From positions 62,001 to 126,000 of the forward strand of contig CAINJJ010000008.1 in assembly GCA_903849645.1 (NCBI GenBank): a stretch of 64,000 nt of DNA, written 5' to 3'. Shown here piece after piece: positions 1 to 64,000 of this stretch. The notes below the pieces were generated by a model. It saw nothing but the letters and a program-made list of their open reading frames with translations. It searched no databases and was not told where the DNA came from. Within the stretch, counting starts at the first letter, position 1, and the number at the start of each line of letters is the position of its first letter. The stretch comes from an uncultured Acidobacteriaceae bacterium (GTDB lineage Bacteria > Acidobacteriota > Terriglobia > Terriglobales > Acidobacteriaceae). The position numbers and the translations under genes are program-made.

Positions 1-725
1 GCGGGCAGTTGGCCCGTCGCGGCAAAGCGGCCGCGGTAGTCCTGGTTTCCCGCGGCGAGTTCCGCCTCTCCCCCCGCCCTTGGGACGGCGAGATAAAAAT
101 AGCCCCAGTTGATGCGCAGGTCGTCTCCGTTTTGCTCCAGCATGGGCTGCCTTGAGGTGCCCACACGCAGCAGGTCAAGCTCGTCCAGCTTTGCCCGCGA
201 CCAGACCACCGGTTCATCGGCCATGTTGGTGGCAACCGCCCCATCCACATCGAGATAGATTGAGACATCGTGGCTGGATCCATCCCGCGACTTCACCTCC
301 CAGCTCAGGTAGGTCACGGGTCGCGCCAGGATGCGCAGGTCATCGGGAAACGACGGTGTCAGGAACGTCACCCGCAGTTCGATCTCCGCGTTCTGCTGCG
401 TGACGATGGTGCGCGTCGCCGTGACCTGCCGGTGCGTCTCATCGAGCGCGGGGATGCCGCCATCCGCGTCGCCCAGCCAGCGATAGATCTTCCCATCTAC
501 GCGCACCAGGCCGTTGATGGCCTGCTGCCTGCCGGTCCAGTGCCGTGTCGTTCCGCCCGTAAGCTGGTCGGCCTCGGACCAGATGCTGAAGTAAGGGTCA
601 TGCACCACCAGAGGAGTTGCGGGAGCCCGCAAGTCCGCCGCTGCCTGCTGTTGCCCGCTCGCCCCGACCGCAGCCAGGCCGAGAAGACCCGCCATCAACG
701 CCTTGTTCCAGACTGAAAGCTTCAT
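1..725 (-). CDS. Glutaminase A-like secreted protein, N-terminal part (cut by window edge)
   Basis: An open frame runs leftwards from an ATG at 725 to the window edge with no stop, giving about 241 residues. The N-terminus (MKLSVWNKALMAGLLGLAAV) looks like a Sec signal peptide. Shortly after come HDPYFSIWS and LTGGTTRHWTG, followed by INGLVRVDGKIYRWLG. These match the N-terminal domain of the glutaminase A / DUF4964-DUF5127 family, whose members are large (about 800 residues) secreted proteins; the catalytic-side domain would lie outside the window. The next gene upstream on the same strand is a GH127 arabinofuranosidase, so the two may be co-expressed for extracytoplasmic substrate breakdown. 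The family assignment is fairly secure; the activity is not. Confidence 0.8.
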   Translation of the reverse strand, partial: MKLSVWNKALMAGLLGLAAVGASGQQQAAADLRAPATPLVVHDPYFSIWSEADQLTGGTTRHWTGRQQAINGLVRVDGKIYRWLGDADGGIPALDETHRQVTATRTIVTQQNAEIELRVTFLTPSFPDDLRILARPVTYLSWEVKSRDGSSHDVSIYLDVDGAVATNMADEPVVWSRAKLDELDLLRVGTSRQPMLEQNGDDLRINWGYFYLAVPRAGGEAELAAGNQDYRGRFAATGQLP

Positions 726-776
726 TGCACCATTCCTTCTCAGTTCGCTTGTGACCTTTTGGCCTAAACGCGCCGC

Positions 777-2849
777 CTACAGCTTCAATTGCGGAAAGGC
801 CGTGATGCGCAGCTTGGCGGCCGCATAGGGAATCAGCGTAATCGTCTCTTCCGGCTGATCACTGGCCACCGGGCTCTGCGGAAGCGGATTGGCAACACCG
901 TCTTCCGCGCGCCAATCGTTGATCTTGCGCGCCTTCACGGTGAGCTTTACCGGTGCATGGCGGCTTGTGAATGGGCCCTCGCCCACCACGGTCTCCGTCA
1001 CCTCGATGCTCTTCTCCGGCGCGCCGGCATCCACGCTCAAGGCATAATTCCACGCCGTGGTGGGATAGACCTGCCAGTCTGCCGTCATGCCGCGGTCGCG
1101 CAGCTTGACCCAGCTCTCCCCAACGTTGTGAGAGAACACCAGCGGCCCGCGCTCGATGGCGATCGAGTTGTTGAACCAGCGGGAGACGCGCGGCGTCATG
1201 GCAAAGCGAATCTCCACCCGATCGCCGGCCTTCCATGGCCTCTCGATGCGGGCAAACGTCCCTGGTTGGGGCGCCGGTGCGGCCTGACCGTTCACCTGGA
1301 TCGTTGTGCCCGCGGCCCATGCCGGAATGCGGAGTTGCAGGGGGAAGCTCAGCGGCGCTGCCGGGTTCACCGTCAAACGCACCGATCCATGGAACGGATA
1401 GCTGGTCTCTTCCACTACGTGCACCGATACGCCGCGCACCCGGGTGTGTACTTCGCAGGGAGCATACACCGCGGCCACCAGCCCGTCGCTGGCCGCGCTG
1501 CCCTGCTCGCCCGACAGCATGAAAAGGCTCGATGCGAACTTGGGCCATCCCTGGTGGAAGTTGGCCGTGCAGCAGCCGAAGTTCGGCTCCAGGCCAAACA
1601 GGTTCGACTCGGGACCGTCGCTCACCCAGGGCTTGTGGTGCAGGCTGCACTCCACCTGGTTCGGCTCCTGGTTGTACTGGTGCGCCCACATATCGTCAGT
1701 GAGCGTCCCCGGCAGCGCGTTAAAGGCCAACTGTTCGAGCCGGTCGCCCAGCGAAGGGTCGCCCACAATCGCCAGCGAGTGTTCCAGAGAAAACATGTAC
1801 TCCACCACCGTGCATAGCTCCGAACCCTGGGAAGGATCGGTTCCCGACAAATGCTCATCGCAAGCAAACATGCCGTTGGGCAGGCCGTGATACCTGTTCA
1901 GCTCAGCGATCATTTGCAAGACCGCCGAGCGATCCGACGCAACACCAGAGACCTGCGACCATACCGGGCCGGTCTTGATCGCCTGTCCGTTGTTCACGCC
2001 GTGCGTGGCCAGCGCCAGGTCCTTGAGCCCCTCGCCCTGATCAAGCTTCAGATACTCCGCCGTCACGCGCTGCGTATAGGGGAAATGTGCAAACTCCGCC
2101 ACCCAGTCATAGCCCTGCATGCGCAGCAGGCGCGCCAGGTCGAGAAGATAGGCTGATCCCGTGCGGTTGTAGAGCCACAGCACACTGAGCAGCTCATCCT
2201 GCCAGCGAAACTTGCTCCAGTCGCGCAGCGGGCGTTGCGGCAACTCGCCGAGCTGGTGCTTGAAGTACCTCTCCATCACTGGAATCACGCGCGGGTCGCC
2301 GGTGAACTCCTGATACTGCGTCAGCACTTTCAGCATCACAAAGCGCGGCCACCAGTCATCGTTGGAGGCCGGTCCGATCATGCCGTTCGCGGCCTGGTGA
2401 TCGAGCGTCCAGTCGATATAACGCTGCGCCTTGGCCTTGAGCCGCGCGTCGTCCAGCAGCCAGGCCAGCGGCACCAGGCCATCCAGAAAGTAAGGTCCCC
2501 GCTCCCACGACTCGCCCTTGCCGCCGAGCCATCCGCTGTCGGGGCCTACGTCCGCCCAGGTCTCGTCCAGGTGCCCGCTCAGGCCATTGGCCTGAATGCG
2601 CAACTGCTCGCGCAGCCATCCCGTTGGCCGCACCGACCCCAGGGGCAAAAACGAAAATGATCTGGGCGCGAGCGGTGCGCGATTCTTCACGGCGGCCTGC
2701 GGTTCCGATGCCATGTCTCCCGAGGCCAGAACCTCCGCCCCGCGAGCAAGCAGCCCGCTGCCCATGGGAAGAGCCGAGGCCAGTCCAAGAAGTCCCGCCC
2801 GGTTCAGAAAGCGGCGGCGGGATGAGTCAGTTTTCGACGTGTGCTTCAT
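777..2849 (-). CDS. GH127 beta-L-arabinofuranosidase-like glycoside hydrolase (DUF1680), Tat-exported
   Basis: 690 residues. The ATG at 2849 is preferred over the upstream in-frame ATG at 2945 because GGGAG lies just upstream and the protein then starts with a Tat signal (SRRRFLNRAGLLGLASALP). The segment FSFLPLGSVRPTGWLREQL and the WLGGKGESWERGPYFLDGL block are typical of DUF1680/GH127. In characterised GH127 enzymes zinc is held by Glu-x-Cys and a Cys-Cys pair, one cysteine being the nucleophile. Here these are visible as SELCTVVEY and FGCCTANFH, so the catalytic centre looks intact. The expected role is release of beta-L-arabinofuranose from plant glycans in the periplasm or outside. It lies 51 bp upstream of the glutaminase A-like gene on the same strand. 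Confidence 0.88.
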   Translation of the reverse strand: MKHTSKTDSSRRRFLNRAGLLGLASALPMGSGLLARGAEVLASGDMASEPQAAVKNRAPLAPRSFSFLPLGSVRPTGWLREQLRIQANGLSGHLDETWADVGPDSGWLGGKGESWERGPYFLDGLVPLAWLLDDARLKAKAQRYIDWTLDHQAANGMIGPASNDDWWPRFVMLKVLTQYQEFTGDPRVIPVMERYFKHQLGELPQRPLRDWSKFRWQDELLSVLWLYNRTGSAYLLDLARLLRMQGYDWVAEFAHFPYTQRVTAEYLKLDQGEGLKDLALATHGVNNGQAIKTGPVWSQVSGVASDRSAVLQMIAELNRYHGLPNGMFACDEHLSGTDPSQGSELCTVVEYMFSLEHSLAIVGDPSLGDRLEQLAFNALPGTLTDDMWAHQYNQEPNQVECSLHHKPWVSDGPESNLFGLEPNFGCCTANFHQGWPKFASSLFMLSGEQGSAASDGLVAAVYAPCEVHTRVRGVSVHVVEETSYPFHGSVRLTVNPAAPLSFPLQLRIPAWAAGTTIQVNGQAAPAPQPGTFARIERPWKAGDRVEIRFAMTPRVSRWFNNSIAIERGPLVFSHNVGESWVKLRDRGMTADWQVYPTTAWNYALSVDAGAPEKSIEVTETVVGEGPFTSRHAPVKLTVKARKINDWRAEDGVANPLPQSPVASDQPEETITLIPYAAAKLRITAFPQLKL

Positions 2850-3246
2850 GTTCAGCTCCCGGCAAATCCTGCATCCGGACGCAGGGCGCTGCGCCGGTGG
2901 ACTTGTTCCATCGGCGATGAGTATACCAACCCATCGAACCGCCAAGACGCCCCGCCGCCAGGCCGCCCGGCAGGGAGCGATTTCAGTTCAGGCACACATT
3001 TTCATTTCGCATGAAACGCTGCGCGCGGGCGGCGCACTACTAGTCTGCACGCGCTCATGCGGCGCGATGCTTTGACCCAAGCAAGCCGCGTCGCCGCGGA
3101 ATCGTCCCCAACCAGGTTCTCGCGACGCCTGCGATCAGGATGTGTCTGCACGGCACAACCGTTTTGCAGGCCGAGCAACTGCGCCACGATTTACCCGCCC
3201 TTGCACTGATGGTGAAGGGGCCCAACCGCTGCAAGGAGGTGTTCTC

Positions 3247-5376
3247 ATGACAACGTCAAACAGCCCGGAACAGTCCCGGTCCGAAATCTTCCACAAAAGC
3301 AGGCTTCAGTTCTTTGAGCTGCTGGCCGGCAACCCCAACTACTTCGGCAACCTCAAGAACAGTCAGTTCAAGCCAGTCTTTCCCATTGTCACCGACACGT
3401 TCTATGAGACCCTCACCTGTGTCGGCTTCAATCCCTCCACCAACCTGCTTGAGGCCGTGGTGCACATCAACCAGGCATCGGGCTACAGCGGCTCACTCTG
3501 CCAGCCCGGCTCCTACGAATATGTGCGCTTCTTTGTCGACTACGGCTCCGGGTGGGAAGACGCCGGCCTGGCAGCCATCAACGTACACGATATTCCCGCC
3601 GCCAATGACTGTCAGCAGTCCACTGAAAAGCCTCTCAGCTATGCGGCATCGGTGACACTTGTCCCCAAGTCCAACTGGTGCTTCTTCCCCGTGCTGCCCA
3701 GGGTGCGCGCCATTCTCTCGTGGAACGCCATTCCCACCGCGGGCGACCCCGGCTACACACCTATCTGGGGCAATGTTCTTGAGGCCGAGATCCAGATTCA
3801 GCCGCGTCCCTTCTTCCTCGGAGAAGTTGCCGCCACGCTGAACGAGGCAGTCAAGAAGATCATCCCGCCCGAAGAGCTGGAACTGGCGCTGCAGATTCCG
3901 ATCCCCGTCCCCGACCCCGGTCCGCTGGCGCTTCATGAACTCGCCGGGCTTTACGGAGCGCATTCGTCCACGGCGGTCAGTGCCAAGGCCAATGCCGTTC
4001 CCTCGCATCGCTTCGGATTCGCGGAGCTGCACCAGGCCCTCCACGCCAAGTCCGCCAACTCCAGCGCCATTCTGAGCAAATTCTCTGAATGGAAGAGCCT
4101 CGGCCTTGACTGGGGCGCGGCCATCACCAATCTCAACGAGATCGACGCCAACGTCAGCTACGAACAGCTCGAGTGCCTCGGGCTCGAGGGCGGCTTCGGA
4201 CTCGAGCGGCTGGTCGCCAACTTCGTCATCAAGCAGCCCGCCGGCTATGGCGGCGGCTTGTGCACGGCAGGGAGCACGGAATACGTGGCCTTCTGGGCGG
4301 ACTGGGATGACACCTGCGACTACACCTACCTGGGCACGGTCGGCGTGCGCGTCCATGACATCGCCGCCATTCCCGCGGAAGGTCTGGTCTACTCGGCGGT
4401 TCTGCCCGTCGACCTGAGCCACCACCGCACCCCGTGCAACACGCCCAAGATCGGGCGCGTCCGGGCCGTGCTGTCGTGGGCCGTTCCGCCCTCGACGACC
4501 GACCCCTACGCTCTCACCTACTGGGGCAACCTGCTCGACGCGCATGTGCAGATTCAGCCCGGCACGCAGCCCAACTACCTCACCCCGACCATCAGCATCC
4601 TGGGCGGCGTTCCCACCAGCATGATCGACAGCATCACTGGCCTCACCACTTCCTCGGCGGTATTTGCGCTCACCAACACGGCGACGGATGCCCTGGGCCG
4701 CGCTTGCCCCTTCGGCGGACGCGTCTCGGTGCAGGGCGAGCTCTTCCCCGGATACAAGTACAAGCTCACCGTGCAGGACACCGTCGGCGGGCTGCCACAG
4801 GACCTGATCACGCCGCTCACACTCACGCGCTGGGATGGAACCACCTATGTGAGCAAGCCCGACGCGCAGCACTACTACACCTACCAGGATCCGACGCAGA
4901 ACATCGATTCGCTCCTGGGCGAGTGGGACACCGGCGGAGACGACCTGTGGCAGATCACGCTGCAGATCGCGGATCTCGCCGACAACCCAATCCCTGGCTC
5001 GGTGCCCGATACGCACCTCATTCAGTTGGACAACACCGCTCCGCAGGCCGTCGTGCATCTTGACAACAATCTGGATTGCAGCCGGTTCGTTGTTGGAGCC
5101 AAGTTGCAAGGGCACTACGTCGCCTATGACGCCAACTTCGGATCATTCAGCCTGGGCACAGAGCCGTTCTCCGGACCGGTGACGCCTTCCAGCGGCAATG
5201 CGCCGACAGCGGCTCTTCCCTCCAGCGGCGACGCGTGGAGTCTTGACACAACCGGCATGACTCCCTGCGGCTACGTGGCGGTTCTGGTCGTGGCCGATCG
5301 AAGCATCGTGAACAGCTCGCCCGGAAACCACAACTTCGCGAGCAGCTCCGTTGGCTTCTGCCTGCTGGCGAAGTAG
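3247..5376 (+). CDS. Unknown 709-residue protein with two copies of an approximately 130-residue domain
   Basis: The start at 3247 is set by an AAGGAGG site 8 bases upstream; the frame is open earlier but has no such signal. No family was recognised. Two homologous segments are visible. Residues 55-187 contain GYSGSLCQPGSYEYVRFF, RVRAILSW and WGNVLEAEIQIQP. Residues 307-438 contain GYGGGLCTAGSTEYVAFW, RVRAVLSW and WGNLLDAHVQIQP. Both begin with a Cys-containing strand and end in IQP. A C-terminal third of about 270 residues is beta-rich with no matching copy. No signal peptide is visible. It is the first gene of a co-oriented run ending in a CHAT peptidase at 11373 and could be a structural or adhesive product of that cluster (inference). 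Confidence 0.85.
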   Translation: MTTSNSPEQSRSEIFHKSRLQFFELLAGNPNYFGNLKNSQFKPVFPIVTDTFYETLTCVGFNPSTNLLEAVVHINQASGYSGSLCQPGSYEYVRFFVDYGSGWEDAGLAAINVHDIPAANDCQQSTEKPLSYAASVTLVPKSNWCFFPVLPRVRAILSWNAIPTAGDPGYTPIWGNVLEAEIQIQPRPFFLGEVAATLNEAVKKIIPPEELELALQIPIPVPDPGPLALHELAGLYGAHSSTAVSAKANAVPSHRFGFAELHQALHAKSANSSAILSKFSEWKSLGLDWGAAITNLNEIDANVSYEQLECLGLEGGFGLERLVANFVIKQPAGYGGGLCTAGSTEYVAFWADWDDTCDYTYLGTVGVRVHDIAAIPAEGLVYSAVLPVDLSHHRTPCNTPKIGRVRAVLSWAVPPSTTDPYALTYWGNLLDAHVQIQPGTQPNYLTPTISILGGVPTSMIDSITGLTTSSAVFALTNTATDALGRACPFGGRVSVQGELFPGYKYKLTVQDTVGGLPQDLITPLTLTRWDGTTYVSKPDAQHYYTYQDPTQNIDSLLGEWDTGGDDLWQITLQIADLADNPIPGSVPDTHLIQLDNTAPQAVVHLDNNLDCSRFVVGAKLQGHYVAYDANFGSFSLGTEPFSGPVTPSSGNAPTAALPSSGDAWSLDTTGMTPCGYVAVLVVADRSIVNSSPGNHNFASSSVGFCLLAK

Positions 5377-5444
5377 TCAGCGTACGCCAGTCACCGTTGC
5401 CTCCCCTCTCCGCCAACCAGCGAGCAGGGGAGGCAGGAGGCTTT

Positions 5445-5801
5445 ATGGATCTCTTGCGCATCGTCGTCGCATCCCTGGCAGTCTGGAGGCTCACGCACTT
5501 GCTGCACACAGAAGACGGACCCTTCGACATCTTTGAGCTTTCCAGGCGGGGCCTTCGCCGGGCATCGCTTTCCGGACTCGCCGACTGCTTCTACTGCCTC
5601 AGCATGTGGGTGGCCGCGCCGTTTGCGCTGGCTCTCGCCTCCTGCTGGCAAGACCGATTGCTCCTGTGGCCGGCGCTCTCAGCCACCGCCATCTTTCTCA
5701 ATCGCCTGGCCGAGTCAACCATGAAGGCCGCCTACCACGAAGCACCACTGATCGAGGAGAACCTCCCATGCCCTGCTGCGGAAACGCCAAAAGACAACTG
5801 A
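5445..5801 (+). CDS. DUF1360 family membrane protein
   Basis: 118 residues. The ATG at 5445 follows GGCAGGAGG at a good distance; an in-frame TTG at 5397 has no such site. The N-terminus MDLLRIVVASLAVWRLTHLL is followed by a Gly/Leu-rich stretch containing DCFYCLSMWVA and two hydrophobic helices. The Cys-x-x-Cys within YCLSMW is the recognisable feature of the DUF1360 family, which has no assigned function. The next gene starts 34 bases before this stop, so the two are translationally linked. In this cluster the protein may anchor or assist assembly of neighbouring products (inference). Confidence 0.85.
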   Translation: MDLLRIVVASLAVWRLTHLLHTEDGPFDIFELSRRGLRRASLSGLADCFYCLSMWVAAPFALALASCWQDRLLLWPALSATAIFLNRLAESTMKAAYHEAPLIEENLPCPAAETPKDN

Positions 5802-6013
5802 CCACGGATGTCCATGCCCACCCCGGCGCCGTCCGCGTGACCGACGCCATGCTGCGCGCCGCTCGGTTTCGCTACGCCGGCAAGACGCGCCTGACCGCTG
5901 TGGGGGCCGTGACGCGCACGCTTTATCGCTTCGACGCGCCCGGAGCCCAGGCCATTGTGGATGGAAGAGACGTCCCCTCCATCGCCGGCATTCCCATGCT
6001 GGTGCGCGTCTGA
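5768..6013 (+). CDS. Small unknown protein, MPCCG type, following DUF1360
   Basis: 81 residues. The ATG at 5768 is preceded by GGAGAACCTCCC inside the DUF1360 gene, which it overlaps by 34 bases. It starts MPCCGNAK, a Cys pair at the N-terminus that could bind metal or be acylated. The second half has a beta-rich pattern: F-x-Y-x-G-x-T-x-L-T-x-V-G-x-V-T-x-x-L-Y-x-F, then VDGRDVPSIAGIP. The 71-residue protein encoded at 6129 shares this pattern, so the two are probably paralogues. Small proteins of this look are often seen beside DUF1360 genes (memory, not checked). Function unknown. Confidence 0.75.
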   Translation: MPCCGNAKRQLTTDVHAHPGAVRVTDAMLRAARFRYAGKTRLTAVGAVTRTLYRFDAPGAQAIVDGRDVPSIAGIPMLVRV

Positions 6014-6128
6014 GCCCTGAGCCGCGCGCATCCCTGATTCTTCCGGACCCCGCTGGACGAGCAAGGCAGCGGCCATCTGGCCGACCACGCAACTTCGCCA
6101 CGACCCGCATGATTTATGGAGAAGCATC

Positions 6129-6344
6129 ATGAGCTGCGCTCAGAACCCCACCGCCTTCGGCTTCGATAGGCTCCCGTTCGACGAGTCGCTCAGAATCTAC
6201 TACCGCGGAGACCAGCCCTTGGAAGTCCACGGTGGGGCAACCGGCAAGGTTTACCAGTTCTCCGAGCTGACAAGGGTGCAGCCGGTAGACCCCAGGAATG
6301 CCGTCTTTCTGCTTTCGAGCAAGCTCTTCAGGCTGACCCTATGA
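6129..6344 (+). CDS. Small unknown protein, paralogue of the MPCCG-type neighbour
   Basis: 71 residues, with GGAGAAGC just before the ATG. After a short N-terminus with one Cys it reads IYYRGDQPLEVHGGATGKVY, then QFSEL, VDPRNAVFLLSSKLF. The order Y-x-G, V-x-G-x-x-T-G, Y-x-F, V-D-x-R-(D/N)-A follows that of the 81-residue protein encoded at 5768, which supports duplication. It is separated from that gene by 115 bp. The stop overlaps an in-frame ATG (ATGA at 6341) of the sigma-factor frame, but the sigma gene has a better start further down. Function unknown. Confidence 0.7.
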   Translation: MSCAQNPTAFGFDRLPFDESLRIYYRGDQPLEVHGGATGKVYQFSELTRVQPVDPRNAVFLLSSKLFRLTL

Positions 6345-6446
6345 CCCCCGCATCCACTCCCGCCGCCCCCAGGCGCGCCACTCGGCGCCCCATCCGGCCA
6401 TCGTCTCCGGACCGTGGTTTTCATCCTCAGCCCGCGCTGGCGATGC

Positions 6447-6452
6447 TATACT
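6447..6452 (+). promoter_or_regulatory. Extended -10 promoter element for the sigma-factor gene
   Basis: TGCTATACT at 6444-6452 is an extended -10 (TG-N-TATACT). No good -35 is visible 16-18 bases upstream. Transcription from here would start near 6459 and give a leader of about 23 bases before the GTG start at 6482. That argues the sigma gene has its own promoter and does not use the longer ATG at 6341. Confidence 0.5.
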
Positions 6453-6481
6453 CGGCTCCACCCCGGTCTGCGGAGCCGATC

Positions 6482-7078
6482 GTGCAATTTGATTCATTCG
6501 ATGCAGGTTACATCGACAGTTTGTGTGCCGGTGACCAGCGAACGCAAGATCACTTCGTTGGCTACTTCAGCACCCTGCTCCAGCTCAAGCTTCGCTCGCG
6601 ACTCCAGTCGCCGCAAGCCATTGAAGACGTGCGCCAGGAGACGTTCGCGCGCGTGCTGACTGTGCTGCGCAAGGACGGCGGCCTGCGCCAGCCGGAACGG
6701 CTCGGGGCGTTTGTCAACACCGTCTGCAATCATGTGCTCTTTGAGCAGTACCGCTCCTCGCGGCGCAGCGAGTCGCTCGATGAAGAGGGCCGCCCGGAGT
6801 TGCCCTCCAAAGACGCCGATGTGCTCGATGTAGTTGCCGCCCGGCAAATCAAGGACAAGGTCCGCGAGATCCTCCTCGACATGCCCCCCCGCGACCGCTC
6901 GCTGCTCCAGGCTGTCTTCATTGAAGAGCGTGACCGCGACGAGGTCTGCCGCGAGTTTGGCGTAGACCGGGACTACCTCCGCGTGCTGCTCCACCGCGCC
7001 AAGCAGGAATTCAAGGTTGAGTATCTCAGGCGCATGGCGGGCAAGGCGCCCTTCAGCGCGGCGGAAAACATAGTTTGA
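6482..7078 (+). CDS. ECF-type RNA polymerase sigma factor
   Basis: 198 residues from GTG 6482, which has CGGAG six bases upstream and a TATACT box before it. An in-frame ATG at 6341 would add 47 low-complexity Pro/Arg residues and is less likely. Region 2 is visible as IEDVRQETFARVLTVLR followed by FVNTVCNHVLFEQYR. Region 4 is a helix-turn-helix with MPPRDRSLLQAVFIEERDR, EVCREFGVDRDYLRVLLHRA. The length is normal for the family. The downstream gene, 59 bp away, is a zinc-finger anti-sigma factor, so this is a classic sigma/anti-sigma pair. The likely regulon includes the CHAT cluster around it (inference). Confidence 0.9.
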   Translation: MQFDSFDAGYIDSLCAGDQRTQDHFVGYFSTLLQLKLRSRLQSPQAIEDVRQETFARVLTVLRKDGGLRQPERLGAFVNTVCNHVLFEQYRSSRRSESLDEEGRPELPSKDADVLDVVAARQIKDKVREILLDMPPRDRSLLQAVFIEERDRDEVCREFGVDRDYLRVLLHRAKQEFKVEYLRRMAGKAPFSAAENIV

Positions 7079-7137
7079 AACGATTGAACGCCCTGGAAAC
7101 ACTATCTTTCAGGACAGTATGCCGGGAGAAAGACCCA

Positions 7138-7845
7138 ATGAATCACAGCGAAGCTCTACAACAGATGGCCGCCGAGCGTTACCTCCTCGACGAGCTCAAA
7201 CCCGAGGAGCGCGAGGCATTTGAAGAGCACTTCTTCGAGTGTCCCGACTGCGCGCTTGACCTGCGCGCCGGGGTTGCCTTTGTGGATGAGGCAAAGGCGC
7301 AACTGCCCGCGCTGGGCGTGAACCTGCCCGCCTCGGCCGCGGCGCCGGTTCGTGTTCCAGCCCCCAGGGCAAAAGTCAATCGCTGGTTCTCGTGGGGTCT
7401 GCCCTCCTTTGCCGTGCCCGCATTTGCAGCCTTGCTGCTTGTCCTCGGCTACCAGAACCTGGTTACTTATCCGGCGCTGCGCGCGCAGTCAGAGCAGCCC
7501 CGCATTCTCCCCTGGGCGCCCACCCACGGCGCCACCCGCGGCGCGCGGATGGTCATCACCGCCGACCGCAAGCACGGTGTTGCCCTGCCCATCAGCCTTC
7601 CAGACGCCTCCGGCACTTCCGCCTTTGCATCGTGCTCCTTTGACCTCACCGACCCCCAGGGAAAGCTGGTCTGGACAGGCTCTGTACCCCTCTCCAGCGA
7701 CGGCGCGGACCAGCGCATTTCGCTCGTCATCCCCGGCGCCACGCTGCGCAGCGGCAGCTACACCATTGCCGTCTCCGGCATTGGCCCCCAGGGCGAACGC
7801 ACCGTCATTGATACCATCGCCTTCGAAATTCGATTGACCGATTAG
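7138..7845 (+). CDS. Membrane anti-sigma factor with zf-HC2 zinc finger
   Basis: 235 residues; GGGAGAA precedes the ATG at 7138. Residues 1-45 form a zf-HC2 anti-sigma domain with the ligands H31, C35 and C38 (HFFECPDC). A single transmembrane segment lies at about residues 88-108 (LPSFAVPAFAALLLVLGY). The remaining 125 residues would be outside the membrane and are beta-rich. The known role of such proteins is to hold the cognate ECF sigma factor at the membrane until a signal releases it. It is followed, after 184 bp, by an unknown protein and a CHAT peptidase, which could cut it or act downstream of it (inference). Confidence 0.88.
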   Translation: MNHSEALQQMAAERYLLDELKPEEREAFEEHFFECPDCALDLRAGVAFVDEAKAQLPALGVNLPASAAAPVRVPAPRAKVNRWFSWGLPSFAVPAFAALLLVLGYQNLVTYPALRAQSEQPRILPWAPTHGATRGARMVITADRKHGVALPISLPDASGTSAFASCSFDLTDPQGKLVWTGSVPLSSDGADQRISLVIPGATLRSGSYTIAVSGIGPQGERTVIDTIAFEIRLTD

Positions 7846-8029
7846 TCCGCTTTCGGATATACAAGCAGCGAGACCGCACTAGAACGATGGGCTTCCCCGC
7901 AGTACGCCCGCGTCATGATCGGTAAGGCCGGCGCCTCTTCCCTGGGTGTCCGCTTTCGTTTTCGCATCATGCGCCCAACTCCTGAGAATTCAGTAGCCCC
8001 CACTGCTCTATCGGAAGGATGACCTCCAG

Positions 8030-8887
8030 ATGCCTGACCCCATCAAAAGAGAACACTTCTATCACGCCGAAGCCACTGCCCTCTCGGGCCACTTCGATCT
8101 CCCCGTCAACCAGCAGGTCGAATCCCGCATCTATACAAAACTCCCGGAGACGGGCGGCTACCTGGCGCAGCGTTCCGATGCCTTCCGCGTGGAGTCCGTC
8201 CTTTACTACCGCTCCGCCTATACCCAGGTCGCCGGCAACAAGGACGTCAAGGCGGGCCACGGCTGGACCTCTCTCGCGACCGCCGTCGTGGAAGGGCTCA
8301 ATGTCCTGGACATCGTGACCGCGGATCGTGTTGTGGGGCAGGTCTCCGTCGAGCATCCGCTGGTTGGCTACGTGCCCAGGGTCACCTTTCTCGGCACGCG
8401 CTTTGACAATCTCCGCATCGCCGGCCACCCGGTCAAGCTCGATCTCCATCCGGATCTCTTCGGCTCCAGCCCCGCCAGCGATGGCGCCTACACGCGCGAC
8501 CAGGGGTTTCTGGGCCGGGTCGCGAGCCAGTTCGAGCACCTCCACCGTCAGCCCGACCTTCCCGCCGAAGTGCATGGGCGATACAATCGACTTCCCGCGA
8601 CCTCTGGAGAGGGTGCGCTCAAACAGGAGAAGGTCGAATGCTCTCTGATCAACCAAGCCGATGGCGCCTACCCTGGCAGATCCTTCGGCCACGTGATCAA
8701 GGTCCCGGACTTCGGGACGATCTACCTGGCGACGGTCAGCGTGGAGCATTCGGACTTTCAGGACCAGACCGGAGTCCCCAAAGAGACGCTCATCCACCTC
8801 AACATGCTGGAACTGGAGATGGGCTGCCTCGCCAGCGGCAGCGTCAAGGTGAGCGCGATGATCGTAAACGGACGCTCAAAGCCCTAG
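8030..8887 (+). CDS. Unknown 285-residue protein of the CHAT/ECF cluster
   Basis: The ATG at 8030 has GGAAGGATG 15-9 bases upstream. No signal peptide or membrane segment is visible. Recognisable stretches are SVLYYRSAYTQVAG, VEGLNVLDIVTADRVVGQ, GYVPRVTFLGTRFDNLRIAG and FGTIYLATVSVEHSD. I believe proteins with these strings occur in other Acidobacteriota and some cyanobacteria as hypothetical proteins (memory, not checked). The core is beta-rich. The CHAT reading frame that follows is already open within the last 250 bases of this gene, so translation is probably coupled. It could be the substrate or partner of the CHAT peptidase (inference). Confidence 0.8.
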   Translation: MPDPIKREHFYHAEATALSGHFDLPVNQQVESRIYTKLPETGGYLAQRSDAFRVESVLYYRSAYTQVAGNKDVKAGHGWTSLATAVVEGLNVLDIVTADRVVGQVSVEHPLVGYVPRVTFLGTRFDNLRIAGHPVKLDLHPDLFGSSPASDGAYTRDQGFLGRVASQFEHLHRQPDLPAEVHGRYNRLPATSGEGALKQEKVECSLINQADGAYPGRSFGHVIKVPDFGTIYLATVSVEHSDFQDQTGVPKETLIHLNMLELEMGCLASGSVKVSAMIVNGRSKP

Positions 8888-8895
8888 CCACCCTC

Positions 8896-11373
8896 GTGGC
8901 TCTTGCCGCCGCCGTTGTGCCGCTCGATGGCGGCGCGCCGCTGCTTCCTGCCGACGCACTCAAGCGAATCACCGCGGTCTTTCAACAGGGAAATCTGACT
9001 GACAGCCAGGAGCTCGCGGCCAGGGCCAGCGCGCGGCTGCAGGCCACGGCGCCTGCATGGGCAGCAAGGTTCACCATCCTCGAGGCGGAGTCCGCCGCAT
9101 GGCGAGGAGCCAACCCCGAGGTGCTACGCCTGCTTGAGGCGCCGGCTCCGGCATGGGCCGACCCCGGCATCGCAATTCAACGCCTTGCTCTGCTCGGCCT
9201 GGCGCGCGCCCACATGCATCAGTTCGACCAGGCGCAGGCCGCCTTTGCGCAGGCACAGGCAGCCTGCGCCGCCAGGGAAGCGGAGCCGTGCGGGGAACTG
9301 CTGCGCGCCCGCGGCGGCATGGCCATGGAGCAGGGGCAATACAAAAGTGCTTATCGGCTCTGGGCGGAGAGTCTGGCCTCCGCGCAAAGATTCAACCGGC
9401 CCTGGGACGAGTCCGTGGCGCTGTTGAATCTGGGGACCGCCTGCCTCATGGAAGAGGACTTTGACGAGGCCATCGGCTGGCTGCGCCGCGCCCAACGGCT
9501 CGCGGTCGAGTTGAATGCCGGAGACGTTCTCGCCACCACCCTGGGCAATCTGGGCTGGGCTTATTACAAAATCGGCGATGCCGAGAAGGCGCTCGCCGCG
9601 TTCAACGATGCGGAAAGGCGCTCGGTGGCGCTTGGGGATACGGGAGGCGCCATTACCTGGCTCACAACCGCGGGAGTCATCTATCAGGACTCCCATGACC
9701 TGCCCCGCGCCTCGCAATACTATCTGCGGGCCCTGCAGCTTGCCCGGCAGATCAACAGCAAGGAAGACATCGTCAACTCCCTCGAACTGCTCGCCGACCT
9801 CGCCGTCGATGGCGAAGACGACAACAAGGCCGGCGCGTATATCGCCGAATTGAATCCCCTCATTCAGGCGGACGGCAATCGCCTGGATGCGCTCGACGTG
9901 ACTCTGGCGCAGGCCAGGATCGAAGCCGCCCGCCGCAATGACCAGAAGGCGGAGGAACTGTTTCGCACAGTGGACCGCGACCAGGATGCCCTCGCCTACA
10001 TGCGCCTTGCCGCGGAGCATCACATGGCCGTACTTTTCCAGCAGCAGGGCAAGCCCGCGCAGGCGGACAAGATGTACAAGACCGCCCTCAACACCTTTGA
10101 GTCTTCGCGCCAGCAGCTCAAGGAAGAGACCTCGCGGCTTCCTTTCCTCGCCAACGCCACGCCCATCTACGACGACTACATTCAGTTTCTTGTCGCGCAG
10201 GGCAAGCCGGAATCAGCGCTGCTCGTTGCCGATCAAAGCCGCGCGCGCACCCTGGCCCAGGGCCTGGAGCCGGCCGCGCGAGTTCCGTCGTTGTCTCCCA
10301 GGGCCGTAGCGGGCAAAACCGGCGCCACGCTGCTCTTCTATTGGCTGGGCGAGCGGCAGTCCTGTCTCTGGGCCATCACTCCCGAGGCGGTCACTCTCTT
10401 CCCGCTCCCTCCCCGTCGTGAGATGGATGCCCTTGTCGAGCGCTATCGCCGCGACCTTCTCGACGCGGAGTCTTTGCTCCATGAGGACAACGACGATGCA
10501 AAGGCTCTTTACAGGCTGTTGGTGGCTCCGGCGGCCCGGCTTCTGCAACCCAATGCCCCTGTCATCCTTCTCAATGATGGAGAGTTGGCCAGGCTGAACT
10601 TCGAGACGCTCCTGGCGCCCGGCCCCAGTCCACATCAGCCCCCGGCAGAGACCCCGCACACGAGCCTCAACGTACACTACTTCGTCGAGGATGCGACCCT
10701 GGTCTCCGCTCCATCTCTTGCCATGCTCGCCGCGGCATCGGCTCCTCGCGAACAGTTGCGCAGCCTGCTGCTCGTCGGCAATCCCCTCTCGCCGGGACCG
10801 GACTTTCCCACCCTGCCTCTCTTCGGCTTTGAGATGAGTCAGATGGAAAGGCACTTTGCCACCGGCCATCATGCCGTCTTTACCGGGCAGCAGGCCACCC
10901 CCGCGAGTTATCTCTCCAGTCATCCGGAGCAATACGCTTATATTCACTTTGTCGCTCATGCGGTCGCCAGCAGGACAGACCCGCTTGACTCGGCCATCGT
11001 ACTTTCTCCCAGCCCTTCCGCATCGGACGCATACAAGCTCTACGCCCGCGACATCATGCGCCTGCCCATCCATGCGCGGCTCGTCACCATCTCGGCCTGC
11101 AACGGAAGCGGCGCCCGCGTCTATGCGGGCGAGGGGCTGGTGGGGCTTTCCTGGGCTTTTCTGCGCGCTGGCGCTCAGAACACCGTGGCTGCCCTCTGGG
11201 AGGTAAGCGATGAATCAACGCCCCGCTTGATGGACGCGCTCTATCAGGGCATGGAGGAGGGTCTCTCTCCAGCGGCTGCTCTCCGTCAGGCCAAGCTCTC
11301 GCTGCTTCATGCGCCCGGCCGCTTTCGCGACCCGTTCTATTGGGCGCCTTTCCAGATCTACACCCGGCAATAA
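8896..11373 (+). CDS. TPR-CHAT caspase-like peptidase
   Basis: About 825 residues from the GTG at 8896; the real start is unresolved. The frame is open upstream to an ATG at 8638, and the residues just before 8896 (RKRTLKALATLV) look like the charged part of a signal peptide, yet no ATG, GTG or TTG lies near. Residues 100-500 are helical TPR repeats (for example LGNLGWAYYKIGDAEKALAA). The C-terminal 300 residues are a CHAT domain, with the expected dyad at H688 (IHFVAHA) and C735 (ISACNGSG), then GLSWAFLRAGAQNTVAALW. CHAT proteins are caspase-fold proteases activated through protein contacts. Here it ends a run that includes an ECF sigma factor and its anti-sigma factor. Confidence 0.88.
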   Translation: MALAAAVVPLDGGAPLLPADALKRITAVFQQGNLTDSQELAARASARLQATAPAWAARFTILEAESAAWRGANPEVLRLLEAPAPAWADPGIAIQRLALLGLARAHMHQFDQAQAAFAQAQAACAAREAEPCGELLRARGGMAMEQGQYKSAYRLWAESLASAQRFNRPWDESVALLNLGTACLMEEDFDEAIGWLRRAQRLAVELNAGDVLATTLGNLGWAYYKIGDAEKALAAFNDAERRSVALGDTGGAITWLTTAGVIYQDSHDLPRASQYYLRALQLARQINSKEDIVNSLELLADLAVDGEDDNKAGAYIAELNPLIQADGNRLDALDVTLAQARIEAARRNDQKAEELFRTVDRDQDALAYMRLAAEHHMAVLFQQQGKPAQADKMYKTALNTFESSRQQLKEETSRLPFLANATPIYDDYIQFLVAQGKPESALLVADQSRARTLAQGLEPAARVPSLSPRAVAGKTGATLLFYWLGERQSCLWAITPEAVTLFPLPPRREMDALVERYRRDLLDAESLLHEDNDDAKALYRLLVAPAARLLQPNAPVILLNDGELARLNFETLLAPGPSPHQPPAETPHTSLNVHYFVEDATLVSAPSLAMLAAASAPREQLRSLLLVGNPLSPGPDFPTLPLFGFEMSQMERHFATGHHAVFTGQQATPASYLSSHPEQYAYIHFVAHAVASRTDPLDSAIVLSPSPSASDAYKLYARDIMRLPIHARLVTISACNGSGARVYAGEGLVGLSWAFLRAGAQNTVAALWEVSDESTPRLMDALYQGMEEGLSPAAALRQAKLSLLHAPGRFRDPFYWAPFQIYTRQ

Positions 11374-11495
11374 CTCAACTCGCTCGTTCGTCTCGCACCG
11401 CACCATACCTGCGCGCAGGAAGAGGGCGACGGCCATACAGGCCGTCGCCATCTTCCCTGTTCGCACAGCCGGGGGGAAGCCGATGCGAAGTTCAA

Positions 11496-12575
11496 TCAGT
11501 ACGCGGAGCCTTCGGTCTGCATCAGGAAGGCCGACGGTCCCAGAAGCGTTGGATAGGACTCGGCATTGCCGCTGTTGTCCAGTCCGACAATGGGGTAGGA
11601 CGAGGCGCTGCTCGGATTGTATGCGGCGTAGTTGAAGGTCACGCCATAGGAGCTCCAGAACACGTCGTCAATGTAGTTGGTCAATGTGGCCAGGGAGCCG
11701 TTGACACCAGGCCGCTCCACAATCCACTCGGCCGAGTTGCCCGAGAGGTATGTTCCAGCGGGCGCCGTGAAGCCGATCGACACTGCCTGGTTGGTGTTCT
11801 CGTTTACCAGGTAGGCATAGCCCTGCGTGGCCGACGTGCTCCACACTTCCACAAAGTAGTCGTCGCCCGGAGCGATGGGGAGATTCGTGATCCGAACCTC
11901 GCCATACGGGTACCACTCATACCAGGGCGAGTAGTAGGTCGAGGTGCCGAAGATGCTCGCATAGGCATCAAACTCAACGCCTGCCTGCAGCACATCCGGG
12001 GAGCCCCAACCGTCGATGCCCACCCACGAAGAACCGTAGTCCCATCCGCCGTTGGCCACGCCAAATGCCTGACGCGCAACCGGAACCACAAAGTCGGAGT
12101 AGACATAGTAGAACGATCCGCTGGTGCGGCCAGAAGCGCCGGCCAGGTTCACATAGCCGCTCCAGTTATAGCTGTAGACAGTGTCGCTCACGCTGCCCGG
12201 CGCGCTTGCATTCGCAATCGCATTGGCAGTCGCATTCGGATCCGCCTTGGCGCTCTTGGCCTGCCGCGCGGGGCCATGGAAGACGCTGGTCTGCTCCAGC
12301 CTGGGAGCGATGCGGCTCTTCGATGCGTTGATCGCCTTCGTCCAGCTTGCATAAGCCTTGGGCGAGGTGTTTTGATCCGGCCGCGGTGGGAACCCGTGAT
12401 ACGCCAGATCTTCGTCCGAGGCGTTGATCGCATCAAAGCCCGCGGGAGGTGCCACGATGGTGGTGGCGCCCGGAAGATTGGTTGGGCGCTCGTTGGGCTT
12501 CATCTGTTGGGCGTTGCCGGCCAGCGGAGCAGCCAGGGCAAAAGTCATGACGACGGCGAGGGGGAGGTTTCTCAT
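11496..12575 (-). CDS. Secreted G1 family glutamic endopeptidase (eqolisin-like)
   Basis: 359 residues. The ATG at 12575 is chosen because AAGGA lies at correct spacing; the ATG three codons earlier is too close to it. A Sec signal peptide (RNLPLAVVMTFALAAPLAG) is followed by a pro-region of about 130 residues. The mature part contains WSGYV, WVGIDGWGSPDVLQAGVEFD and NSAEWIVERP. In the G1/eqolisin family the catalytic Gln and Glu sit in exactly these LQxGV and AEWIxE contexts, so the active site seems intact. The enzyme would be an acid-active extracellular endopeptidase, made as a zymogen. It converges with the CHAT gene. Confidence 0.87.
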   Translation of the reverse strand: MRNLPLAVVMTFALAAPLAGNAQQMKPNERPTNLPGATTIVAPPAGFDAINASDEDLAYHGFPPRPDQNTSPKAYASWTKAINASKSRIAPRLEQTSVFHGPARQAKSAKADPNATANAIANASAPGSVSDTVYSYNWSGYVNLAGASGRTSGSFYYVYSDFVVPVARQAFGVANGGWDYGSSWVGIDGWGSPDVLQAGVEFDAYASIFGTSTYYSPWYEWYPYGEVRITNLPIAPGDDYFVEVWSTSATQGYAYLVNENTNQAVSIGFTAPAGTYLSGNSAEWIVERPGVNGSLATLTNYIDDVFWSSYGVTFNYAAYNPSSASSYPIVGLDNSGNAESYPTLLGPSAFLMQTEGSAY

Positions 12576-12958
12576 GTGAGTCATCCTTGTGCGGGGATTT
12601 CTCTGATGGGCTATCAGAGTGTTGCTGCTCAATAGTGCAAACAGCGGCCGCATCGTTACACGCGGTTCCCCTCACGTTGCGGATTTCAGCACAAAGACGG
12701 GAGTCGATATTGAAACCCGGCAAGGCCCGAAGCCTCAAGCTCCAGTCGTGTCGTCGCCGACCTGGCAGCAGCCCGTACTCATCCGCCGCTGCAAAACGCT
12801 GGCTCCGCCGAAGCACCTCACTGATAGCCCCAGCCCCCTGCTGACGTTCAACGCCTGAAAATTCTCCGCCGCGACTTTGCCGACAATCAAGTGCCTCTGG
12901 CGCACAATTTCTCTGGAGTCCTCCCAACGGTCCCGGCGCTGTCAAGCGGCAGCAGCCC
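12576..12958. other. Intergenic stretch between two minus-strand genes
   Basis: 383 bases without a convincing gene. It is upstream of the G1 peptidase gene and downstream of the DUF1080-PHP gene. Open frames here have no ribosome site and their translations are arginine- and alanine-rich noise. No clear terminator or promoter was found. Confidence 0.5.
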
Positions 12959-14452
12959 TCAGCCCGCCGACGCCCGCCACTTCTTCGTCTGGATCGGCTT
13001 CTGCCCCGCGGGCTTGGGCACAAAGATATCCCGCCACGTCAGCCCGCACTCCCGCACCATCCGGATCGGGTACTCCAGCCGCCCCAGCTCAGCCGCCGCA
13101 TTGTTTGTGCCAAATGAAAACTTCGCGCCCGCCGCCTTGGCCGCCCGGATAAACGCCGCGCTCGGAATCCTGTAGCGGTCGTTGATCTCGATCGCCACGT
13201 CGTTCCGCACCGCCGCGTCAATCACACGGCCCATGCGCTCCGGCGTCCACAGCGCGTCGTACTCCTGGGCAATCTGCGCCGGCAGAAACGTCGAGTTGGC
13301 ATAGATGTCGATCGGCTCGTGCATCACGCCCTCGATGCGCTTCACATACATCTCCATGAACGCCTGCTTGTCCGCAATCACGCCGATCTCGTCCGGCAGC
13401 CAGATGCGCATCCGCTTGCCGCTGTCGTCGGTAAACGTCATCGCGTCCGTGAAGCAGTAGTCGAACCGCGCAATCGACTCCGGCGAGGTGAGCGTCATCC
13501 ACTCGCGCCCCTCGCCCTGCAGCGCCACATAGCAGGGCTGCCCCTTCATGCTCTCCAGGTAGTCGTGCACGCTCGCGTCGCTGTGCACCGGGAACCCCAT
13601 CCCGCAGTTGATCGCCACGCCGTAGTAGATGCCCAGCCGCCGCGAGGTTGCCAGCGCCTGCTCAATCGTCAACCCGCCCTTGAGGTGCACGTGATAGTCC
13701 ACCAGCGGATAGTTCTCCTCGCCTAGCCGCATCGTCTCGCGGTAGAGCTCGTCCACCACCGGCCGCTCGCTCGAGCTCTGTGTCGCGCTGTCCGGCAACC
13801 GGCGCGCCCGGATGTCTTTGAAGTACGTCGTGCTCCCCGCGTCGTGCCCCTGCAGCGCAAAGGTCCCGTGGCTCAGAACCCGCTGGAAGTTGGTGTCGGC
13901 CCGGAACGGCTCCTCCGGCTCCACGTAGTCCACCACCAGCATCTCGTTTACCCTGACCTGCACCTGCTTGCCCCGCACCAGAATGTTCATCCGGAACCAC
14001 TCGCCGTCGTTCACCAGTTGCTTGTAGACGTTGCGCACCGCATAGAGCGAACCGGTCTTCTTCATCTCCCGGTACCCGCCTTCTTCCGCGGGCGTATTCG
14101 CAATCTGCACCTCAAACCCCGCCGCGGGCCACCCCGTCGGCTGATACGCGGTGTGAAAGTAGATCCCGGAGTTCGCCCCTCCCCGCGTCATCACCTCCGC
14201 GTTCAGCTCAAAGTTCTTGAAGTCGGCGTCATGACCGTTCCCCACATAAAACAGGTGCGACCGCTCGCCATGAACAGCAATCTGCCCGTCTGCCACCTTG
14301 AAGGTGCCCGCGTGCTCGCTCGCCTTCCATCCCCTGAGCGACTTGCCGTCAAACAGCGGCGTCCAGCCCTCCGGTTCTGCTTGCAGCGCATAGGCAGCCC
14401 CCGGCGCAGCCAGCAGCATAGCCATCACTTCCCGTCGTGTCAGTCCTGGCAT
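12959..14452 (-). CDS. Exported DUF1080 (3-keto-disaccharide hydrolase-like) domain fused to a PHP/amidohydrolase-like domain
   Basis: 497 residues. The N-terminus TRREVMAMLLAAPGAAYA is a Tat-like signal. Residues 27-225 are a DUF1080 jelly-roll: WTPLFDGKSLRGWK, SGIYFHTAYQPTGWP, GFEVQIANTP. Residues about 245-497 form a second domain with YPLVDYHVHLKGGLT (an HxH metal motif), GVAINCGMGFPVHSD, DIYANSTFLP and FSFGTNNA, resembling PHP or amidohydrolase-fold phosphoesterases. DUF1080 proteins act on 3-keto sugars or bind glycans. The two-domain layout suggests a hydrolase targeted to a carbohydrate, but the second domain's substrate cannot be read from sequence. Confidence 0.82.
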   Translation of the reverse strand: MPGLTRREVMAMLLAAPGAAYALQAEPEGWTPLFDGKSLRGWKASEHAGTFKVADGQIAVHGERSHLFYVGNGHDADFKNFELNAEVMTRGGANSGIYFHTAYQPTGWPAAGFEVQIANTPAEEGGYREMKKTGSLYAVRNVYKQLVNDGEWFRMNILVRGKQVQVRVNEMLVVDYVEPEEPFRADTNFQRVLSHGTFALQGHDAGSTTYFKDIRARRLPDSATQSSSERPVVDELYRETMRLGEENYPLVDYHVHLKGGLTIEQALATSRRLGIYYGVAINCGMGFPVHSDASVHDYLESMKGQPCYVALQGEGREWMTLTSPESIARFDYCFTDAMTFTDDSGKRMRIWLPDEIGVIADKQAFMEMYVKRIEGVMHEPIDIYANSTFLPAQIAQEYDALWTPERMGRVIDAAVRNDVAIEINDRYRIPSAAFIRAAKAAGAKFSFGTNNAAAELGRLEYPIRMVRECGLTWRDIFVPKPAGQKPIQTKKWRASAG

Positions 14453-14580
14453 CCATCCCTCTCAGTCCATCGCAGCGAACCGGCAAGTATAGTGCACAGG
14501 CGGCCTTCCCTGGCCGGGCGGCCTCATCCCGCACGGCAATCTCATGCACTCATTTTGTTCGCCTGACTCGTTCATGTTCT

Positions 14581-14680
14581 GATCGCGCCGTAGGCGCAGG
14601 GTTGAATAGCCCCGCGCTTCAGCGTGGGGAAACTGGCAATCTGATGCCTGCCAGTCCCGTAGGGACGGCGCAAAACGGGG
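14581..14680. repeat. REP-like extragenic element
   Basis: The 272-bp gap between the DUF1080 and SDR genes contains short inverted repeats of a type common in Acidobacteriota intergenic DNA: GCGCCGTAGGCGC, CCCCGCGCTTCAGCGTGGGG, and GTCCCGTAGGGACGGCG at 14654-14670. No gene is visible in the gap. The family link is from memory. Confidence 0.55.
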
Positions 14681-14724
14681 AGTTTGTCATCAAGGCAACC
14701 CCCACACGATTCCCTCCACATTCC

Positions 14725-15387
14725 CTACTCGGCCAGCCTGCGAATATCCCTCGCCTCCAGAACCCCGCTTCCGCGCCCGCGCCGCACGGCGTTCAGCATC
14801 GCCTGCCCCATGTCCCGCGTGGACACAATCTGGTTGGGAAACATGCGCCGAAGCAGCGGCAGCAGCGGACCCAGAACCTTGTAGAAGAACCGGTAAGAGG
14901 GCGTCTTTGACTCAATCCCGTCCATCGGCTCGATGAAGCCCGGCCGGAACATCAGCGCCCGCAGCGGCAGCCGCAGCAGCGCGTTCTCCGTGCGCCCCTT
15001 TACCCGCGCCCACATCATCCGGCCCTTCTCGGAGCTGTCCGTGCCCGACCCCGAGACATACACAAACGTCATGCCGGGATTGAGCCGGCTGAGCGTCTCG
15101 CCCGCCGCCAGCGTGAACCCATAGGTGATCCGCTCATAGTCATCCTGCTTCATGCCGCTCGACGTGACCCCAAGCGTGAAGAAGCACGCGTCAAAGCCCG
15201 TGAGTTGGCTCTCGATGTCCGCATAGTCCGCCAGGTCCGCGTGCACAATTTCGCGAAGCTTCGCATCCTTCATGCCCGTCGCCGCGCGGCCAATCGTCAC
15301 CGCCAGTTCCACGTCCGGGGCTTGCAAGCAGGCGCGCAGCACCCCCTGGCCCACCATACCCGTTGCGCCAAAGATCAGTACCTTCAT
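14725..15387 (-). CDS. NAD(P)-binding atypical short-chain dehydrogenase/epimerase-like protein
   Basis: 220 residues, starting MKVLIFGATGMVGQGVLRA, which holds the Rossmann motif GxTGxxG-like GATGMVG. The segment FDACFFTLGVTSSGMKQDDY and the later FVYVSGSGTDSSEKGRMMWA with ARVKGRTENALL fit the atypical SDR branch with a Y-x-x-x-K-like WARVKGRTE region. The normal YxxxK tyrosine is not obvious, which is common in NmrA/TIP30-like regulators and redox sensors. Substrate unknown. It is divergent from the penicillin-binding gene downstream. Confidence 0.82.
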   Translation of the reverse strand: MKVLIFGATGMVGQGVLRACLQAPDVELAVTIGRAATGMKDAKLREIVHADLADYADIESQLTGFDACFFTLGVTSSGMKQDDYERITYGFTLAAGETLSRLNPGMTFVYVSGSGTDSSEKGRMMWARVKGRTENALLRLPLRALMFRPGFIEPMDGIESKTPSYRFFYKVLGPLLPLLRRMFPNQIVSTRDMGQAMLNAVRRGRGSGVLEARDIRRLAE

Positions 15388-15491
15388 CGCGGCTCCTTGT
15401 CATCACAGACGTTCCCAGTGCGCCGATGGCCTCAGGCCTGCCCGCGCTGCCTCCCGCCCCGGTGATGGATACTCTTGGTGTGCGTGGCGCA

Positions 15492-16379
15492 ATGGGCAAG
15501 ACGGGGTTTGTGCTGGTGCTGGCGGCAGCGCTCCCCTGCGCGGCGCAGCCGGCCGACCCCTGGCCCGCCGCCGTGGCCCACGCGGCCCGGCTCGCCCCCC
15601 AGGCCCGCATCGTTGTGCTGGACGCAGCCAGTGGGCGCCTGCTCGCCTCCAGCCGCCTGTCGGAAGCCGCCCACACCCTGGCCACGCCCGGCTCCACCCT
15701 CAAGCCTCTCGCGCTCTACGCGCTGGTGCAGTCCGGCCGTTGGGACCCCGTGCATCGCATCGCCTGCGCGCGCAACCTCCGCGTCGCCGGCCATTCCCTC
15801 GCCTGCTCCCATCCCCCAGCCGACCCCATGGACGCCCGTGAGGCCCTGACCTGGTCCTGCAACAGCTACTTCGCCGCCCTCGCCGCCACCCTCGCCCCCG
15901 GGGAGCTTCGCCCCCTGCTCGCCCCCACCGGCCTCCTTTCCTCCACCGGTCTAACAGAGGGCGAAGCCCTTGCCGAGTTCCGCGCCCCCCGCACCCCGGA
16001 CGACACGCGCCTGGCCCTGCTCGGCGTCACCGGCGTACGCATCACTCCGCTGGAACTGGCCGCGGCCTATCGCTGGCTGGCAGCCCAGTTGGCCGCGCAT
16101 CCCGACTCCCGCGCTGCCCAGGTCGTAAAAGCCGGGCTCACCGACTCCGCCAGCTTTGGCATCGCCGGCGCGGCTTCCCTCGGCGGCGTTCCCCTCGCCG
16201 GCAAAACCGGCACCGCCGCCCCGGACTCCGGCGGCCAAACCCACGGGTGGTTCGCCGCCCTCGCCCCGGCCGAGGCGCCCCAGGTCGTCCTTGTCGTCTA
16301 TCTCCCCGCCGGCCATGGCGCGGACGCTGCCCAGGTGGCGGCCGACCTGCTCGCCCACTCGCCCCTGAGGCAGCCGTGA
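15492..16379 (+). CDS. Secreted penicillin-binding transpeptidase-only protein
   Basis: 295 residues from ATG 15492, beginning with a signal peptide (MGKTGFVLVLAAALPCAAQ). All three penicillin-binding motifs are present: S68-T-L-K71, S122-C-N124 and K238-T-G240. The usual N-terminal dimerisation or transglycosylase domains are absent, so the protein is little more than a transpeptidase/beta-lactamase fold. Its stop overlaps the GTG start of the SpoIID-like gene (GTGA), so the two are co-translated. Together they suggest coordinated cutting and cross-linking of peptidoglycan. D,D-transpeptidase, carboxypeptidase or penicillin sensor remain possible roles. Confidence 0.85.
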   Translation: MGKTGFVLVLAAALPCAAQPADPWPAAVAHAARLAPQARIVVLDAASGRLLASSRLSEAAHTLATPGSTLKPLALYALVQSGRWDPVHRIACARNLRVAGHSLACSHPPADPMDAREALTWSCNSYFAALAATLAPGELRPLLAPTGLLSSTGLTEGEALAEFRAPRTPDDTRLALLGVTGVRITPLELAAAYRWLAAQLAAHPDSRAAQVVKAGLTDSASFGIAGAASLGGVPLAGKTGTAAPDSGGQTHGWFAALAPAEAPQVVLVVYLPAGHGADAAQVAADLLAHSPLRQP

Positions 16380-18106
16380 ACCCCCGCCGGCGCGCCTTCG
16401 TCGCCTTCCTGCTCATCGCCGCCGCGGCCTCCCTCTCCGCGCAGCAGCAGTCCCCCACTCTCCGCATCGGTCTCTGGACTCTCTGGCGCGACCAGCAAAT
16501 CACGGTCTCCCCGCAGCCTCAAGCCACCGTCACCCTCCGTTCCTGCCCTCGATGCCCATCCGAGCTGATCGCCCAACCCGCCACCCTCCGCGCCGCCGGC
16601 AGCTATGTGCTGCTGCCAAGCGGCCAGCAGGCGGCAGCCGTCTGGCTGGCGGGCCCGGTAACACTGGCCGCCCACGGCGAGCGCCTCACCCTCGCCAACC
16701 CTGTCCGGATAGCCGCCCGCCACGACACACTTCTGCTCGCCGTCACGCTCCCCATTGAGAGCTACGTCGAGCGCGTGGTGGCCAGCGAGAGCGGCAGCGC
16801 CGACACCGCCGACTCCCTCCGCGCCCTGGCCATCGTCGTCCGGTCTTACGCGCTCCACCAGGCCCACGGCCATGCGGACTACGACCTCTGCGACTCCACC
16901 CACTGCCAACTCCTTCACTGGAGCGGAAACCCTCCGCGCCAGGCTGCCGCGCATGCCGCCACCCTGGCCACCTCCGGCCAGACGCTCTGGTTCCACGGCC
17001 GCCCGGCCGCGGCCTGGTTCAACCAGAACTGTGGCGGCCGCTCCGCAACCCCCGCCGAGGTCTGGCCGGCCGCAAACCAGAAGCCGCTGCCCTGGCTCGC
17101 CTCAACCCCTGACCCCTTCTGCACCGCCGCCGGCGCGCACGAGTGGTCCGCCCAAATCTCCCTCGGCGATCTCACCACCGCCCTCGCCAACGCCGGCCTC
17201 GTCGCCCCCGGATGGAAGAACCTCACTATCGCGCGCCGCGGCGAGTCGGGCCGCGCCATCACGCTCCGCTTCGACTCCGCCGAAATCCCGGCCGAGGACG
17301 CTCGCCTCGCCATTGGCCGCTCCATGGGCTGGGGCCGCATCCTCAGCACATGGTTTGAAGTGGCCCGCCGGGGCGACCAGTTCGTCTTCCACGGCCGCGG
17401 CTCCGGCCACGGCGTCGGACTCTGCCAGGCGGGGGCGGCGGCCATGGCGGCCAACGGTCACAGCACCGCCCAGATCCTGGCCCAGTACTTCCCCGGCGCC
17501 ATCGCCGCCGACGAGCAAACCGGCCTGCCCTGGCAAACCCTCCCCGGCCAGGGCTTTGTTCTCGAAACCCTCGACCCCGCCGACGCCCGCCATCTCCCCA
17601 CCCTCGCCCAGGCCCTCGAAGAGGCTCAGAGCCGCTCCGGACTGCACGCTCCCCAGCCCCTGACCGTCCGGGCCTTCCGCACAGTCAGCGGATTCCGCGC
17701 CGCCACCCTGGCCCCCGGGTGGGTCGCGGCCTTTGCCGAGGGCAACTGGATCGGCGTTCAGCCCCTGCGCACGCTTGACGGCCGCAAACTCCTGCTTCCC
17801 GTCCTCCGCCATGAATTTCTGCACGCCCTCGTCGAGAGCCAGGCCACCGGCAGGGCCCCGCTCTGGCTCCGCGAGGGCCTCGTCGAGGCCTGGAGCGCGT
17901 CCGGCGTCCAGCCAAATCGCCCCACGCTCCCCCTGGACGCGATCGAGAGCAACCTCGCCCCCTCCGCCGGCCTCGCGCAATCGCAGGCCGCCCATCGCGC
18001 CGCCGCCTGGTACGCAGCCCGCCTGCTTGACCGCTCCGGCCGCGCCCAGGTGCTGGCCTGGCTCCGCTCCGGCGTGCCCCAGAGCGCCCTCGCCCCCTGG
18101 CGCTAG
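16376..18106 (+). CDS. SpoIID/LytB-domain protein with C-terminal HExxH metallopeptidase-like domain
   Basis: 576 residues. The GTG at 16376 overlaps the stop of the preceding transpeptidase gene and opens a signal peptide (RRRAFVAFLLIAAAASLSA). SpoIID-type residues 115-375 include LPIESYVERVVASES, with E138 in the position of the lytic transglycosylase glutamate, ALAIVVRSYAL, FNQNCGGRS, and GRGSGHGVGLCQAGA. A second domain follows: H479-E-F-L-H483 and, 17 residues later, LWLREGLVEAW with E500 as probable third zinc ligand, the layout of Peptidase_MA-like gluzincins. The combination suggests glycan-strand cleavage plus peptide cleavage in the wall. I do not know of this fusion as an established architecture. 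Confidence 0.85.
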   Translation: MNPRRRAFVAFLLIAAAASLSAQQQSPTLRIGLWTLWRDQQITVSPQPQATVTLRSCPRCPSELIAQPATLRAAGSYVLLPSGQQAAAVWLAGPVTLAAHGERLTLANPVRIAARHDTLLLAVTLPIESYVERVVASESGSADTADSLRALAIVVRSYALHQAHGHADYDLCDSTHCQLLHWSGNPPRQAAAHAATLATSGQTLWFHGRPAAAWFNQNCGGRSATPAEVWPAANQKPLPWLASTPDPFCTAAGAHEWSAQISLGDLTTALANAGLVAPGWKNLTIARRGESGRAITLRFDSAEIPAEDARLAIGRSMGWGRILSTWFEVARRGDQFVFHGRGSGHGVGLCQAGAAAMAANGHSTAQILAQYFPGAIAADEQTGLPWQTLPGQGFVLETLDPADARHLPTLAQALEEAQSRSGLHAPQPLTVRAFRTVSGFRAATLAPGWVAAFAEGNWIGVQPLRTLDGRKLLLPVLRHEFLHALVESQATGRAPLWLREGLVEAWSASGVQPNRPTLPLDAIESNLAPSAGLAQSQAAHRAAAWYAARLLDRSGRAQVLAWLRSGVPQSALAPWR

Positions 18107-18143
18107 CCCCTCCCCCAGCGCCCGCTGATTTATCCTTCCTTCG

Positions 18144-18914
18144 ATGCGCAAGACTCTGTCCATAGCCATGATTGCCATGAACGAGGAGGCGAACCTGCCT
18201 CGCACCCTCGAAACCGTGCGCTGGGCGGACGAGATCATCGTCGTGGACTCGGGGTCCAAAGACCGCACCCTCGAGATCGCCCAGTCCTTCGGCGCCAAGA
18301 CCAGTTACCACGCCTTCGGCGGCCACGGCGAGCAAAAGAACGTGGCCCTCGACCTGTGCACACAAGACTGGATTCTGCTCCAGGACGCCGACGAGCCTCT
18401 CACCCCCGAGCTGCAGCAGGAGATCCGCCAACTGCTGGCCGGCGAGCCAAGGTTCGACGCCTACTGGATTCCCCGCCTCAACCTCATCTTCGGACGCTGG
18501 ATGCGCCACGGCGGCTTCTATCCCGACCGCAAGCTCCGCCTCTTCAAGCGCGGGTCGGCGCGGCTCAGCGAGGGCGTCGGCCCCCACTCCACGCCCCAGT
18601 TCCAGGGGCCCCGCGGCAGGCTCCGGCATGACATGCTCCACTACGCCTACCCCGACATGAACATCTACCTCGAACACATGAACCGCTACAGCTCCGAGAT
18701 TGCCGAGCTGCTGGCAAAGAAGGGCCGCACCAGCCGATCGCTGCCTGCTTTCGTGTGGAACGCGCTGCTCAACCCCTGGGCCACGTTCATCTATAACTAC
18801 GTCTTCCGCCTCGGCTTCCTCGACGGCCGCGAAGGTCTGCTTCTGCACCTCAACCACTCCGTGTACATTCACTGGAAGTTCATCAAGGCGTGGTGGATGG
18901 GAAATCGCCAGTAA
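18144..18914 (+). CDS. Family 2 glycosyltransferase (WaaE/KdtX-like)
   Basis: 256 residues. The GT-A fold is clear: LSIAMIAMNEEANLPRTLE, IIVVDSGSKDRTLEIAQ, and the acceptor/metal motif LLQDADEPL. The positively charged middle (HGGFYPDRKLRLFKRG) and the C-terminal membrane-proximal helix (YNYVFRLGFLDGREGLLLHL) are typical of inverting transferases that add sugars to lipopolysaccharide core. The gene lies 37 bp after the SpoIID-like gene and may belong to the same envelope operon. Sugar donor unknown. Confidence 0.88.
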   Translation: MRKTLSIAMIAMNEEANLPRTLETVRWADEIIVVDSGSKDRTLEIAQSFGAKTSYHAFGGHGEQKNVALDLCTQDWILLQDADEPLTPELQQEIRQLLAGEPRFDAYWIPRLNLIFGRWMRHGGFYPDRKLRLFKRGSARLSEGVGPHSTPQFQGPRGRLRHDMLHYAYPDMNIYLEHMNRYSSEIAELLAKKGRTSRSLPAFVWNALLNPWATFIYNYVFRLGFLDGREGLLLHLNHSVYIHWKFIKAWWMGNRQ

Positions 18915-19237
18915 ATACAGCCACTTCGAAGCATATCGCTTGTGTCCAACGGTGACCCACCCTTGCTCCGCACCGCCCACCCCCGCGCACAAAAGAGCGC
19001 AATCTCCGCAGCCGCATAGAGCGCCAAACACATTTTTCTTTGTCCATTTCCGCAAGCACGCAATGCAGGTTAGCCTCCATCTGCACCATAGTTAGTTCAT
19101 TTACAGGCAATCCCGCCACCTATCTAACTTCCGCCATTTGATATCCACAGGATTGTTAAGATTTGCACTTGCATCCACAGATCGATTCGACATATTGTCT
19201 CTTCAATCGATGACCGCGTAGGGAATCGGGATTGAGT
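18915..19237. other. Intergenic stretch before the tandem repeat
   Basis: 323 bases after the glycosyltransferase gene. No gene-like frame is seen. An imperfect inverted pair with ATCGATT near 19182 and AATCGAT near 19205 flanks a 15-base spacer. No terminator is found directly after the glycosyltransferase stop. Confidence 0.45.
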
Positions 19238-19925
19238 TCAGAGCCGAACCGGAGAGGCAGCCATCAGCGAAAGTTGATGGTTCATCGAAGGCAAGGCGCA
19301 AAGACAAGATCTCCGATAAGAGTTGGAAGTTGGTCCAAGGCAGAGCAGGAAAATGCAATAGTCGGCGCAAGCCGGTGGTTGGTTGAGAGCTAGGCCGGAA
19401 GATGCAATATCCGATGAGAGTTGGGAGTTGATCCAGGGCGGAGCCGGAGAAGCAGCAGTCAGCGCAAGCTGGCCGTTGAGCGAAGGCGAAGCCGGAAGAT
19501 TCAATCTCCGAAGCGGGTCAGAAGTTGGTTGGATGCAGGCCTGAAGATACAGCAGCCGGTGCAAGCCGGAAGTTGTTCCAGGGCAAGGGCGGTAGCGGCA
19601 AACGTGGGTGAAAGCCTGCGAATGTGGCGAAGGCTCAGCCGGTAGAGGCAAATGCGGGTGAAAGCCCGCGGATGCAGCGAGGGCGCTGCGGAAGATACAA
19701 AAGCTGACGCGACGCGGAAGTTGGTCGAAGGCGAAGGCCAGGGGTGCAATCGCGGGCGAAAGCCAGTGGTGAGCCCAGGGCGAAGCTGGAATGCGCAGCC
19801 GGTGGTGAAAGCCGCAGGGAGCGCGCAAGGCGCAGCCGGAGATGCAGCAACCGACGCGAGTCGGAGGTTGGTCCGAAGTGCCGTGGATGATGCGAAGTCT
19901 GGCGAAAGCCGGAGACCGCTCTGAA
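19238..19925. repeat. Degenerate tandem repeat, period about 49 bp, about 14 units
   Basis: Successive segments of 48-50 bases share the pattern GGAAGTTGGTCCAAGGCG, AAGCCGGAAGATGCAATAG, CCGGCGCAAGCC. For example one unit starts at 19324 (GGAAGTTGGTCCAAGGCAGA), the next at 19373, and one at 19715. Many units differ at 20-40 percent of positions. The period is not a multiple of three, so open frames across the block wander between unrelated peptides and it is unlikely to be coding. Unlike CRISPR, there are no constant repeats separated by unique spacers. Exact boundaries are approximate. Confidence 0.75.
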
Positions 19926-19978
19926 GCGCTGCTTGGGGTACAGCTTCCGATGGAACCGCGAGGCCATCAAGAATGAGA

Positions 19979-20008
19979 CGCCAGAGATCCTAGGTCTCTG
20001 GCGTTTTC
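19979..20008 (+). terminator. Intrinsic terminator downstream of the tandem repeat
   Basis: CGCCAGAGA (19979-19987) pairs with TCTCTGGCG (19995-20003) around a 7-base loop, followed by TTTT. It is oriented for plus-strand transcription, so transcripts from the glycosyltransferase side or from the repeat block would end here. Confidence 0.75.
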
Positions 20009-20061
20009 GTTTGTGGCGCAAGTTACTTTCACTTGCACCCGAGTTACAGCCAGACATGAAA

Positions 20062-20093
20062 CGCCCCGGCTCTCGGACGCGAGAGCCGGGGCG
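20062..20093 (-). terminator. Strong hairpin ending the YncE-like gene
   Basis: CGCCCCGGCTCTCG (20062-20075) pairs perfectly with CGAGAGCCGGGGCG (20080-20093) around a GACG loop. On the minus strand it lies 26 bases after the stop of the beta-propeller gene and is followed by GTTTCAT, a weak T-run. Confidence 0.7.
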
Positions 20094-20118
20094 TATCTCC
20101 TGTGGGGTTCGGGCCGAC

Positions 20119-21168
20119 TTAGCGACCGACTACGATCACCACAAACGTATCGGGAACCATCTTGGGCCAACCGCGCGGGTTGTCCGGTGTGGGCGCAGGC
20201 CGCGGGCCAAACTCCGCCGCCATCAGATAAATGCGATCCGTGGCCGCGTCATAGGCCATCGTCCGCGCGCTCTTTTGCGTGGCCAGGCTCTCGATGGTCT
20301 TGTACGCCGGGGTCGACGCGTCTACCACCGCCAGAATCCCGTCGCCGGAAGAGGCAAACGCCAGCTTGTGGACGGCATCCCAGCCGGCCGCGTCCGGTCC
20401 ATCGCCGATGTCGGGCGTCGCCAGGGACTTGCCCGTCTTCGCGTCCGTCACGGCCATCTTCTTGCCGTCGCAGACTGAGAACAATCGGCCGCCCTCCACA
20501 TCAAACGCCAGGCCCGACGGCGAATCGCAGCCGGCCAGCGGCCACGTTGCCGTCACCTTGTTGGTGTGCGCGTCCAGCCGCACGATCACGTTCTTGTCTT
20601 CAATGTTGTCGTAGAGGGTGCCCTTGCCGTCCACCACTGCAAACTCCGGCTTGCCCGGCAGCGGGATGGTGGCCACCACTTTGCGAGAGGCCGCGTCAAT
20701 GACCGACGCATCCTTCGAGCGCCCGTTGAACGTCCAAACCGTCCTGGTGGCCGGCTCGTAGATGATGGCGTCCGGGTTGCCGCCCACCGGGATGGTGGCG
20801 ACGGTTGCCAGCGTGGCGCGGTCAAAGACCAGCACGGCGTTGCTGCCGCCGTCGGAGATATAACCCAGCTTGCCCTCGGGGTCCAGGGCCACGCCGTGCG
20901 TACCTTTCAGCCCGGTAATGGAGCCGGCCAGCTTTCCGGTAGTCGTGTCCACCACGTCCACCCGCGGTCCGCGCGTCAGGTAGAGCCGGTGCGCCGCCGA
21001 GTCGGCAATCAGGTAGTCCCAACCGCCGGTCCCGCCCAGCTTCCAGTGATCGATTACGTGATAGGGCTGCTGCGCGGCCATGGGGCGCGTGGCGGCCAGG
21101 ATGCAGAACAGCAGGGCCGCGGCCGCGAAGGACCGGGCAAAAATATGCATGGAATGGCTACGATTCAT
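20119..21168 (-). CDS. YncE-like secreted beta-propeller protein
   Basis: 349 residues with GGAG six bases before the ATG and a signal peptide (FARSFAAAALLFCILAATRPMAA). The mature part repeats blades of the type VDVVDTTTGKLAGSI, AVLVFDRATLATVATIPVGG, ASVIDAASRKVVATIPLPGK, VTDAKTGKSLATPDIGDG, about 45 residues each, as in YVTN/YncE seven-bladed propellers. Such proteins bind ligands or DNA in the periplasm, with no catalysis known. It is followed by a strong hairpin. The two-component genes lie upstream on the same strand, 87 bp away. Confidence 0.88.
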   Translation of the reverse strand: MNRSHSMHIFARSFAAAALLFCILAATRPMAAQQPYHVIDHWKLGGTGGWDYLIADSAAHRLYLTRGPRVDVVDTTTGKLAGSITGLKGTHGVALDPEGKLGYISDGGSNAVLVFDRATLATVATIPVGGNPDAIIYEPATRTVWTFNGRSKDASVIDAASRKVVATIPLPGKPEFAVVDGKGTLYDNIEDKNVIVRLDAHTNKVTATWPLAGCDSPSGLAFDVEGGRLFSVCDGKKMAVTDAKTGKSLATPDIGDGPDAAGWDAVHKLAFASSGDGILAVVDASTPAYKTIESLATQKSARTMAYDAATDRIYLMAAEFGPRPAPTPDNPRGWPKMVPDTFVVIVVGR

Positions 21169-21255
21169 GGGAGGCTCCGCTCAGGGCTCGGCAAAAGAGC
21201 AAATTCACCGGCCCAAGCAGTGTGCCACAGGCGGATTAATCCTAGCTGAACTTCC

Positions 21256-22689
21256 TCATCCGGCTCGTTCACCGGCCCCTGGGAAACAGACAGTGGCTGT
21301 GGTCCCATGGCCGGGCTGGCTGGCCAGGGCAATCGTGCCGCCCGCCTTCTCCACCACCGCCTTGCAGATGGAGAGCCCAAGCCCCGTGCCGCCGGTCGAT
21401 CGGGTCCGCGACGGATCGCCGCGATAAAAGCGGTCAAAGACCCGCGGCAGGGCTTCAGCGGAGATGCCCTCGCCGTGATCCTCGATCTGGAGCGCAGTTC
21501 CCTCGCTCGTCTGCGCCAGCCGAATGTCGATCCGCGAGCCAGACGGGCTGTGCTGCAGCGCATTCAGCAGCAGGTTTGACACCACCAGCGCGCAGTCAGC
21601 CGGGGAAAGGGGCACATCGGCGGCTTCCAGGCCATCCACCGCAACCTCAACTCCACGCACCTGGGCCACGGTCGCCAGTTGCGCCGCCACCTGCCGGATG
21701 CATTCGCTCATGTTCGCTGCGGCCTCCTGTTCAGGGCGAGGCACGCCGGACTCCGCGCGGGCCAGGGTCAACATCCCTGCCACAATCTCCTCCATGCGCT
21801 GGCAGTCGGCGAGGGTGCGTTCCAGTCCAGCCTGGTATTCGGCTGGCGTGCGCTGCCTCATCCCCAGCAACTGCAGCGACGACTTCACCACCGCGACCCC
21901 GGTCTTCAGCTCATGGGCAGCGTCAGAGACAAAGGCCCGCTGCTGCTGAAAAGAGGCCTCCAGGCGCTCCAGCACGCTCTCAATCGCATGGGTGAGGGGC
22001 GCCAGCTCCGGGGTAGCCCGCGCACTCGGCGGAGGCGAAAACTGCCAGTTATCCACTGAAACCTGTGCAGCCAGCCCGGCCAGTTGGCGCAGCGGCAGCA
22101 GGCCCCGGTGCAAGAGCCATGCAATCAGAGGCCCGGTCACCACCAGCAGCAGCAGGCTGCCGCCTGCATAGAACTCGACCGCGCGCCGTATCGCGTGCCA
22201 CACCCGCTCCGTCGGCGCCCCATACAAAATCGTCACCGGCCGCAGCTTGCCCCCGCCCGGCTCGCCAAAGTCTACGAAGCGCGAAGCATGATGGCGGAAG
22301 ACCCGAAAATGCCGGTTGTCGAGCGTCAGCCGTACAAAGCCATCGGAGGGGTCGCTCCACAGCTTGCCCGAGTCTTCCTTCCAATTCGCGGAGCGCCCCA
22401 GCAGCCGCCCCGACGCGTCAAACACCTCGTAGATGTCGTCCGGCGGCAGATGCAGACCCGACTGGTTGAACAGCAGGCTTGCCTGCGCGTCCTCGGAGTC
22501 CTGAACCGCCACCAGAATGGAGTCGGCGCGGCCTCGCAGCATGATGTCGAAGGCCACAAAATGCGTGTGGCGCTCGTACCCCAGTGAAAGCAGAAGGGCG
22601 GCCACCGAGGAAACCAGCTCCACCGCGAGCACCACTGCGATGAGCCGGAAGGCGATGCTCTTTCTGGACTCGAACCTAATCTTGAACAA
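21256..22689 (-). CDS. Sensor histidine kinase (OmpR-type pair)
   Basis: 477 residues from a TTG at 22689 that has AGGAG at good spacing and overlaps the response-regulator gene by 14 bases; the frame is open further but lacks a start signal. Two transmembrane segments (FRLIAVVLAVELVSSVAALL and the region near GGSLLLLVVTGPLIAWLL) enclose a periplasmic sensor of about 140 residues. The phosphoacceptor is in FVSDAAHELKTGV. The ATPase domain shows NLLLNALQHSPSG, IEDHGEGIS and GGTGLGLSICKAVVEKAGG. It phosphorylates the adjacent regulator; its signal is unknown. Confidence 0.9.
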   Translation of the reverse strand: MFKIRFESRKSIAFRLIAVVLAVELVSSVAALLLSLGYERHTHFVAFDIMLRGRADSILVAVQDSEDAQASLLFNQSGLHLPPDDIYEVFDASGRLLGRSANWKEDSGKLWSDPSDGFVRLTLDNRHFRVFRHHASRFVDFGEPGGGKLRPVTILYGAPTERVWHAIRRAVEFYAGGSLLLLVVTGPLIAWLLHRGLLPLRQLAGLAAQVSVDNWQFSPPPSARATPELAPLTHAIESVLERLEASFQQQRAFVSDAAHELKTGVAVVKSSLQLLGMRQRTPAEYQAGLERTLADCQRMEEIVAGMLTLARAESGVPRPEQEAAANMSECIRQVAAQLATVAQVRGVEVAVDGLEAADVPLSPADCALVVSNLLLNALQHSPSGSRIDIRLAQTSEGTALQIEDHGEGISAEALPRVFDRFYRGDPSRTRSTGGTGLGLSICKAVVEKAGGTIALASQPGHGTTATVCFPGAGERAG

Positions 22690-23380
22690 GGTCTCGCTCC
22701 TGCTCGGCGGCCAGCCGGTAGCCGCGTCCGCGCATGGTCTCAATCACCGGCGCGGGCTCGGCCACGGCGGCGTCCAGCTTCTTGCGCAGGTTGGAGACGT
22801 GAGCCTCAATCACGTTCGAGTGATGCTCCCAGTTGTAGTCGTAGAGGTGCTCCAGCAGCTCCTGCTTGCTCACAATCTTGCGCGGGTGGTGGATGAGGTA
22901 TTCAAGAATCCGGTACTCGGTAGGCGACAGGTCCACCAGCGCTTCGGCGCGGTGCACGGTCTGCTCCAGCGTATTCACTTCCAGGTCCACCGCGCGCAGC
23001 GTGGGGTGCGCCGCGCCCTTGCCCCGCCGGATAAGAGCCTTCGCCCGCGCCAGCAACTCGCCCAGGTCAAAGGGCTTGGCCAGGTAGTCGTCCGCCCCCG
23101 CATTGAGCAGTTGAACGATCGAGTCCTTCCCGTATTTGGCGGTGAGGATGAGCACCGGCGTCGCATCCTTGCGCGCGCGCAGCCGCCGCAGCACTCCCAG
23201 CCCGTCCAGCCTGGGCAGCATCAGGTCCAGCACGATCAGGTCGTAGGTCCCGCCGCGGGCAAAGTCGTCGCCCGCCTCGCCGTCCTCGGCCCAGTCCACG
23301 GCAAACCCCGGTCCGTCGCGCAACGCCGCCGCCAGGTTCTCCGCCAGCCGGACCTCATCTTCCACAAGCAGAACGCGCAT
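22676..23380 (-). CDS. OmpR/PhoB-family response regulator
   Basis: 234 residues from ATG 23380 (MRVLLVEDEVRLAENLAAA); a further ATG at 23404 has no ribosome site. The receiver domain shows the acidic pair in VEDE, the phosphoacceptor Asp in YDLIVLDLMLPRLDG, and the Lys in DYLAKPFDLGELLAR. The C-terminal winged helix has LSPTEYRILEYLIHHPRKIV and SNVIEAHVSNLRKKLD. It pairs with the kinase gene that overlaps its end. Confidence 0.93.
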   Translation of the reverse strand: MRVLLVEDEVRLAENLAAALRDGPGFAVDWAEDGEAGDDFARGGTYDLIVLDLMLPRLDGLGVLRRLRARKDATPVLILTAKYGKDSIVQLLNAGADDYLAKPFDLGELLARAKALIRRGKGAAHPTLRAVDLEVNTLEQTVHRAEALVDLSPTEYRILEYLIHHPRKIVSKQELLEHLYDYNWEHHSNVIEAHVSNLRKKLDAAVAEPAPVIETMRGRGYRLAAEQERDLVQD

Positions 23381-23697
23381 CGGTGCAGGTGTCTCCCCAT
23401 TCATTATCCGCGCAGCAAGATTAATTGGGGCTGAAGCGGTTGGGCATTCAGTAGTTTCACCACCGCGCACCGTTACTGGTCCGGGCGCATTTCTGGTCTA
23501 CGTCCACCCGGCCGGACGCCCATGAAAGGAAGAATCGACCCTTGCTTTTCACCTTGCAACAACCCGGTTGCTCCTCACGGCTCGTGTGCTTTTGGCTCTT
23601 TCTTGAAGTTCCGGCACGTTTTTGCTTCCATGTTCTTCCTTTCCTGTGGCATGATTGCCGCGCTTCACAACGTCACTTATCCCCAGGAGGAAGAACG
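23381..23697. other. Divergent intergenic region
   Basis: 317 bases between the response regulator (minus) and the small secreted protein (plus). GCAAC (23556-23560) and GTTGC (23567-23571) make a short inverted repeat that could be an operator. No confident promoter boxes were identified on either side. Confidence 0.4.
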
Positions 23698-24222
23698 ATG
23701 AAATGTAAGTCACTCGGTCTTGCTGTGTTGTTAGCAGCCTTCGCCGCCTCGGCGTTGGCTCAAACTCAGATCTCCGGCACAAGAAAATGCGGCAAGGCGG
23801 ACCCCGCGCAGACGCAGACCATTGAGGTCGGCGACCAACCAGGCCACGTGCTGGTCATTGAAAAGGGCACCTGTCCCATGGGCGTACCTTTCGAGATGGC
23901 CGGGCTCAAATCGACAACATTTGCTGCCGCTGAATCCGTTGACGTGACCGCCGCGAAGTTTCAGACCCGGGGTTACGGCGTGATTACGATGGACAATGGC
24001 GACAAGGCATACGTCCGGTTCCAGGGTTCAGGCACCATGAAGAACGGTACTCCGGATACCGGTGAGGGTACCTGGTCTTACACAGGCGGCACCGGCAAGC
24101 TCAAAGGGGTGAAGGGCAAAGGCACATGGAAGTCCTCTAACGCCCCCAACGGTGAGGGAGAAGATCAGCTGCAAGGCGAGTACACGCTGCCTGAAACGGG
24201 TGCCGCGGCAGGGAAAAAGTAA
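23698..24222 (+). CDS. Small secreted beta-rich protein of unknown function
   Basis: 174 residues with CCAGGAGGAAG seven bases before the ATG and a clean signal peptide ending in ASALA. The mature part has two Cys (RKCGKADP and KGTCPMG), which may pair. It ends in a Gly-rich barrel-like stretch, GSGTMKNGTPDTGEGTWSYT and GGTGKLKGVKGKGTW. The last motif resembles allene-oxide-cyclase-like/DUF3224 lipocalin barrels, but this is weak. Strong ribosome site and simple composition suggest an abundant periplasmic protein. Confidence 0.8.
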   Translation: MKCKSLGLAVLLAAFAASALAQTQISGTRKCGKADPAQTQTIEVGDQPGHVLVIEKGTCPMGVPFEMAGLKSTTFAAAESVDVTAAKFQTRGYGVITMDNGDKAYVRFQGSGTMKNGTPDTGEGTWSYTGGTGKLKGVKGKGTWKSSNAPNGEGEDQLQGEYTLPETGAAAGKK

Positions 24223-24276
24223 CGGCTGCGGCACCGCGGCTGGTTCGCATCCATCGCTTTGCAAGTTACAACCCAT

Positions 24277-24318
24277 AACCATGCCTGAGGTCCGGACTCC
24301 CATATCTCAGGCATGGTT
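24277..24318. terminator. Long perfect hairpin after the secreted protein gene
   Basis: AACCATGCCTGAG (24277-24289) is an exact inverted copy of CTCAGGCATGGTT (24306-24318), separated by 16 bases. There is no T-run, so it could be a weak terminator, an mRNA 3' protection stem or a binding site. Confidence 0.5.
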
Positions 24319-24447
24319 GAGTTAGCGCGCCATCTCAACCCCGGAGGCTCAGCTGCCGAGTGAGCCAGTCTTTGAAGGCGGATGTGCGGAGGGAGAGTCC
24401 TGGCCTGGGCTGAACTGCTTGGGCTTTTGTTACTATCAATCATTTAC

Positions 24448-24471
24448 GGCACGGCTAAAGCCGAGCCCTTT
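24448..24471. repeat. Short REP-like palindrome in a 440-bp intergenic stretch
   Basis: Between 24223 and 24660 no gene is seen. GGCACGGCTAAAGCCGAGCC here is a short imperfect palindrome of a kind scattered in Acidobacteriota intergenic DNA (memory). The rest of the stretch holds the hairpin at 24277-24318 and nothing else recognised. Confidence 0.5.
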
Positions 24472-24660
24472 CAAAACGCGATTTTTTGCCACAGGCTGAT
24501 AGGCATCGGGAAGGCAGCCACTTTCCGGCCATGCCACCGCCAAACCAGCGCAGTCGGGGCCGATTTGGGGCTGCTTCATTGGGCCTGGGTGAATTTTGCG
24601 TCATGTGCCCTGCTGGGCATTGACCGGCGTGCGGATGGAAGAATACCATCCGTTACGTTT

Positions 24661-25236
24661 ATGCAAGCAGCCACGACCAAGCCCGTCCTTCATGATCGCC
24701 GCAGGATGCTGAGTTTTGTGGCCGCTGTTCCAGTGCTGATGGCGCTGCTTCTGGCCTCTCTGGCCGCTCCGCTTTGCGGCGCAATGCCCAGGGCGCAACG
24801 CCACGAAGGCCGGCACGAAATCGACCATCTGGAAGAAGTATGGCGCAGCGCGCTGCTCAAAGGCAGCATTGCCGCCCTGGATTCCCTGCTGGCCGATGAC
24901 TACATGGCCATCTCTCCGAGCGGCATGCTGCAGTCCAAGGAGCAGACGCTGGCCAACCTCCGGCAGGGCACGCTTCACTTCAACAGCCTTGAAATCTCTG
25001 ACCGCAAGGTGCGCTTCTACGGGGCCACCGCCCTGGTAACGTCGCGGGCGGAGGTGGACGCAACCACTGCCGAAGGCTCCGTTTCAGGCAGCTACCGCTA
25101 CACCCGCGTCTATGTCCGCAACGAGCACGGCGACTGGAAGATCGTGAGCTTTGAGGCCAGCAGGATTCGCGAGCCGGGAGAGCGCAGGCAGGCGGAAGGC
25201 AGCCTGAGACCGGCGCCTGCGCCTTCTCCGCGGTAA
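24661..25236 (+). CDS. NTF2-like/DUF4440 (SnoaL-like) secreted protein
   Basis: 191 residues from ATG 24661; an ATG at 24706 (AGG before it) is an alternative. A hydrophobic signal or anchor lies at residues 16-40 (LSFVAAVPVLMALLLASLAA). The mature domain IDHLEEVWRSALLKGSIAAL, DSLLADDYMAISPSG, GDWKIVSFEASRI is the cone-shaped NTF2/DUF4440 fold. These proteins bind small ligands or act as delta-type isomerases; no catalytic signature lets me pick one. It stands alone. Confidence 0.8.
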   Translation: MQAATTKPVLHDRRRMLSFVAAVPVLMALLLASLAAPLCGAMPRAQRHEGRHEIDHLEEVWRSALLKGSIAALDSLLADDYMAISPSGMLQSKEQTLANLRQGTLHFNSLEISDRKVRFYGATALVTSRAEVDATTAEGSVSGSYRYTRVYVRNEHGDWKIVSFEASRIREPGERRQAEGSLRPAPAPSPR

Positions 25237-25437
25237 TGTGTGGTGAAGTGACCCATGCGCTGCGCTGAGTTACGAGCGAGTGAGTGATCCCGGCTCAATT
25301 TGAAGAATCTCATTGGAGGGCCGCTTATAATCTGCTCTCAAAGCCGTCCCCTGCGCGGGCCGCGCACCACGACACGCGGCTCCAACAAACCATAGATCGT
25401 GAACCGGCTGACCGTTCTCCCCGCTGAGGTGTATCGG

Positions 25438-25776
25438 ATGAAAACGCCCCTGGCTACGCTCAAGTTCATTTCCCTGTCGTTTCTGCTGCCGGGACTGGCG
25501 GGGTTGATCGTCTCCGCCATGATCTCCACCTATTATCTGGACACCTTGCCGCAGCAGCCCTCCGCGCATGAGTCGCGAGTTTTCGCGCGCAACATCCACG
25601 GCACCCTGATTTATCAGACTCAGGAAGAAGACACCCGGCTCACGCTGATTGAAGACACCTCGGTGGGAGTCTTCCTGGTGGGTCTGAGCCTGGGATTGGT
25701 GTACCTGGAGAAGTGGGGCAGCGTACGCGCCAGGGACGCTGCGCCGGACGACGAGTTCTCCGAGGACTATAGCTAG
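25438..25776 (+). CDS. Small two-helix membrane protein, unknown function
   Basis: 112 residues from ATG 25438, which has GAGGT at correct spacing; a GTG at 25399 is less well supported. Two hydrophobic segments are visible: FISLSFLLPGLAGLIVSAMI and TSVGVFLVGLSLGLVYLEKW. Between them is a charged segment of about 55 residues and the tail is acidic (DDEFSEDYS). No family recognised. It lies 36 bp before mutM in the same direction. Confidence 0.7.
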   Translation: MKTPLATLKFISLSFLLPGLAGLIVSAMISTYYLDTLPQQPSAHESRVFARNIHGTLIYQTQEEDTRLTLIEDTSVGVFLVGLSLGLVYLEKWGSVRARDAAPDDEFSEDYS

Positions 25777-25800
25777 ACCACTTCAAAGTCCGCGACACCC

Positions 25801-25806
25801 TAAAAT
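25801..25806 (+). promoter_or_regulatory. Possible -10 box directly before mutM
   Basis: TAAAAT ends seven bases before the mutM ATG. If used, the transcript would be leaderless or nearly so. No -35 at normal spacing was found, so this is only a suggestion. Confidence 0.3.
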
Positions 25807-25812
25807 AGATAG

Positions 25813-26664
25813 ATGCCTGAACTGCCGGAGGTGGAGACGATTGCGCGCGGTGTGCACGAGCGTGTGCGCGGAGACTGGATTGTGGAGGCTTGGTTCGGTT
25901 CGCATCCGGAGCCGTTCAAAACGCCGGCCAGACGCCAGGCAAGCGGGCTCGCCGGACGCCGCATCGTCGCGGTCCATCGCACAGGAAAGCACATTGTCTG
26001 CGAACTGGGGCCGACGGCGGGCGGCGACGCCCTGAAGGGGGAAGCCGGCGATCCGGAAGCGCAGTGGATTGTGCATCTTGGCATGACAGGCAGGCTTCTG
26101 GTGACGGGCGCTGATGGGGAAGTGGCGGCGCACACGCATGCGCGACTGACGCTCGGCAGCGGGCGGGAGCTGCGCTTTGTGGACCCCCGGCGGTTTGGGC
26201 GGCTGGAGTTTCGGGAACTGAAGCGGAACGATGGCTTCAGCGCTGCCGGCGCCGAGCCGCTGACCATTGGCGCGGAGGAGTTCGCGGGGCTGTTTCGCGG
26301 GCGCCGGTTGGCCATCAAGGCGGCGCTGCTCAATCAGGCGCTGCTCTCCGGCGTGGGCAACATCTATGCGGACGAGAGCCTGTTCCGGGCGGCGATTCGG
26401 CCGCGGCGGATGGCGGGGCGGCTGACCAGGGTTGATCTGGAGCGGCTGAGAGTGGCGCTGCGGCAGGTTCTGGAGGACGCAATCCGGCTGGGCGGCTCTT
26501 CGGTCTCCGACTATGTGGATGCGACCGGGATGCGCGGGTTTTTCCAGTTGGAGCACTGCGTCTATCAGCGGACGGGGGAACCTTGCCGGCGGTGCGGGAC
26601 GGTGATTCGGCGCATTGTGGTGGGGGGGCGGAGCACGCACTACTGCCCACAATGCCAGCATTGA
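25813..26664 (+). CDS. mutM: Formamidopyrimidine-DNA glycosylase (MutM/Fpg)
   Basis: 283 residues starting MPELPEVETIARGV, whose Pro2 and Glu3 are the catalytic residues of the family. Further hallmarks are WIVHLGMTGRLLV, RFVDPRRFGRLEF, NQALLSGVGNIYADESLF and the C-terminal zinc finger with CRRCGTVI and CPQC. The enzyme removes oxidised purines such as 8-oxoguanine and nicks the abasic site. A TAAAAT box right before the ATG suggests transcription separate from the upstream membrane protein gene. Confidence 0.96.
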   Translation: MPELPEVETIARGVHERVRGDWIVEAWFGSHPEPFKTPARRQASGLAGRRIVAVHRTGKHIVCELGPTAGGDALKGEAGDPEAQWIVHLGMTGRLLVTGADGEVAAHTHARLTLGSGRELRFVDPRRFGRLEFRELKRNDGFSAAGAEPLTIGAEEFAGLFRGRRLAIKAALLNQALLSGVGNIYADESLFRAAIRPRRMAGRLTRVDLERLRVALRQVLEDAIRLGGSSVSDYVDATGMRGFFQLEHCVYQRTGEPCRRCGTVIRRIVVGGRSTHYCPQCQH

Positions 26665-26774
26665 TCCTGGATTCTATGGTTTTCAGGAGTATTGGCAGAT
26701 TCAAGCTACCAGATTGCAGATGGCGACGCTGATCTGACTTCCGCAAGTGAATGAAAACAAACCGTGATTAGAAT

Positions 26775-27018
26775 GGCACGCCAACTGCTATATAGAAAGT
26801 GCCAGTGATGTACCGGCTGCTGGAAACATTCCTGACAGCCCAAAGAAAAGCAGACACCCGGCAAGAGCATTCGCCAAAGCAGCGGCCCTCAAAAGGGACA
26901 GACCGGCTGGGAAGATCTGCAAAAGGAACGAGGGCTTCGAGCCATCGTCCAAACAATTTGGGAGGCCAGTGACCAGAGCAGGACAGCGAAACGCCACCCC
27001 ACAGGGGTGGCGTTTCTT
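26775..27018 (+). ncRNA. Candidate small RNA ending at a strong terminator
   Basis: TAGAAT at 26769-26774 could be a -10 box. Immediately after, GGCAC (26775-26779) pairs with GTGCC (26799-26803). The segment runs to the intrinsic terminator at 26989-27015, 325 bases after the mutM stop, too far to be only mutM's. No known RNA family recognised. Confidence 0.25.
26989..27018 (+). terminator. Intrinsic terminator
   Basis: AAACGCCACCCC (26989-27000) pairs with GGGGTGGCGTTT (27004-27015) around a 3-base loop, followed by CTTG. It is nearly symmetric and could stop transcription from either side. Confidence 0.75.
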
Positions 27019-27594
27019 GCGTCTGGGTCCAGTTTCGAGCCCGTCGATGGGTTCATCGAGCAGAAACCGCCGCTTCGTGCCAACTGTTGACTTGCCAGAG
27101 GCAGGGCTTCGCGGTAGTATCGGAGTTGCCTATCAAGCGGCTGATGCGAGCCACCCTAACCGGGCAGCGCAAGCTCGCCGCTATGCAAGGAATCTTCACC
27201 GCGCACATCAAGTCAAGGCAGTCTGCGGACGGCGAAGGCTCCCATAGGAAGGGCAACACCTGAGAGAGGCACCGGCCGCACCGTTACGAATCTGACAATT
27301 GGGTGGTGGCGCAGGGCGGCTCCTGTGTGAGAGGCGCAACTACGTTTTCCCTTAAATCACCATTCAGGGCAGTTGAAGTGAAAGCGGCGCGATCAGCAGG
27401 GATAGCCGAAGCCTGGAAGGGCATCGGCAGAGCGCAAAGATCTGAGACGACGTTCAGGACTGACGAGGAAGATGGCAAAGCGTGTGCGGTGCCCGTTTGC
27501 GGGGGATCACACACGATGCATCGGCAGTCTGCAACGCCGGTCTCATTTACCCGGAGCCAGTATGGGAACCAGGTGACACGAGACTGCGAAACTC

Positions 27595-28578
27595 ATGGCA
27601 ACTGAAAGCAATGCATCAGGAAGTTCAAGCATGACGACAGAATCAACCCAGCCCCAGAGTGAAGTGGGGCCGGTCCCGGCCAACGGCCAGGGACAGTCGC
27701 AGGGGCATCGGCGCCGCCGGCGTCGCCGCAAGAACAAGAGCAGCCAGGCAGCAGCGGGTCCCGTGCAACCGCCACAGGCTCAGGCGCAGCCAGCGCCGCC
27801 TCCACCACCGCAACCCGTGCAGCAAAAGGCGCCGCCCGCGCACCAGGGAAGTCATCATGGCGGCAGCCAGGGCGCCGGCCAAGGCGGACACCCGAGCCAG
27901 GGGCGGAAGAAGAAGAAGTTCTTCACCAAGAGTGCTGTGCCTCCGCCGGGGCCGGGGAACAGCATCTCTTCTCCCTCGCAGGGCAAGCGCAAGGGCAAGC
28001 AGAAGGGTCCGCGGGAGTTTGTGGGGCCGATGGACCACAGCTACCGCATGGTCAATGGGAACGTGGCCGACGGCCCGCCCTCGACCATTCAGCTCTCGAA
28101 CAACGGTCACAACAGCGGGTATTATCAGGAGCCCTACCAGGCTCAACCGGCCGCTGTGATTCGCCACGACGCGCCCACGCGCATCTTCTGCTTTATCGAG
28201 GACCTGTTTTTCCTGGCCAAGATTCAGGAGACGGCGCGGAAGCTGGGCGTGAAGGTGGAGTTTGTGAAGGGCGACAAGGAAGTGGTGGGGCGTCTGACGG
28301 ATGTTGCGGAAGACGAGCGGCCCACGCTGCTGGTGTTTGACCTGAACAACCTCAACGCCAAGCCGATGTCGCTGATTCCCAAGTTCAAGGCCAAGCTGAA
28401 GAAGGCCACGTCCATCATTGGATTCCTCTCGCACCTGCAGGGCGACCTGAAGATGAAGGCCATCGAGGCCGGCTGCGACACGGTGATGCCGCGCTCGGCG
28501 TTTTCGCAGAGCCTGCCGAACCTGCTGCGCCGCTATGGGCTGGAAGAAGAAGAAGACCACTATCCTCAGCCGGTGTAG
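27595..28578 (+). CDS. Basic disordered protein with a C-terminal receiver-like domain
   Basis: 327 residues. ATG 27595 is used; ATG 27631 has a better ribosome site (CAGGAAG) and is an equal candidate. Residues 1-180 are low complexity: an arginine run (HRRRRRRRKN), then Gln/Pro repeats and Lys/Gly-rich patches. They look like an RNA-binding disordered arm. Residues 195-315 resemble a CheY-like alpha/beta domain: IFCFIEDLFFLAKIQETARK, LLVFDLNNLNAKPM, IIGFLSHLQGDLKMKAIEAG, CDTVMPRSAF. The normal acidic pocket is not clear, so it may be a pseudo-receiver. I recall similar proteins in Acidobacteriota. Function unknown. Confidence 0.82.
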   Translation: MATESNASGSSSMTTESTQPQSEVGPVPANGQGQSQGHRRRRRRRKNKSSQAAAGPVQPPQAQAQPAPPPPPQPVQQKAPPAHQGSHHGGSQGAGQGGHPSQGRKKKKFFTKSAVPPPGPGNSISSPSQGKRKGKQKGPREFVGPMDHSYRMVNGNVADGPPSTIQLSNNGHNSGYYQEPYQAQPAAVIRHDAPTRIFCFIEDLFFLAKIQETARKLGVKVEFVKGDKEVVGRLTDVAEDERPTLLVFDLNNLNAKPMSLIPKFKAKLKKATSIIGFLSHLQGDLKMKAIEAGCDTVMPRSAFSQSLPNLLRRYGLEEEEDHYPQPV

Positions 28579-28592
28579 AGGCATTCAAGGCA

Positions 28593-28637
28593 CAATGGAA
28601 AAGGGCGCTTCCGCAACGGGAGCGCCCTTTTCCATTG
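28593..28637. terminator. Bidirectional terminator between convergent genes
   Basis: CAATGGAAAAGGGCGCT (28593-28609) is an exact inverted copy of AGCGCCCTTTTCCATTG (28621-28637), loop 11 bases. The A-run on one arm and T-run on the other let it serve both converging genes. Confidence 0.85.
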
Positions 28638-28652
28638 GGTGCGAGCGGTCGA

Positions 28653-28991
28653 CTATCCCGGAGGCCAGGCGAGCGGGCGTCCGCCGAGCAGATGCACGTG
28701 GAGGTGGTCGACCGTCTGGCCACCGTCTTCCCCCGTGTTGATGGCCACGCGGTAGCCCTTGGCGAGCCCTTTTTGAGCGGCAATCTGAGCGGCGGCCCAG
28801 AGAAGATGGCCGAGCAGAGCGCGGTCGGCCTCGTCACTGTGAGCCAGCGAGGCGAGGTGGCGGCGCGGCGCCACCAGCACATGGACCGGCGCCTGGGGGT
28901 GAATGTCGGCAAAGGCGTAGCAGTGCTCGTCCTGGTAGACGGCGCTGGAGGGGATGGTTCCTTCAATGATCTTGCAGAAGAGGCAGCTCAT
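28653..28991 (-). CDS. HIT-family (histidine triad) nucleotide hydrolase
   Basis: 112 residues starting MSCLFCKIIEGTIPSSAVYQ. The family signature HxHxH is present as VDHLHVHLLGG near the C-terminus, and VHVLVAPRRHLASLAH is the nucleotide-binding strand. HINT-like enzymes split adenosine phosphoramidates and related nucleotides in the cytoplasm. The length is normal. It is convergent with the basic receiver-like gene and separated by a bidirectional terminator. Confidence 0.93.
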   Translation of the reverse strand: MSCLFCKIIEGTIPSSAVYQDEHCYAFADIHPQAPVHVLVAPRRHLASLAHSDEADRALLGHLLWAAAQIAAQKGLAKGYRVAINTGEDGGQTVDHLHVHLLGGRPLAWPPG

Positions 28992-29014
28992 ATCGGGTCC
29001 AGTGTACAGGAGAC

Positions 29015-29404
29015 TCAGGCGGACTCCAGGATCATGTTGGCGTACTGTGTGGTGTCGCCGGTGCGGATGAGCCCGATGGCGTGGGGGACCCGCTTCTTGA
29101 ACTCGATGTGCGGCTCGGTGGTCAAAGGTATGCCGTCGATTGCCTGGTCGAGTGCCTGGCAGGCCTGAGGGTTGTTGGCGGCACGGAACTCCTTGGCCAT
29201 GAAGACGCGGCCAATGGTGAAGTTGGCGTGGAGGGCGCGGAGCACGTCGAGCACGCGGGGGATGTCGTCAACCAGGGAGATGTCGATGGTTTCAATCTGC
29301 GGCCAGAAGGGAAAGCCGCGGTCGGCGATGACCAGCGTGTTGGTGTGGCGCACGCGGCTCAAGAGGGAGTTGATCTGCGGGTTCAAGATGCCTGTCTTCA
29401 ACAT
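29015..29404 (-). CDS. RbsD/FucU family sugar mutarotase
   Basis: 129 residues. The start MLKTGILNPQINSLLSRVRH contains the catalytic His of RbsD-type pyranases, followed by TNTLVIADRGFPFWP. The ribosome site AAGGAAGG precedes the ATG. The C-terminal FKKRVPHAIGLIRTGDTTQY with YAN matches the sugar-binding end of the family. RbsD and FucU interconvert ring forms of ribose or fucose; the Arg-His-Thr-Asn variant here does not let me choose. No sugar transporter is next to it. Confidence 0.88.
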   Translation of the reverse strand: MLKTGILNPQINSLLSRVRHTNTLVIADRGFPFWPQIETIDISLVDDIPRVLDVLRALHANFTIGRVFMAKEFRAANNPQACQALDQAIDGIPLTTEPHIEFKKRVPHAIGLIRTGDTTQYANMILESA

Positions 29405-29427
29405 GCTGTCGGCCTTCCTTTCGAACT

Positions 29428-29898
29428 TTAACTTGTGTGATCCAGCAGGATCTTCCAGCCCTGGGGGCCCTTGCGCCAGACGAGAGAGAAGATGCCGTCG
29501 TCTTTTTTGGCCTCGCCCTTGGCGGTGCGCTCAAGATGGAATTTGCCGGTGACGACCGCAAACTCGACGGCGCCGCAGGATCCGGGCAACAGGCGCACCT
29601 CGAGTTCGTTGAAGGTGAGCACGCCCATCTGCTCGGCTGTTGAATAGGAGTTCTTGTAGCGCTCGAGGATAGGTCCGTATCCCTTGCGCACCGCGGCGCC
29701 GATGAACGTTGTCTCCGGCGAGTTCTCATAGGACTGCATGAAGGCGGGGATGTCGGCTTGATTCCACGCGGCGGTCTGGGCGGCGAGAACGGCGCGGATG
29801 GCGGCTTCGTCGTTGGCGGGAGCCTGGGCGCGCAGGGTGAGCCCCGAAGCGCAGAGCAAGCACAGGGTGAGGGCCAGGAAGGGCAATTTCAAGGTCAT
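29428..29898 (-). CDS. Secreted NTF2-like (DUF4440/SnoaL-like) protein
   Basis: 156 residues with a signal peptide (LPFLALTLCLLCASGLTLRAQA). The mature domain reads EAAIRAVLAAQTAAWNQADI, FMQSYENSPETTF, GILERYKNSY-like GPILERYKNSY and WKILLDHTS, the NTF2 fold. The ATG is only 28 bp from the start of the divergent oxidoreductase gene, so the promoters overlap. GGAGG lies almost against the ATG, closer than usual. Ligand unknown. Confidence 0.83.
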   Translation of the reverse strand: MTLKLPFLALTLCLLCASGLTLRAQAPANDEAAIRAVLAAQTAAWNQADIPAFMQSYENSPETTFIGAAVRKGYGPILERYKNSYSTAEQMGVLTFNELEVRLLPGSCGAVEFAVVTGKFHLERTAKGEAKKDDGIFSLVWRKGPQGWKILLDHTS

Positions 29899-29914
29899 GC
29901 CTCCGCGTCCAGCT

Positions 29915-29920
29915 TACAAT
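29915..29920 (+). promoter_or_regulatory. -10 box immediately before the molybdopterin oxidoreductase start
   Basis: TACAAT ends six bases before the ATG at 29927, in a 28-bp gap between divergent start codons. A transcript from it would be leaderless. No good -35 is seen. Confidence 0.4.
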
Positions 29921-29926
29921 GACAGC

Positions 29927-32101
29927 ATGTCCGCGGGCTCCCTTTCCGCTCCCTTTCGCGTTGTGCACACGGTCTGTTCGCACGACTGCCCGGACTCCTG
30001 CGCGGTCCTGGTCACAGTGAACGAACAGGGTCGCGCGGTCAAGGTGGCGGGCGACCCGGCGCAGCCTGTGACGCAGGGCTTTCTCTGCGGCAAGGTGGCC
30101 AAGTACCTGGACCGTGTTTATGCGCCGGATCGCATTCTTTATCCACTGAAGCGCAAGGCGGGCGTGCCCAAGGGACCGCTGCGGCGGGGGCAGGAGCAGG
30201 AGGCCTTTGAGCGCATCGGCTGGGACGAGGCGCTCGATGCGATTGCCGCGCGGCTCAAAGAGACGGCAGAGCGCTATGGGCCAGAGTCGATCTTGCCCTA
30301 CAGCTATGCGGGCACCATCGGCGTGCTGGGCTATGGCTCCATGGACCGGCGGTTCTTTCACCGCCTGGGCGGGAGCCAGTTGGACAGGACCATCTGCGCC
30401 GAGGCCGGGGGCGTGGCCTGGAACCTGGTCTACGGCAAAAAGCTGGGGACACCGACCGAGGACTTCCGGCTGGCGAAGCTGGTGCTGGCCTGGGGCGCGA
30501 ACATCCACGGCAACAACATCCACCTGTGGCCGATGATCGAGCAGGCGCGGCGCAACGGAGCGCGGTTGATCGTGATCGACCCTTACCGGACGCGCACGGC
30601 GGCGCTGGCGGATTGGCACATCGCCATCCGGCCGGGCACGGATGGGGCGCTGGCGCTGGGCATGATGCACGTGATTCTCAACGAAGGGCTGGAAGACCGG
30701 GCCTATATCGCGGAGATGACACATGGTATCGACGGGCTGGCCGAACGCGCGCGGGAGTATACGCCGGAGCGGGTGGCGGCCTGGACCGGGATGACAGCGG
30801 CGGAGGTGGAGCAACTGGCGCGCGAGTACGCCACCACGCGGCCGGCGGCCCTGCGGTTGAACTACGGAGTGCAGCGGAGCGAGAACGGCGGAACGGCGGT
30901 GCGGGCCATCGCCATGTTGCCGGCGCTGACAGGGGCGTGGAAGCACCGTGGCGGGGGCGGGCAGATCTCGACTTCCGGCGCATTTGCCTGGAACAAGGCA
31001 GCCGTGGAGCGGCCCGAGCTGGCGCTTGCTTCGCCTCTGGGCAGGCCGGCGCGGGTAGTCAATATGTCCACCCTGGGGCAGGCTCTGGAACAGGGTTCAG
31101 ATGTCAGGGGTCAGAGGTCAGGGCCCGACGTGCATGCGCTGTTTGTGTACAACTCGAATCCGGGGGCGGTGGCTCCGAACCAGAACGCGGTGCTGCGGGG
31201 GTTGTCGCGGCCCGACCTCTTCACCGTCGTGCACGAGCTCTTCTTCACCGACACCACGGACTATGCCGACTACATCCTGCCGGCGACGACGTTTCTGGAG
31301 CATACGGACATTCAGGGGGCGTACGGGCACTACTTTGTGCAGTTGTCGCAGCAAGCCATCGAGCCGCCGGGCGAGGCGCGGTCGAATGTGTGGCTCTTCA
31401 GCCAACTGGCGCAGCGCATGGGGTTCACCCAGGAGTGCTTCCGCGATACGCCGGAGGAGATCATCCGGCAGGCGCTGGCCATTGGCCCGGACGGGCGCTC
31501 GACCAATGCGGCCATGGAGCACATTTCGCTTGAGGATTTGAAGGAGCAGGGGCACATTCCGCTCAGCTTTCACGCGGACCCGGAGGGAAAGCCCTTCCAG
31601 CCCTACCTGGCAGGACCTTTGGCCACGCCAACGGGAAAGATCGAGTTCGACTCTCAGGTGCTGGCCGCGCAGGGGCTGGACGGGCTTCCGGCCTTTGTGC
31701 CGCCGACGGAGTCACGCTGGGGCGCGGACGCGGGGCGGTATCCGCTGGAGTTTCTGGGGCGCAAGGCGGACAACTACATGAACTCGACCTTTGCCAACCT
31801 GGACGGGCACCGCAAGATGGAGTCGCGGACCTCGCAGCGCCTGGAGATGCACCCGGCGGACGCCGCGGCGCGGGGCATTGCCGAGGGCGATGCGGTGCGC
31901 ATCTTCAACGACCGTGGCACGCTGACGCTGACGGCGCTGTTGAACCCAAGCCTGCCCACCGGGGTGGTTTCAGCGCGGATGGACTGGGCCAAGCTGCATC
32001 CCGAGGGGGCCAATGTGAACGCCCTGACCAGCGAACGGCTCACCGATCTGGGCGCGGCAGCCACCTTTTACTCCGTGCTGGTGGAAGCGGCGAAGGCCTG
32101 A
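29927..32101 (+). CDS. Molybdopterin (Mo-bisPGD) oxidoreductase
   Basis: 724 residues from ATG 29927. An N-terminal iron-sulfur domain has C17, C21, C25 and C54 (CSHDCPDSC and GFLCGK). The catalytic domain follows: DRTICAEAGGVAWN, VLAWGANIHGNNIHLWP, LIVIDPYRTRTAALADWHIA. The C-terminal molybdopterin-binding beta barrel holds VRIFNDRGTLTL and SARMDWAKLHPEGANVN. No Tat signal is visible, so it is cytoplasmic. It resembles uncharacterised formate-dehydrogenase-H/assimilatory nitrate reductase relatives; the substrate is not readable. Three heptamer repeats (31103-31123) are read in frame inside the gene. The rhodanese follows after 48 bp. Confidence 0.92.
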   Translation: MSAGSLSAPFRVVHTVCSHDCPDSCAVLVTVNEQGRAVKVAGDPAQPVTQGFLCGKVAKYLDRVYAPDRILYPLKRKAGVPKGPLRRGQEQEAFERIGWDEALDAIAARLKETAERYGPESILPYSYAGTIGVLGYGSMDRRFFHRLGGSQLDRTICAEAGGVAWNLVYGKKLGTPTEDFRLAKLVLAWGANIHGNNIHLWPMIEQARRNGARLIVIDPYRTRTAALADWHIAIRPGTDGALALGMMHVILNEGLEDRAYIAEMTHGIDGLAERAREYTPERVAAWTGMTAAEVEQLAREYATTRPAALRLNYGVQRSENGGTAVRAIAMLPALTGAWKHRGGGGQISTSGAFAWNKAAVERPELALASPLGRPARVVNMSTLGQALEQGSDVRGQRSGPDVHALFVYNSNPGAVAPNQNAVLRGLSRPDLFTVVHELFFTDTTDYADYILPATTFLEHTDIQGAYGHYFVQLSQQAIEPPGEARSNVWLFSQLAQRMGFTQECFRDTPEEIIRQALAIGPDGRSTNAAMEHISLEDLKEQGHIPLSFHADPEGKPFQPYLAGPLATPTGKIEFDSQVLAAQGLDGLPAFVPPTESRWGADAGRYPLEFLGRKADNYMNSTFANLDGHRKMESRTSQRLEMHPADAAARGIAEGDAVRIFNDRGTLTLTALLNPSLPTGVVSARMDWAKLHPEGANVNALTSERLTDLGAAATFYSVLVEAAKA
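31103..31123. repeat. Three tandem heptamers inside the oxidoreductase gene
   Basis: GTCAGGG, GTCAGAG, GTCAGGG in a row, preceded by a diverged unit. The 21-base block is read as in-frame codons (DVRGQRSG) between conserved segments of the protein. Confidence 0.7.
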
Positions 32102-32149
32102 ACCGAAACGGGCAGCAGCGCGGGCCCCTGGCAAGTTACCCTTGCATCT

Positions 32150-32515
32150 ATGAATTGGATCGTTGTTCTCATTGCGGTTGCAGTGTTGGTGTTTCCGTTT
32201 CTGTTCAAGCGAGCGAAGCAAATCTCCGTCGAGGACGCGCAGGCGCGCCTGCGGTCGGGGGCGCTTCTGATTGACGTTCGGACTCCGGGCGAGTTCAAGG
32301 AAGGGCACCTGGAAGGGGCGATCAATCTGCCGCTGGACCAGATTGAGACGGCGTTGCCGCTGCGAGTCACGGACAAGGGCCAGGCGCTGCTGCTGCACTG
32401 CCAGAGCGGGATGCGCAGCGGAGCGGCGGAGAAGAAGCTCAAGGCCCTGGGCTATGCCAACGCCTTCAATCTCGGCTCGTATGGGCGGGCGGCGCAGATT
32501 GTAAAGGGCAGCTAG
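32150..32515 (+). CDS. Membrane-anchored rhodanese-like protein
   Basis: 121 residues. An N-terminal transmembrane helix (IVVLIAVAVLVFPFLF) is followed by a rhodanese domain: ISVEDAQARL, LIDVRTPGEFKEGHLEGAIN and the active-site loop LLHCQSGMRSG, whose Cys carries the persulfide. The sulfur transferase would sit at the inner membrane. It is 48 bp after the molybdopterin enzyme, which may hint at a role in its sulfuration, but this is inference. Confidence 0.88.
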   Translation: MNWIVVLIAVAVLVFPFLFKRAKQISVEDAQARLRSGALLIDVRTPGEFKEGHLEGAINLPLDQIETALPLRVTDKGQALLLHCQSGMRSGAAEKKLKALGYANAFNLGSYGRAAQIVKGS

Positions 32516-32623
32516 CGGAGTGCCGCAGGCTGTTCGTCGATGAGTCAGCTCGGACCGGGTCGCCTAACCTTCCCCGAACCGCAACTGAGAATCCACATTC
32601 GAGTTCCGAGTGCTCCGAAGCTG

Positions 32624-32651
32624 TGGACTAGGGAATAGGGACTGAGGGGCT
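32624..32651. repeat. Degenerate heptamer repeat
   Basis: TGGACTA, GGGAATA, GGGACTG, AGGGGCT in succession, in the 215-bp gap between the rhodanese and antitoxin genes. Related in style to the heptamer blocks at 31103, 35166 and 60918. Confidence 0.5.
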
Positions 32652-32730
32652 TGGGAACGCAGGAGCCTGGGGGCGGCACTGTCCCGAGCTACCCGAATGG
32701 AGACGACGCGACCCTCCGACCGCTCGAATC

Positions 32731-33066
32731 TCAGGCATGTGAGCGAGGGTGGGCGGTTGACCGGCGAGACGGTTGCTGGACCGGATGAAGGGCTGAAATG
32801 ACAGCGGCCGGGTTTTTGGCGATGACGGTGAGAAAGGCACGAGCCGAGGACTCAGGGGTGCGACGGCCGCCTTCCCAGTGCTTGACCGCGTCGAGCGAGA
32901 AGCCAAACGTGTCTGAAAAGCGGGCCTGGGTCATTTTGAGGCGCTTGCGAATGCCTTTCACATCAATCTCAGCCGGCAAGGTGACCTTGTAGCCTGCGGC
33001 TTCTCCTGCGAGGAAAGCATCCACTTCGTCCAATCCGGTCATGAGGGCGTCAAACAATTTGGTCAT
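32731..33066 (-). CDS. HigA-type (XRE family) antitoxin
   Basis: 111 residues. The helix-turn-helix is in GIRKRLKMTQARFSDTFGFS, followed by LDAVKHWEGGRRTPESSARA, the usual C-terminal signature of this antitoxin group. The ATG lies 3 bases after the toxin stop, and its ribosome site AGGAGGTAA is formed by the end of the toxin gene, so toxin and antitoxin are coupled with the toxin first, as in HigBA. It neutralises the toxin and represses the operon. A frameshifted relic of a second copy lies at 59185-59375. Confidence 0.9.
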   Translation of the reverse strand: MTKLFDALMTGLDEVDAFLAGEAAGYKVTLPAEIDVKGIRKRLKMTQARFSDTFGFSLDAVKHWEGGRRTPESSARAFLTVIAKNPAAVISALHPVQQPSRRSTAHPRSHA

Positions 33067-33069
33067 GGA

Positions 33070-33402
33070 TTACCTCCTGTATCTTGCAAAGATTTCATCG
33101 GCGCGTTTGGCCAGTTCGTTGCGCTCTTTCCTGGTCAGGTTGTCTTTCTCATTCTTTGCGTAAGCGGCCACTAGAAAGACCGGGAACATTTCGTTGCGCA
33201 GGATGTAGACGACACGCGCACCGCCACGCTTTCCCATGCCGCCGCGGGCAACGCGCACCTTGCGAAAGCCCCCTGTTCCCTGCATAATCTCGCCGCACTC
33301 CGGGTCCGCCGCCACCATGGTGACGATCTGATCAAGCTCCGTTTCACTGAAGAGAACTTCGGCAGCTCGGAGATAGCCCGGCGTTTCGACGACGGTCTGC
33401 AC
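33070..33402 (-). CDS. HigB/RelE-type mRNA interferase toxin
   Basis: 110 residues from a GTG at 33402. The RelE-fold is indicated by VETPGYLRAAEVLFSETELD, GTGGFRKVRVARGGMGKRGG and ARVVYILRNEMFPVFLVAAY, ending in AKNEKDNLTRKERNELAK. Basic residues in the central strands are those used by the family for ribosome-dependent mRNA cleavage. GGAG lies 12 bases upstream of the GTG, slightly far. The element TGTACTCCATTGG just upstream is also found before the Fic gene. Confidence 0.9.
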   Translation of the reverse strand: MQTVVETPGYLRAAEVLFSETELDQIVTMVAADPECGEIMQGTGGFRKVRVARGGMGKRGGARVVYILRNEMFPVFLVAAYAKNEKDNLTRKERNELAKRADEIFARYRR

Positions 33403-33740
33403 TTTCTATTTGTACTCCATTGGACACTTTTTATCCAGAAAAATTATCCTTCCCTCACGTCGATGTTCCGAGGTTTCTGGCTACAGAGTCGTTATTTGGG
33501 GTGCTCCATGAGTAAAGGTCCCCTCGGGACAAAGGTGCTGCTGTATGTCTTGATCTTTCCAAAGCCCGTCAAATCGGCAATTTTTGGGCGGCTCTTCTTC
33601 GAAACGAGTTCCAGCGTGGTGACCAGCCAATAAACCGCGCTGGGTGAGTCGTTGGCCGTAGAAGGTGGACGGAAGTCTGCTACGGATTGGGTGTCCGAAG
33701 CAGGTGCAATGCCGAAAAAGCGAGCACGCCGGATATGGCT
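33403..33740. other. Intergenic stretch between toxin and purF
   Basis: 338 bases. Frames exist on both strands (for example a 41-codon plus-strand frame starting at the ATG near 33508) but none has a ribosome site or a recognisable product. Near 33405-33425 is the motif TGTACTCCATTGGACA, probably the toxin-antitoxin operator. Confidence 0.45.
33406..33424. promoter_or_regulatory. Candidate operator shared by the toxin-antitoxin and Fic promoters
   Basis: TTTGTACTCCATTGGACAC lies directly before the toxin GTG. The Fic gene start at 39785 is preceded by TATGTACTCCATCGGGACA at the same place. The two match at almost every base, with one inserted G. On the coding side it includes GGAGTACA, which may double as the ribosome site. 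Confidence 0.4.
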
Positions 33741-35248
33741 TCAGAAACCCACAGTCGCCGGCAGAATGTCTTCCACATCCACCCACTGCGTCGGGTAGTT
33801 GCCGGTGTAGCAGGCAGTGCAGTAGCCGTTGTGTTCGCTGCCGTCGCAGGCTTTGAGGAGTCCTTCGAGGGAGAGGTAGGCCAGGGAGTCGGCTTCGATG
33901 AAGCGGCGTATCTCTTCGATGGACTTGTTGGCGGCGATGAGGTCGCGCTTGCTGGGAGTGTCTACACCATAGAAGCAGGGCGAGATGGTGGGCGGGCAAC
34001 TGATGCGGAGATGGACCTCTTTTGCGCCTGCGCCGCGGACCATGCGCACAATCTTGCGGCTTGTTGTTCCGCGGATAATGGAGTCGTCGATGAGGATGAC
34101 GCGCTTGCCTTCAAGCAGGTTGCGTACAGGGTTGAGCTTGAGGCGGACGCCGAAGTCGCGGACGCGCTGCTCGGGCTCGATGAAGGTGCGGCCGACGTAG
34201 TGGTTGCGGATGAGGCCGAGGCGGAAGCGGATGCCGGACTCCTCCGCGTAGCCGAGGGCGGCGGTGACGCCAGAGTCGGGAACTGGGACCACGAGGTCGG
34301 CAGGCACGCCGGACTCGCGGGCAAGCTGGCGGCCCATCTGGTCGCGGCTCTCCTGGACCCAGCGGCCATAAATGCGGCTGTCGGGGCGGGCGAAGTAGAC
34401 GTGCTCAAAGATGCAACTGGACTGGGGAACGCCGGTTGCGTACTGGCGGCTGGTGATGCCGTCTTCGGTGACCATGACGAGCTCGCCGGGGAGGACGTCG
34501 CGGAGGTACTCGGCGCGCAGCAGGTCAAATGCGCAGGTTTCAGAGGCGAAGACGATGGTGTCGGGGCCGTTGGGGTTCTGAATGCGCCCGATGGAGAGGG
34601 GACGGAAGCCGCGCGGGTCGCGGGCGGCAAAGATGCGGTCGCGCGTCATCATGACGATGGAGAAAGCGCCCTCGACCTGGGCGAGCGAGCCGGCGATGGC
34701 GTCCACAAGCGAGTTGGCGCGGGAGTGGGCGATGAGCTGGACGATGATCTCCGAGTCAGAGGTGGTCTGGAAGTACGCACCGTCGCGCTCGAGCCGGGAG
34801 CGGAGGTTGCCCAGGTTGACCAGGTTGCCGTTGTGGGCGATGGCGATGAGGCCCTTGACGGAGTCGACGCGGATGGGCTGGGCGTTGAGCAGCGCGGAGT
34901 CGCCGGTGGTGGAGTAGCGGGTGTGGCCGATGGCCATATGGCCGGGGAGCTTCTGGAGAACGTCATCGGTGAAGATTTCGGAGACCAGCCCCATGCCCTT
35001 GATGTTGGCCAGGCGCTGCCCGTCGGCGGTGGCGATGCCGGCCGACTCCTGGCCGCGATGCTGGAGGGCGTAGAGGCCCAGGTAAGCCTGGCGGGCGGCA
35101 TCCGGATGGCTGTGGATAGCGACCACGCCGCACTCTTCGTGAAGAGTGTCGTTGTCGCCTTCGGTGACAGTGGGCAGTGGACAGTGGTCGGTGGTCAGTT
35201 GCCCGGTAGTATCCGTTACGCCGGGGACGCCTTGAAAGAGGCGGCGGG

Positions 35249-35252
<4 letters not shown>
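33741..35252 (-). CDS. purF: Amidophosphoribosyltransferase
   Basis: 503 residues. ATG 35252 overlaps the purL stop (ATGA), so the pair is translationally coupled. The N-terminal glutaminase nucleophile is C41 ([12 protein letters not shown]), so about 40 residues must be removed; part of this leader is encoded by five tandem heptamers (35166-35200). Further marks are [39 protein letters not shown], and the phosphoribosyl loop [14 protein letters not shown]. The enzyme makes phosphoribosylamine, the first step of purine synthesis. A leader this long is unusual. Confidence 0.96.
35166..35200. repeat. Five tandem heptamers in the purF leader
   Basis: GACAGTG, GGCAGTG, GACAGTG, GTCGGTG, GTCAGTT in succession. 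They encode part of the propeptide that precedes the catalytic cysteine of PurF. Confidence 0.7.
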
Positions 35253-37738
<2,486 letters not shown>

Positions 37739-37853
37739 CACAATTGCCCTTATTGTCGCACGGCGCTGCCTGCGGCGGGACAGGCATCTGAGCGGGCGCC
37801 GCAGCAAGCGCCGGGGCCGGGGGCCGGAGCGGTGGCGAATGGGGCAAAGGCTG

Positions 37854-37862
37854 TGCGATACT
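37854..37862 (+). promoter_or_regulatory. Extended -10 promoter for tRNA-Leu
   Basis: TGCGATACT ends 23 bases before the tRNA. The TG-N-GATACT form resembles the TGCTATACT box before the sigma-factor gene. Confidence 0.5.
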
Positions 37863-37885
37863 TTGGATGCGGAATCCCACCCTTG

Positions 37886-37972
37886 GCCGGGATGGCGGAA
37901 CTGGCAGACGCAGCGGACTCAAAATCCGCCGATCGCAAGGTCGTGGGGGTTCGACCCCCCCTCCCGGCACCA
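37886..37972 (+). tRNA. tRNA-Leu (anticodon CAA)
   Basis: Acceptor arm GCCGGGA pairs with TCCCGGC; the anticodon stem GCGGA/TCCGC encloses CTCAAAA, giving anticodon CAA. The long variable arm (GATCGCAAGGTC) marks a class II tRNA and GGGGGTTCGACCCCCC is the T-arm. CCA is encoded (37970-37972). Its 3' half is duplicated at 43669-43726, so this gene is the attachment site of the island that follows. Confidence 0.95.
37916..37972 (+). other. attL: 3' half of tRNA-Leu bounding an integrated island
   Basis: GACTCAAAATCCGCCGA (37916-37932) recurs exactly at 43669-43685, and GGGGGTTCGACC, CTCCCGGCACCA also recur at 43699-43726 with one or two changes; only the variable arm differs. Integrases commonly use the 3' end of tRNA genes, so this is the left boundary of an island of about 5.75 kb. 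Confidence 0.8.
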
Positions 37973-38045
37973 CTTGAGCTAATGTTATCTCCTTTTTATT
38001 GTGTTGTTTAGGAGAACGATTCTGTTTCCCTGATCAGGTCAGTGA

Positions 38046-38083
38046 GACAACACTCTGATTTCTGGGTACAAATTCAGGTACAG
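38046..38083. repeat. Left copy of an island-end repeat with paired GGTACA sites
   Basis: GACAACACTC at 38046, then GGGTACA (38064) and AGGTACA (38076) with 12-base periodicity. The same arrangement is at 43513-43549. These look like integrase arm-type sites. Confidence 0.55.
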
Positions 38084-38228
38084 AGCGTATCTCGTTTGTT
38101 TTCAGCGTTAAGTGAGACGCCCCCTCGATTGGATGATGCGACCTACGCTATCCTAACCCAAATTACTGTTGATTTCGGAATGCGCGGCGGACTCAGGATG
38201 TCCGCATTGATCGGCCTTGCGCTTGGAT

Positions 38229-39785
38229 TTAGCCTTCGGCAGAGAGCTTTGCCATTTTGAGCGACCATCGCACTCGCTCTGCAATGAACTTGGCGAACGA
38301 ACTCGCATCCACATCGATGCTCGCGCGGTCCAAAGCGTTCAAATACGCTGCGCGATCCTCAACGCGAACCACCGTCCATGGATACCCGCCAGATGCCAGA
38401 AGGACATTCATCAGAAAGCGTGCCATGCGGCCATTCCCATCGGGATATGGATGAATGTAGCCAAAGAGCCAATGGCCGAGTACTGCCCGAACCGACGGCT
38501 CAGGTTCCGCTTCAATCAAATCGAATAACGCGGGCATGGCATCGCGCACCGCTTCCCAACGTGGCGGAACAAACCTGGAATTTCGCAGATAGACAGCATC
38601 GTTGCGATAGCCAGCCAGGGCCGAGGCCGGGATCAGGCCGGAGACAACACAGGGTTCAAAAAGTTCTCTGTGCCAATCCCTGTGGTCCAGTCTGGCAATC
38701 GCCCCCGCGTTTCCGCCAACCAGCACTTTGGACACGCTGCCCTTCACTTTTTGGAAAGCTTGCCAATACCCACGTGCGGCAAGCGCATCTCGGCTTTGTC
38801 GATCTGCCTCGTGATGCGCTGGGTCCCATGCCCCCGACATGACCCTCTCAATCAACTCAGGGCTTACGCGGTAACCTTCGATAGAGAGGGAATGATACGC
38901 ATCGCTCTGATAAATGCCATCGACGAAATTCAAATATGCCGTCTGGTTCATGCGCAAGCGAGGTGGTTTGGGAAAGTCTTCGAGCACCGCTTCCCGCGAT
39001 GCTGACCAAATAGCCTGAAGCCGGCCGACGATCGGCGTGTCCGCGGGTCTGCCAATTGCGAATACACGCTGGGCAGTTTCAAACGGGTCTGATTCTCGAA
39101 CGTCATACCCTGCGGCCTTCATCGTCGAGAGAATTTCGTCAGCCTGTACTGCGTGGCTCACACGCCGTAAGGCACCAGCCAGACGCCCCGCAATAGCGGA
39201 GTGTCCTCCGTCCAGCAGAGGTCTGAGCAGTTCAGATGCATCGCGGACGCTCGCTAGCACAACTTGGGTTTCAATCGGGTTTCGAATGAAAAAGGACTCA
39301 GGTACTCGAATCAGGGCGGCGACAGGAGAAAAGAGTCGCAGGCCCCTACGGACGACCAAGTCTTCGCGTGCGATCAATTGCTGCTCCTTCAGATCGTAAA
39401 GCGAGGTGCGAAAGAGGAGCTTGATCGTATTGTTATGGCCTTTGGGGCTGTAGACAATGACCTGAGACGGAATGGTGGTGTTTTCAGCATGGACCAAGAG
39501 CGACTGTTCCGGAGAGAGATGCCAGTCTTCTCCGAAACGCTTTTTGCAATATTGAGCGCAGAATTCCCAGAAGGACGCGAACCACGGCGTGCTGTCGCCG
39601 GTCTGCGCACCAGGGCTGGAGGAGATAAGCCAGCCTTTCATCACTGACAGCAGGAATCCATGCTTCAACAGTCGATCTCGATGAACGCGGCTCAGTTCGC
39701 CCGACTGAAAGACGCGCCGCCCGTCCTTCTGGAGTCCCTGAAGGATGCTCAGTGATGCCGCGAGCTTTTCGTTCGGTGCCGCCAT
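38229..39785 (-). CDS. Fic-domain AMP-transferase with N-terminal winged-helix-like region
   Basis: 518 residues; ATG 39785 has GGAG five bases upstream. The N-terminal 50 residues (LSILQGLQKDGRRVFQSGEL, HRDRLLKHGFL) resemble the winged helix of AbiEi-like regulators. The Fic core has the full catalytic motif HPYPDGNGRMARFLMN and, upstream, SLSIEGYRV, the autoinhibitory (S/T)xxxE(G/N) motif. Fic enzymes add AMP or other nucleotides to target hydroxyls. The gene is first inside the tRNA-Leu island. Its 5' end carries the TGTACTCC element seen before the HigB toxin. Possible roles are growth control or defence. Confidence 0.9.
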   Translation of the reverse strand: MAAPNEKLAASLSILQGLQKDGRRVFQSGELSRVHRDRLLKHGFLLSVMKGWLISSSPGAQTGDSTPWFASFWEFCAQYCKKRFGEDWHLSPEQSLLVHAENTTIPSQVIVYSPKGHNNTIKLLFRTSLYDLKEQQLIAREDLVVRRGLRLFSPVAALIRVPESFFIRNPIETQVVLASVRDASELLRPLLDGGHSAIAGRLAGALRRVSHAVQADEILSTMKAAGYDVRESDPFETAQRVFAIGRPADTPIVGRLQAIWSASREAVLEDFPKPPRLRMNQTAYLNFVDGIYQSDAYHSLSIEGYRVSPELIERVMSGAWDPAHHEADRQSRDALAARGYWQAFQKVKGSVSKVLVGGNAGAIARLDHRDWHRELFEPCVVSGLIPASALAGYRNDAVYLRNSRFVPPRWEAVRDAMPALFDLIEAEPEPSVRAVLGHWLFGYIHPYPDGNGRMARFLMNVLLASGGYPWTVVRVEDRAAYLNALDRASIDVDASSFAKFIAERVRWSLKMAKLSAEG

Positions 39786-39832
39786 ATGTACTCCATCGGG
39801 ACAACGCAAGTTTTTAGCGCCGTGCGATTACG

Positions 39833-39838
39833 AGTATA
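39833..39838 (-). promoter_or_regulatory. Possible -10 box for the Fic gene
   Basis: On the minus strand TATACT lies 48 bases upstream of the Fic start. The 187-bp gap also has two copies of TTGCAAGTA (39853 and 39878). Confidence 0.35.
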
Positions 39839-39972
39839 TGGCGACGCACGGTTGCAAGTAAATTACCCCTCGCAATTGCAAGTATTTTTTGGCGGGGAAC
39901 GACGATTTGCAGGCTTCCCCCCGCCAAATTCGACTTAACAAGGGGGAACGAGAAAACAACGGCGCATATCGT

Positions 39973-41112
39973 CTACAGATTCGCCTTTGCCAGCCGTCCC
40001 AGGAAGGCGCTCTTGGCGGCATGTGTCTTGCGAAGCTCCTCCATCCTCAACTGGAACCCCGTTTCATCTCCTTGGCGAACAGCCAGGTCATGCAGATCCA
40101 TTAAAAGATTCACCGCCCTCTCGTAGTCCTTTGGCTGCCGCTGCTGGATATACCCCTCTACCTGCTTCCAGACCGCCTTCTCGCGATTCGCCAGGCCTTC
40201 AAGGTAAACCGCACGATCCGCCTCGTCCTTGGCTTTCTTCCGTGCTGCTTCAGCCGCTCGCTTCGCATTCAGTTGCCTTGCCCGCTCCTCGGCGCGGACG
40301 CGCGATGCTGTCAAGAGATCCTCCACTGTGCGCCGTTCGATTGCGTCATGGTTCGCTGCCACGGCGTTCTCCTGTTGAAAGCGCTGCAGAAGTTCGAGCC
40401 TGCACCGCTCACTTGGCTCTGACAGAAAGTCGATGAGCAGGTCATCCTTTTCACTCGCAGGCAAACCCCGAACCCACGTTGCAAGGGCCTTCCGCGACGG
40501 CCCGTCTTTCAACGGCGCAGAAGCGGAGGCTGCAACTTCGACCAGATCCTCATCGATTCCAAGAAATTCGATCAACGAATCATGGGGCGCTGACAATTCC
40601 CGCAGGCCGGCTGGCACCGGGGGCTCCACCGCATCTCCAGGTAACTCGTCATCTTGCGCACACATGAGCCATCCGAGATATAAGCAGCGAAGATCGCCCC
40701 GAAGCAGATCGGAGCGCAGGGAAACCAACGATCCCATCCAGCCAGTGCCATCATCCCAGTCGTCGTCGGATTCTACTTCACTTTCAAAGCTGACAATCAC
40801 GAACTTTCCGGCACTTCGAACGTGCGCGGACTTGCCTGGCAGAATCGACTTGAGCTGTTTGAAGTCGACCCGTTCCTGCGGCAGTCGAAGATGGAATTCT
40901 CGTGTGCCCCAATTTGCCACATAGACAGATGCATCGAAATACTTCTCCAGAAGTTTGAGCGGATCGGCTTTCAAGTCGCCCCACTCGTAGTGATTCGTAA
41001 AACTCGTCGTGGTAATTACGGCGCGCGTGGAGATGGCGCGAAGGGCGGCCATCTCGGTCTTCGTCAGTGCATGGTCAATTGCTCTGAAGTCGTAATACTG
41101 GTATTCGCTCAC
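39973..41112 (-). CDS. Unknown 379-residue protein, third gene of island operon
   Basis: The start is a GTG directly after the previous stop (TAG-GTG), with GAGGG six bases before it. The N-terminal half has conserved-looking strings: YQYYDFRAIDHALTKTEMAA, STRAVITTTSFTNHYEWGD, YVANWGTREFHLRLP. A tryptophan/aspartate-rich patch follows (SDDDWDDGTGW). Residues 255-330 are a charged helix, likely coiled coil (RVRAEERARQLNAKRAAEA). I recall homologues as hypothetical proteins in many bacteria; no function known. Position in an operon with an HNH-like protein inside an island suggests mobile-element or defence use (inference). Confidence 0.8.
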   Translation of the reverse strand: MSEYQYYDFRAIDHALTKTEMAALRAISTRAVITTTSFTNHYEWGDLKADPLKLLEKYFDASVYVANWGTREFHLRLPQERVDFKQLKSILPGKSAHVRSAGKFVIVSFESEVESDDDWDDGTGWMGSLVSLRSDLLRGDLRCLYLGWLMCAQDDELPGDAVEPPVPAGLRELSAPHDSLIEFLGIDEDLVEVAASASAPLKDGPSRKALATWVRGLPASEKDDLLIDFLSEPSERCRLELLQRFQQENAVAANHDAIERRTVEDLLTASRVRAEERARQLNAKRAAEAARKKAKDEADRAVYLEGLANREKAVWKQVEGYIQQRQPKDYERAVNLLMDLHDLAVRQGDETGFQLRMEELRKTHAAKSAFLGRLAKANL

Positions 41113-41916
41113 CTATGACCCTCTGAGAAAGGGTTTTGGGCATACATTCCGTGCCAGTTTTGACTCTTCGTAAAAATGCCTAACTGAATTTAGCGTGATC
41201 CGAGAGTTGTCCTTAAAGAAAATCTTCTTGCCGGCAGATCGAACGCAACACAGATCTAAGAAATGAATGTTTGGCGCAGTAGCTACCAGAACATTGAAAT
41301 CAATCCCACGAACCAAGAGGCGGTATATCAGGTAGCCTCCGGCATTACCTAACAACGTTGGCGGCTGAACAAGAACTTGTGACGCCATGTCCGTACACAC
41401 GGTTATAGCGACTCCGACGTTTGCCGGAAGTTCTGTCTCCCCAAGCAGGTATTTTCGGATTCTCTCTTCATCTTCTGCAGCCAACACAACCGAGGTTGTC
41501 TGATTTCCGATCGTCCTCCATTCGTGGATTCCCGACCTCCAGACAACGCTCAATGCGAAATAGGCGAGCTTGTCCGTATCTATGCCAACCCGTTCACCGG
41601 AAAAGACACGGTAGTCGGGCTCGCGCTGTATTGGAAGCGCAATCTGCAGCTTATCAAGCAGCGGAAACCCTTGTCTCAATCTCCATACGAGGCTCGTCAC
41701 GTATCGCTCTCCGCCCTTGTTGAATAGGTCTTCGCATCTGGTGCACAACACGTACTCCCTGATCTGACGAGACGTTTTCATTACGACTTTCGCAGTCATC
41801 ACAATTGAATCGTCGCCTTCATCTTTGCGGCATAGCTTATATATCGCCCTCCCGATCAGGTGGCTCAGTTGCAATTCAGCATCTTGATGACAGAGTTTGC
41901 ATGTTCCGCGTTGCAT
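41113..41916 (-). CDS. Unknown protein with HNH-like zinc motif, second gene of island operon
   Basis: 267 residues. The N-terminus CKLCHQDAELQLSHLIGRAI and, 40 residues on, LCTRCEDLFNKGGERYV give two Cys-x-x-Cys pairs around a His, the layout of HNH/treble-clef nucleases, though the usual Asn and second His are not obvious. The rest has a beta-rich part with no known match. The stop abuts the next gene and 79 bp separate it from the coiled-coil gene upstream. It may be a nucleic-acid-binding or cutting component (inference). Confidence 0.78.
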   Translation of the reverse strand: MQRGTCKLCHQDAELQLSHLIGRAIYKLCRKDEGDDSIVMTAKVVMKTSRQIREYVLCTRCEDLFNKGGERYVTSLVWRLRQGFPLLDKLQIALPIQREPDYRVFSGERVGIDTDKLAYFALSVVWRSGIHEWRTIGNQTTSVVLAAEDEERIRKYLLGETELPANVGVAITVCTDMASQVLVQPPTLLGNAGGYLIYRLLVRGIDFNVLVATAPNIHFLDLCCVRSAGKKIFFKDNSRITLNSVRHFYEESKLARNVCPKPFLRGS

Positions 41917-41995
41917 ATTGGCGCAATCCTTAAGTGATCAAGTTGGTGCGAGGCGTACCACAAGTACGGCCGCGGGAGACGTCTCGGGTAAGGGG

Positions 41996-42523
41996 CTATT
42001 CTTCGCCCCGAGATCGCCTCTCGATTATTAGTTTCCGCCCATCGTTGTCCGCGACGAGCCACTTAATAAGCCTATTGTTGAAGTTGTTCAGCAAATAGCC
42101 GGAGAGGGCAATGCCGTAGAGAGAACGACGAGCAGACTTGCGCGCCTCCTCTCTAACGTTGGTTCTGAATAATTCGAGTTCAATGGCAAGATCGATAATA
42201 TTGCCTTCGTATCCGGGAAGGTATCTTGTCAGTCTGTCAAGCTCTCCTTCGATGTCTGTAAAGGCCCGGATGGCCGAGAAACGGGCTTCGTCTTCATCTG
42301 TCGGGATTTCAAATACCTTGTCGACGCCGATTGTCTGGTCGGGCATGTATCCGATGTCGCCTGGCTTCGCGAGCCGCGCCTCCAAAGCATTAGCTCTCAG
42401 TTCGCGCAAGTCGGCCTCGATCTGCTGGAGAAGTCTAGAACATTCGATTTGAACTGAGAGCCGTGAGATGTGGTCGTGGAGTCCTTGGACGAGCTTCTTT
42501 GTCGCTCCATCTATTTCTTCCAT
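41996..42523 (-). CDS. Unknown helical protein, first gene of island operon
   Basis: 175 residues, almost entirely helical, with coiled-coil stretches (KLVQGLHDHISRLSVQIECS and QIEADLRELRANALEARLA). An acidic central part reads EIPTDEDEARFSAIRAFTDI. No signal peptide, membrane segment or family recognised. It begins the minus-strand operon 263 bp from the divergent AbiEi gene and could be a scaffold for the two downstream proteins. Confidence 0.75.
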   Translation of the reverse strand: MEEIDGATKKLVQGLHDHISRLSVQIECSRLLQQIEADLRELRANALEARLAKPGDIGYMPDQTIGVDKVFEIPTDEDEARFSAIRAFTDIEGELDRLTRYLPGYEGNIIDLAIELELFRTNVREEARKSARRSLYGIALSGYLLNNFNNRLIKWLVADNDGRKLIIERRSRGEE

Positions 42524-42637
42524 TTCTTAGCCTCCCAAACGGGGTGAAGAGATGGAATGATTTTAGTTGGTCAAGGATTGTCATTTGGTATGGAGTTCCC
42601 CGCTATGCTTGCGGGACGTCTAAATCTGCGCCGAATT

Positions 42638-42656
42638 GCCCAGACATTGTCTGGGC
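42638..42656. promoter_or_regulatory. Inverted repeat, candidate AbiEi operator 1
   Basis: GCCCAGAC-ATT-GTCTGGGC is a perfect inverted repeat in the divergent gap upstream of AbiEi. AbiEi proteins are known to repress their operon by binding inverted repeats. Confidence 0.5.
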
Positions 42657-42673
42657 GATTTCGAAGGCTGGGA

Positions 42674-42698
42674 ATTGTCCAGGCGCCGTCTGGATAAT
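42674..42698. promoter_or_regulatory. Inverted repeat, candidate AbiEi operator 2
   Basis: ATTGTCCAG-GCGCCGT-CTGGATAAT, eight of nine pairs match. It lies 36 bases from centre to centre from operator 1 and shares the CCAG/CTGG core. Confidence 0.5.
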
Positions 42699-42785
42699 CT
42701 TCAGGAACCCTTTGCAAACACGATAGGCTTTGCGGCATGTTGCATTATGTCATTACAAGTGATTACATGATGATGGTTTGACACA

Positions 42786-43388
42786 ATGCGTACAACAAAG
42801 CCTATTGAAAGAACGATGCAATACGTCCGTCGGAAAGGAATTGTGAGGCCCCGCGACCTGGAGGCTCTCGGCATTCCACGCGAGTACCTGCTGCGTCTCC
42901 ACCGTCAAGGAAAGCTGAGCCGGTCGGGGCGCGGGATCTATACTCTGCCAGACGCGGCGGTCACGGAACGCCACTCCTACGCGGAGGTGGCAAAACGGGT
43001 GCCGGAAGCAGTCCTGTGCCTGCTTTCGGCCCTGGTCTTTCACGAATTCACGACACAAAGTCCGGCATCAGTCTGGATCGCTCTCGGCAAAGGGGCAAGA
43101 AAGCCTGCCATCCTGTCGCCTTCACTCCGGGTGGTCCGTCTCACGGAACCTTCGCTCTCCGAAGGTGTCGAGGTGCATACGGTTGAGGGCGTGCCTGTGC
43201 GCGTCTACTCAGCTGCAAAGACCGTGGCGGATTGCTTCAAGTTCCGCAACAAGATCGGCCTGGACGTTGCAATCGAGGCGCTGAAAGACAGCCTCCGCCA
43301 AAAGAAGGCCACCATCAACGACATCTACCGTTATGCCAAGATCTGTCGCGTGAGCAACGTCATCCGTCCCTACATGGAGGCGCTATGA
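42786..43388 (+). CDS. AbiEi-family antitoxin/repressor (type IV toxin-antitoxin)
   Basis: 200 residues. The N-terminal winged helix is GIVRPRDLEALGIPREYLLR, LHRQGKLSRSGRGIYTLPD. The C-terminal domain has HEFTTQSPASVWIALGKGAR, VEGVPVRVYSAAKTVADCFK, the AbiEi core. These proteins repress their promoter and indirectly counteract the AbiEii nucleotidyltransferase toxin. The toxin gene overlapping the stop (ATGA) is reduced to 30 codons, so this antitoxin is an orphan. Two inverted repeats upstream are likely operators. Confidence 0.9.
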   Translation: MRTTKPIERTMQYVRRKGIVRPRDLEALGIPREYLLRLHRQGKLSRSGRGIYTLPDAAVTERHSYAEVAKRVPEAVLCLLSALVFHEFTTQSPASVWIALGKGARKPAILSPSLRVVRLTEPSLSEGVEVHTVEGVPVRVYSAAKTVADCFKFRNKIGLDVAIEALKDSLRQKKATINDIYRYAKICRVSNVIRPYMEAL

Positions 43389-43477
43389 CCCGCGAACCGG
43401 CGAAGAATCTCGCAGCTCCGATCCGGGCGCGTTTGCTCGCTCTGGCCCAGAGCCTTCACTGGAGCGAACAAAAATGA
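43385..43477 (+). pseudogene. Truncated AbiEii toxin gene, first 30 codons only
   Basis: The ATG overlaps the AbiEi stop, the usual arrangement. The translation (KNLAAPIRARLLALAQSL) matches the start of AbiEii proteins, which are normally about 250-300 residues. The frame then changes into unrelated sequence (HWSEQK) and stops, 35 bases before the island-end repeat. The toxin was probably deleted when the end formed. Confidence 0.7.
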
Positions 43478-43512
43478 GCTGCAGCAGCATCCGACTAATC
43501 TCGATTGCGAGG

Positions 43513-43549
43513 GACAACACTCGATTGCCGGGTACAGATTCGGGTACAG
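43513..43549. repeat. Right copy of the island-end repeat with paired GGTACA sites
   Basis: GACAACACTC at 43513, then GGGTACA (43530) and GGGTACA (43542), also 12 bases apart. Same order and spacing as the left copy at 38046-38083. Confidence 0.55.
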
Positions 43550-43668
43550 ACGTCAGTTTGGCTCGATTACGGATAATTACGTTAAGTCGCTGATGGGCAG
43601 TCACTTGTGGATATCCGGCATTACGCTCGATTTCGCTTATTTATCATAGACTTACGGCATTCTTGAGA

Positions 43669-43726
43669 GACTCAAAATCCGCCGACCCTTGCGGTCATGG
43701 GGGTTCGACCTCCCCTCCCGGCACCA
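43669..43726 (+). other. attR: diverged copy of the tRNA-Leu 3' half
   Basis: The sequence has the anticodon loop, T-arm, acceptor strand and CCA of tRNA-Leu, but no 5' half, so it cannot make a tRNA. It is 17/17 identical to the tRNA at the anticodon part. The different variable arm (CCCTTGCGG) suggests a second tRNA-Leu was the donor or that one copy has decayed. Confidence 0.8.
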
Positions 43727-43749
43727 AGACAACAAAGGGTTTAAGGTCG

Positions 43750-43777
43750 AATGGCCACTCTGGGAAGAGTGGCCATT
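43750..43777. terminator. Hairpin after attR
   Basis: AATGGCCACTCT (43750-43761) pairs with AGAGTGGCCATT (43766-43777), loop GGGA, followed by CTG. It could end transcription into either flank. Confidence 0.6.
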
Positions 43778-43810
43778 CTGCGTCTGGTGGTAGTAGTCGT
43801 GGCTGTGGGT

Positions 43811-44116
43811 TCATTCACTCTCGGTAGTCCCTGAGGATGGATGCTCGGTGGCTGTATCAGAGATGCGATCCACCACCGACTGGCGATGGTGCGGGGACAG
43901 ATGACTGTAACGGGCAGACATGGTGATTGTTTTGTGCCCAGCGGCCTCCTGAGTCACCTTGATCGATGCTCCGGCAATGGCCCACCATGAGCAGAACGTG
44001 TGCCGATTCGAGTCCCATGCATCCCCCCCCGATATTCGCTTTGGCCAAACAGGGCTGAAACCAGGACCCCGTATCGGATCTACCCTTGGACCCGTATTTG
44101 GGGAACCCAGGATCAC
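43811..44116 (-). pseudogene. Tyrosine recombinase (integrase) remnant
   Basis: The frame ending at 43811 contains AWDSNRHTFCSWWAIAGASI, VTQEAAGHKTITMSARYSHL, matching the C-terminal catalytic part of phage-type integrases (H-x-x-R-H-T-F, G-H-K-T, Y). The first catalytic His is replaced by Asp. Just upstream, an eight-base C run (44023-44030) marks a frameshift; in another frame WFQPCLAKANI continues the fold. The N-terminal half is absent. It lies outside attR and is inactive. Confidence 0.75.
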
Positions 44117-44162
44117 TCCAGCGCTGTCCAGGTTGCCGTCACGGTCTCTATCGCTTCTGGGC

Positions 44163-44168
44163 TATACT
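44163..44168 (+). promoter_or_regulatory. -10 box for the GMC oxidoreductase gene
   Basis: TATACT 46 bases before the ATG. No -35 at standard distance. Confidence 0.4.
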
Positions 44169-44213
44169 CGGTTGCTGAAGGCAAGTGGCACCCTCTCTCC
44201 CCTTGAGCATGCT

Positions 44214-46139
44214 ATGACCGCCAACGAAGGACCACAACAGGATTGCGAATACATCGTTGTCGGCTCGGGCGCCGGCGGCGGTACCGTTGCTGCGCGCCTT
44301 GCGGAAGCCGGCCATACGGTCACTCTGCTGGAAGCAGGCGGCGATCCCCGAACGCTCTCCGGCGGCGACGCGGTGAACTCCGCACAAGACCGATTGCCCG
44401 CGGACTACGACGTACCCTGCTTTCATCCCTTTGCGTCAGAAAACCAGGCGATGAAATGGGATTTCTTTGTGCGCCATTACAGGGACGATGTACGCCAGAA
44501 ACTCGACCCGAACTATCGCGAGACGCGGGATGGGATGCGGGTGGATGGCGTGCTCTATCCACGGGCAGGCACGCTCGGCGGTTGCACCGCGCACAATGCC
44601 ATGATCCTGCTCTATCCGCACAATGCCGACTGGGATGAGATTGCCGCGCTGACTGGCGATTCGAGCTGGAGTGCGAACCGCATGAGGAAGCATTTTGAGC
44701 GCCTCGAGGACTGCCATCATCGACCACTCAAGCGCCTGCTCAGCAAGGTTGGCATCAATCCGACGCGGCACGGATTCAAGGGATGGCTGAGCAGCGAAAA
44801 GGCTGTCCCGATGCTGTCACTCTCCAATGTCGATCTGATCGAGACGCTCCTCAAATCGACAGAAGCGGCAATTGAGGACATCGGCCATCTGGCCGAGCGC
44901 GCACGCTGGCTGGCAGAGGGAATGCTCGACCCCAATGACTGGCGCACGGATGAAGAGAATTCCTTCGGGATCCGCTACATGCCTTTGACCACCAGCAAAC
45001 ACGCGCGCGCCGGCACTCGCGAACGGGTGCTGGATGTGGCGGCGCGGCATCCAGCGCGCCTCAAGATTGAACTGAATGCCCTTGTCACTTCAGTGCTTCT
45101 CGACGAAGACAATCGCGCCATCGGTGTTGAGTATCTCAAGGGCGAGCGACTCTACCGAGCGCACGGCCAGCCCAGCGCCAAGGCGGGCGAGCAGCGGACG
45201 CTGTTTGCGTCGCGCGAAGTCATTCTTGCCGGGGGAGCCTTCAATACTCCACAGTTGCTGATGCTCTCCGGCATCGGGCCGGGCCACGAACTTGAGCGGC
45301 ACGGCATTCGCGTCAAGGTGGATTTGCCGGGAGTCGGCAAGAATCTGCAGGACCGTTACGAAGTAGGCGTCGTCAACCGGATGAACTTCGATGAGTGGCA
45401 TGTCTTCAAGGATGCCCGATTTGATTCCGGCGACCCGCTCTATACGCAGTGGGAGCGCGAAAGGAAAGGACCCTACATCACCAACGGGGGAATCCTCTCC
45501 ATGTTCAAGCGATCGGCGCCGGGCCGCCCCCTGCCGGATCTCTTCTGTGTCGCCTTTCTCGGCCGTTTCCAGGGTTACTTCCCCAACTACTCCAGGTACT
45601 TTGCCGACAATCTGAACTACCTCACATGGGCGGTCTTGAAGGCGCATACCAACAATCGCGCGGGCGAGGTAACCCTGCGTTCGCGCGATCCGCTCGACAT
45701 GCCTCAAATTGACTTCCACTACTTCGACGAAGGCTCGGGGGACCATCAGCAGGATCTCGACTCGGTCGTGGAAGGAATCCGCTTTGCCCGCAAGCTCACT
45801 GCGCCGCTCATGGAGCAGGGTTTGATTGCGGAAGAAGTCATGCCTGGCAAACACGTTGAGACAGATGAGGAATTGCGTGAGTTTGTCCGCGCCCATGCCT
45901 GGGGCCACCATGCCTCGTGCAGTTGCCAAATCGGGCCGCGCGCGCAAATGGGCGTTCTGGATAGCCGCTTTCGCGTTCACGGCACAAGAGGTCTGCGCGT
46001 CGTGGACGCGTCGGTCTTCCCGCGGATACCAGGATTCTTTATCGTGAGCGCCGTCTACATGATTGGAGAAAAGGCCGCGGAGGCCATCCTCGAAGACGCC
46101 GCGCACGGCTCACCTCTCCACGAAGATACTTCGAGATGA
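44214..46139 (+). CDS. GMC-family FAD oxidoreductase
   Basis: 641 residues. ATG 44214 is followed within 15 codons by the FAD-binding motif IVVGSGAGGGTVAARLAEAG. GGAFNTPQLLMLSGIGPGHE is the GMC signature, and the C-terminus has HHASCSCQIG and LRVVDASVFPRIPGFFIVS. No signal peptide is visible, though family members can be exported with partner subunits. It faces, convergently, an operon of c-type cytochromes that could accept its electrons (inference). Substrate unknown: alcohol, sugar or choline-like. The frame is open upstream to 43959 but the TATACT box argues for the later start. Confidence 0.92.
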   Translation: MTANEGPQQDCEYIVVGSGAGGGTVAARLAEAGHTVTLLEAGGDPRTLSGGDAVNSAQDRLPADYDVPCFHPFASENQAMKWDFFVRHYRDDVRQKLDPNYRETRDGMRVDGVLYPRAGTLGGCTAHNAMILLYPHNADWDEIAALTGDSSWSANRMRKHFERLEDCHHRPLKRLLSKVGINPTRHGFKGWLSSEKAVPMLSLSNVDLIETLLKSTEAAIEDIGHLAERARWLAEGMLDPNDWRTDEENSFGIRYMPLTTSKHARAGTRERVLDVAARHPARLKIELNALVTSVLLDEDNRAIGVEYLKGERLYRAHGQPSAKAGEQRTLFASREVILAGGAFNTPQLLMLSGIGPGHELERHGIRVKVDLPGVGKNLQDRYEVGVVNRMNFDEWHVFKDARFDSGDPLYTQWERERKGPYITNGGILSMFKRSAPGRPLPDLFCVAFLGRFQGYFPNYSRYFADNLNYLTWAVLKAHTNNRAGEVTLRSRDPLDMPQIDFHYFDEGSGDHQQDLDSVVEGIRFARKLTAPLMEQGLIAEEVMPGKHVETDEELREFVRAHAWGHHASCSCQIGPRAQMGVLDSRFRVHGTRGLRVVDASVFPRIPGFFIVSAVYMIGEKAAEAILEDAAHGSPLHEDTSR

Positions 46140-46282
46140 ACATCTCCTGCCGGGTGCTGATGATTCTTGACAGTGACCCACGAAGGCCGCATATTGATCT
46201 ATGACTCTCGGGAACGCGCATGCAATCCCCTCTTGCGCAGCATCCGGCTCCCGAATCAATTACTCGTCGAGGAGGTTTGAAC

Positions 46283-46723
46283 ATGCCCTACACAGCGCCG
46301 CAACTTCTGGGACTCACTCAGCAGCAGCTTGACGATCTTTTCACTGCGAGCCCCGCGGGCGACATCCCCAACGGGGAAGGCAACGGCTCGGCTATCATCG
46401 CGCCTGGCTCCGCGTTTACCGCGGAGATAGCGTCCTTGATTAACATCTTTGCCTGGCAGGGAAAGAACTTTGATGCCGTGCATGGAACGTTGACCAATCG
46501 TATTCTTGCGTTCGGCCTCAATGCGATTGTGGCCGAGGTATACAAGTCAACGAGCTGGTTTGATAACAAGGAGTGCATCGTCCTCGACTACTCCAGGACC
46601 TCGCTGCTCGCCAGGCACGTTCGCGATGAGATTCGCGAGATCGGCCCCGGGCTCTATCTTGGTCTTGTGTATTGGGACCAGAATAGGACCATACACTTCT
46701 CGCTTCAGTTTCCCCAGGCCTGA
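46283..46723 (+). CDS. Small unknown protein linked to the GMC oxidoreductase
   Basis: 146 residues; GAGGAGG lies 7-13 bases before ATG 46283. The sequence PYTAPQLLGLTQQQLDDLFT, AFGLNAIVAEVYKSTSWFDN, CIVLDYSRTSLLARHVRDEI reads like a compact alpha/beta fold. I believe similar proteins are annotated as hypothetical next to lipid or oxidoreductase genes (unchecked). Likely co-transcribed with the oxidoreductase 143 bp upstream. Not recognised further. Confidence 0.78.
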   Translation: MPYTAPQLLGLTQQQLDDLFTASPAGDIPNGEGNGSAIIAPGSAFTAEIASLINIFAWQGKNFDAVHGTLTNRILAFGLNAIVAEVYKSTSWFDNKECIVLDYSRTSLLARHVRDEIREIGPGLYLGLVYWDQNRTIHFSLQFPQA

Positions 46724-46773
46724 CGTTCTCTCCCCATCAGCCGCGACTGTTGCTTCGTCGATAAGCCGGCAGC

Positions 46774-47490
46774 TCAGTGCGCCGGGCTTTGCATCTGCGC
46801 CTGCATCCATTCCTTGAGGGCCGGGGCCTGTTGATCCGAGAGAGGCCCGCTGGCGTGCGGGTCGAGCGCGTGCGCGCGGAGGTCCGGGCTTAGCAGCAAT
46901 GCGGCGGGGTCGTCGATGAGCTGCTTCTGAATGCGCGGAATCAAGATATAGCGATAGAGCAGCTTATCCTGCAAAGAGAGCCTGGTGTCGTCGTTGATCT
47001 CTGAAAACAGCTCGTCCGCATTGAATCGCGGGTCCTGCGCACAGTCCCGGTAGAACTTGAAGAGAGGCTGCAGGTCCGTTGCCTGCCCCTTCACGGCGGT
47101 GAGGATTGTCGGCGCGCTGTCCGGTCCGTTGGAATGAGAAACAGCATGGCATAGCGCGCAGTTGCCGCTCACGCGGATGTAACCGACGCGCTGCTTCGCA
47201 AACCCCACCGGCATCTCCCTGCCTTCCTCCCACGAGAGCCCGAGTGCCGCATAGCCGCCCGTCGCGGGCATATGCTCGGGGAAGAGTCGTGGCAACGCCA
47301 GCCAGATCCAATACGGCATCCCTTCTGCTTTCGTTGCGCCCGCGGAACCATAGAAGTAGTGATCGCGCTGGTTGCTTGCGATCCACGCGGGCTGGTCCAC
47401 CACACGGTAGATCGCACACCAGGCCAGAATGCCCGCGCCGGCGGCAAGCAATGCGACAACAGCCAGAATCTTGATCAAACGCCTTTTCAT
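46774..47490 (-). CDS. Membrane-anchored mono-haem c-type cytochrome
   Basis: 238 residues. One N-terminal membrane anchor (LIKILAVVALLAAGAGILAW) precedes a periplasmic domain with a single haem site GNCALCHAVS. The opening YWIWLALPRLFPEHMP is like the opening of the cytochrome domain in the next gene upstream (YWVWVALPEIFPEYLP), so the two are paralogues. Probably passes electrons on from the larger cytochromes. It is 18 bp from the preceding gene in the same operon. Confidence 0.87.
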   Translation of the reverse strand: MKRRLIKILAVVALLAAGAGILAWCAIYRVVDQPAWIASNQRDHYFYGSAGATKAEGMPYWIWLALPRLFPEHMPATGGYAALGLSWEEGREMPVGFAKQRVGYIRVSGNCALCHAVSHSNGPDSAPTILTAVKGQATDLQPLFKFYRDCAQDPRFNADELFSEINDDTRLSLQDKLLYRYILIPRIQKQLIDDPAALLLSPDLRAHALDPHASGPLSDQQAPALKEWMQAQMQSPAH

Positions 47491-47508
47491 AGAGGTTTCC
47501 TTACTGGA

Positions 47509-50500
47509 TCAGAAGGTCTTCAGATATTCCAGCAGCGCGCGCTTTTCTTCAGCACTGAGTTCAGTGCCATATGCTTTGCCCTCGTGCCCTTGATTGCCGT
47601 TGCCTCGCTGCGCCGTGTCGAAGCGATAGAACTCGCGGCCGCCCTGCCGTTCAACATCGGACACAAACCCGACATTCTCTTGATCAAAGACATCGTTGCC
47701 GCGATAGAACAGTTTCGTGCGCGCCGATGAGGACTCAAGCAATTCGCGGAGGTTGGGCACGGAGCCATTGTGCAGATATGGCCCGCGCAGCCAGATGCCA
47801 TCCAGCGGCATGGCCGCATATCCGTTGGTCTTGCGGAACTGGTGGAAGCGCTGCGGATAGGGCGCGTCGAAACCCCAGTCCTTTTCATATCCCGCGTAGA
47901 GGGTGCTCTGGTTGACCGCCAGTTGCCAGGTGTAGGAGTGGAGGCGGGATGGGTCGGTGCCGATCTGCTCAATCGGGATGACGGTTCCGACGCACTCCGC
48001 ATGGCTGGCCGTGTTATAGCACTCTCCACCTTCAGGTGCGCTATGACGAAATGGCGGCTGCGGCGTCCCGTGGCAGCGCATGCAGTAGGTCTCGTAAACG
48101 GGCTTGCCTTGCGCGGCGAGGCTCTTGTCGATTGCGTACGGATAGGCGGGCGGCTGCGCTGTTTCGAGGTACCTGGCCATGCGCAAGACGCGGTCCTTGT
48201 CGATGATCGGAGGATAGGCGCCGGTTCCGAATGCTGCTGAGAGATTCCGCTCATCCACTGAAGTGTTGTTGCCGTCCCAGTGCAGTTGCATGCCTTTGCG
48301 CGGGCCCTGGTTCCAAACGGATGGAAAGTCGCAGTTGCCCATCAGTTCCCGCGGGTCGGCGTGGTCCATGGGAAAGTTGAGCAGCGCCTTCGGAGCGTTG
48401 AATGTGTCTACGCGGCCAGGACCCCAGGTGCTGTTGTCGATGAAGCTGAGCCGCTGGCCAAGCACCAGCAGCTTGTCCCGCATCAGGTACACGGCATAGT
48501 AGCGGAAGATCAGCCGGTCGATCAGGTCAGGCTTGGGCACAAGGCGATGCGTGTCACTCTGCATCGCGTCGATCTGGTCGAGCAGGCGCTGCGGAGTGAA
48601 CTTCTGATCCTTGGGAATGGTGGTGAGAAACTTGCCCCATGCGCCGAGATTGAATTGATGAGCAGGCATCCCCGGAATCCATCGCGGCTGCGCGCCAGGC
48701 GCATCCCGCACCGTGCCTGTGTGGCAGGCGGCGCAGTTCAGGTAGACCACGTCGAGTCCTCTCACGTTGCGCCGCGACATGCCCAGCGGCAGCGCGTAGC
48801 GCGGGTCGTCTCCCGGCTCGTAGATCATCCCGAACGAAGAGTAGCCCTGCCCCAGCTTCTTGTCAGGCAGGTACTCCGGAAAGATCTCGGGAAGGGCGAC
48901 CCAGACCCAGTAGGGAATGCCGTTCATCTTCTCGCCGCCCGTCGAGCCGCGCTCGAAGAACATGACATCGTCCGCGTAGTCAACAGGTCGGTCGCGCGTG
49001 AAGCGCTGTGCCAGGTAGAGCCCGAGTATCAACAGAATTGCCGCGGCCCCCAACAGTAAGATGCTGACCCACCTGCGCTGGCCGTGTCGCGGGGTCGCAC
49101 TCTGAACGTCGCTAATCATTGGGGTTTCCTCTTCACGGACAGGAGTCCCGTTGCAGTAGAGCAGAAGCCTTTTGAAGAAGCGGTGTTCACGACTTGCGCG
49201 TTCCGCGACGCTGCTTGACCTTGCGTGAGAGCTCGCCGGATATACGGCCTTGCGCAGTTCGGTGAGAAAGCCGTGCGGCACGAATCCGCGGCCAGCCACC
49301 GGATCGAAATGCAACGCTTCCTGATCGACCTCGATCTCCTGTTCAAAGCGAATCTCCGCAATGGGGATGAAAGCATTTGTGCTCGGACCAACTCTCTGCA
49401 CCTCAATGTGTATCGCGGCGTGCCGTGCGCCCGCATCACTCAGCTGTTCTTCGCGCTCGCTGCCGCTTTGCGGCGCGCCCATGGTCGCATCCCTCTGCGG
49501 CGACAGTCGCACCCACACATCCAGTGCGCCTGCGCTGATGCGATAAGGCACATCGGCAAAGTAGAAATTCCGGAAGTAATCGAATGGATGCAGTCCATAC
49601 ATCCTGCCACCGGTTGACAGGTTGACCAGCAGCTTCCACAAGCGATCGCCGCCCGCGGTTGAGAGCATATCGAGATCTTCGCCGGCCCTGCGCTGCAAGC
49701 GAACTTCGCCTGGCTCTGAAGCTGTGTAAAAACGCGCCGAGATGCTTGGCGCGTCAGGAATTGCATCGGCGAGCCAGCGCGGCATCCCCTTCTTCATCAC
49801 GCCCATGCCCATGCGCATCAGGACCGATCCGGCAAGGTGATTGGCTGCTTCAGCAAGGGCCGCATCCTCGGGGTTCAATGAACGCACACTGCCCAGAAAC
49901 ACCCGGCCATCCGGATGGAAAGTCCGGGCATTGCGAACCACGCCGCTCACGAAGCTGAAGAAGCCGGCCGACCATCGCGCAACCACTGGAACCCTGCCAT
50001 CGCTCACACCGCGGAGCAGGTCCTTGCGCCACGCCGACAGCGACCACAGAAATCCACCCAGACATGCAGCCGAGCATACAAGCGCCAGCGTTGCGGGAAT
50101 TCGGTCCGTCCGCCAGAGAACCGCGAAGATGATCGCCGCAAGAAGCCTTGTGAGCAGCGACGCGAAGAGAAAGCCTTCGTCAAACAGGCTCCCCCCAACA
50201 ACGCACAACATGCCGATGCCTCCAACCAGCAGGCCCGCGAGTTGAAAGTAGTTGGGTCCCGGCATCGACGGAGTCGAGAGGCGGAGCATGGTCTCGACAA
50301 AAAGCGGCATAACCAGCACCACAAGCCCGGTCAGCACGCTCAGCCATCCGAACAGCTCCACTGATCGGGCGGCCCGGCTCTGCCCCCGCAGCGCGGGCCC
50401 GCCAATATTGTCGCCGCGCAACAGGTCCGCCCGCCAGGCAAGCGCGGTATGGAGGAAGCCGCCGAAGTCGCTCACCGAGAATGCAATGGCAATCGACCCA

Positions 50501-50841
50501 GGCAGTATTCCTCTGGACCACAGCACCGTCATGATTGCCGGCACAAGCGGACGGTCCAGCAGCGAGGCCACCACAAAGCCTTCGGAGTTCAAGCGCCCGC
50601 TGACAACATAGAGCATTCCCAGGGCGGCCACGAGAACGCCAACCATGCGAAGTATGCTCGTGTCGTGAGCGGTGAGAGCGCCAATCCGCAGCAGCCAAGC
50701 AGCGAGCGAAGGCGCGATCAGTATGACGCATCCGAGTCCAAGGTCAAGCCAACCAAAGTACTCCACGGAACGGGCCGAGTGGGTACGCGATCCGGGCTTC
50801 ATCAAGCGGCGCAACATCGCAGCGAGCGTAGACATCATCAA
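47509..50841 (-). CDS. 1110-residue fusion: membrane domain, unknown domain and di-haem cytochrome c
   Basis: Residues 1-280 contain two similar halves of about 130 residues with four membrane helices each, starting SVEYFGWLDLGLG and SVELFGWLSVLTG. Residues 285-560 form a soluble domain opening FHPDGRVFLGSV and ending IEVDQEALHFDPVAGRGFVP, a type seen in uncharacterised proteins. Residues 575-1110 are a cytochrome with membrane anchor and two haem sites, LNCAACHTG and YCMRCHG. At the joint, M575 (49119) has an excellent ribosome site (GAAGAGGAAA), so the gene may really be two genes whose separating stop has been lost, or one gene with an internal start. Confidence 0.8.
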   Translation of the reverse strand: MMMSTLAAMLRRLMKPGSRTHSARSVEYFGWLDLGLGCVILIAPSLAAWLLRIGALTAHDTSILRMVGVLVAALGMLYVVSGRLNSEGFVVASLLDRPLVPAIMTVLWSRGILPGSIAIAFSVSDFGGFLHTALAWRADLLRGDNIGGPALRGQSRAARSVELFGWLSVLTGLVVLVMPLFVETMLRLSTPSMPGPNYFQLAGLLVGGIGMLCVVGGSLFDEGFLFASLLTRLLAAIIFAVLWRTDRIPATLALVCSAACLGGFLWSLSAWRKDLLRGVSDGRVPVVARWSAGFFSFVSGVVRNARTFHPDGRVFLGSVRSLNPEDAALAEAANHLAGSVLMRMGMGVMKKGMPRWLADAIPDAPSISARFYTASEPGEVRLQRRAGEDLDMLSTAGGDRLWKLLVNLSTGGRMYGLHPFDYFRNFYFADVPYRISAGALDVWVRLSPQRDATMGAPQSGSEREEQLSDAGARHAAIHIEVQRVGPSTNAFIPIAEIRFEQEIEVDQEALHFDPVAGRGFVPHGFLTELRKAVYPASSHARSSSVAERASREHRFFKRLLLYCNGTPVREEETPMISDVQSATPRHGQRRWVSILLLGAAAILLILGLYLAQRFTRDRPVDYADDVMFFERGSTGGEKMNGIPYWVWVALPEIFPEYLPDKKLGQGYSSFGMIYEPGDDPRYALPLGMSRRNVRGLDVVYLNCAACHTGTVRDAPGAQPRWIPGMPAHQFNLGAWGKFLTTIPKDQKFTPQRLLDQIDAMQSDTHRLVPKPDLIDRLIFRYYAVYLMRDKLLVLGQRLSFIDNSTWGPGRVDTFNAPKALLNFPMDHADPRELMGNCDFPSVWNQGPRKGMQLHWDGNNTSVDERNLSAAFGTGAYPPIIDKDRVLRMARYLETAQPPAYPYAIDKSLAAQGKPVYETYCMRCHGTPQPPFRHSAPEGGECYNTASHAECVGTVIPIEQIGTDPSRLHSYTWQLAVNQSTLYAGYEKDWGFDAPYPQRFHQFRKTNGYAAMPLDGIWLRGPYLHNGSVPNLRELLESSSARTKLFYRGNDVFDQENVGFVSDVERQGGREFYRFDTAQRGNGNQGHEGKAYGTELSAEEKRALLEYLKTF

Positions 50842-51026
50842 AGCATCACCCTATCTTCTTCGAAGTCCTGCGGCCCTGAAAGCAAGGTGGAGACACAGGC
50901 CCCTTGCTGCGTGACTCTGACAGTGATAGTGCTTGTTCGGGGATGTCCGTTACACCACGATGTGGAGACTACGCCCCACCGAGGCGCTCTCTTCATGCCT
51001 GGTTTCAGAAGCCCCGCTCCGGCTTG

Positions 51027-53498
51027 CTAAAACGTCTTGATGAACTCGATCAGCGCGTGCTTGTCGTCATTGCTCAGGGCTGGCTCTTCACTAAAGTAGC
51101 TGGTGCCGAAGTAGTGGCCGCGATTGACGACGTAGTCGGGGCACTTGCTCAGAGCCAGCAAGTCGGGCACGAGGTTGGCAAAGATCGCACGCGCCTGCTC
51201 GTCTGTGGCGTCCTTCGGCAACTCGGCGAGATCGTGCTGCATCTTGAGCAGGAGGCTCAGCACCTTTTCCTGGTGCTTGATCTTTGCTTCTCCGCTCATT
51301 CCCTCGCCCAGCAAGTCGAGGTTGGCAAGCAAGTCAACCGGGGTGCCCTTCGGCACCGGCCCTAGCACCAGTTGTCCATTCTCGAAGAATGCCGGAAAGA
51401 AGCGCTGCCCTGGGCTCAGCAGCGGCTTCAGGTAATCGGGAAGAAAGCCGATGGCGACACGAATGTAGCTCGTCTCTGTGGTGCGGTCGATTCTTCCCGG
51501 CAGCTTGTCGGGCAGCAGAAGATCCTTGTCTCGCTTCTCCGGCCAGAGCATCTGCTCAATGGAGTTCTGGAATGCGTTCACCCGGCTCTTGACGGAAGGG
51601 TCCGGATCAAACGTGCCCACGCTGTTGTTGAGCAGATAGGGCGCGGTGGACCAGACGCTGATGAGCGATGCCGGGCGCGTGTAGCCGCGTCCCCCCGCAG
51701 GCATCTCATACGGCATCGGCTGGCCCGTGAAGGGATGATAGACCGTGATGGTTCCGACGGACGGCAAGTCCTTGTAGGTCTGCGACGAGAAGTTATCCCA
51801 GATGTTTCCGCCAATGGCGTTGGTAGCCAGCGGGCTGCAAGCATTGGTCTGTAAAAGCGTCACCGGCACACGCTGATCCGTGGAGAGATAGTTGTCCTCG
51901 AGAAAATCCTTCTGGTGAACAATGACCCGCATCTTCGCTTTGAAGTCTTCGGTCTTTGTCCAATCCCAGTACTTGTTCCAGCAGGTCATGTAGTCCATGC
52001 CCGAGCATCCATCGGGGTCGAGTCCCGCTGCCGGAGTGGGCACCTTGCTGGAGTGGCATCGCGCGCAGCGCTCGGCAAACACTGTCTTGCCGCGGTCGAG
52101 CTTGGCGTTGTCCTTGGTGAGATAGTCCGCGCCGCCGGGCGCATCCTTGAGCCGGTGCGGCGCAGTTGACTTGAGAAAGAAAAGCGCCATGTCCGGGGTC
52201 TGCTGCTGCGTGGCCTGCCAGTAAACGGAGTTCTTGTTGGCCACGGCAATCTCGATCGGCGTAACGGCCTTGCCGCCCACCAGCGGACGGAAGTGCAACA
52301 GCCACTCTTCGCTGAAGAGGCCTATGTTGAGATACACACGATTGAGCGCGCCCAAAATGCCGACGGAGTCGGATCCATCCTTGAGCACGCGCGGTGTCCG
52401 GACCGTGGCCGGCGCCTGGTAAAACTGCGTAAGCGGGCCCGCGTGGATGTAGTCATTCAACTGCTTGTTGTTCAGCCCTCCACCCGCGAGCGTCTCCTTG
52501 CCCCATCGCTGCGCCAGTCCCATGCGTGCAGGCAGTCCATACACGGCATTCATCGTGCGCGGGTTGTTGATGTTGTCTGAAGAGATGAGCGAAGTATCAA
52601 GCGTCCCAGGACGAGAAGTGTGGAACAGCTGGATGGGGAAGCTGCTCATGTCCGGGTTCCAGGCAAGCACTCGCTCCACCCAGAGATACTGCGCCCCAAC
52701 GTTGGAGCTCAGGTTCTCCCACTTCGGATTCTCTGCGTCGGCGGGCGGCTTCACCGGGTTCGGACCCACATGGCAAAAGCCGCACGACATGCCTACGCGA
52801 TAGGGCCGGATGAGCTTCTTGTCGTTGTAGTAAGCCGGGTCAGTATAGAACCGCTTGGCGTCCCATCTCTTCTGCGCCGCCTCGTCGAAGTCGGGATTCG
52901 GAAAAAGGCGCAGCCCAACAATGCCCGAACCATAGCCGTAATACGATCCCGCCGGAAGATTCTTGCCGCGCGCGCCAATCTTCACGCCGGGATATTTGCT
53001 CTCGTTCTCAAACGGGTCTGCGGGGCACGAGGGGTCGCGCGCATCCAGCCACAGCCCATATCGCTCCTGGTTCGGTTCCTGTGCCTGCTTGAAGCACGGC
53101 TCGTTCACCACCCCGAGATAGTGCCATCGATTTGCTCGTGACGCAGGCATTCCAGGGTACGAGGAGATGGTCTTCAAAAGATCCAGCGTGCCCACGCTGG
53201 TGGTGGTCAAGGTGTCCCACATCTTGTCGTTTCCAGCCGCCCAGACAATCCACATGTTGCGCCCCTTGACCTCATCGGGGGTCAGAGGGATGGCGCTGTC
53301 CATCTCGTGAAAATAGTCTTCATCCGCAGCGGGAAATGAGGCAGCTGTGCGACCGGCAAGCAAGGCCTCGTCCTGCACCTGTCCAGGTTCCGGCGCCTTG
53401 TGCGCCCGGCAGCCAACGCAAGCTGCAACCACGACGGCGGCCACAACGCAAATAGCGAGCCCGCACCAAAACCACACCCTTTTCTGAGGCTTCACCAT
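51027..53498 (-). CDS. Large secreted di-haem c-type cytochrome
   Basis: 823 residues. The N-terminus is a membrane anchor with possible lipobox (VVVAACVGC). Haem sites are MSCGFCHVGP and CARCHSSKVPT. Long insertions around them are not matched to a family, but NAVYGLPARMG, GRGYTRPASLISVWSTAPYL resemble the di-haem cytochrome c peroxidase/thiol-oxidase style. First gene of the cytochrome operon, 185 bp before the fusion gene. Confidence 0.87.
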   Translation of the reverse strand: MVKPQKRVWFWCGLAICVVAAVVVAACVGCRAHKAPEPGQVQDEALLAGRTAASFPAADEDYFHEMDSAIPLTPDEVKGRNMWIVWAAGNDKMWDTLTTTSVGTLDLLKTISSYPGMPASRANRWHYLGVVNEPCFKQAQEPNQERYGLWLDARDPSCPADPFENESKYPGVKIGARGKNLPAGSYYGYGSGIVGLRLFPNPDFDEAAQKRWDAKRFYTDPAYYNDKKLIRPYRVGMSCGFCHVGPNPVKPPADAENPKWENLSSNVGAQYLWVERVLAWNPDMSSFPIQLFHTSRPGTLDTSLISSDNINNPRTMNAVYGLPARMGLAQRWGKETLAGGGLNNKQLNDYIHAGPLTQFYQAPATVRTPRVLKDGSDSVGILGALNRVYLNIGLFSEEWLLHFRPLVGGKAVTPIEIAVANKNSVYWQATQQQTPDMALFFLKSTAPHRLKDAPGGADYLTKDNAKLDRGKTVFAERCARCHSSKVPTPAAGLDPDGCSGMDYMTCWNKYWDWTKTEDFKAKMRVIVHQKDFLEDNYLSTDQRVPVTLLQTNACSPLATNAIGGNIWDNFSSQTYKDLPSVGTITVYHPFTGQPMPYEMPAGGRGYTRPASLISVWSTAPYLLNNSVGTFDPDPSVKSRVNAFQNSIEQMLWPEKRDKDLLLPDKLPGRIDRTTETSYIRVAIGFLPDYLKPLLSPGQRFFPAFFENGQLVLGPVPKGTPVDLLANLDLLGEGMSGEAKIKHQEKVLSLLLKMQHDLAELPKDATDEQARAIFANLVPDLLALSKCPDYVVNRGHYFGTSYFSEEPALSNDDKHALIEFIKTF

Positions 53499-54521
53499 GG
53501 ATTTCGCTCCCGATCAACGATGATTTGCTCCAGCTTGCTGCAATAGGGAAAGTTCCGAAGCAAGAAGAAGTGCGCATGGAATTCAATGAAATCCGCCGAG
53601 TTGGATCGGGCTCTCGGCGTTGTGCCCAAGGGCGGTCCTGTGGGATTTCCCTTGCGGCAGGCCAAATGGATTGGACCATTGTGCCACAAGCCAGCGAGAG
53701 AACGGAAGATTTTTCGGCGGATATCCTAGCTACTGTCACTTTGGATTGCAGCACCATGATACGGACAATTGAATCCTTCATTGTGCCTGCCGACCAGCGG
53801 AGTTGAGGCGCCCGCAGTCCACAGGCAGAATGCTGCTTGACGTGTTGCTCGTCGCCTGATTTGCTCGAGAGGATTGGTGCGAGTGGATACGCTGAAGGTG
53901 GCGGCTTGCCTGGATAGGGAGTGATGCGAGTTGACGCAGTTGGCGTACAGCTGCATCCGCATCTTTTGCCATCCGCATACCGTGGAGAGACCTCCCAAGT
54001 GGCTCCCCGCCCTTCCCAGGCTCTTCTGAAAAAGACAGCCTGGCACCCTCATCCATCCAGCTGCGCCGAAGGCGCAAAGATCAGCCTCAGACGTCATTCT
54101 CTGCAAAGTGAGCAATACCGAACTGTGCTTCGCACTCGATAATGCAACTCTAAAGAGATTATCGTGGCGGGTGAACTGATCTTCATAGGCAAATTCTCCA
54201 TCTGAGCCGGTTACGCTCGGCCTGTTCCAGCCTTGATGACGGCCGATGAGCCCGCACGGGTCGCCCCAACTCCTATCCTTGGGGATCTGCTCAAGGCGAT
54301 TCTGCAAGACCAGGTGTTCGGCGACAAGGCCGCGAAGGCCCAGATTTGATGGGGGAAATCAAGGCCAGCCACCCTCGCGCCCCGGCAACATCCGATTCAT
54401 TGGCACAGGAGCACTGGGCACTTCCTGATCGCGGCGGTCCGCTCAGCTCAGAATACCGCCCAGGGTACTTTCTGAAGTCGTACGGTAAAGGGAGTTCAGT
54501 TAATTGCCCGGTAGCGGGTGA
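53499..54521. other. 1-kb intergenic stretch between divergent operons
   Basis: Nothing convincing. A short frame at 54236-54349 (37 codons, TPILGDLLKAILQDQVFGDK) may be a gene fragment. The rest shows no ribosome sites, no repeats and no clear promoter. Confidence 0.45.
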
Positions 54522-56618
54522 ATGGTGACGATGGAATACTCGAAGTTTAGATCGCTGCTCCGCTGGATGACTGTGGTTCCTATGCTGGTTACAGCATCCC
54601 TTGCTGGATTGCTCCTGTGGGAGACGTTCGACTTGAATGGATCGCTGCAGTGGGTTGACCATACTGATAGGGTTCTCGACCAATCCGGGAATCTGCTCAA
54701 ATTGCTTGTCGATATGGAATACGCCAAGCGCGGGTACATCGTAACCGGCGACGAGGCCTTCCTTCGCCCCTATCTGGAGGGGACAACAAAGTTCACCCCC
54801 GCTTACCAGGCTCTCTATCGATTGGTTGCCGACGACCCCGCACAGCAGCGGCGCCTCGAGGACCTGAACGCTGGCTATGAGGAGTCTGAGCAGTACGACA
54901 CCAGAATCATTGCCCTGCGTCGTGCGGGAAAGGCCGACCCCACTCTCATTGAGAACCGGCTAAGAAAAAGCAAGATGGATGCGCTTCGACAGGAAGTCGA
55001 AGATTTTCAAGGCGTGGAAGAGAAGCTTCGCATCGAGCGCGTTCAGGGGGCACACCAGAGATGGATCATCATGGTGACAAGCTGCCTTCTTCTGGGGCTG
55101 GGGTCTGGGGTCTTTCTGGCGCTGTTCACGCGATATCATGTCGAAAAGATGGGTAACAAGCTGTTGCAGAGCGAAGAACGATGGACTGCGACTCTCGGCA
55201 GCATCGGCGAGGCCGTGATTGCAACAGACAGCGAGGGCCGAATCAGCTTTCTCAACCCCATCGCCGCGGCACTGACCGGATGGGGAGTGGCGGAGGCCCT
55301 CAACCAGCCCATCGGGAACGTGCTTAAGCTCATCAATGAAAAGTCCGGGATGACCGCGGACAATGAGGTGCTCCGCGTGCTTAAAGAGAAGCAGATCCTG
55401 GCGGTGGCCAACCATGTGGAGCTGGTCACAAGAGACGGAAGGGAGGTTTCTGTCGAGCACAGTGCTGCGCCGATCTTCGCCGGCGAGGAAGAAGTCATTG
55501 GAGTGGTGCTGGTGTTCCGCGACGTCTCAGAGAGGCGGCAGCAGCAGATAGAAACTGCCGAGCAGGCGGCGCTGCTCGAACTCACCCAGGACTCGGTCTT
55601 CGTAATCGACATGGAGGGAGTAGTGCTGTTTTGGAGCCGCGGGGCAGAGGCCATGCTGGGGTATACCAAAGCTCAGGCGACAGGGAGAATCGCGCATGAG
55701 CTCCTTTGCACGGAGTTCCCGGTGCCGTTCTCCGCGATAAGGGCTGAGTTGATGCGCGTGGGACATTGGGAAGGCGATCTCATCAAGACCGCTCAGGACG
55801 GCAGGCGCGTTGTGGTTTCCGGTCGTTGGGCGTTGCAATGGGGCAAGCGCGATCAGGCGCCCCGCGTATTGGTGATCAACAGCGACATCACCGAACGCAA
55901 GCGCGGAGAAGAATCACTCATCTTGCAAAAGGAACAGATGCGGGCATTGGCTGAACGTCTCCAGTGGGTGCGCGAAGAGGATCGAAAGAAGGTCGCTCGC
56001 GAGCTGCACGATCAAATCGGGCAGATTCTGACCGCCGTCAAAATGGATATGACATGGATGAGCCGTCATCTGCCGAAGTCGGAAGTCGCGTTGCTCGATC
56101 GGATAACGGAATCGATTCAGTTGATCAATGATGGCGTCAAGGCGGTACGCACGATCTGCAGCGGCCTGCGTCCTGGCGTATTGGACGACCTTGGACTGGC
56201 GGCAGCCATCGAATGGCAAGCCAGTGAGTTTACATCCCGGAACGGCGTCCCCTGTCAGGTCACGGTCCCGCCCGTCGATCTGCATCTGGATGGTGACCGC
56301 GCAACCGCGACGTTCAGGATCTTTCAAGAGTGCTTGACGAACGTCATCCGACACGCGCAGGCTGAGTCAGTGCGCGTAACCCTCTGCCAGGAAGAGGACG
56401 GTATCCTCCTGGTCGTAGAAGACGACGGAATCGGCTTCAGTGAAGCCAGGCTATCCAACTCCCTTGAGTCTTTGGGAGTGTTGGGCATGAAAGAGCGAGC
56501 GCAGTTTTGCGGAGGCGATGTGCGGATTTCAAGTTCCCCTGGAAACGGGACGACAGTCACTGTCCGCGTTCCGTTGGACATTCCACGCTCAGATAGGAGG
56601 GATAAATGCACATCCTGA
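54522..56618 (+). CDS. Sensor histidine kinase with CHASE3-like, two PAS and HisKA_3 domains
   Basis: 698 residues. Two transmembrane helices (MLVTASLAGLLLWETFDL-like near 20-40 and WIIMVTSCLLLGLGSGVFLA near 185) enclose a CHASE3-like periplasmic sensor with MEYAKRGYIVTGDEAFLRPY. Two PAS domains follow (TLGSIGEAVIATDSEGRISF and LTQDSVFVIDMEGVVLFWS). The phosphoacceptor is in KKVARELHDQIGQILTAVKM (HisKA_3), and the ATPase domain has ECLTNVIRHAQA and VVEDDGIGF. It belongs to the NarX-type class that partners LuxR-like regulators. The next gene overlaps its end by 13 bases. Confidence 0.93.
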   Translation: MVTMEYSKFRSLLRWMTVVPMLVTASLAGLLLWETFDLNGSLQWVDHTDRVLDQSGNLLKLLVDMEYAKRGYIVTGDEAFLRPYLEGTTKFTPAYQALYRLVADDPAQQRRLEDLNAGYEESEQYDTRIIALRRAGKADPTLIENRLRKSKMDALRQEVEDFQGVEEKLRIERVQGAHQRWIIMVTSCLLLGLGSGVFLALFTRYHVEKMGNKLLQSEERWTATLGSIGEAVIATDSEGRISFLNPIAAALTGWGVAEALNQPIGNVLKLINEKSGMTADNEVLRVLKEKQILAVANHVELVTRDGREVSVEHSAAPIFAGEEEVIGVVLVFRDVSERRQQQIETAEQAALLELTQDSVFVIDMEGVVLFWSRGAEAMLGYTKAQATGRIAHELLCTEFPVPFSAIRAELMRVGHWEGDLIKTAQDGRRVVVSGRWALQWGKRDQAPRVLVINSDITERKRGEESLILQKEQMRALAERLQWVREEDRKKVARELHDQIGQILTAVKMDMTWMSRHLPKSEVALLDRITESIQLINDGVKAVRTICSGLRPGVLDDLGLAAAIEWQASEFTSRNGVPCQVTVPPVDLHLDGDRATATFRIFQECLTNVIRHAQAESVRVTLCQEEDGILLVVEDDGIGFSEARLSNSLESLGVLGMKERAQFCGGDVRISSSPGNGTTVTVRVPLDIPRSDRRDKCTS

Positions 56619-57235
56619 TCGCGGATGATCATGCAGTCGTACGTCGCGGCCTGAGAGAGATCATGGCCGATGCTCTACCCGGCGCGGCCTTCTCTGAAGC
56701 CGGCAACGGGGATGAGGTCCTAAGCCACCTGGGGAAATCCCAAATCGCCATGTTGGTGCTGGATCTCAACATGCCTGGGCGCAGCGGTATGGACATACTG
56801 CGGGATGTGAAGCATTCGTTCCCCCGACTCCCGGTGATCATCCTGAGTTGCCAGCCGGAAGAACAGTATGCGGTGCGTTGCCTGCGGGCAGGCGCAGCCG
56901 CCTATATCACCAAGGAGAGCGCCTCCGAAGAACTGGTGATGGCCACGAAGAAGATACTGAGCGGCGGTCGCTATGTGAGTACAAGCCTTGCAGAGACACT
57001 GATCGCCAATTTGGATGAGTCGGCAGCCAGGCCTTTGCATGAATTGCTCTCAGACAGGGAATACGAAGTCATGAGAATGATTGCCGCCGGCGCACCCCTG
57101 ACGGAGATCGGCGAAAGGCTTCACGTCAGTGTAAAGACTGTTAGCACTTACCGGGCGCGGATCATGGAGAAGATGCAATTGAAAACCAATGCTGACCTCA
57201 CCCGTTATGCGCTCACGCAAGCTCTGATCGATTAG
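56606..57235 (+). CDS. NarL/LuxR-family response regulator
   Basis: 209 residues. The receiver has IADDHAVVRRGLREIM, phosphoacceptor VLDLNMPGRSGMD and Lys in YITKESASEEL. The C-terminal DNA-binding domain is LSDREYEVMRMIAAGAPLTE, RLHVSVKTVSTYRARIMEKM. The gene overlaps the kinase gene by 13 bases with AGGAGGG before its ATG. It is the expected partner of that kinase. Confidence 0.95.
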   Translation: MHILIADDHAVVRRGLREIMADALPGAAFSEAGNGDEVLSHLGKSQIAMLVLDLNMPGRSGMDILRDVKHSFPRLPVIILSCQPEEQYAVRCLRAGAAAYITKESASEELVMATKKILSGGRYVSTSLAETLIANLDESAARPLHELLSDREYEVMRMIAAGAPLTEIGERLHVSVKTVSTYRARIMEKMQLKTNADLTRYALTQALID

Positions 57236-57379
57236 ATCAACCTTCCCGTGTAGGAATTGCCCTACGGCGGGTGAGGAACAACCCCTACAACAATCACGGT
57301 CTACGCTGATGTTGATTGCTTGACAACCTCTGTACAGTCGATTCAGGTCGATTTTGCGGCCCTGAAGGCGTACCTAACG

Positions 57380-57799
57380 ATGAATATTCTTATAACGGAC
57401 GATCACGCGAATGTACGTCGTAGCCTGAGAGAGCTATTGGTCGATGCGTTTCCGAGCGCTCATTTCTCTGAAGCATCCAACGGGGACGAGGCGCTTGCTC
57501 AGTTGTTCGAGTCTCAACCTGACATTTTGCTTCTTGACATCAATATGCCGGGGCGAAGCGGGTTTGAAGTGCTGAAGGACGTTAGCAAAACCTATCCTTG
57601 GCTGCCTGTGATCATGGTGAGTGTCCAGTCTCAGAGCCAGTATGCGCCGCGCTGTCTGCGAGCGGGCGCGGCCGAATATGTGAGCAAGGACAGTGCTTCA
57701 GAAGAACTGGTTCCGGCCATCAAGAAGATTATCGAAAACGGCGCAACGCTTATTCGAAAGAATGCCGAGAACTCGTCGCGGAATTCCTTTGCAAATTGA
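57380..57799 (+). CDS. Receiver-only response regulator, paralogue of its neighbour
   Basis: 139 residues from ATG 57380. It closely follows the receiver of the preceding regulator (ITDDHANVRRSLRELLVDAF, LLLDINMPGRSGFEVLKDV, YVSKDSASEELVPAIKKII), then ends in a short Asn/Ser tail where the DNA-binding domain would be. The phosphorylation pocket (Asp pair, Asp, Lys) is intact. It probably arose by duplication and loss of the output domain and could act as a phosphate sink for the kinase (inference). Confidence 0.88.
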   Translation: MNILITDDHANVRRSLRELLVDAFPSAHFSEASNGDEALAQLFESQPDILLLDINMPGRSGFEVLKDVSKTYPWLPVIMVSVQSQSQYAPRCLRAGAAEYVSKDSASEELVPAIKKIIENGATLIRKNAENSSRNSFAN

Positions 57800-58173
57800 T
57801 GCCTGAATCGCGCTGGGATTGAGATGGCGATCCTTCCCTGTAGCCCTGAGACCTCGACACTCTGGATGCGGCCTGTCGGCTGTTGTGTTATGCGCGGGAT
57901 CGACGGGCGTCCGGACCTCCTTCAATAGTGATTGGGGAGCCGTTTCGAAGCCTCCCCTCTCTCCAGTCCTTGTGACTCATAAGTCATCGCGCCAGGCGTT
58001 GTTCCGTCGTAGGGGAAGCCCTACACGTCTGACATTCGAACGCTTACAGCAACACCAGCCTTTGCTGATATTCACTGACTTTCCATGCCGGTATGTTGGT
58101 TATATCGAAGTCACAAGGGATGACATGAGGTCACACCCTTGCAAGGAATCTTTAAGACTGAAAGGTAACGATC
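57800..58173. other. Intergenic stretch before the Crp/Fnr gene
   Basis: 374 bases. A 146-codon plus-strand frame exists at 57819 but has no ribosome site or recognisable product. TTATAT near 58098 may be part of the Crp/Fnr promoter. No terminator recognised. Confidence 0.4.
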
Positions 58174-58947
58174 ATGGCTTTAGGTTTCGCTACAATGACG
58201 AGTCCGGCGCCCCGGGTTCCAATGGGCCGAGCTTTCCCTCTGCCCCCGGTTGCGCATGATCGCTTGACAGTCGTACCGCAACGGATTGGCGTCACGCAAG
58301 GTCCGGCGCCCTCATTCAACCTTCTGAATTGCCTTAACAGGTTCTCCCCTGGAAAATCCCGCCGCGAATATCTGGCCGGCGAATGCATTTTCTCGCAAGG
58401 AGACGCCTCGAATGCAGTCTTCTTCATCCAGAGTGGCCGGATAAACCTTACCCTCGTTTCGATGAGCGGCAAAGAAGCCGTGATCGCTCACCTTCCTGAG
58501 GGTAGCTTCTTCGGCGAGGCCGCCCTGGCGGGCGAGCCGTCTCGCGTATCCTCAGCGAGCGCGCTTCAATCCTGCACCATCGTTCGCATCGAAAAGGCAG
58601 CCATGCTTAGCCTTCTTCAGAGCGACCAGGAATTCGCGCAGGCCTTTCGCGATCATCTGCTCTCCCGCAACATTCGCATGCAAGCTGACCTTGTCGATCA
58701 CCTGTTCAATTCCAGCGAAAAGCGCCTTGCCCGGTTGCTGATGATGATGGCTAACTTCGGACAGGACTCGAAACCCACTCCGGTCATCGAGAAGATCAGT
58801 CAGGAGACACTGGCGGATATGATCGGCACGACCAGGTCCCGTGTCAGCTTCTTCCTCAACCGGTTTCGCAGCCTTGGATACATTCAGTACGACTCCAGCG
58901 GGATGCGCATCAACAGCTCGCTGGCTAACATTGTGCTGCACGACTGA
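58174..58947 (+). CDS. Crp/Fnr-family transcription regulator
   Basis: 257 residues; AAAGG seven bases before the ATG. After about 45 less conserved residues comes a cyclic-nucleotide-binding-like barrel: GECIFSQGDASNAVFFIQSG, LPEGSFFGEAALAGEPSRVS. The helix-turn-helix reads SQETLADMIGTTRSRVSFFL, NRFRSLGYIQYDSSGMRIN. The effector is not readable; there is no Fnr-like cysteine cluster, so iron-sulfur oxygen sensing is unlikely. It lies after the two-component genes but with its own spacing. Confidence 0.92.
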   Translation: MALGFATMTSPAPRVPMGRAFPLPPVAHDRLTVVPQRIGVTQGPAPSFNLLNCLNRFSPGKSRREYLAGECIFSQGDASNAVFFIQSGRINLTLVSMSGKEAVIAHLPEGSFFGEAALAGEPSRVSSASALQSCTIVRIEKAAMLSLLQSDQEFAQAFRDHLLSRNIRMQADLVDHLFNSSEKRLARLLMMMANFGQDSKPTPVIEKISQETLADMIGTTRSRVSFFLNRFRSLGYIQYDSSGMRINSSLANIVLHD

Positions 58948-59443
58948 ACGGCGCAGGGTTCGCGAGAGCCACCGCTCGCCTTTCCACTTTTTCGGAGCAC
59001 CCAGAATGTCCCTTGTGGAGTCTACGGTGTTTCGCCGGTTGCAATGTCCGTGGCAGAGCCTTTGCCAGGAAGCGGGCAAAAGCGGGCAGTGAGCAGGTTG
59101 GCATCTCCCTGTGGGCGTACGCAGACTTGCTGTTCCAATCAACGCACCAACGGTTGAATACGGGTACTTCCGTCAATCGAATTCGGATTGACCTGCATCC
59201 GTACCGGCTCCGGTTTCGATAAGGCCCGCTCTTCAAGCTCATTCGGCTTCTCCAACGACGCAGTGAAACATTCGGAAAGCGGCCGTCGCCCCGGAGTCCT
59301 TGGTAAGCGCCCTTCTTGCCGGTCCGGGCCGCCGTGGTTGCAGCCTGGCCTCTGGCGCGGCAACCCGCGCACCGCTCAACCGCCCGCCCCTTGTCGTACG
59401 CCAGGGGCTCAAGCTGCCTCATGGACGCTTTGGCCCCATCCCC
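58948..59443. other. Intergenic stretch with an antitoxin relic
   Basis: 496 bases between the Crp/Fnr gene and the MFS gene. The only recognised content is the HigA-type relic at 59185-59375. The first 230 bases have no features. Confidence 0.5.
59185..59375 (+). pseudogene. Frameshifted relic of a HigA-type antitoxin
   Basis: The frame reads CIRTGSGFDKARSSSSFGFS, NDAVKHSESGRRP, against GIRKRLKMTQARFSDTFGFS and LDAVKHWEGGRRTP in the intact antitoxin at 32731. After GRR the match continues one frame over (PESLVSALLAGPG against PESSARAFLTVI), so there is a single-base frameshift near 59288. No toxin remnant was identified beside it. Confidence 0.65.
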
Positions 59444-60820
59444 TCAGCCCGCCAGCGCCTCGGCCTCCCGCGCCGGCGCGCTCACCCTCCGCTTCAGGCT
59501 CCGCGTCAGCACAAACATCACCAGAGCCGCGCCCAGGCTCGGAATCGCCAGTCCCCGCAGTCCCGCCTGATAGCTGCCCGTCGCGTCCTTCATCACGCCC
59601 ATCCAATAGGGACCGGCAAAGCCGCTGAACATGGTGATCGTGTTCATGGCCGCAATGCCCGCGGCCGCGGCCCTGCCCGCCAGAAACTGTGTCGGGACCG
59701 ACAGGGCTGGCCCTTGCATCGACATGAAAAAGACATAACTCGCCCCCAGCGCTGGCACCACCACCCACGGCGAGTGCGCAAGACTCGCCGCCAGATACCC
59801 CGCGCCCATCAGCACGCAGGGCACAATGCAGTGCAACGCCCGCTCGCCGCTGTGGTCCGAGTGCGCCCCGTTCAGCAGCATCGCCGCCGCTCCTGCCAAC
59901 CCGAACCCTGCCACCAGCAGCCCGACGTTGCCCACGCTCCAGCCCGTTGCGCCCTGCAGAATCGCCGGAGCCGAAAACCCATACCCGTAATTGCAGGTCA
60001 GCGCGCAAAAGAAGTACGCGCCCATCATCCACACCTTGGGTGAAAGCAACGCCCGCAGCACCCCCGCCTCATGGCCCAGGTGCGCCTGTGCGCCGTCCTC
60101 ATCCAGTTGCCGCGCCAGCCACGCCTTCTCCTCGTCGCTCAGCCATGCGGCTTTCCCCGGCCCATCCGGCAGCAGCCGCAGAATCACCAGGCTGAACAGC
60201 ACCGCCGGCAGCCCCTCCACCAGGAAAAGCCACTGCCAGCCTGCCAGCCCCAGCTTGCCGCCCAGTCCTAGCAGCCAGCCCGCCAGCGTCCCCATCACCA
60301 CCGAACTCAACGGCAGCGCAATATAGAACCGGCTCACCGCCCGCGCCCGCATCCGGGCCGGGAACCACAGCATCAGGTAGTAAAGCACTCCGGGGAAAAA
60401 CCCCGCCTCCGCCATGCCCAGCAGGAACCGCAGCACGTTGAACTCGAGCGGCGTCCGCACCAGCAGCATCGCCGTCGCCAGCAGCCCCCACGTGAACATG
60501 ATCCGCGCCAGCCATCGCTTGGCCCCAAACCGCAGCAGCAGCAGGTTCGAAGGCACCTCGCACACCGCATATCCAATAAAGAACAGCCCCGCCCCCAGCC
60601 CATACACCGACGCGCTGAAGTGAAGGTCCCGGTTCATCTGCAGCGAGGCAAAGCTGATATTGATGCGGTCCATGTAGGCCAGCCCGTAGCCCACCCCAAT
60701 CACCGGCAACAGCCGCAGCCCCGCCTTGCGCACGGCAGAAGCTCCCACCGCCTCCAGGCGCGCCTCTTCCACCGCATCCGGCGACAGATGCACCTCGGGC
60801 AAATGGCTTGCGAGAGCCAT
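59444..60820 (-). CDS. MFS transporter, anion:cation symporter (ACS) type
   Basis: 458 residues with 12 hydrophobic segments; GAGGTGAG precedes the ATG. YGLAYMDRINISFASLQMNR and RFGAKRWLARIMFTWGLLA are the conserved loops of the ACS branch, which brings in organic acids such as tartrate, phthalate or hexuronates with protons. The central loop (LPDGPGKAAWLSDEEKAWLA) is also typical. No catabolic gene is adjacent, so the substrate cannot be chosen. Confidence 0.9.
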   Translation of the reverse strand: MALASHLPEVHLSPDAVEEARLEAVGASAVRKAGLRLLPVIGVGYGLAYMDRINISFASLQMNRDLHFSASVYGLGAGLFFIGYAVCEVPSNLLLLRFGAKRWLARIMFTWGLLATAMLLVRTPLEFNVLRFLLGMAEAGFFPGVLYYLMLWFPARMRARAVSRFYIALPLSSVVMGTLAGWLLGLGGKLGLAGWQWLFLVEGLPAVLFSLVILRLLPDGPGKAAWLSDEEKAWLARQLDEDGAQAHLGHEAGVLRALLSPKVWMMGAYFFCALTCNYGYGFSAPAILQGATGWSVGNVGLLVAGFGLAGAAAMLLNGAHSDHSGERALHCIVPCVLMGAGYLAASLAHSPWVVVPALGASYVFFMSMQGPALSVPTQFLAGRAAAAGIAAMNTITMFSGFAGPYWMGVMKDATGSYQAGLRGLAIPSLGAALVMFVLTRSLKRRVSAPAREAEALAG

Positions 60821-61294
60821 GCGCGCTCACCTCAATATTCTGGTTAAGTAAGAAACCGGCAGGGGATGGAAAACTGTGCAGCTTGGTGTGCACACTCTAC
60901 CACACCTCCAATCCCTCAGTCCCTGGTCCCTGGTCCCTGGTCCCTAGTCCCTATTGCCTAGTCCCTCGTCCTCCCTGTGCCCCCAGTCACAGGACGTTCA
61001 CACTCCGCGTGTGATAGCATCCCTTTTCTTAGCGAAAGACGCCTCGCCGATTCATCTCTTCTTCATCCGCGACGCGCCGGCCCGAGACCCTCTCAATGGA
61101 CGAGGCAGACGGCAGACCGGGACCTGTGGCCCTCCAACTCGGCCACTTGGACGTCTCTCCAGACGTCCCCATGAACTCCCTGTCCCTCCCCCTCTTCCGC
61201 ACTCGATCCGCCACCCTCTTCCACCAGGCGCCAGCGGCCATCATCTCCGCGACAGACCCCTTTTTCGACCTTTGCAACCCCAAGGAGAAGCAAT
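60821..61294. other. Intergenic stretch with heptamer array
   Basis: 474 bases between divergent genes. It holds the heptamer array at 60918-60973. GTGATAGCAT near 61009 may contribute to the EF-G-like promoter. No gene is seen. Confidence 0.45.
60918..60973. repeat. Tandem heptamer array (RGTCCCT), about eight units
   Basis: AGTCCCT, three GGTCCCT, AGTCCCT, ATTGCCT, AGTCCCT and CGTCCTC in register. The cleanest of four heptamer blocks in the window. Confidence 0.8.
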
Positions 61295-63442
61295 ATGAAA
61301 ACGTATCAGGGAAGTGAGATCCGCAACGTAGCTGTAGTGGGGCATGCGCACAGTGGCAAAACCACCTTGATCGCCGCTCTGCTGCATGCCGCAAAAATGA
61401 CCCAAACCCAGGGCCGCGTCGGTGACGGCACCGCTGTCACCGCCTATGACGAAGAGGAGATCGCCCGCGGGGCCACCATGCAGAACGCGGTCGCCTTTGC
61501 CGAGTGGCAGGGCGTCAAAATCAACTTCGTTGACACCCCCGGATTCCACATGTTCACCCATGAAGCCCGCGCCGGCCTGCTCCCCGTTGAAGCGGCCATG
61601 GTCCTCGTCAACGCCCAGAACGGCGTCGAGTCCGTCACCGAGCGCGTCTGGCGCTTCGCGGAAGAAGCCCTCATCCCCCGCGTCGTCGTCATCAACCAGA
61701 TGGACCACCCCAAGGCCGGCGGCGGCGGCGGCTTGAGCGCCCTCATCGATGACCTCGTCGACCGTTGGGGACGCAACTGTGTTCCTGTCCAGTTGCCCAT
61801 CTCCGACGCCCAGGGATTCCACGGCGTCGTCGACCTTGTCACCATGGAAGCCTTCTATTACACCCCCGGCGGCGACGGCCGCGGCAAGGTGACCGGCGAA
61901 ATCCCCGCCTCCCTCGCCGCCGATGCCAAGGCCCGCCATGAGGCTCTCGTCGAACTCGTCGCCGAAGGCAAGGACGAGCTCATGGAGGAGTACTTCGAGA
62001 AGGGAACCATTCCCGAAGAGCACCTCATCACCGCCCTCCATGAAGCCATCCGCGAAGACCGCATCTTCCCCATCCTCTTCTCCAGCGGCCTCGCCAACAT
62101 GGCCACCGACCACCTGCTCGACTTCATCAAGGTCTACTGCCCCTCGCCCGCCGAGCGCGCCCCCTTCGCCGTCCGCACCCCCTCCATTGACGCCGCCGCC
62201 ACCAGCGCCGCCGGCGAAGACGAAGCCCCGCCCCTTGCATCCCGCAAGGTCGCCGACTCTGAACCCGCCGCGGTCCTCGTCTTCAAGACCATGACCGACC
62301 CCTTCTCCGGCCGCATCAGCTTCTTCAAGGTCATCAGCGGCGTCATCCGCAACGACGTCACCCTCGAAAACTACACCCGCCGCTCCCAGGAGCGCTTCTC
62401 CCACCTCAGCATCATGCAGGGCCGCAAGCCCGTTGAAATCCCGGAACTCCACGCCGGCGACATCGGCGCCGTCGCCAAGCTCCGCGAAACCCTCACCGGC
62501 GACACCCTCGGCCAAAAGGGAGCCGAGATCCAGATCGATCTCTTCCCCCTCCCCGAGCCCGCCATGACCTACGCCATTGAGCCCAAGTCCCGCGCCGACG
62601 AAGACAAGCTCGCCCCCGCCATCCACAAGCTCATGGAAGAAGACCTCCTCATCCGCTTCTACCGCGACCCCCAGACCAACGAGTTCCTCATCGCCGGCGC
62701 CGGCCAGCCCCACATCGAGGCCATCGTCAGCCGCCTCAAAAAGCGCTACCACGCCGAGGTCACCCTCAAGGCCCCCAAGGTCCCCTACCGCGAGACCATC
62801 CGCGCCAAGGCCGAAGCGCAGGGCCGCCACAAGAAACAGACCGGCGGTCACGGCCAGTTCGGCGACTGCAAAATCCGCATGGAGCCCATGCCCCGCGGCG
62901 GCGGCTTCGAGTTTGCCAACGAGACCTTCGGCGGCTCCGTCCCCCGCAACTTCATCCCCGCCATCGAAAAGGGAATCGTCGAGTCCGCCGCCCGCGGCTA
63001 TCTCGCCGGCTTCCCCGTTGTCGACTTCAAGGTGGTCGTCTTTGACGGCTCCTACCACGATGTCGATTCCAACGAAATGTCCTTCAAGATGGCCGGCCGC
63101 ATCGCCTTCCGCAAGGCCATGGAGCTATGCAAGCCCTGCCTCCTCGAACCCGTCATGAAGGTCGAAATCGAGGCCCCCGACGAGTTCGCCGGAACCCTCA
63201 TGGGCGACCTCAGCAGCCGCCGCGGCCGCGTCCAGGGCACTGACTCCAAGGGCCGCACCACCCTCATCAACGCCCAGGTCCCCATGGCCGAAATGCTCAC
63301 CTATGGAACCGTCCTCACTTCCATGACCCAGGGCAAAGGCAGCTACCGCATGGAAATGGACCACTACGACATCGTCCCGCAGTTAGTCGCCGAAAAAATC
63401 CTCGCCAACGCCAAAAGGCCCATCGACGAAGAGGAAGAATAG
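61295..63442 (+). CDS. Elongation factor G paralogue
   Basis: 715 residues with AAGGAG before the ATG. The G1 loop is VVGHAHSGKTTL, where translating EF-G normally has GHxDxGKTT; G3 is FVDTPGF and G4 NQMD. The C-terminal domains IV and V are present (GGHGQFGDCKIRMEPMPRGG, LSSRRGRVQGTD). The altered G1 and the isolated position, away from the str ribosomal operon, mark it as an EF-G2/EF-G-like protein and not the main translocase. Known relatives act in ribosome recycling or have no assigned role. Confidence 0.9.
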   Translation: MKTYQGSEIRNVAVVGHAHSGKTTLIAALLHAAKMTQTQGRVGDGTAVTAYDEEEIARGATMQNAVAFAEWQGVKINFVDTPGFHMFTHEARAGLLPVEAAMVLVNAQNGVESVTERVWRFAEEALIPRVVVINQMDHPKAGGGGGLSALIDDLVDRWGRNCVPVQLPISDAQGFHGVVDLVTMEAFYYTPGGDGRGKVTGEIPASLAADAKARHEALVELVAEGKDELMEEYFEKGTIPEEHLITALHEAIREDRIFPILFSSGLANMATDHLLDFIKVYCPSPAERAPFAVRTPSIDAAATSAAGEDEAPPLASRKVADSEPAAVLVFKTMTDPFSGRISFFKVISGVIRNDVTLENYTRRSQERFSHLSIMQGRKPVEIPELHAGDIGAVAKLRETLTGDTLGQKGAEIQIDLFPLPEPAMTYAIEPKSRADEDKLAPAIHKLMEEDLLIRFYRDPQTNEFLIAGAGQPHIEAIVSRLKKRYHAEVTLKAPKVPYRETIRAKAEAQGRHKKQTGGHGQFGDCKIRMEPMPRGGGFEFANETFGGSVPRNFIPAIEKGIVESAARGYLAGFPVVDFKVVVFDGSYHDVDSNEMSFKMAGRIAFRKAMELCKPCLLEPVMKVEIEAPDEFAGTLMGDLSSRRGRVQGTDSKGRTTLINAQVPMAEMLTYGTVLTSMTQGKGSYRMEMDHYDIVPQLVAEKILANAKRPIDEEEE

Positions 63443-63457
63443 GTTTGCAATCTATGG

Positions 63458-63491
63458 GTGGTGGTTCGATGCAATGTCATTGAACCACCAC
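63458..63491. terminator. Hairpin after the EF-G-like gene
   Basis: GTGGTGGTTC (63458-63467) pairs with GAACCACCAC (63482-63491), 14-base loop, followed by AATTTCG. A plausible, weak terminator. Confidence 0.6.
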
Positions 63492-63504
63492 AATTTCGTC
63501 ATCA

Positions 63505-63960
63505 CAACCACAAGCCTGTCATCCTGAGCGCAGCGAATCGAAGGATCTGCGGTTGTTTTTTCTACTCCCATGTTTCTTAAGGTTTGCGGGTGGCCCCGGT
63601 CTCGGTGACCCTTCACACCCCAGATGAGGGTACCCCCGGTCCCTCCCTCGCAGTTGAGGACCGGGGATACCGCGGACCCAAACAGGGCCGCCGCCATTTT
63701 TTCTCGACGGAATCCCTCGGTGGGGCGGGTGGCCCATTTTTCGCTTCTTTCCAGCGAAGGAGCGGGGCTGCCCCTTTTTCTCATGAACAGGAAGCGGGAG
63801 TTGGGGGGCGACGGCCGGCATCTCTTCGCGCTCAGAAGGCCTTCAGAGTCGAGGGGGCTTTGACTGAACGGCTTCCCTCCCCCCCTCCCCAGATTCTGGG
63901 TGGAAATCCCCTGTTTTCAGCGAGATGAGTGGAGCTGTTCCCCGCAAAATCTTGATTCCA
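63505..63960. repeat. Repeat-rich intergenic tail, including a common extragenic element
   Basis: GTCATCCTGAGCGCAGCGAA then TCGAAGGATCTGCGGTTG followed by TTTTT is, from memory, an element scattered through Acidobacteriota intergenic DNA. A stem CCCCGGTCC (63630 region) with GGACCGGGG follows. No gene is seen from 63443 to the window end. Confidence 0.55.
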
Positions 63961-64000
63961 CAGGTGTTGGCCGCGGAATCTTGATAACAAAGGACTTAGA

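Follow-up and report, generated by a model that had tools for sequence, protein, structure and literature searches.

Regulated proteolysis of a membrane anti-sigma factor that carries an outer domain is the basis of the RpoE/RseA/DegS and SigW/RsiW systems, and the sigma-W promoter has the form TGAAAC-N16. The portion of PMC10028731 on which we draw describes two precedents for the model proposed below, namely the cleavage of the anti-sigma factor RseA by DegS and, in type III-E CRISPR, the cleavage of a sigma inhibitor by the TPR-CHAT protein Csx29. In the sections of PMC8999054 used here, ECF54 has CHAT-domain proteins in its gene context, its control by proteolysis is proposed and an anti-sigma factor is absent; the same sections report that EcfK/PknS (ECF43) controls the type VI secretion system (T6SS) of Xanthomonas citri via a protein kinase. 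Caspase/EACC2 neighbourhoods with an ECF sigma factor and a DUF1822 TPR protein have also been reported (excerpts of PMC8195603), and the excerpts of PMC8103513 contain nothing on CHAT. In the open-access literature surveyed, as judged by titles and the openings of abstracts, the operon presented here is not described.

The window, i.e. the whole 64-kb stretch of DNA that was analysed, sits on contig C8 of a 4.5-Mb source genome. A preliminary description had placed eight co-directional genes between 3247 and 11373 and treated them as one cluster, and all eight were recovered on the + strand at or near these positions. The first four encode A709 (3247..5376), a 709-residue protein with a duplicated Cys-containing beta-rich domain and no known family; a DUF1360-like small membrane protein (5445..5801); C62 (5837..6013), which ends at 6013 and whose start is provisional; and D71 (6129..6344), a small protein immediately before the sigma gene. 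The last four encode an ECF sigma factor (6482..7078, from GTG 6482, the upstream ATG 6341 being also possible), a zf-HC2 anti-sigma factor (7138..7845) that has a single TM-like segment and an outer domain at its C-terminus, E285 (8030..8887) and a TPR-CHAT protease (8638..11373). The ECF sigma and zf-HC2 anti-sigma pair named at the outset was borne out: the sigma protein passes NCBIfam TIGR02937 (46.6 bits, cut-off 42.9), Pfam sigma regions 2 and 4 scoring under their cut-offs, and the anti-sigma factor reaches 28 bits for zf-HC2 (cut-off 22.2), with the zinc-binding Hx3Cx2C kept in 50 of 51 anti-sigmas. The claim of two small paralogues also held in a profile comparison of C62 with D71 (hhalign probability 97). 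The gene assigned to DUF1360 is there, but its PF07098 score of 18.6 bits lies under the cut-off of 21, and the DUF1360 Pfam family had zero matches in the source genome at E<=0.001. No family matched A709, C62 or D71 at the thresholds used (Pfam, PHROGs, NCBIfam, PADLOC), neither TRADD-N nor DUF1822 was matched in the Pfam scan of the eight cluster proteins, and the PADLOC search for a known defence system gave two weak matches alone, both to the TPR part of CHAT.

Comparison of loci divides these genes into a conserved core and an optional cassette. The core, in the order ECF sigma, zf-HC2 membrane anti-sigma, E285 (choice-of-anchor-P-like) and TPR-CHAT protease, stood on one strand in 55 of 60 loci, which were obtained by a scan of contigs with one genome per species. 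Four of the exceptions (L054, L069, L079, L082) are broken by a contig end, and L084 has E and CHAT alone. Of 297 genomes sampled across the phylum, 13, among them the source genome, have E285 homologues, and in 11 further loci fetched around the phylum matches, some from the same genomes as the 60, sigma, anti-sigma, E and CHAT occurred together in 10. A profile search detected the E family in 138 of 398 genomes of the bacterial family (E+ genomes hereafter, the others being E-). The core is present in the named strains Granulicella aggregans M8UP14, Edaphobacter lichenicola M8UP30 and Paracidobacterium acidisoli 4G-K13. By their titles, relatives in the collection belong to Acidobacteriaceae or to other groups of Acidobacteriota, with the MAG of L084 as sole exception; its contig is titled Gammaproteobacteria and misbinning is possible.

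The cassette genes were less constant, A709 being present in 18 of the 60 loci, the DUF1360-like gene in 14, C62 in 7 and D71 in 13. In 13 of its 18 loci A709 lay upstream on the same strand; in 2 more it was upstream but inverted, and the other 3 had it downstream of CHAT. Among the 398 family genomes it was found in 20 and adjoined core genes in 15 of them; it stood apart from the core in G202, G314, G321, G458 and G624 (the G624 contig is short), with the DUF1360-like gene and C62 still beside it in G321 and G458. The linkage of the A709 cassette to the core is therefore real but optional. The preliminary description had made its proposal depend on conserved linkage, which both the ordered core and the position of A709 provide; the genes and their linkage are real, but it is the last four genes that form the conserved unit, and one indivisible eight-gene system is ruled out by the 5 of 20 family genomes with A709 away from the core.

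One may ask whether common descent alone keeps the E285/CHAT pair next to the sigma/anti-sigma pair, with no joint mechanism. ECF/zf-HC2 pairs are common, two more CHAT genes exist in the source genome, and L084 has neither sigma nor anti-sigma beside its E and CHAT, which also counts against the switch model put forward below, as does L026, where the order is E, CHAT, anti-sigma and sigma was not detected. Nevertheless, the core order survives E protein identities as low as ~27-35% across loci, and the promoter before the anti-sigma gene, described below, leads on into E285 and CHAT, so that we consider mere descent very unlikely.

A phage origin of the small genes was rejected after A709, the DUF1360-like protein, C62 and a D71 relative gave 0 tblastn matches in 50,697 phage records; the sole phage-side match was that of phrog_781 with the DUF1360-like protein (E 3.5e-7). 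The structure model of A709 is poor (pLDDT 56.8) and its comparison by sequence with solved structures returned weak noise. In the phylum sample, G034 (L005) holds an A709 homologue apart from the core on a 7.5-kb contig; this homologue has a signal-peptide-like start and lies between patatin-like and phospholipase-D-like reading frames, named by eye. E285 has a confident, all-beta structure model (pLDDT 92.5). It reaches 24.4 bits for choice-of-anchor P (NF040603, cut-off 27), which is matched by 40 of 51 E family members at E<=0.01 (best 7e-11). Structural comparison gave two Foldseek PDB matches below E 0.001 to photosystem II chain O, distrusted at a TM of ~0.2; the best VIA-align result (Z 4.6, outer-membrane barrels) is not a convincing match, no viral structure was matched at E<=0.001, and a search of E against solved structures by sequence found nothing. 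E proteins frequently close with a short NGxxxP-like tail (8870-8887 in the window), conserved in many members.

A promoter motif links the core to its surroundings. When bipartite motifs were enumerated upstream of A709 homologues, 16 of 24 distinct regions contained GAAACG and CACTA at a constant separation, vs at most 3 in shuffled controls. The promoter halves were counted over 1.49 Mb from 86 loci, in which some genomes are represented twice. A separation of 16 accounted for 104 occurrences (91 distinct sites), each of 24 other spacings for 0-3, and the variants TGTAACG (14 sites) and CACCAY (18 sites) had no background at other spacings. The promoter of this sigma factor is likely TG(A/T)AACG-N16-CAC(T/C)AY, similar in shape to ECF promoters, for example the one of sigma-W. 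In the 398 family genomes, the exact motif occurred in 133 of 138 E+ vs 27 of 260 E- genomes; there were 2.85 vs 0.13 sites per genome, a difference due in part to sites within the module itself, and the reversed-pattern control was flat (0.38 vs 0.33). Five E+ genomes without the exact motif count against the switch model. A script assigned the following reading frame to 120 of 131 distinct sites: 19 A709, 19 anti-sigma, 11 sigma, 7 small membrane-like proteins, 4 tssB (two of these sites coming from regions fetched on purpose) and 4 members of a small divergent family, the remaining target genes being few or single each; many single targets may be chance. Induction of the upstream genes by the sigma factor, as guessed earlier, has good support in the association of the motif with the module and in the sites before A709, anti-sigma and sigma genes, and is probable: an exact site precedes A709, a spacing variant precedes the anti-sigma gene, and the motif tracks the module across the 398 genomes. 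We are highly confident in the conserved core and its promoter association, as judged from these comparisons.

Within the window, the exact site P1 (TGAAACG-N16-CACTAC, 3012..3040, +) lies 207 nt before the A709 start; 19 comparable sites precede A709 homologues. The promoter-like P2 (7076..7105, +) stands before the anti-sigma gene and overlaps the sigma stop codon; its spacing is 17 and not 16, and spacing-16 counterparts are the 19 sites that precede anti-sigma homologues. Spacing 17 was seen once only in the 86-locus half-site count, which counts against the switch model. P3, a variant TGTAACG-N16-CACTAT (12632..12660, -), is located at the start of a Peptidase_A4 gene (11496-12653, -) directly downstream of the cluster; this gene may belong to the regulon as its ninth member. 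P4, the same variant (50926..50954, -), is found ~85 nt before a 1110-residue frame with RoxA-like cytochrome c domains (47509-50841, -), a possible further member. GAAACG-N(15-17)-CACTA has three occurrences in the whole source genome, one ahead of A709, one between the sigma and anti-sigma genes and one at C23:14328, vs five for the reversed control, so that the total is not above chance and the support comes from the site positions, which match those of relatives. The C23:14328 site, with spacing 15 and inside a gene, was taken as chance. The exact full motif occurs once in this genome, before A709, and one-mismatch sites number five, two being the TGTAACG sites P3 and P4; two-mismatch sites (70 vs 209 for the reversed control) were discarded as noise.

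The regulon might extend further in relatives. Among the matches listed, 40 scattered sites were fetched from 11 E+ genomes, and two of them lay 17 and 175 nt before tssB. A search for tssB in 80 chosen genomes, 40 E+ and 40 E-, then found the gene in 17 of the former and 7 of the latter, and its upstream region was examined in 15 and 5 of these, respectively. In 7/15 E+ regions (loci L146, L149, L169-L183) tssB is preceded by a site with no more than one mismatch, or in 5/13 once the two genomes of the first sighting are dropped; the same holds for 0/5 E- regions and 1/600 shuffled ones. In the source genome tssB is present with no site of <=1 mismatch before it, which counts against the switch model. 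Other genes after sites encode a phage-type lysozyme, a phosphoesterase, trypsin-like and pro-kumamolisin/subtilase proteins, and large proteins without a recognised domain. L059 and L061 have sites upstream of the module (~6500-7800), followed by a 172-residue membrane-like protein and by a phage-type lysozyme. A near-identical scattered site (G163:C1:368786 and similar) was seen in eight related genomes among the matches listed, reading TGAAACGGGCTCCATCTGTCGCGCACTAT in six and a close form in two of those listed; in L144 a 451-residue Ser/Thr/Asn-rich protein lies 297 nt downstream of a site of this type.

The protease itself scores 172.8 bits for the CHAT domain (PF12770, cut-off 24). The preliminary description had reported an intact dyad, H688/C735 in the numbering from GTG 8896, and this dyad is kept in 57 of 58 CHAT rows; L049, the exception, is truncated at that point. 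The end at 11373 also stands; the start is probably ATG 8638, preceded by AGGAG and located inside E285, which gives a probable full length of 911 residues with the dyad at H774/C821. The CHAT gene would thus probably begin in the -1 frame of E285 with a 250-nt same-strand overlap (8638-8887); because conservation of the E protein itself contributes to the internal start codon, we infer this overlap rather than observe it. Same-strand gene overlaps this long are unusual, and the E/CHAT overlap recurs in many relatives. The junction was measured in 54 loci, or 53 without L049, an artefact with a fused frame. In 24 of the 53, the hydrophobic CHAT segment starts <=45 nt from the E stop, and in 19 of these 24 no ATG, GTG or TTG occurs from the last 60 nt of E to the segment. 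In 37 loci CHAT is in the -1 phase with a junction of <=130 nt, and the frame stays open at least 232 nt into E in 36 of them, not in L078, vs 4 of 16 other loci; these classes were drawn after the junction data had been seen and L078 was put among the others, so that the Fisher comparison does not test them fairly. At E Cys204, 29/33 loci of the -1/short-junction class have a start codon vs 9/18 others, and a start codon, SD-like sequence and open frame together in 21/33 vs 2/18. Since many junctions are without a usual start codon, a programmed -1 frameshift from E to CHAT was also considered. It is less likely, because the E gene of many loci contains an internal start codon, frequently with an SD-like sequence, and complete slippery heptamers, of differing sequences, were present in 7/36 loci (last 330 nt of E).

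Core conservation, the promoter association and conservation of the CHAT dyad are what the sequence comparison itself provides; the mechanism built on them is a proposal. A simple hydropathy scan detected an N-terminal hydrophobic segment in 48/50 CHAT rows that could be extended, and CHAT is predicted to have a membrane or lipoprotein segment. A lipobox-like motif, in a loose pattern, was present in 18/50 CHAT rows only, and with the start at 8638 the membrane segment follows ~80 residues, which is unusual for a lipoprotein signal; both points count against the switch model. The same type of scan (some genomes twice) gave a TM-like segment in 47/56 anti-sigma sequences, window included, vs only 6/64 E sequences, and E285, for which a signal peptide is not predicted, is predicted to be cytoplasmic. 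From their hydropathy, CHAT and the anti-sigma C-terminal domain are predicted to lie on the same, outer side. Given these counts, the anti-sigma outer domain is predicted to be a better candidate substrate for CHAT than E285. A cytoplasmic CHAT that cleaves E285 as a soluble inhibitor, in the manner of type III-E, would have a functional precedent in Csx29/Csx30 (in the portion of PMC10028731 consulted), and E285 does lie beside CHAT with its conserved NGxxxP-like C-terminal tail in many members; it is difficult to reconcile with the hydrophobic segment of nearly all CHAT rows and with a core that already has a dedicated zf-HC2 anti-sigma factor, and we hold it to be highly improbable.

The explanation that we prefer, to which we give a probability of roughly 40%, is that CHAT cuts the anti-sigma factor and that the cluster works as a transmembrane sigma switch complete in itself. 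The sigma factor would read TG(A/T)AACG-N16-CAC(T/C)AY and the anti-sigma factor would hold it at the membrane. The TPR-CHAT protease, tethered to the outer face of the inner membrane, would answer an envelope or contact signal and cut the anti-sigma outer domain in the role of a site-1 protease. The released sigma factor would transcribe the cargo plus extra anti-sigma, E285 and CHAT, leading to feedback, and E285 would more likely be a partner or an exported cargo than a substrate. Alternatively, CHAT might be an output of the system: another signal or protease would free the sigma factor, and CHAT would process exported E285 or A709, or harm the cell or a neighbour. Given the 19 promoter sites before anti-sigma genes, E285 and CHAT behind them are probably induced, and E285 adjoins CHAT in mapped loci and overlaps its gene. 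Feedback induction is, however, equally expected with CHAT as trigger, and without a predicted signal peptide E285 would need another export route; we view CHAT as output as possible but doubtful. Returning to the transmembrane switch, it could be carried further, in a speculative version that we rate as unlikely. An outer-face caspase-like protease would sense envelope attack or cell contact, cut the membrane anti-sigma factor and switch on a contact-weapon regulon of T6SS sheath, lysozyme, phosphoesterase, protease cargo and signal-less A709-/E-type proteins. If true, this would be a caspase-family-to-sigma signalling route for antagonism across about a third of the bacterial family.

Our results outline a concrete regulon, with candidate promoter, sigma factor, anti-sigma factor, protease and targets, for genes nearly without annotation in a soil phylum that ranks among the most abundant and the least cultivated. 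The promoter motif lets the cargo genes of carrier genomes be listed, and the link to the T6SS points to a hitherto unstudied way of controlling interbacterial weapons. The switch model would also carry the TPR-CHAT/sigma link, so far shown for type III-E CRISPR, into a membrane-anchored, non-CRISPR setting.

Compared with RpoE/RseA/DegS and SigW/RsiW, the locus shares a membrane anti-sigma factor with an outer domain and, with sigma-W, the promoter shape TGAAAC-N16, whereas the candidate protease is a CHAT cysteine peptidase of the same operon, next to the unstudied E285. As in type III-E CASP (Csx29, Csx30, CASP-sigma; PMC10028731, in the part drawn on), a TPR-CHAT gene stands beside an ECF-type sigma factor and an inhibitor, but here the inhibitor is a membrane zf-HC2 anti-sigma factor and CHAT has a predicted membrane segment. 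The likeness to type III-E CRISPR suggested in the preliminary description appears to be functional only; no CRISPR-like repeat array was found in positions 1-20000 of the window, in a scan for arrays alone. Like the caspase/EACC2 neighbourhoods, as far as the excerpts of PMC8195603 describe them, a caspase-like peptidase is linked to an ECF sigma factor and a TPR protein; here, in contrast, TPR and CHAT are fused and a zf-HC2 anti-sigma factor is present. As with EcfK/PknS, an ECF sigma factor is tied to the T6SS, in our case by promoter prediction in some relatives only, and an anti-sigma factor and a CHAT protease stand in place of the protein kinase (PMC8999054, sections used here). Finally, the ECF sigma factor with CHAT-domain proteins in its gene context recalls ECF54 as those sections present it, without an anti-sigma factor, whereas the zf-HC2 anti-sigma factor belongs to the core in 55/60 loci here, and it is by this gene context that the system is set apart.
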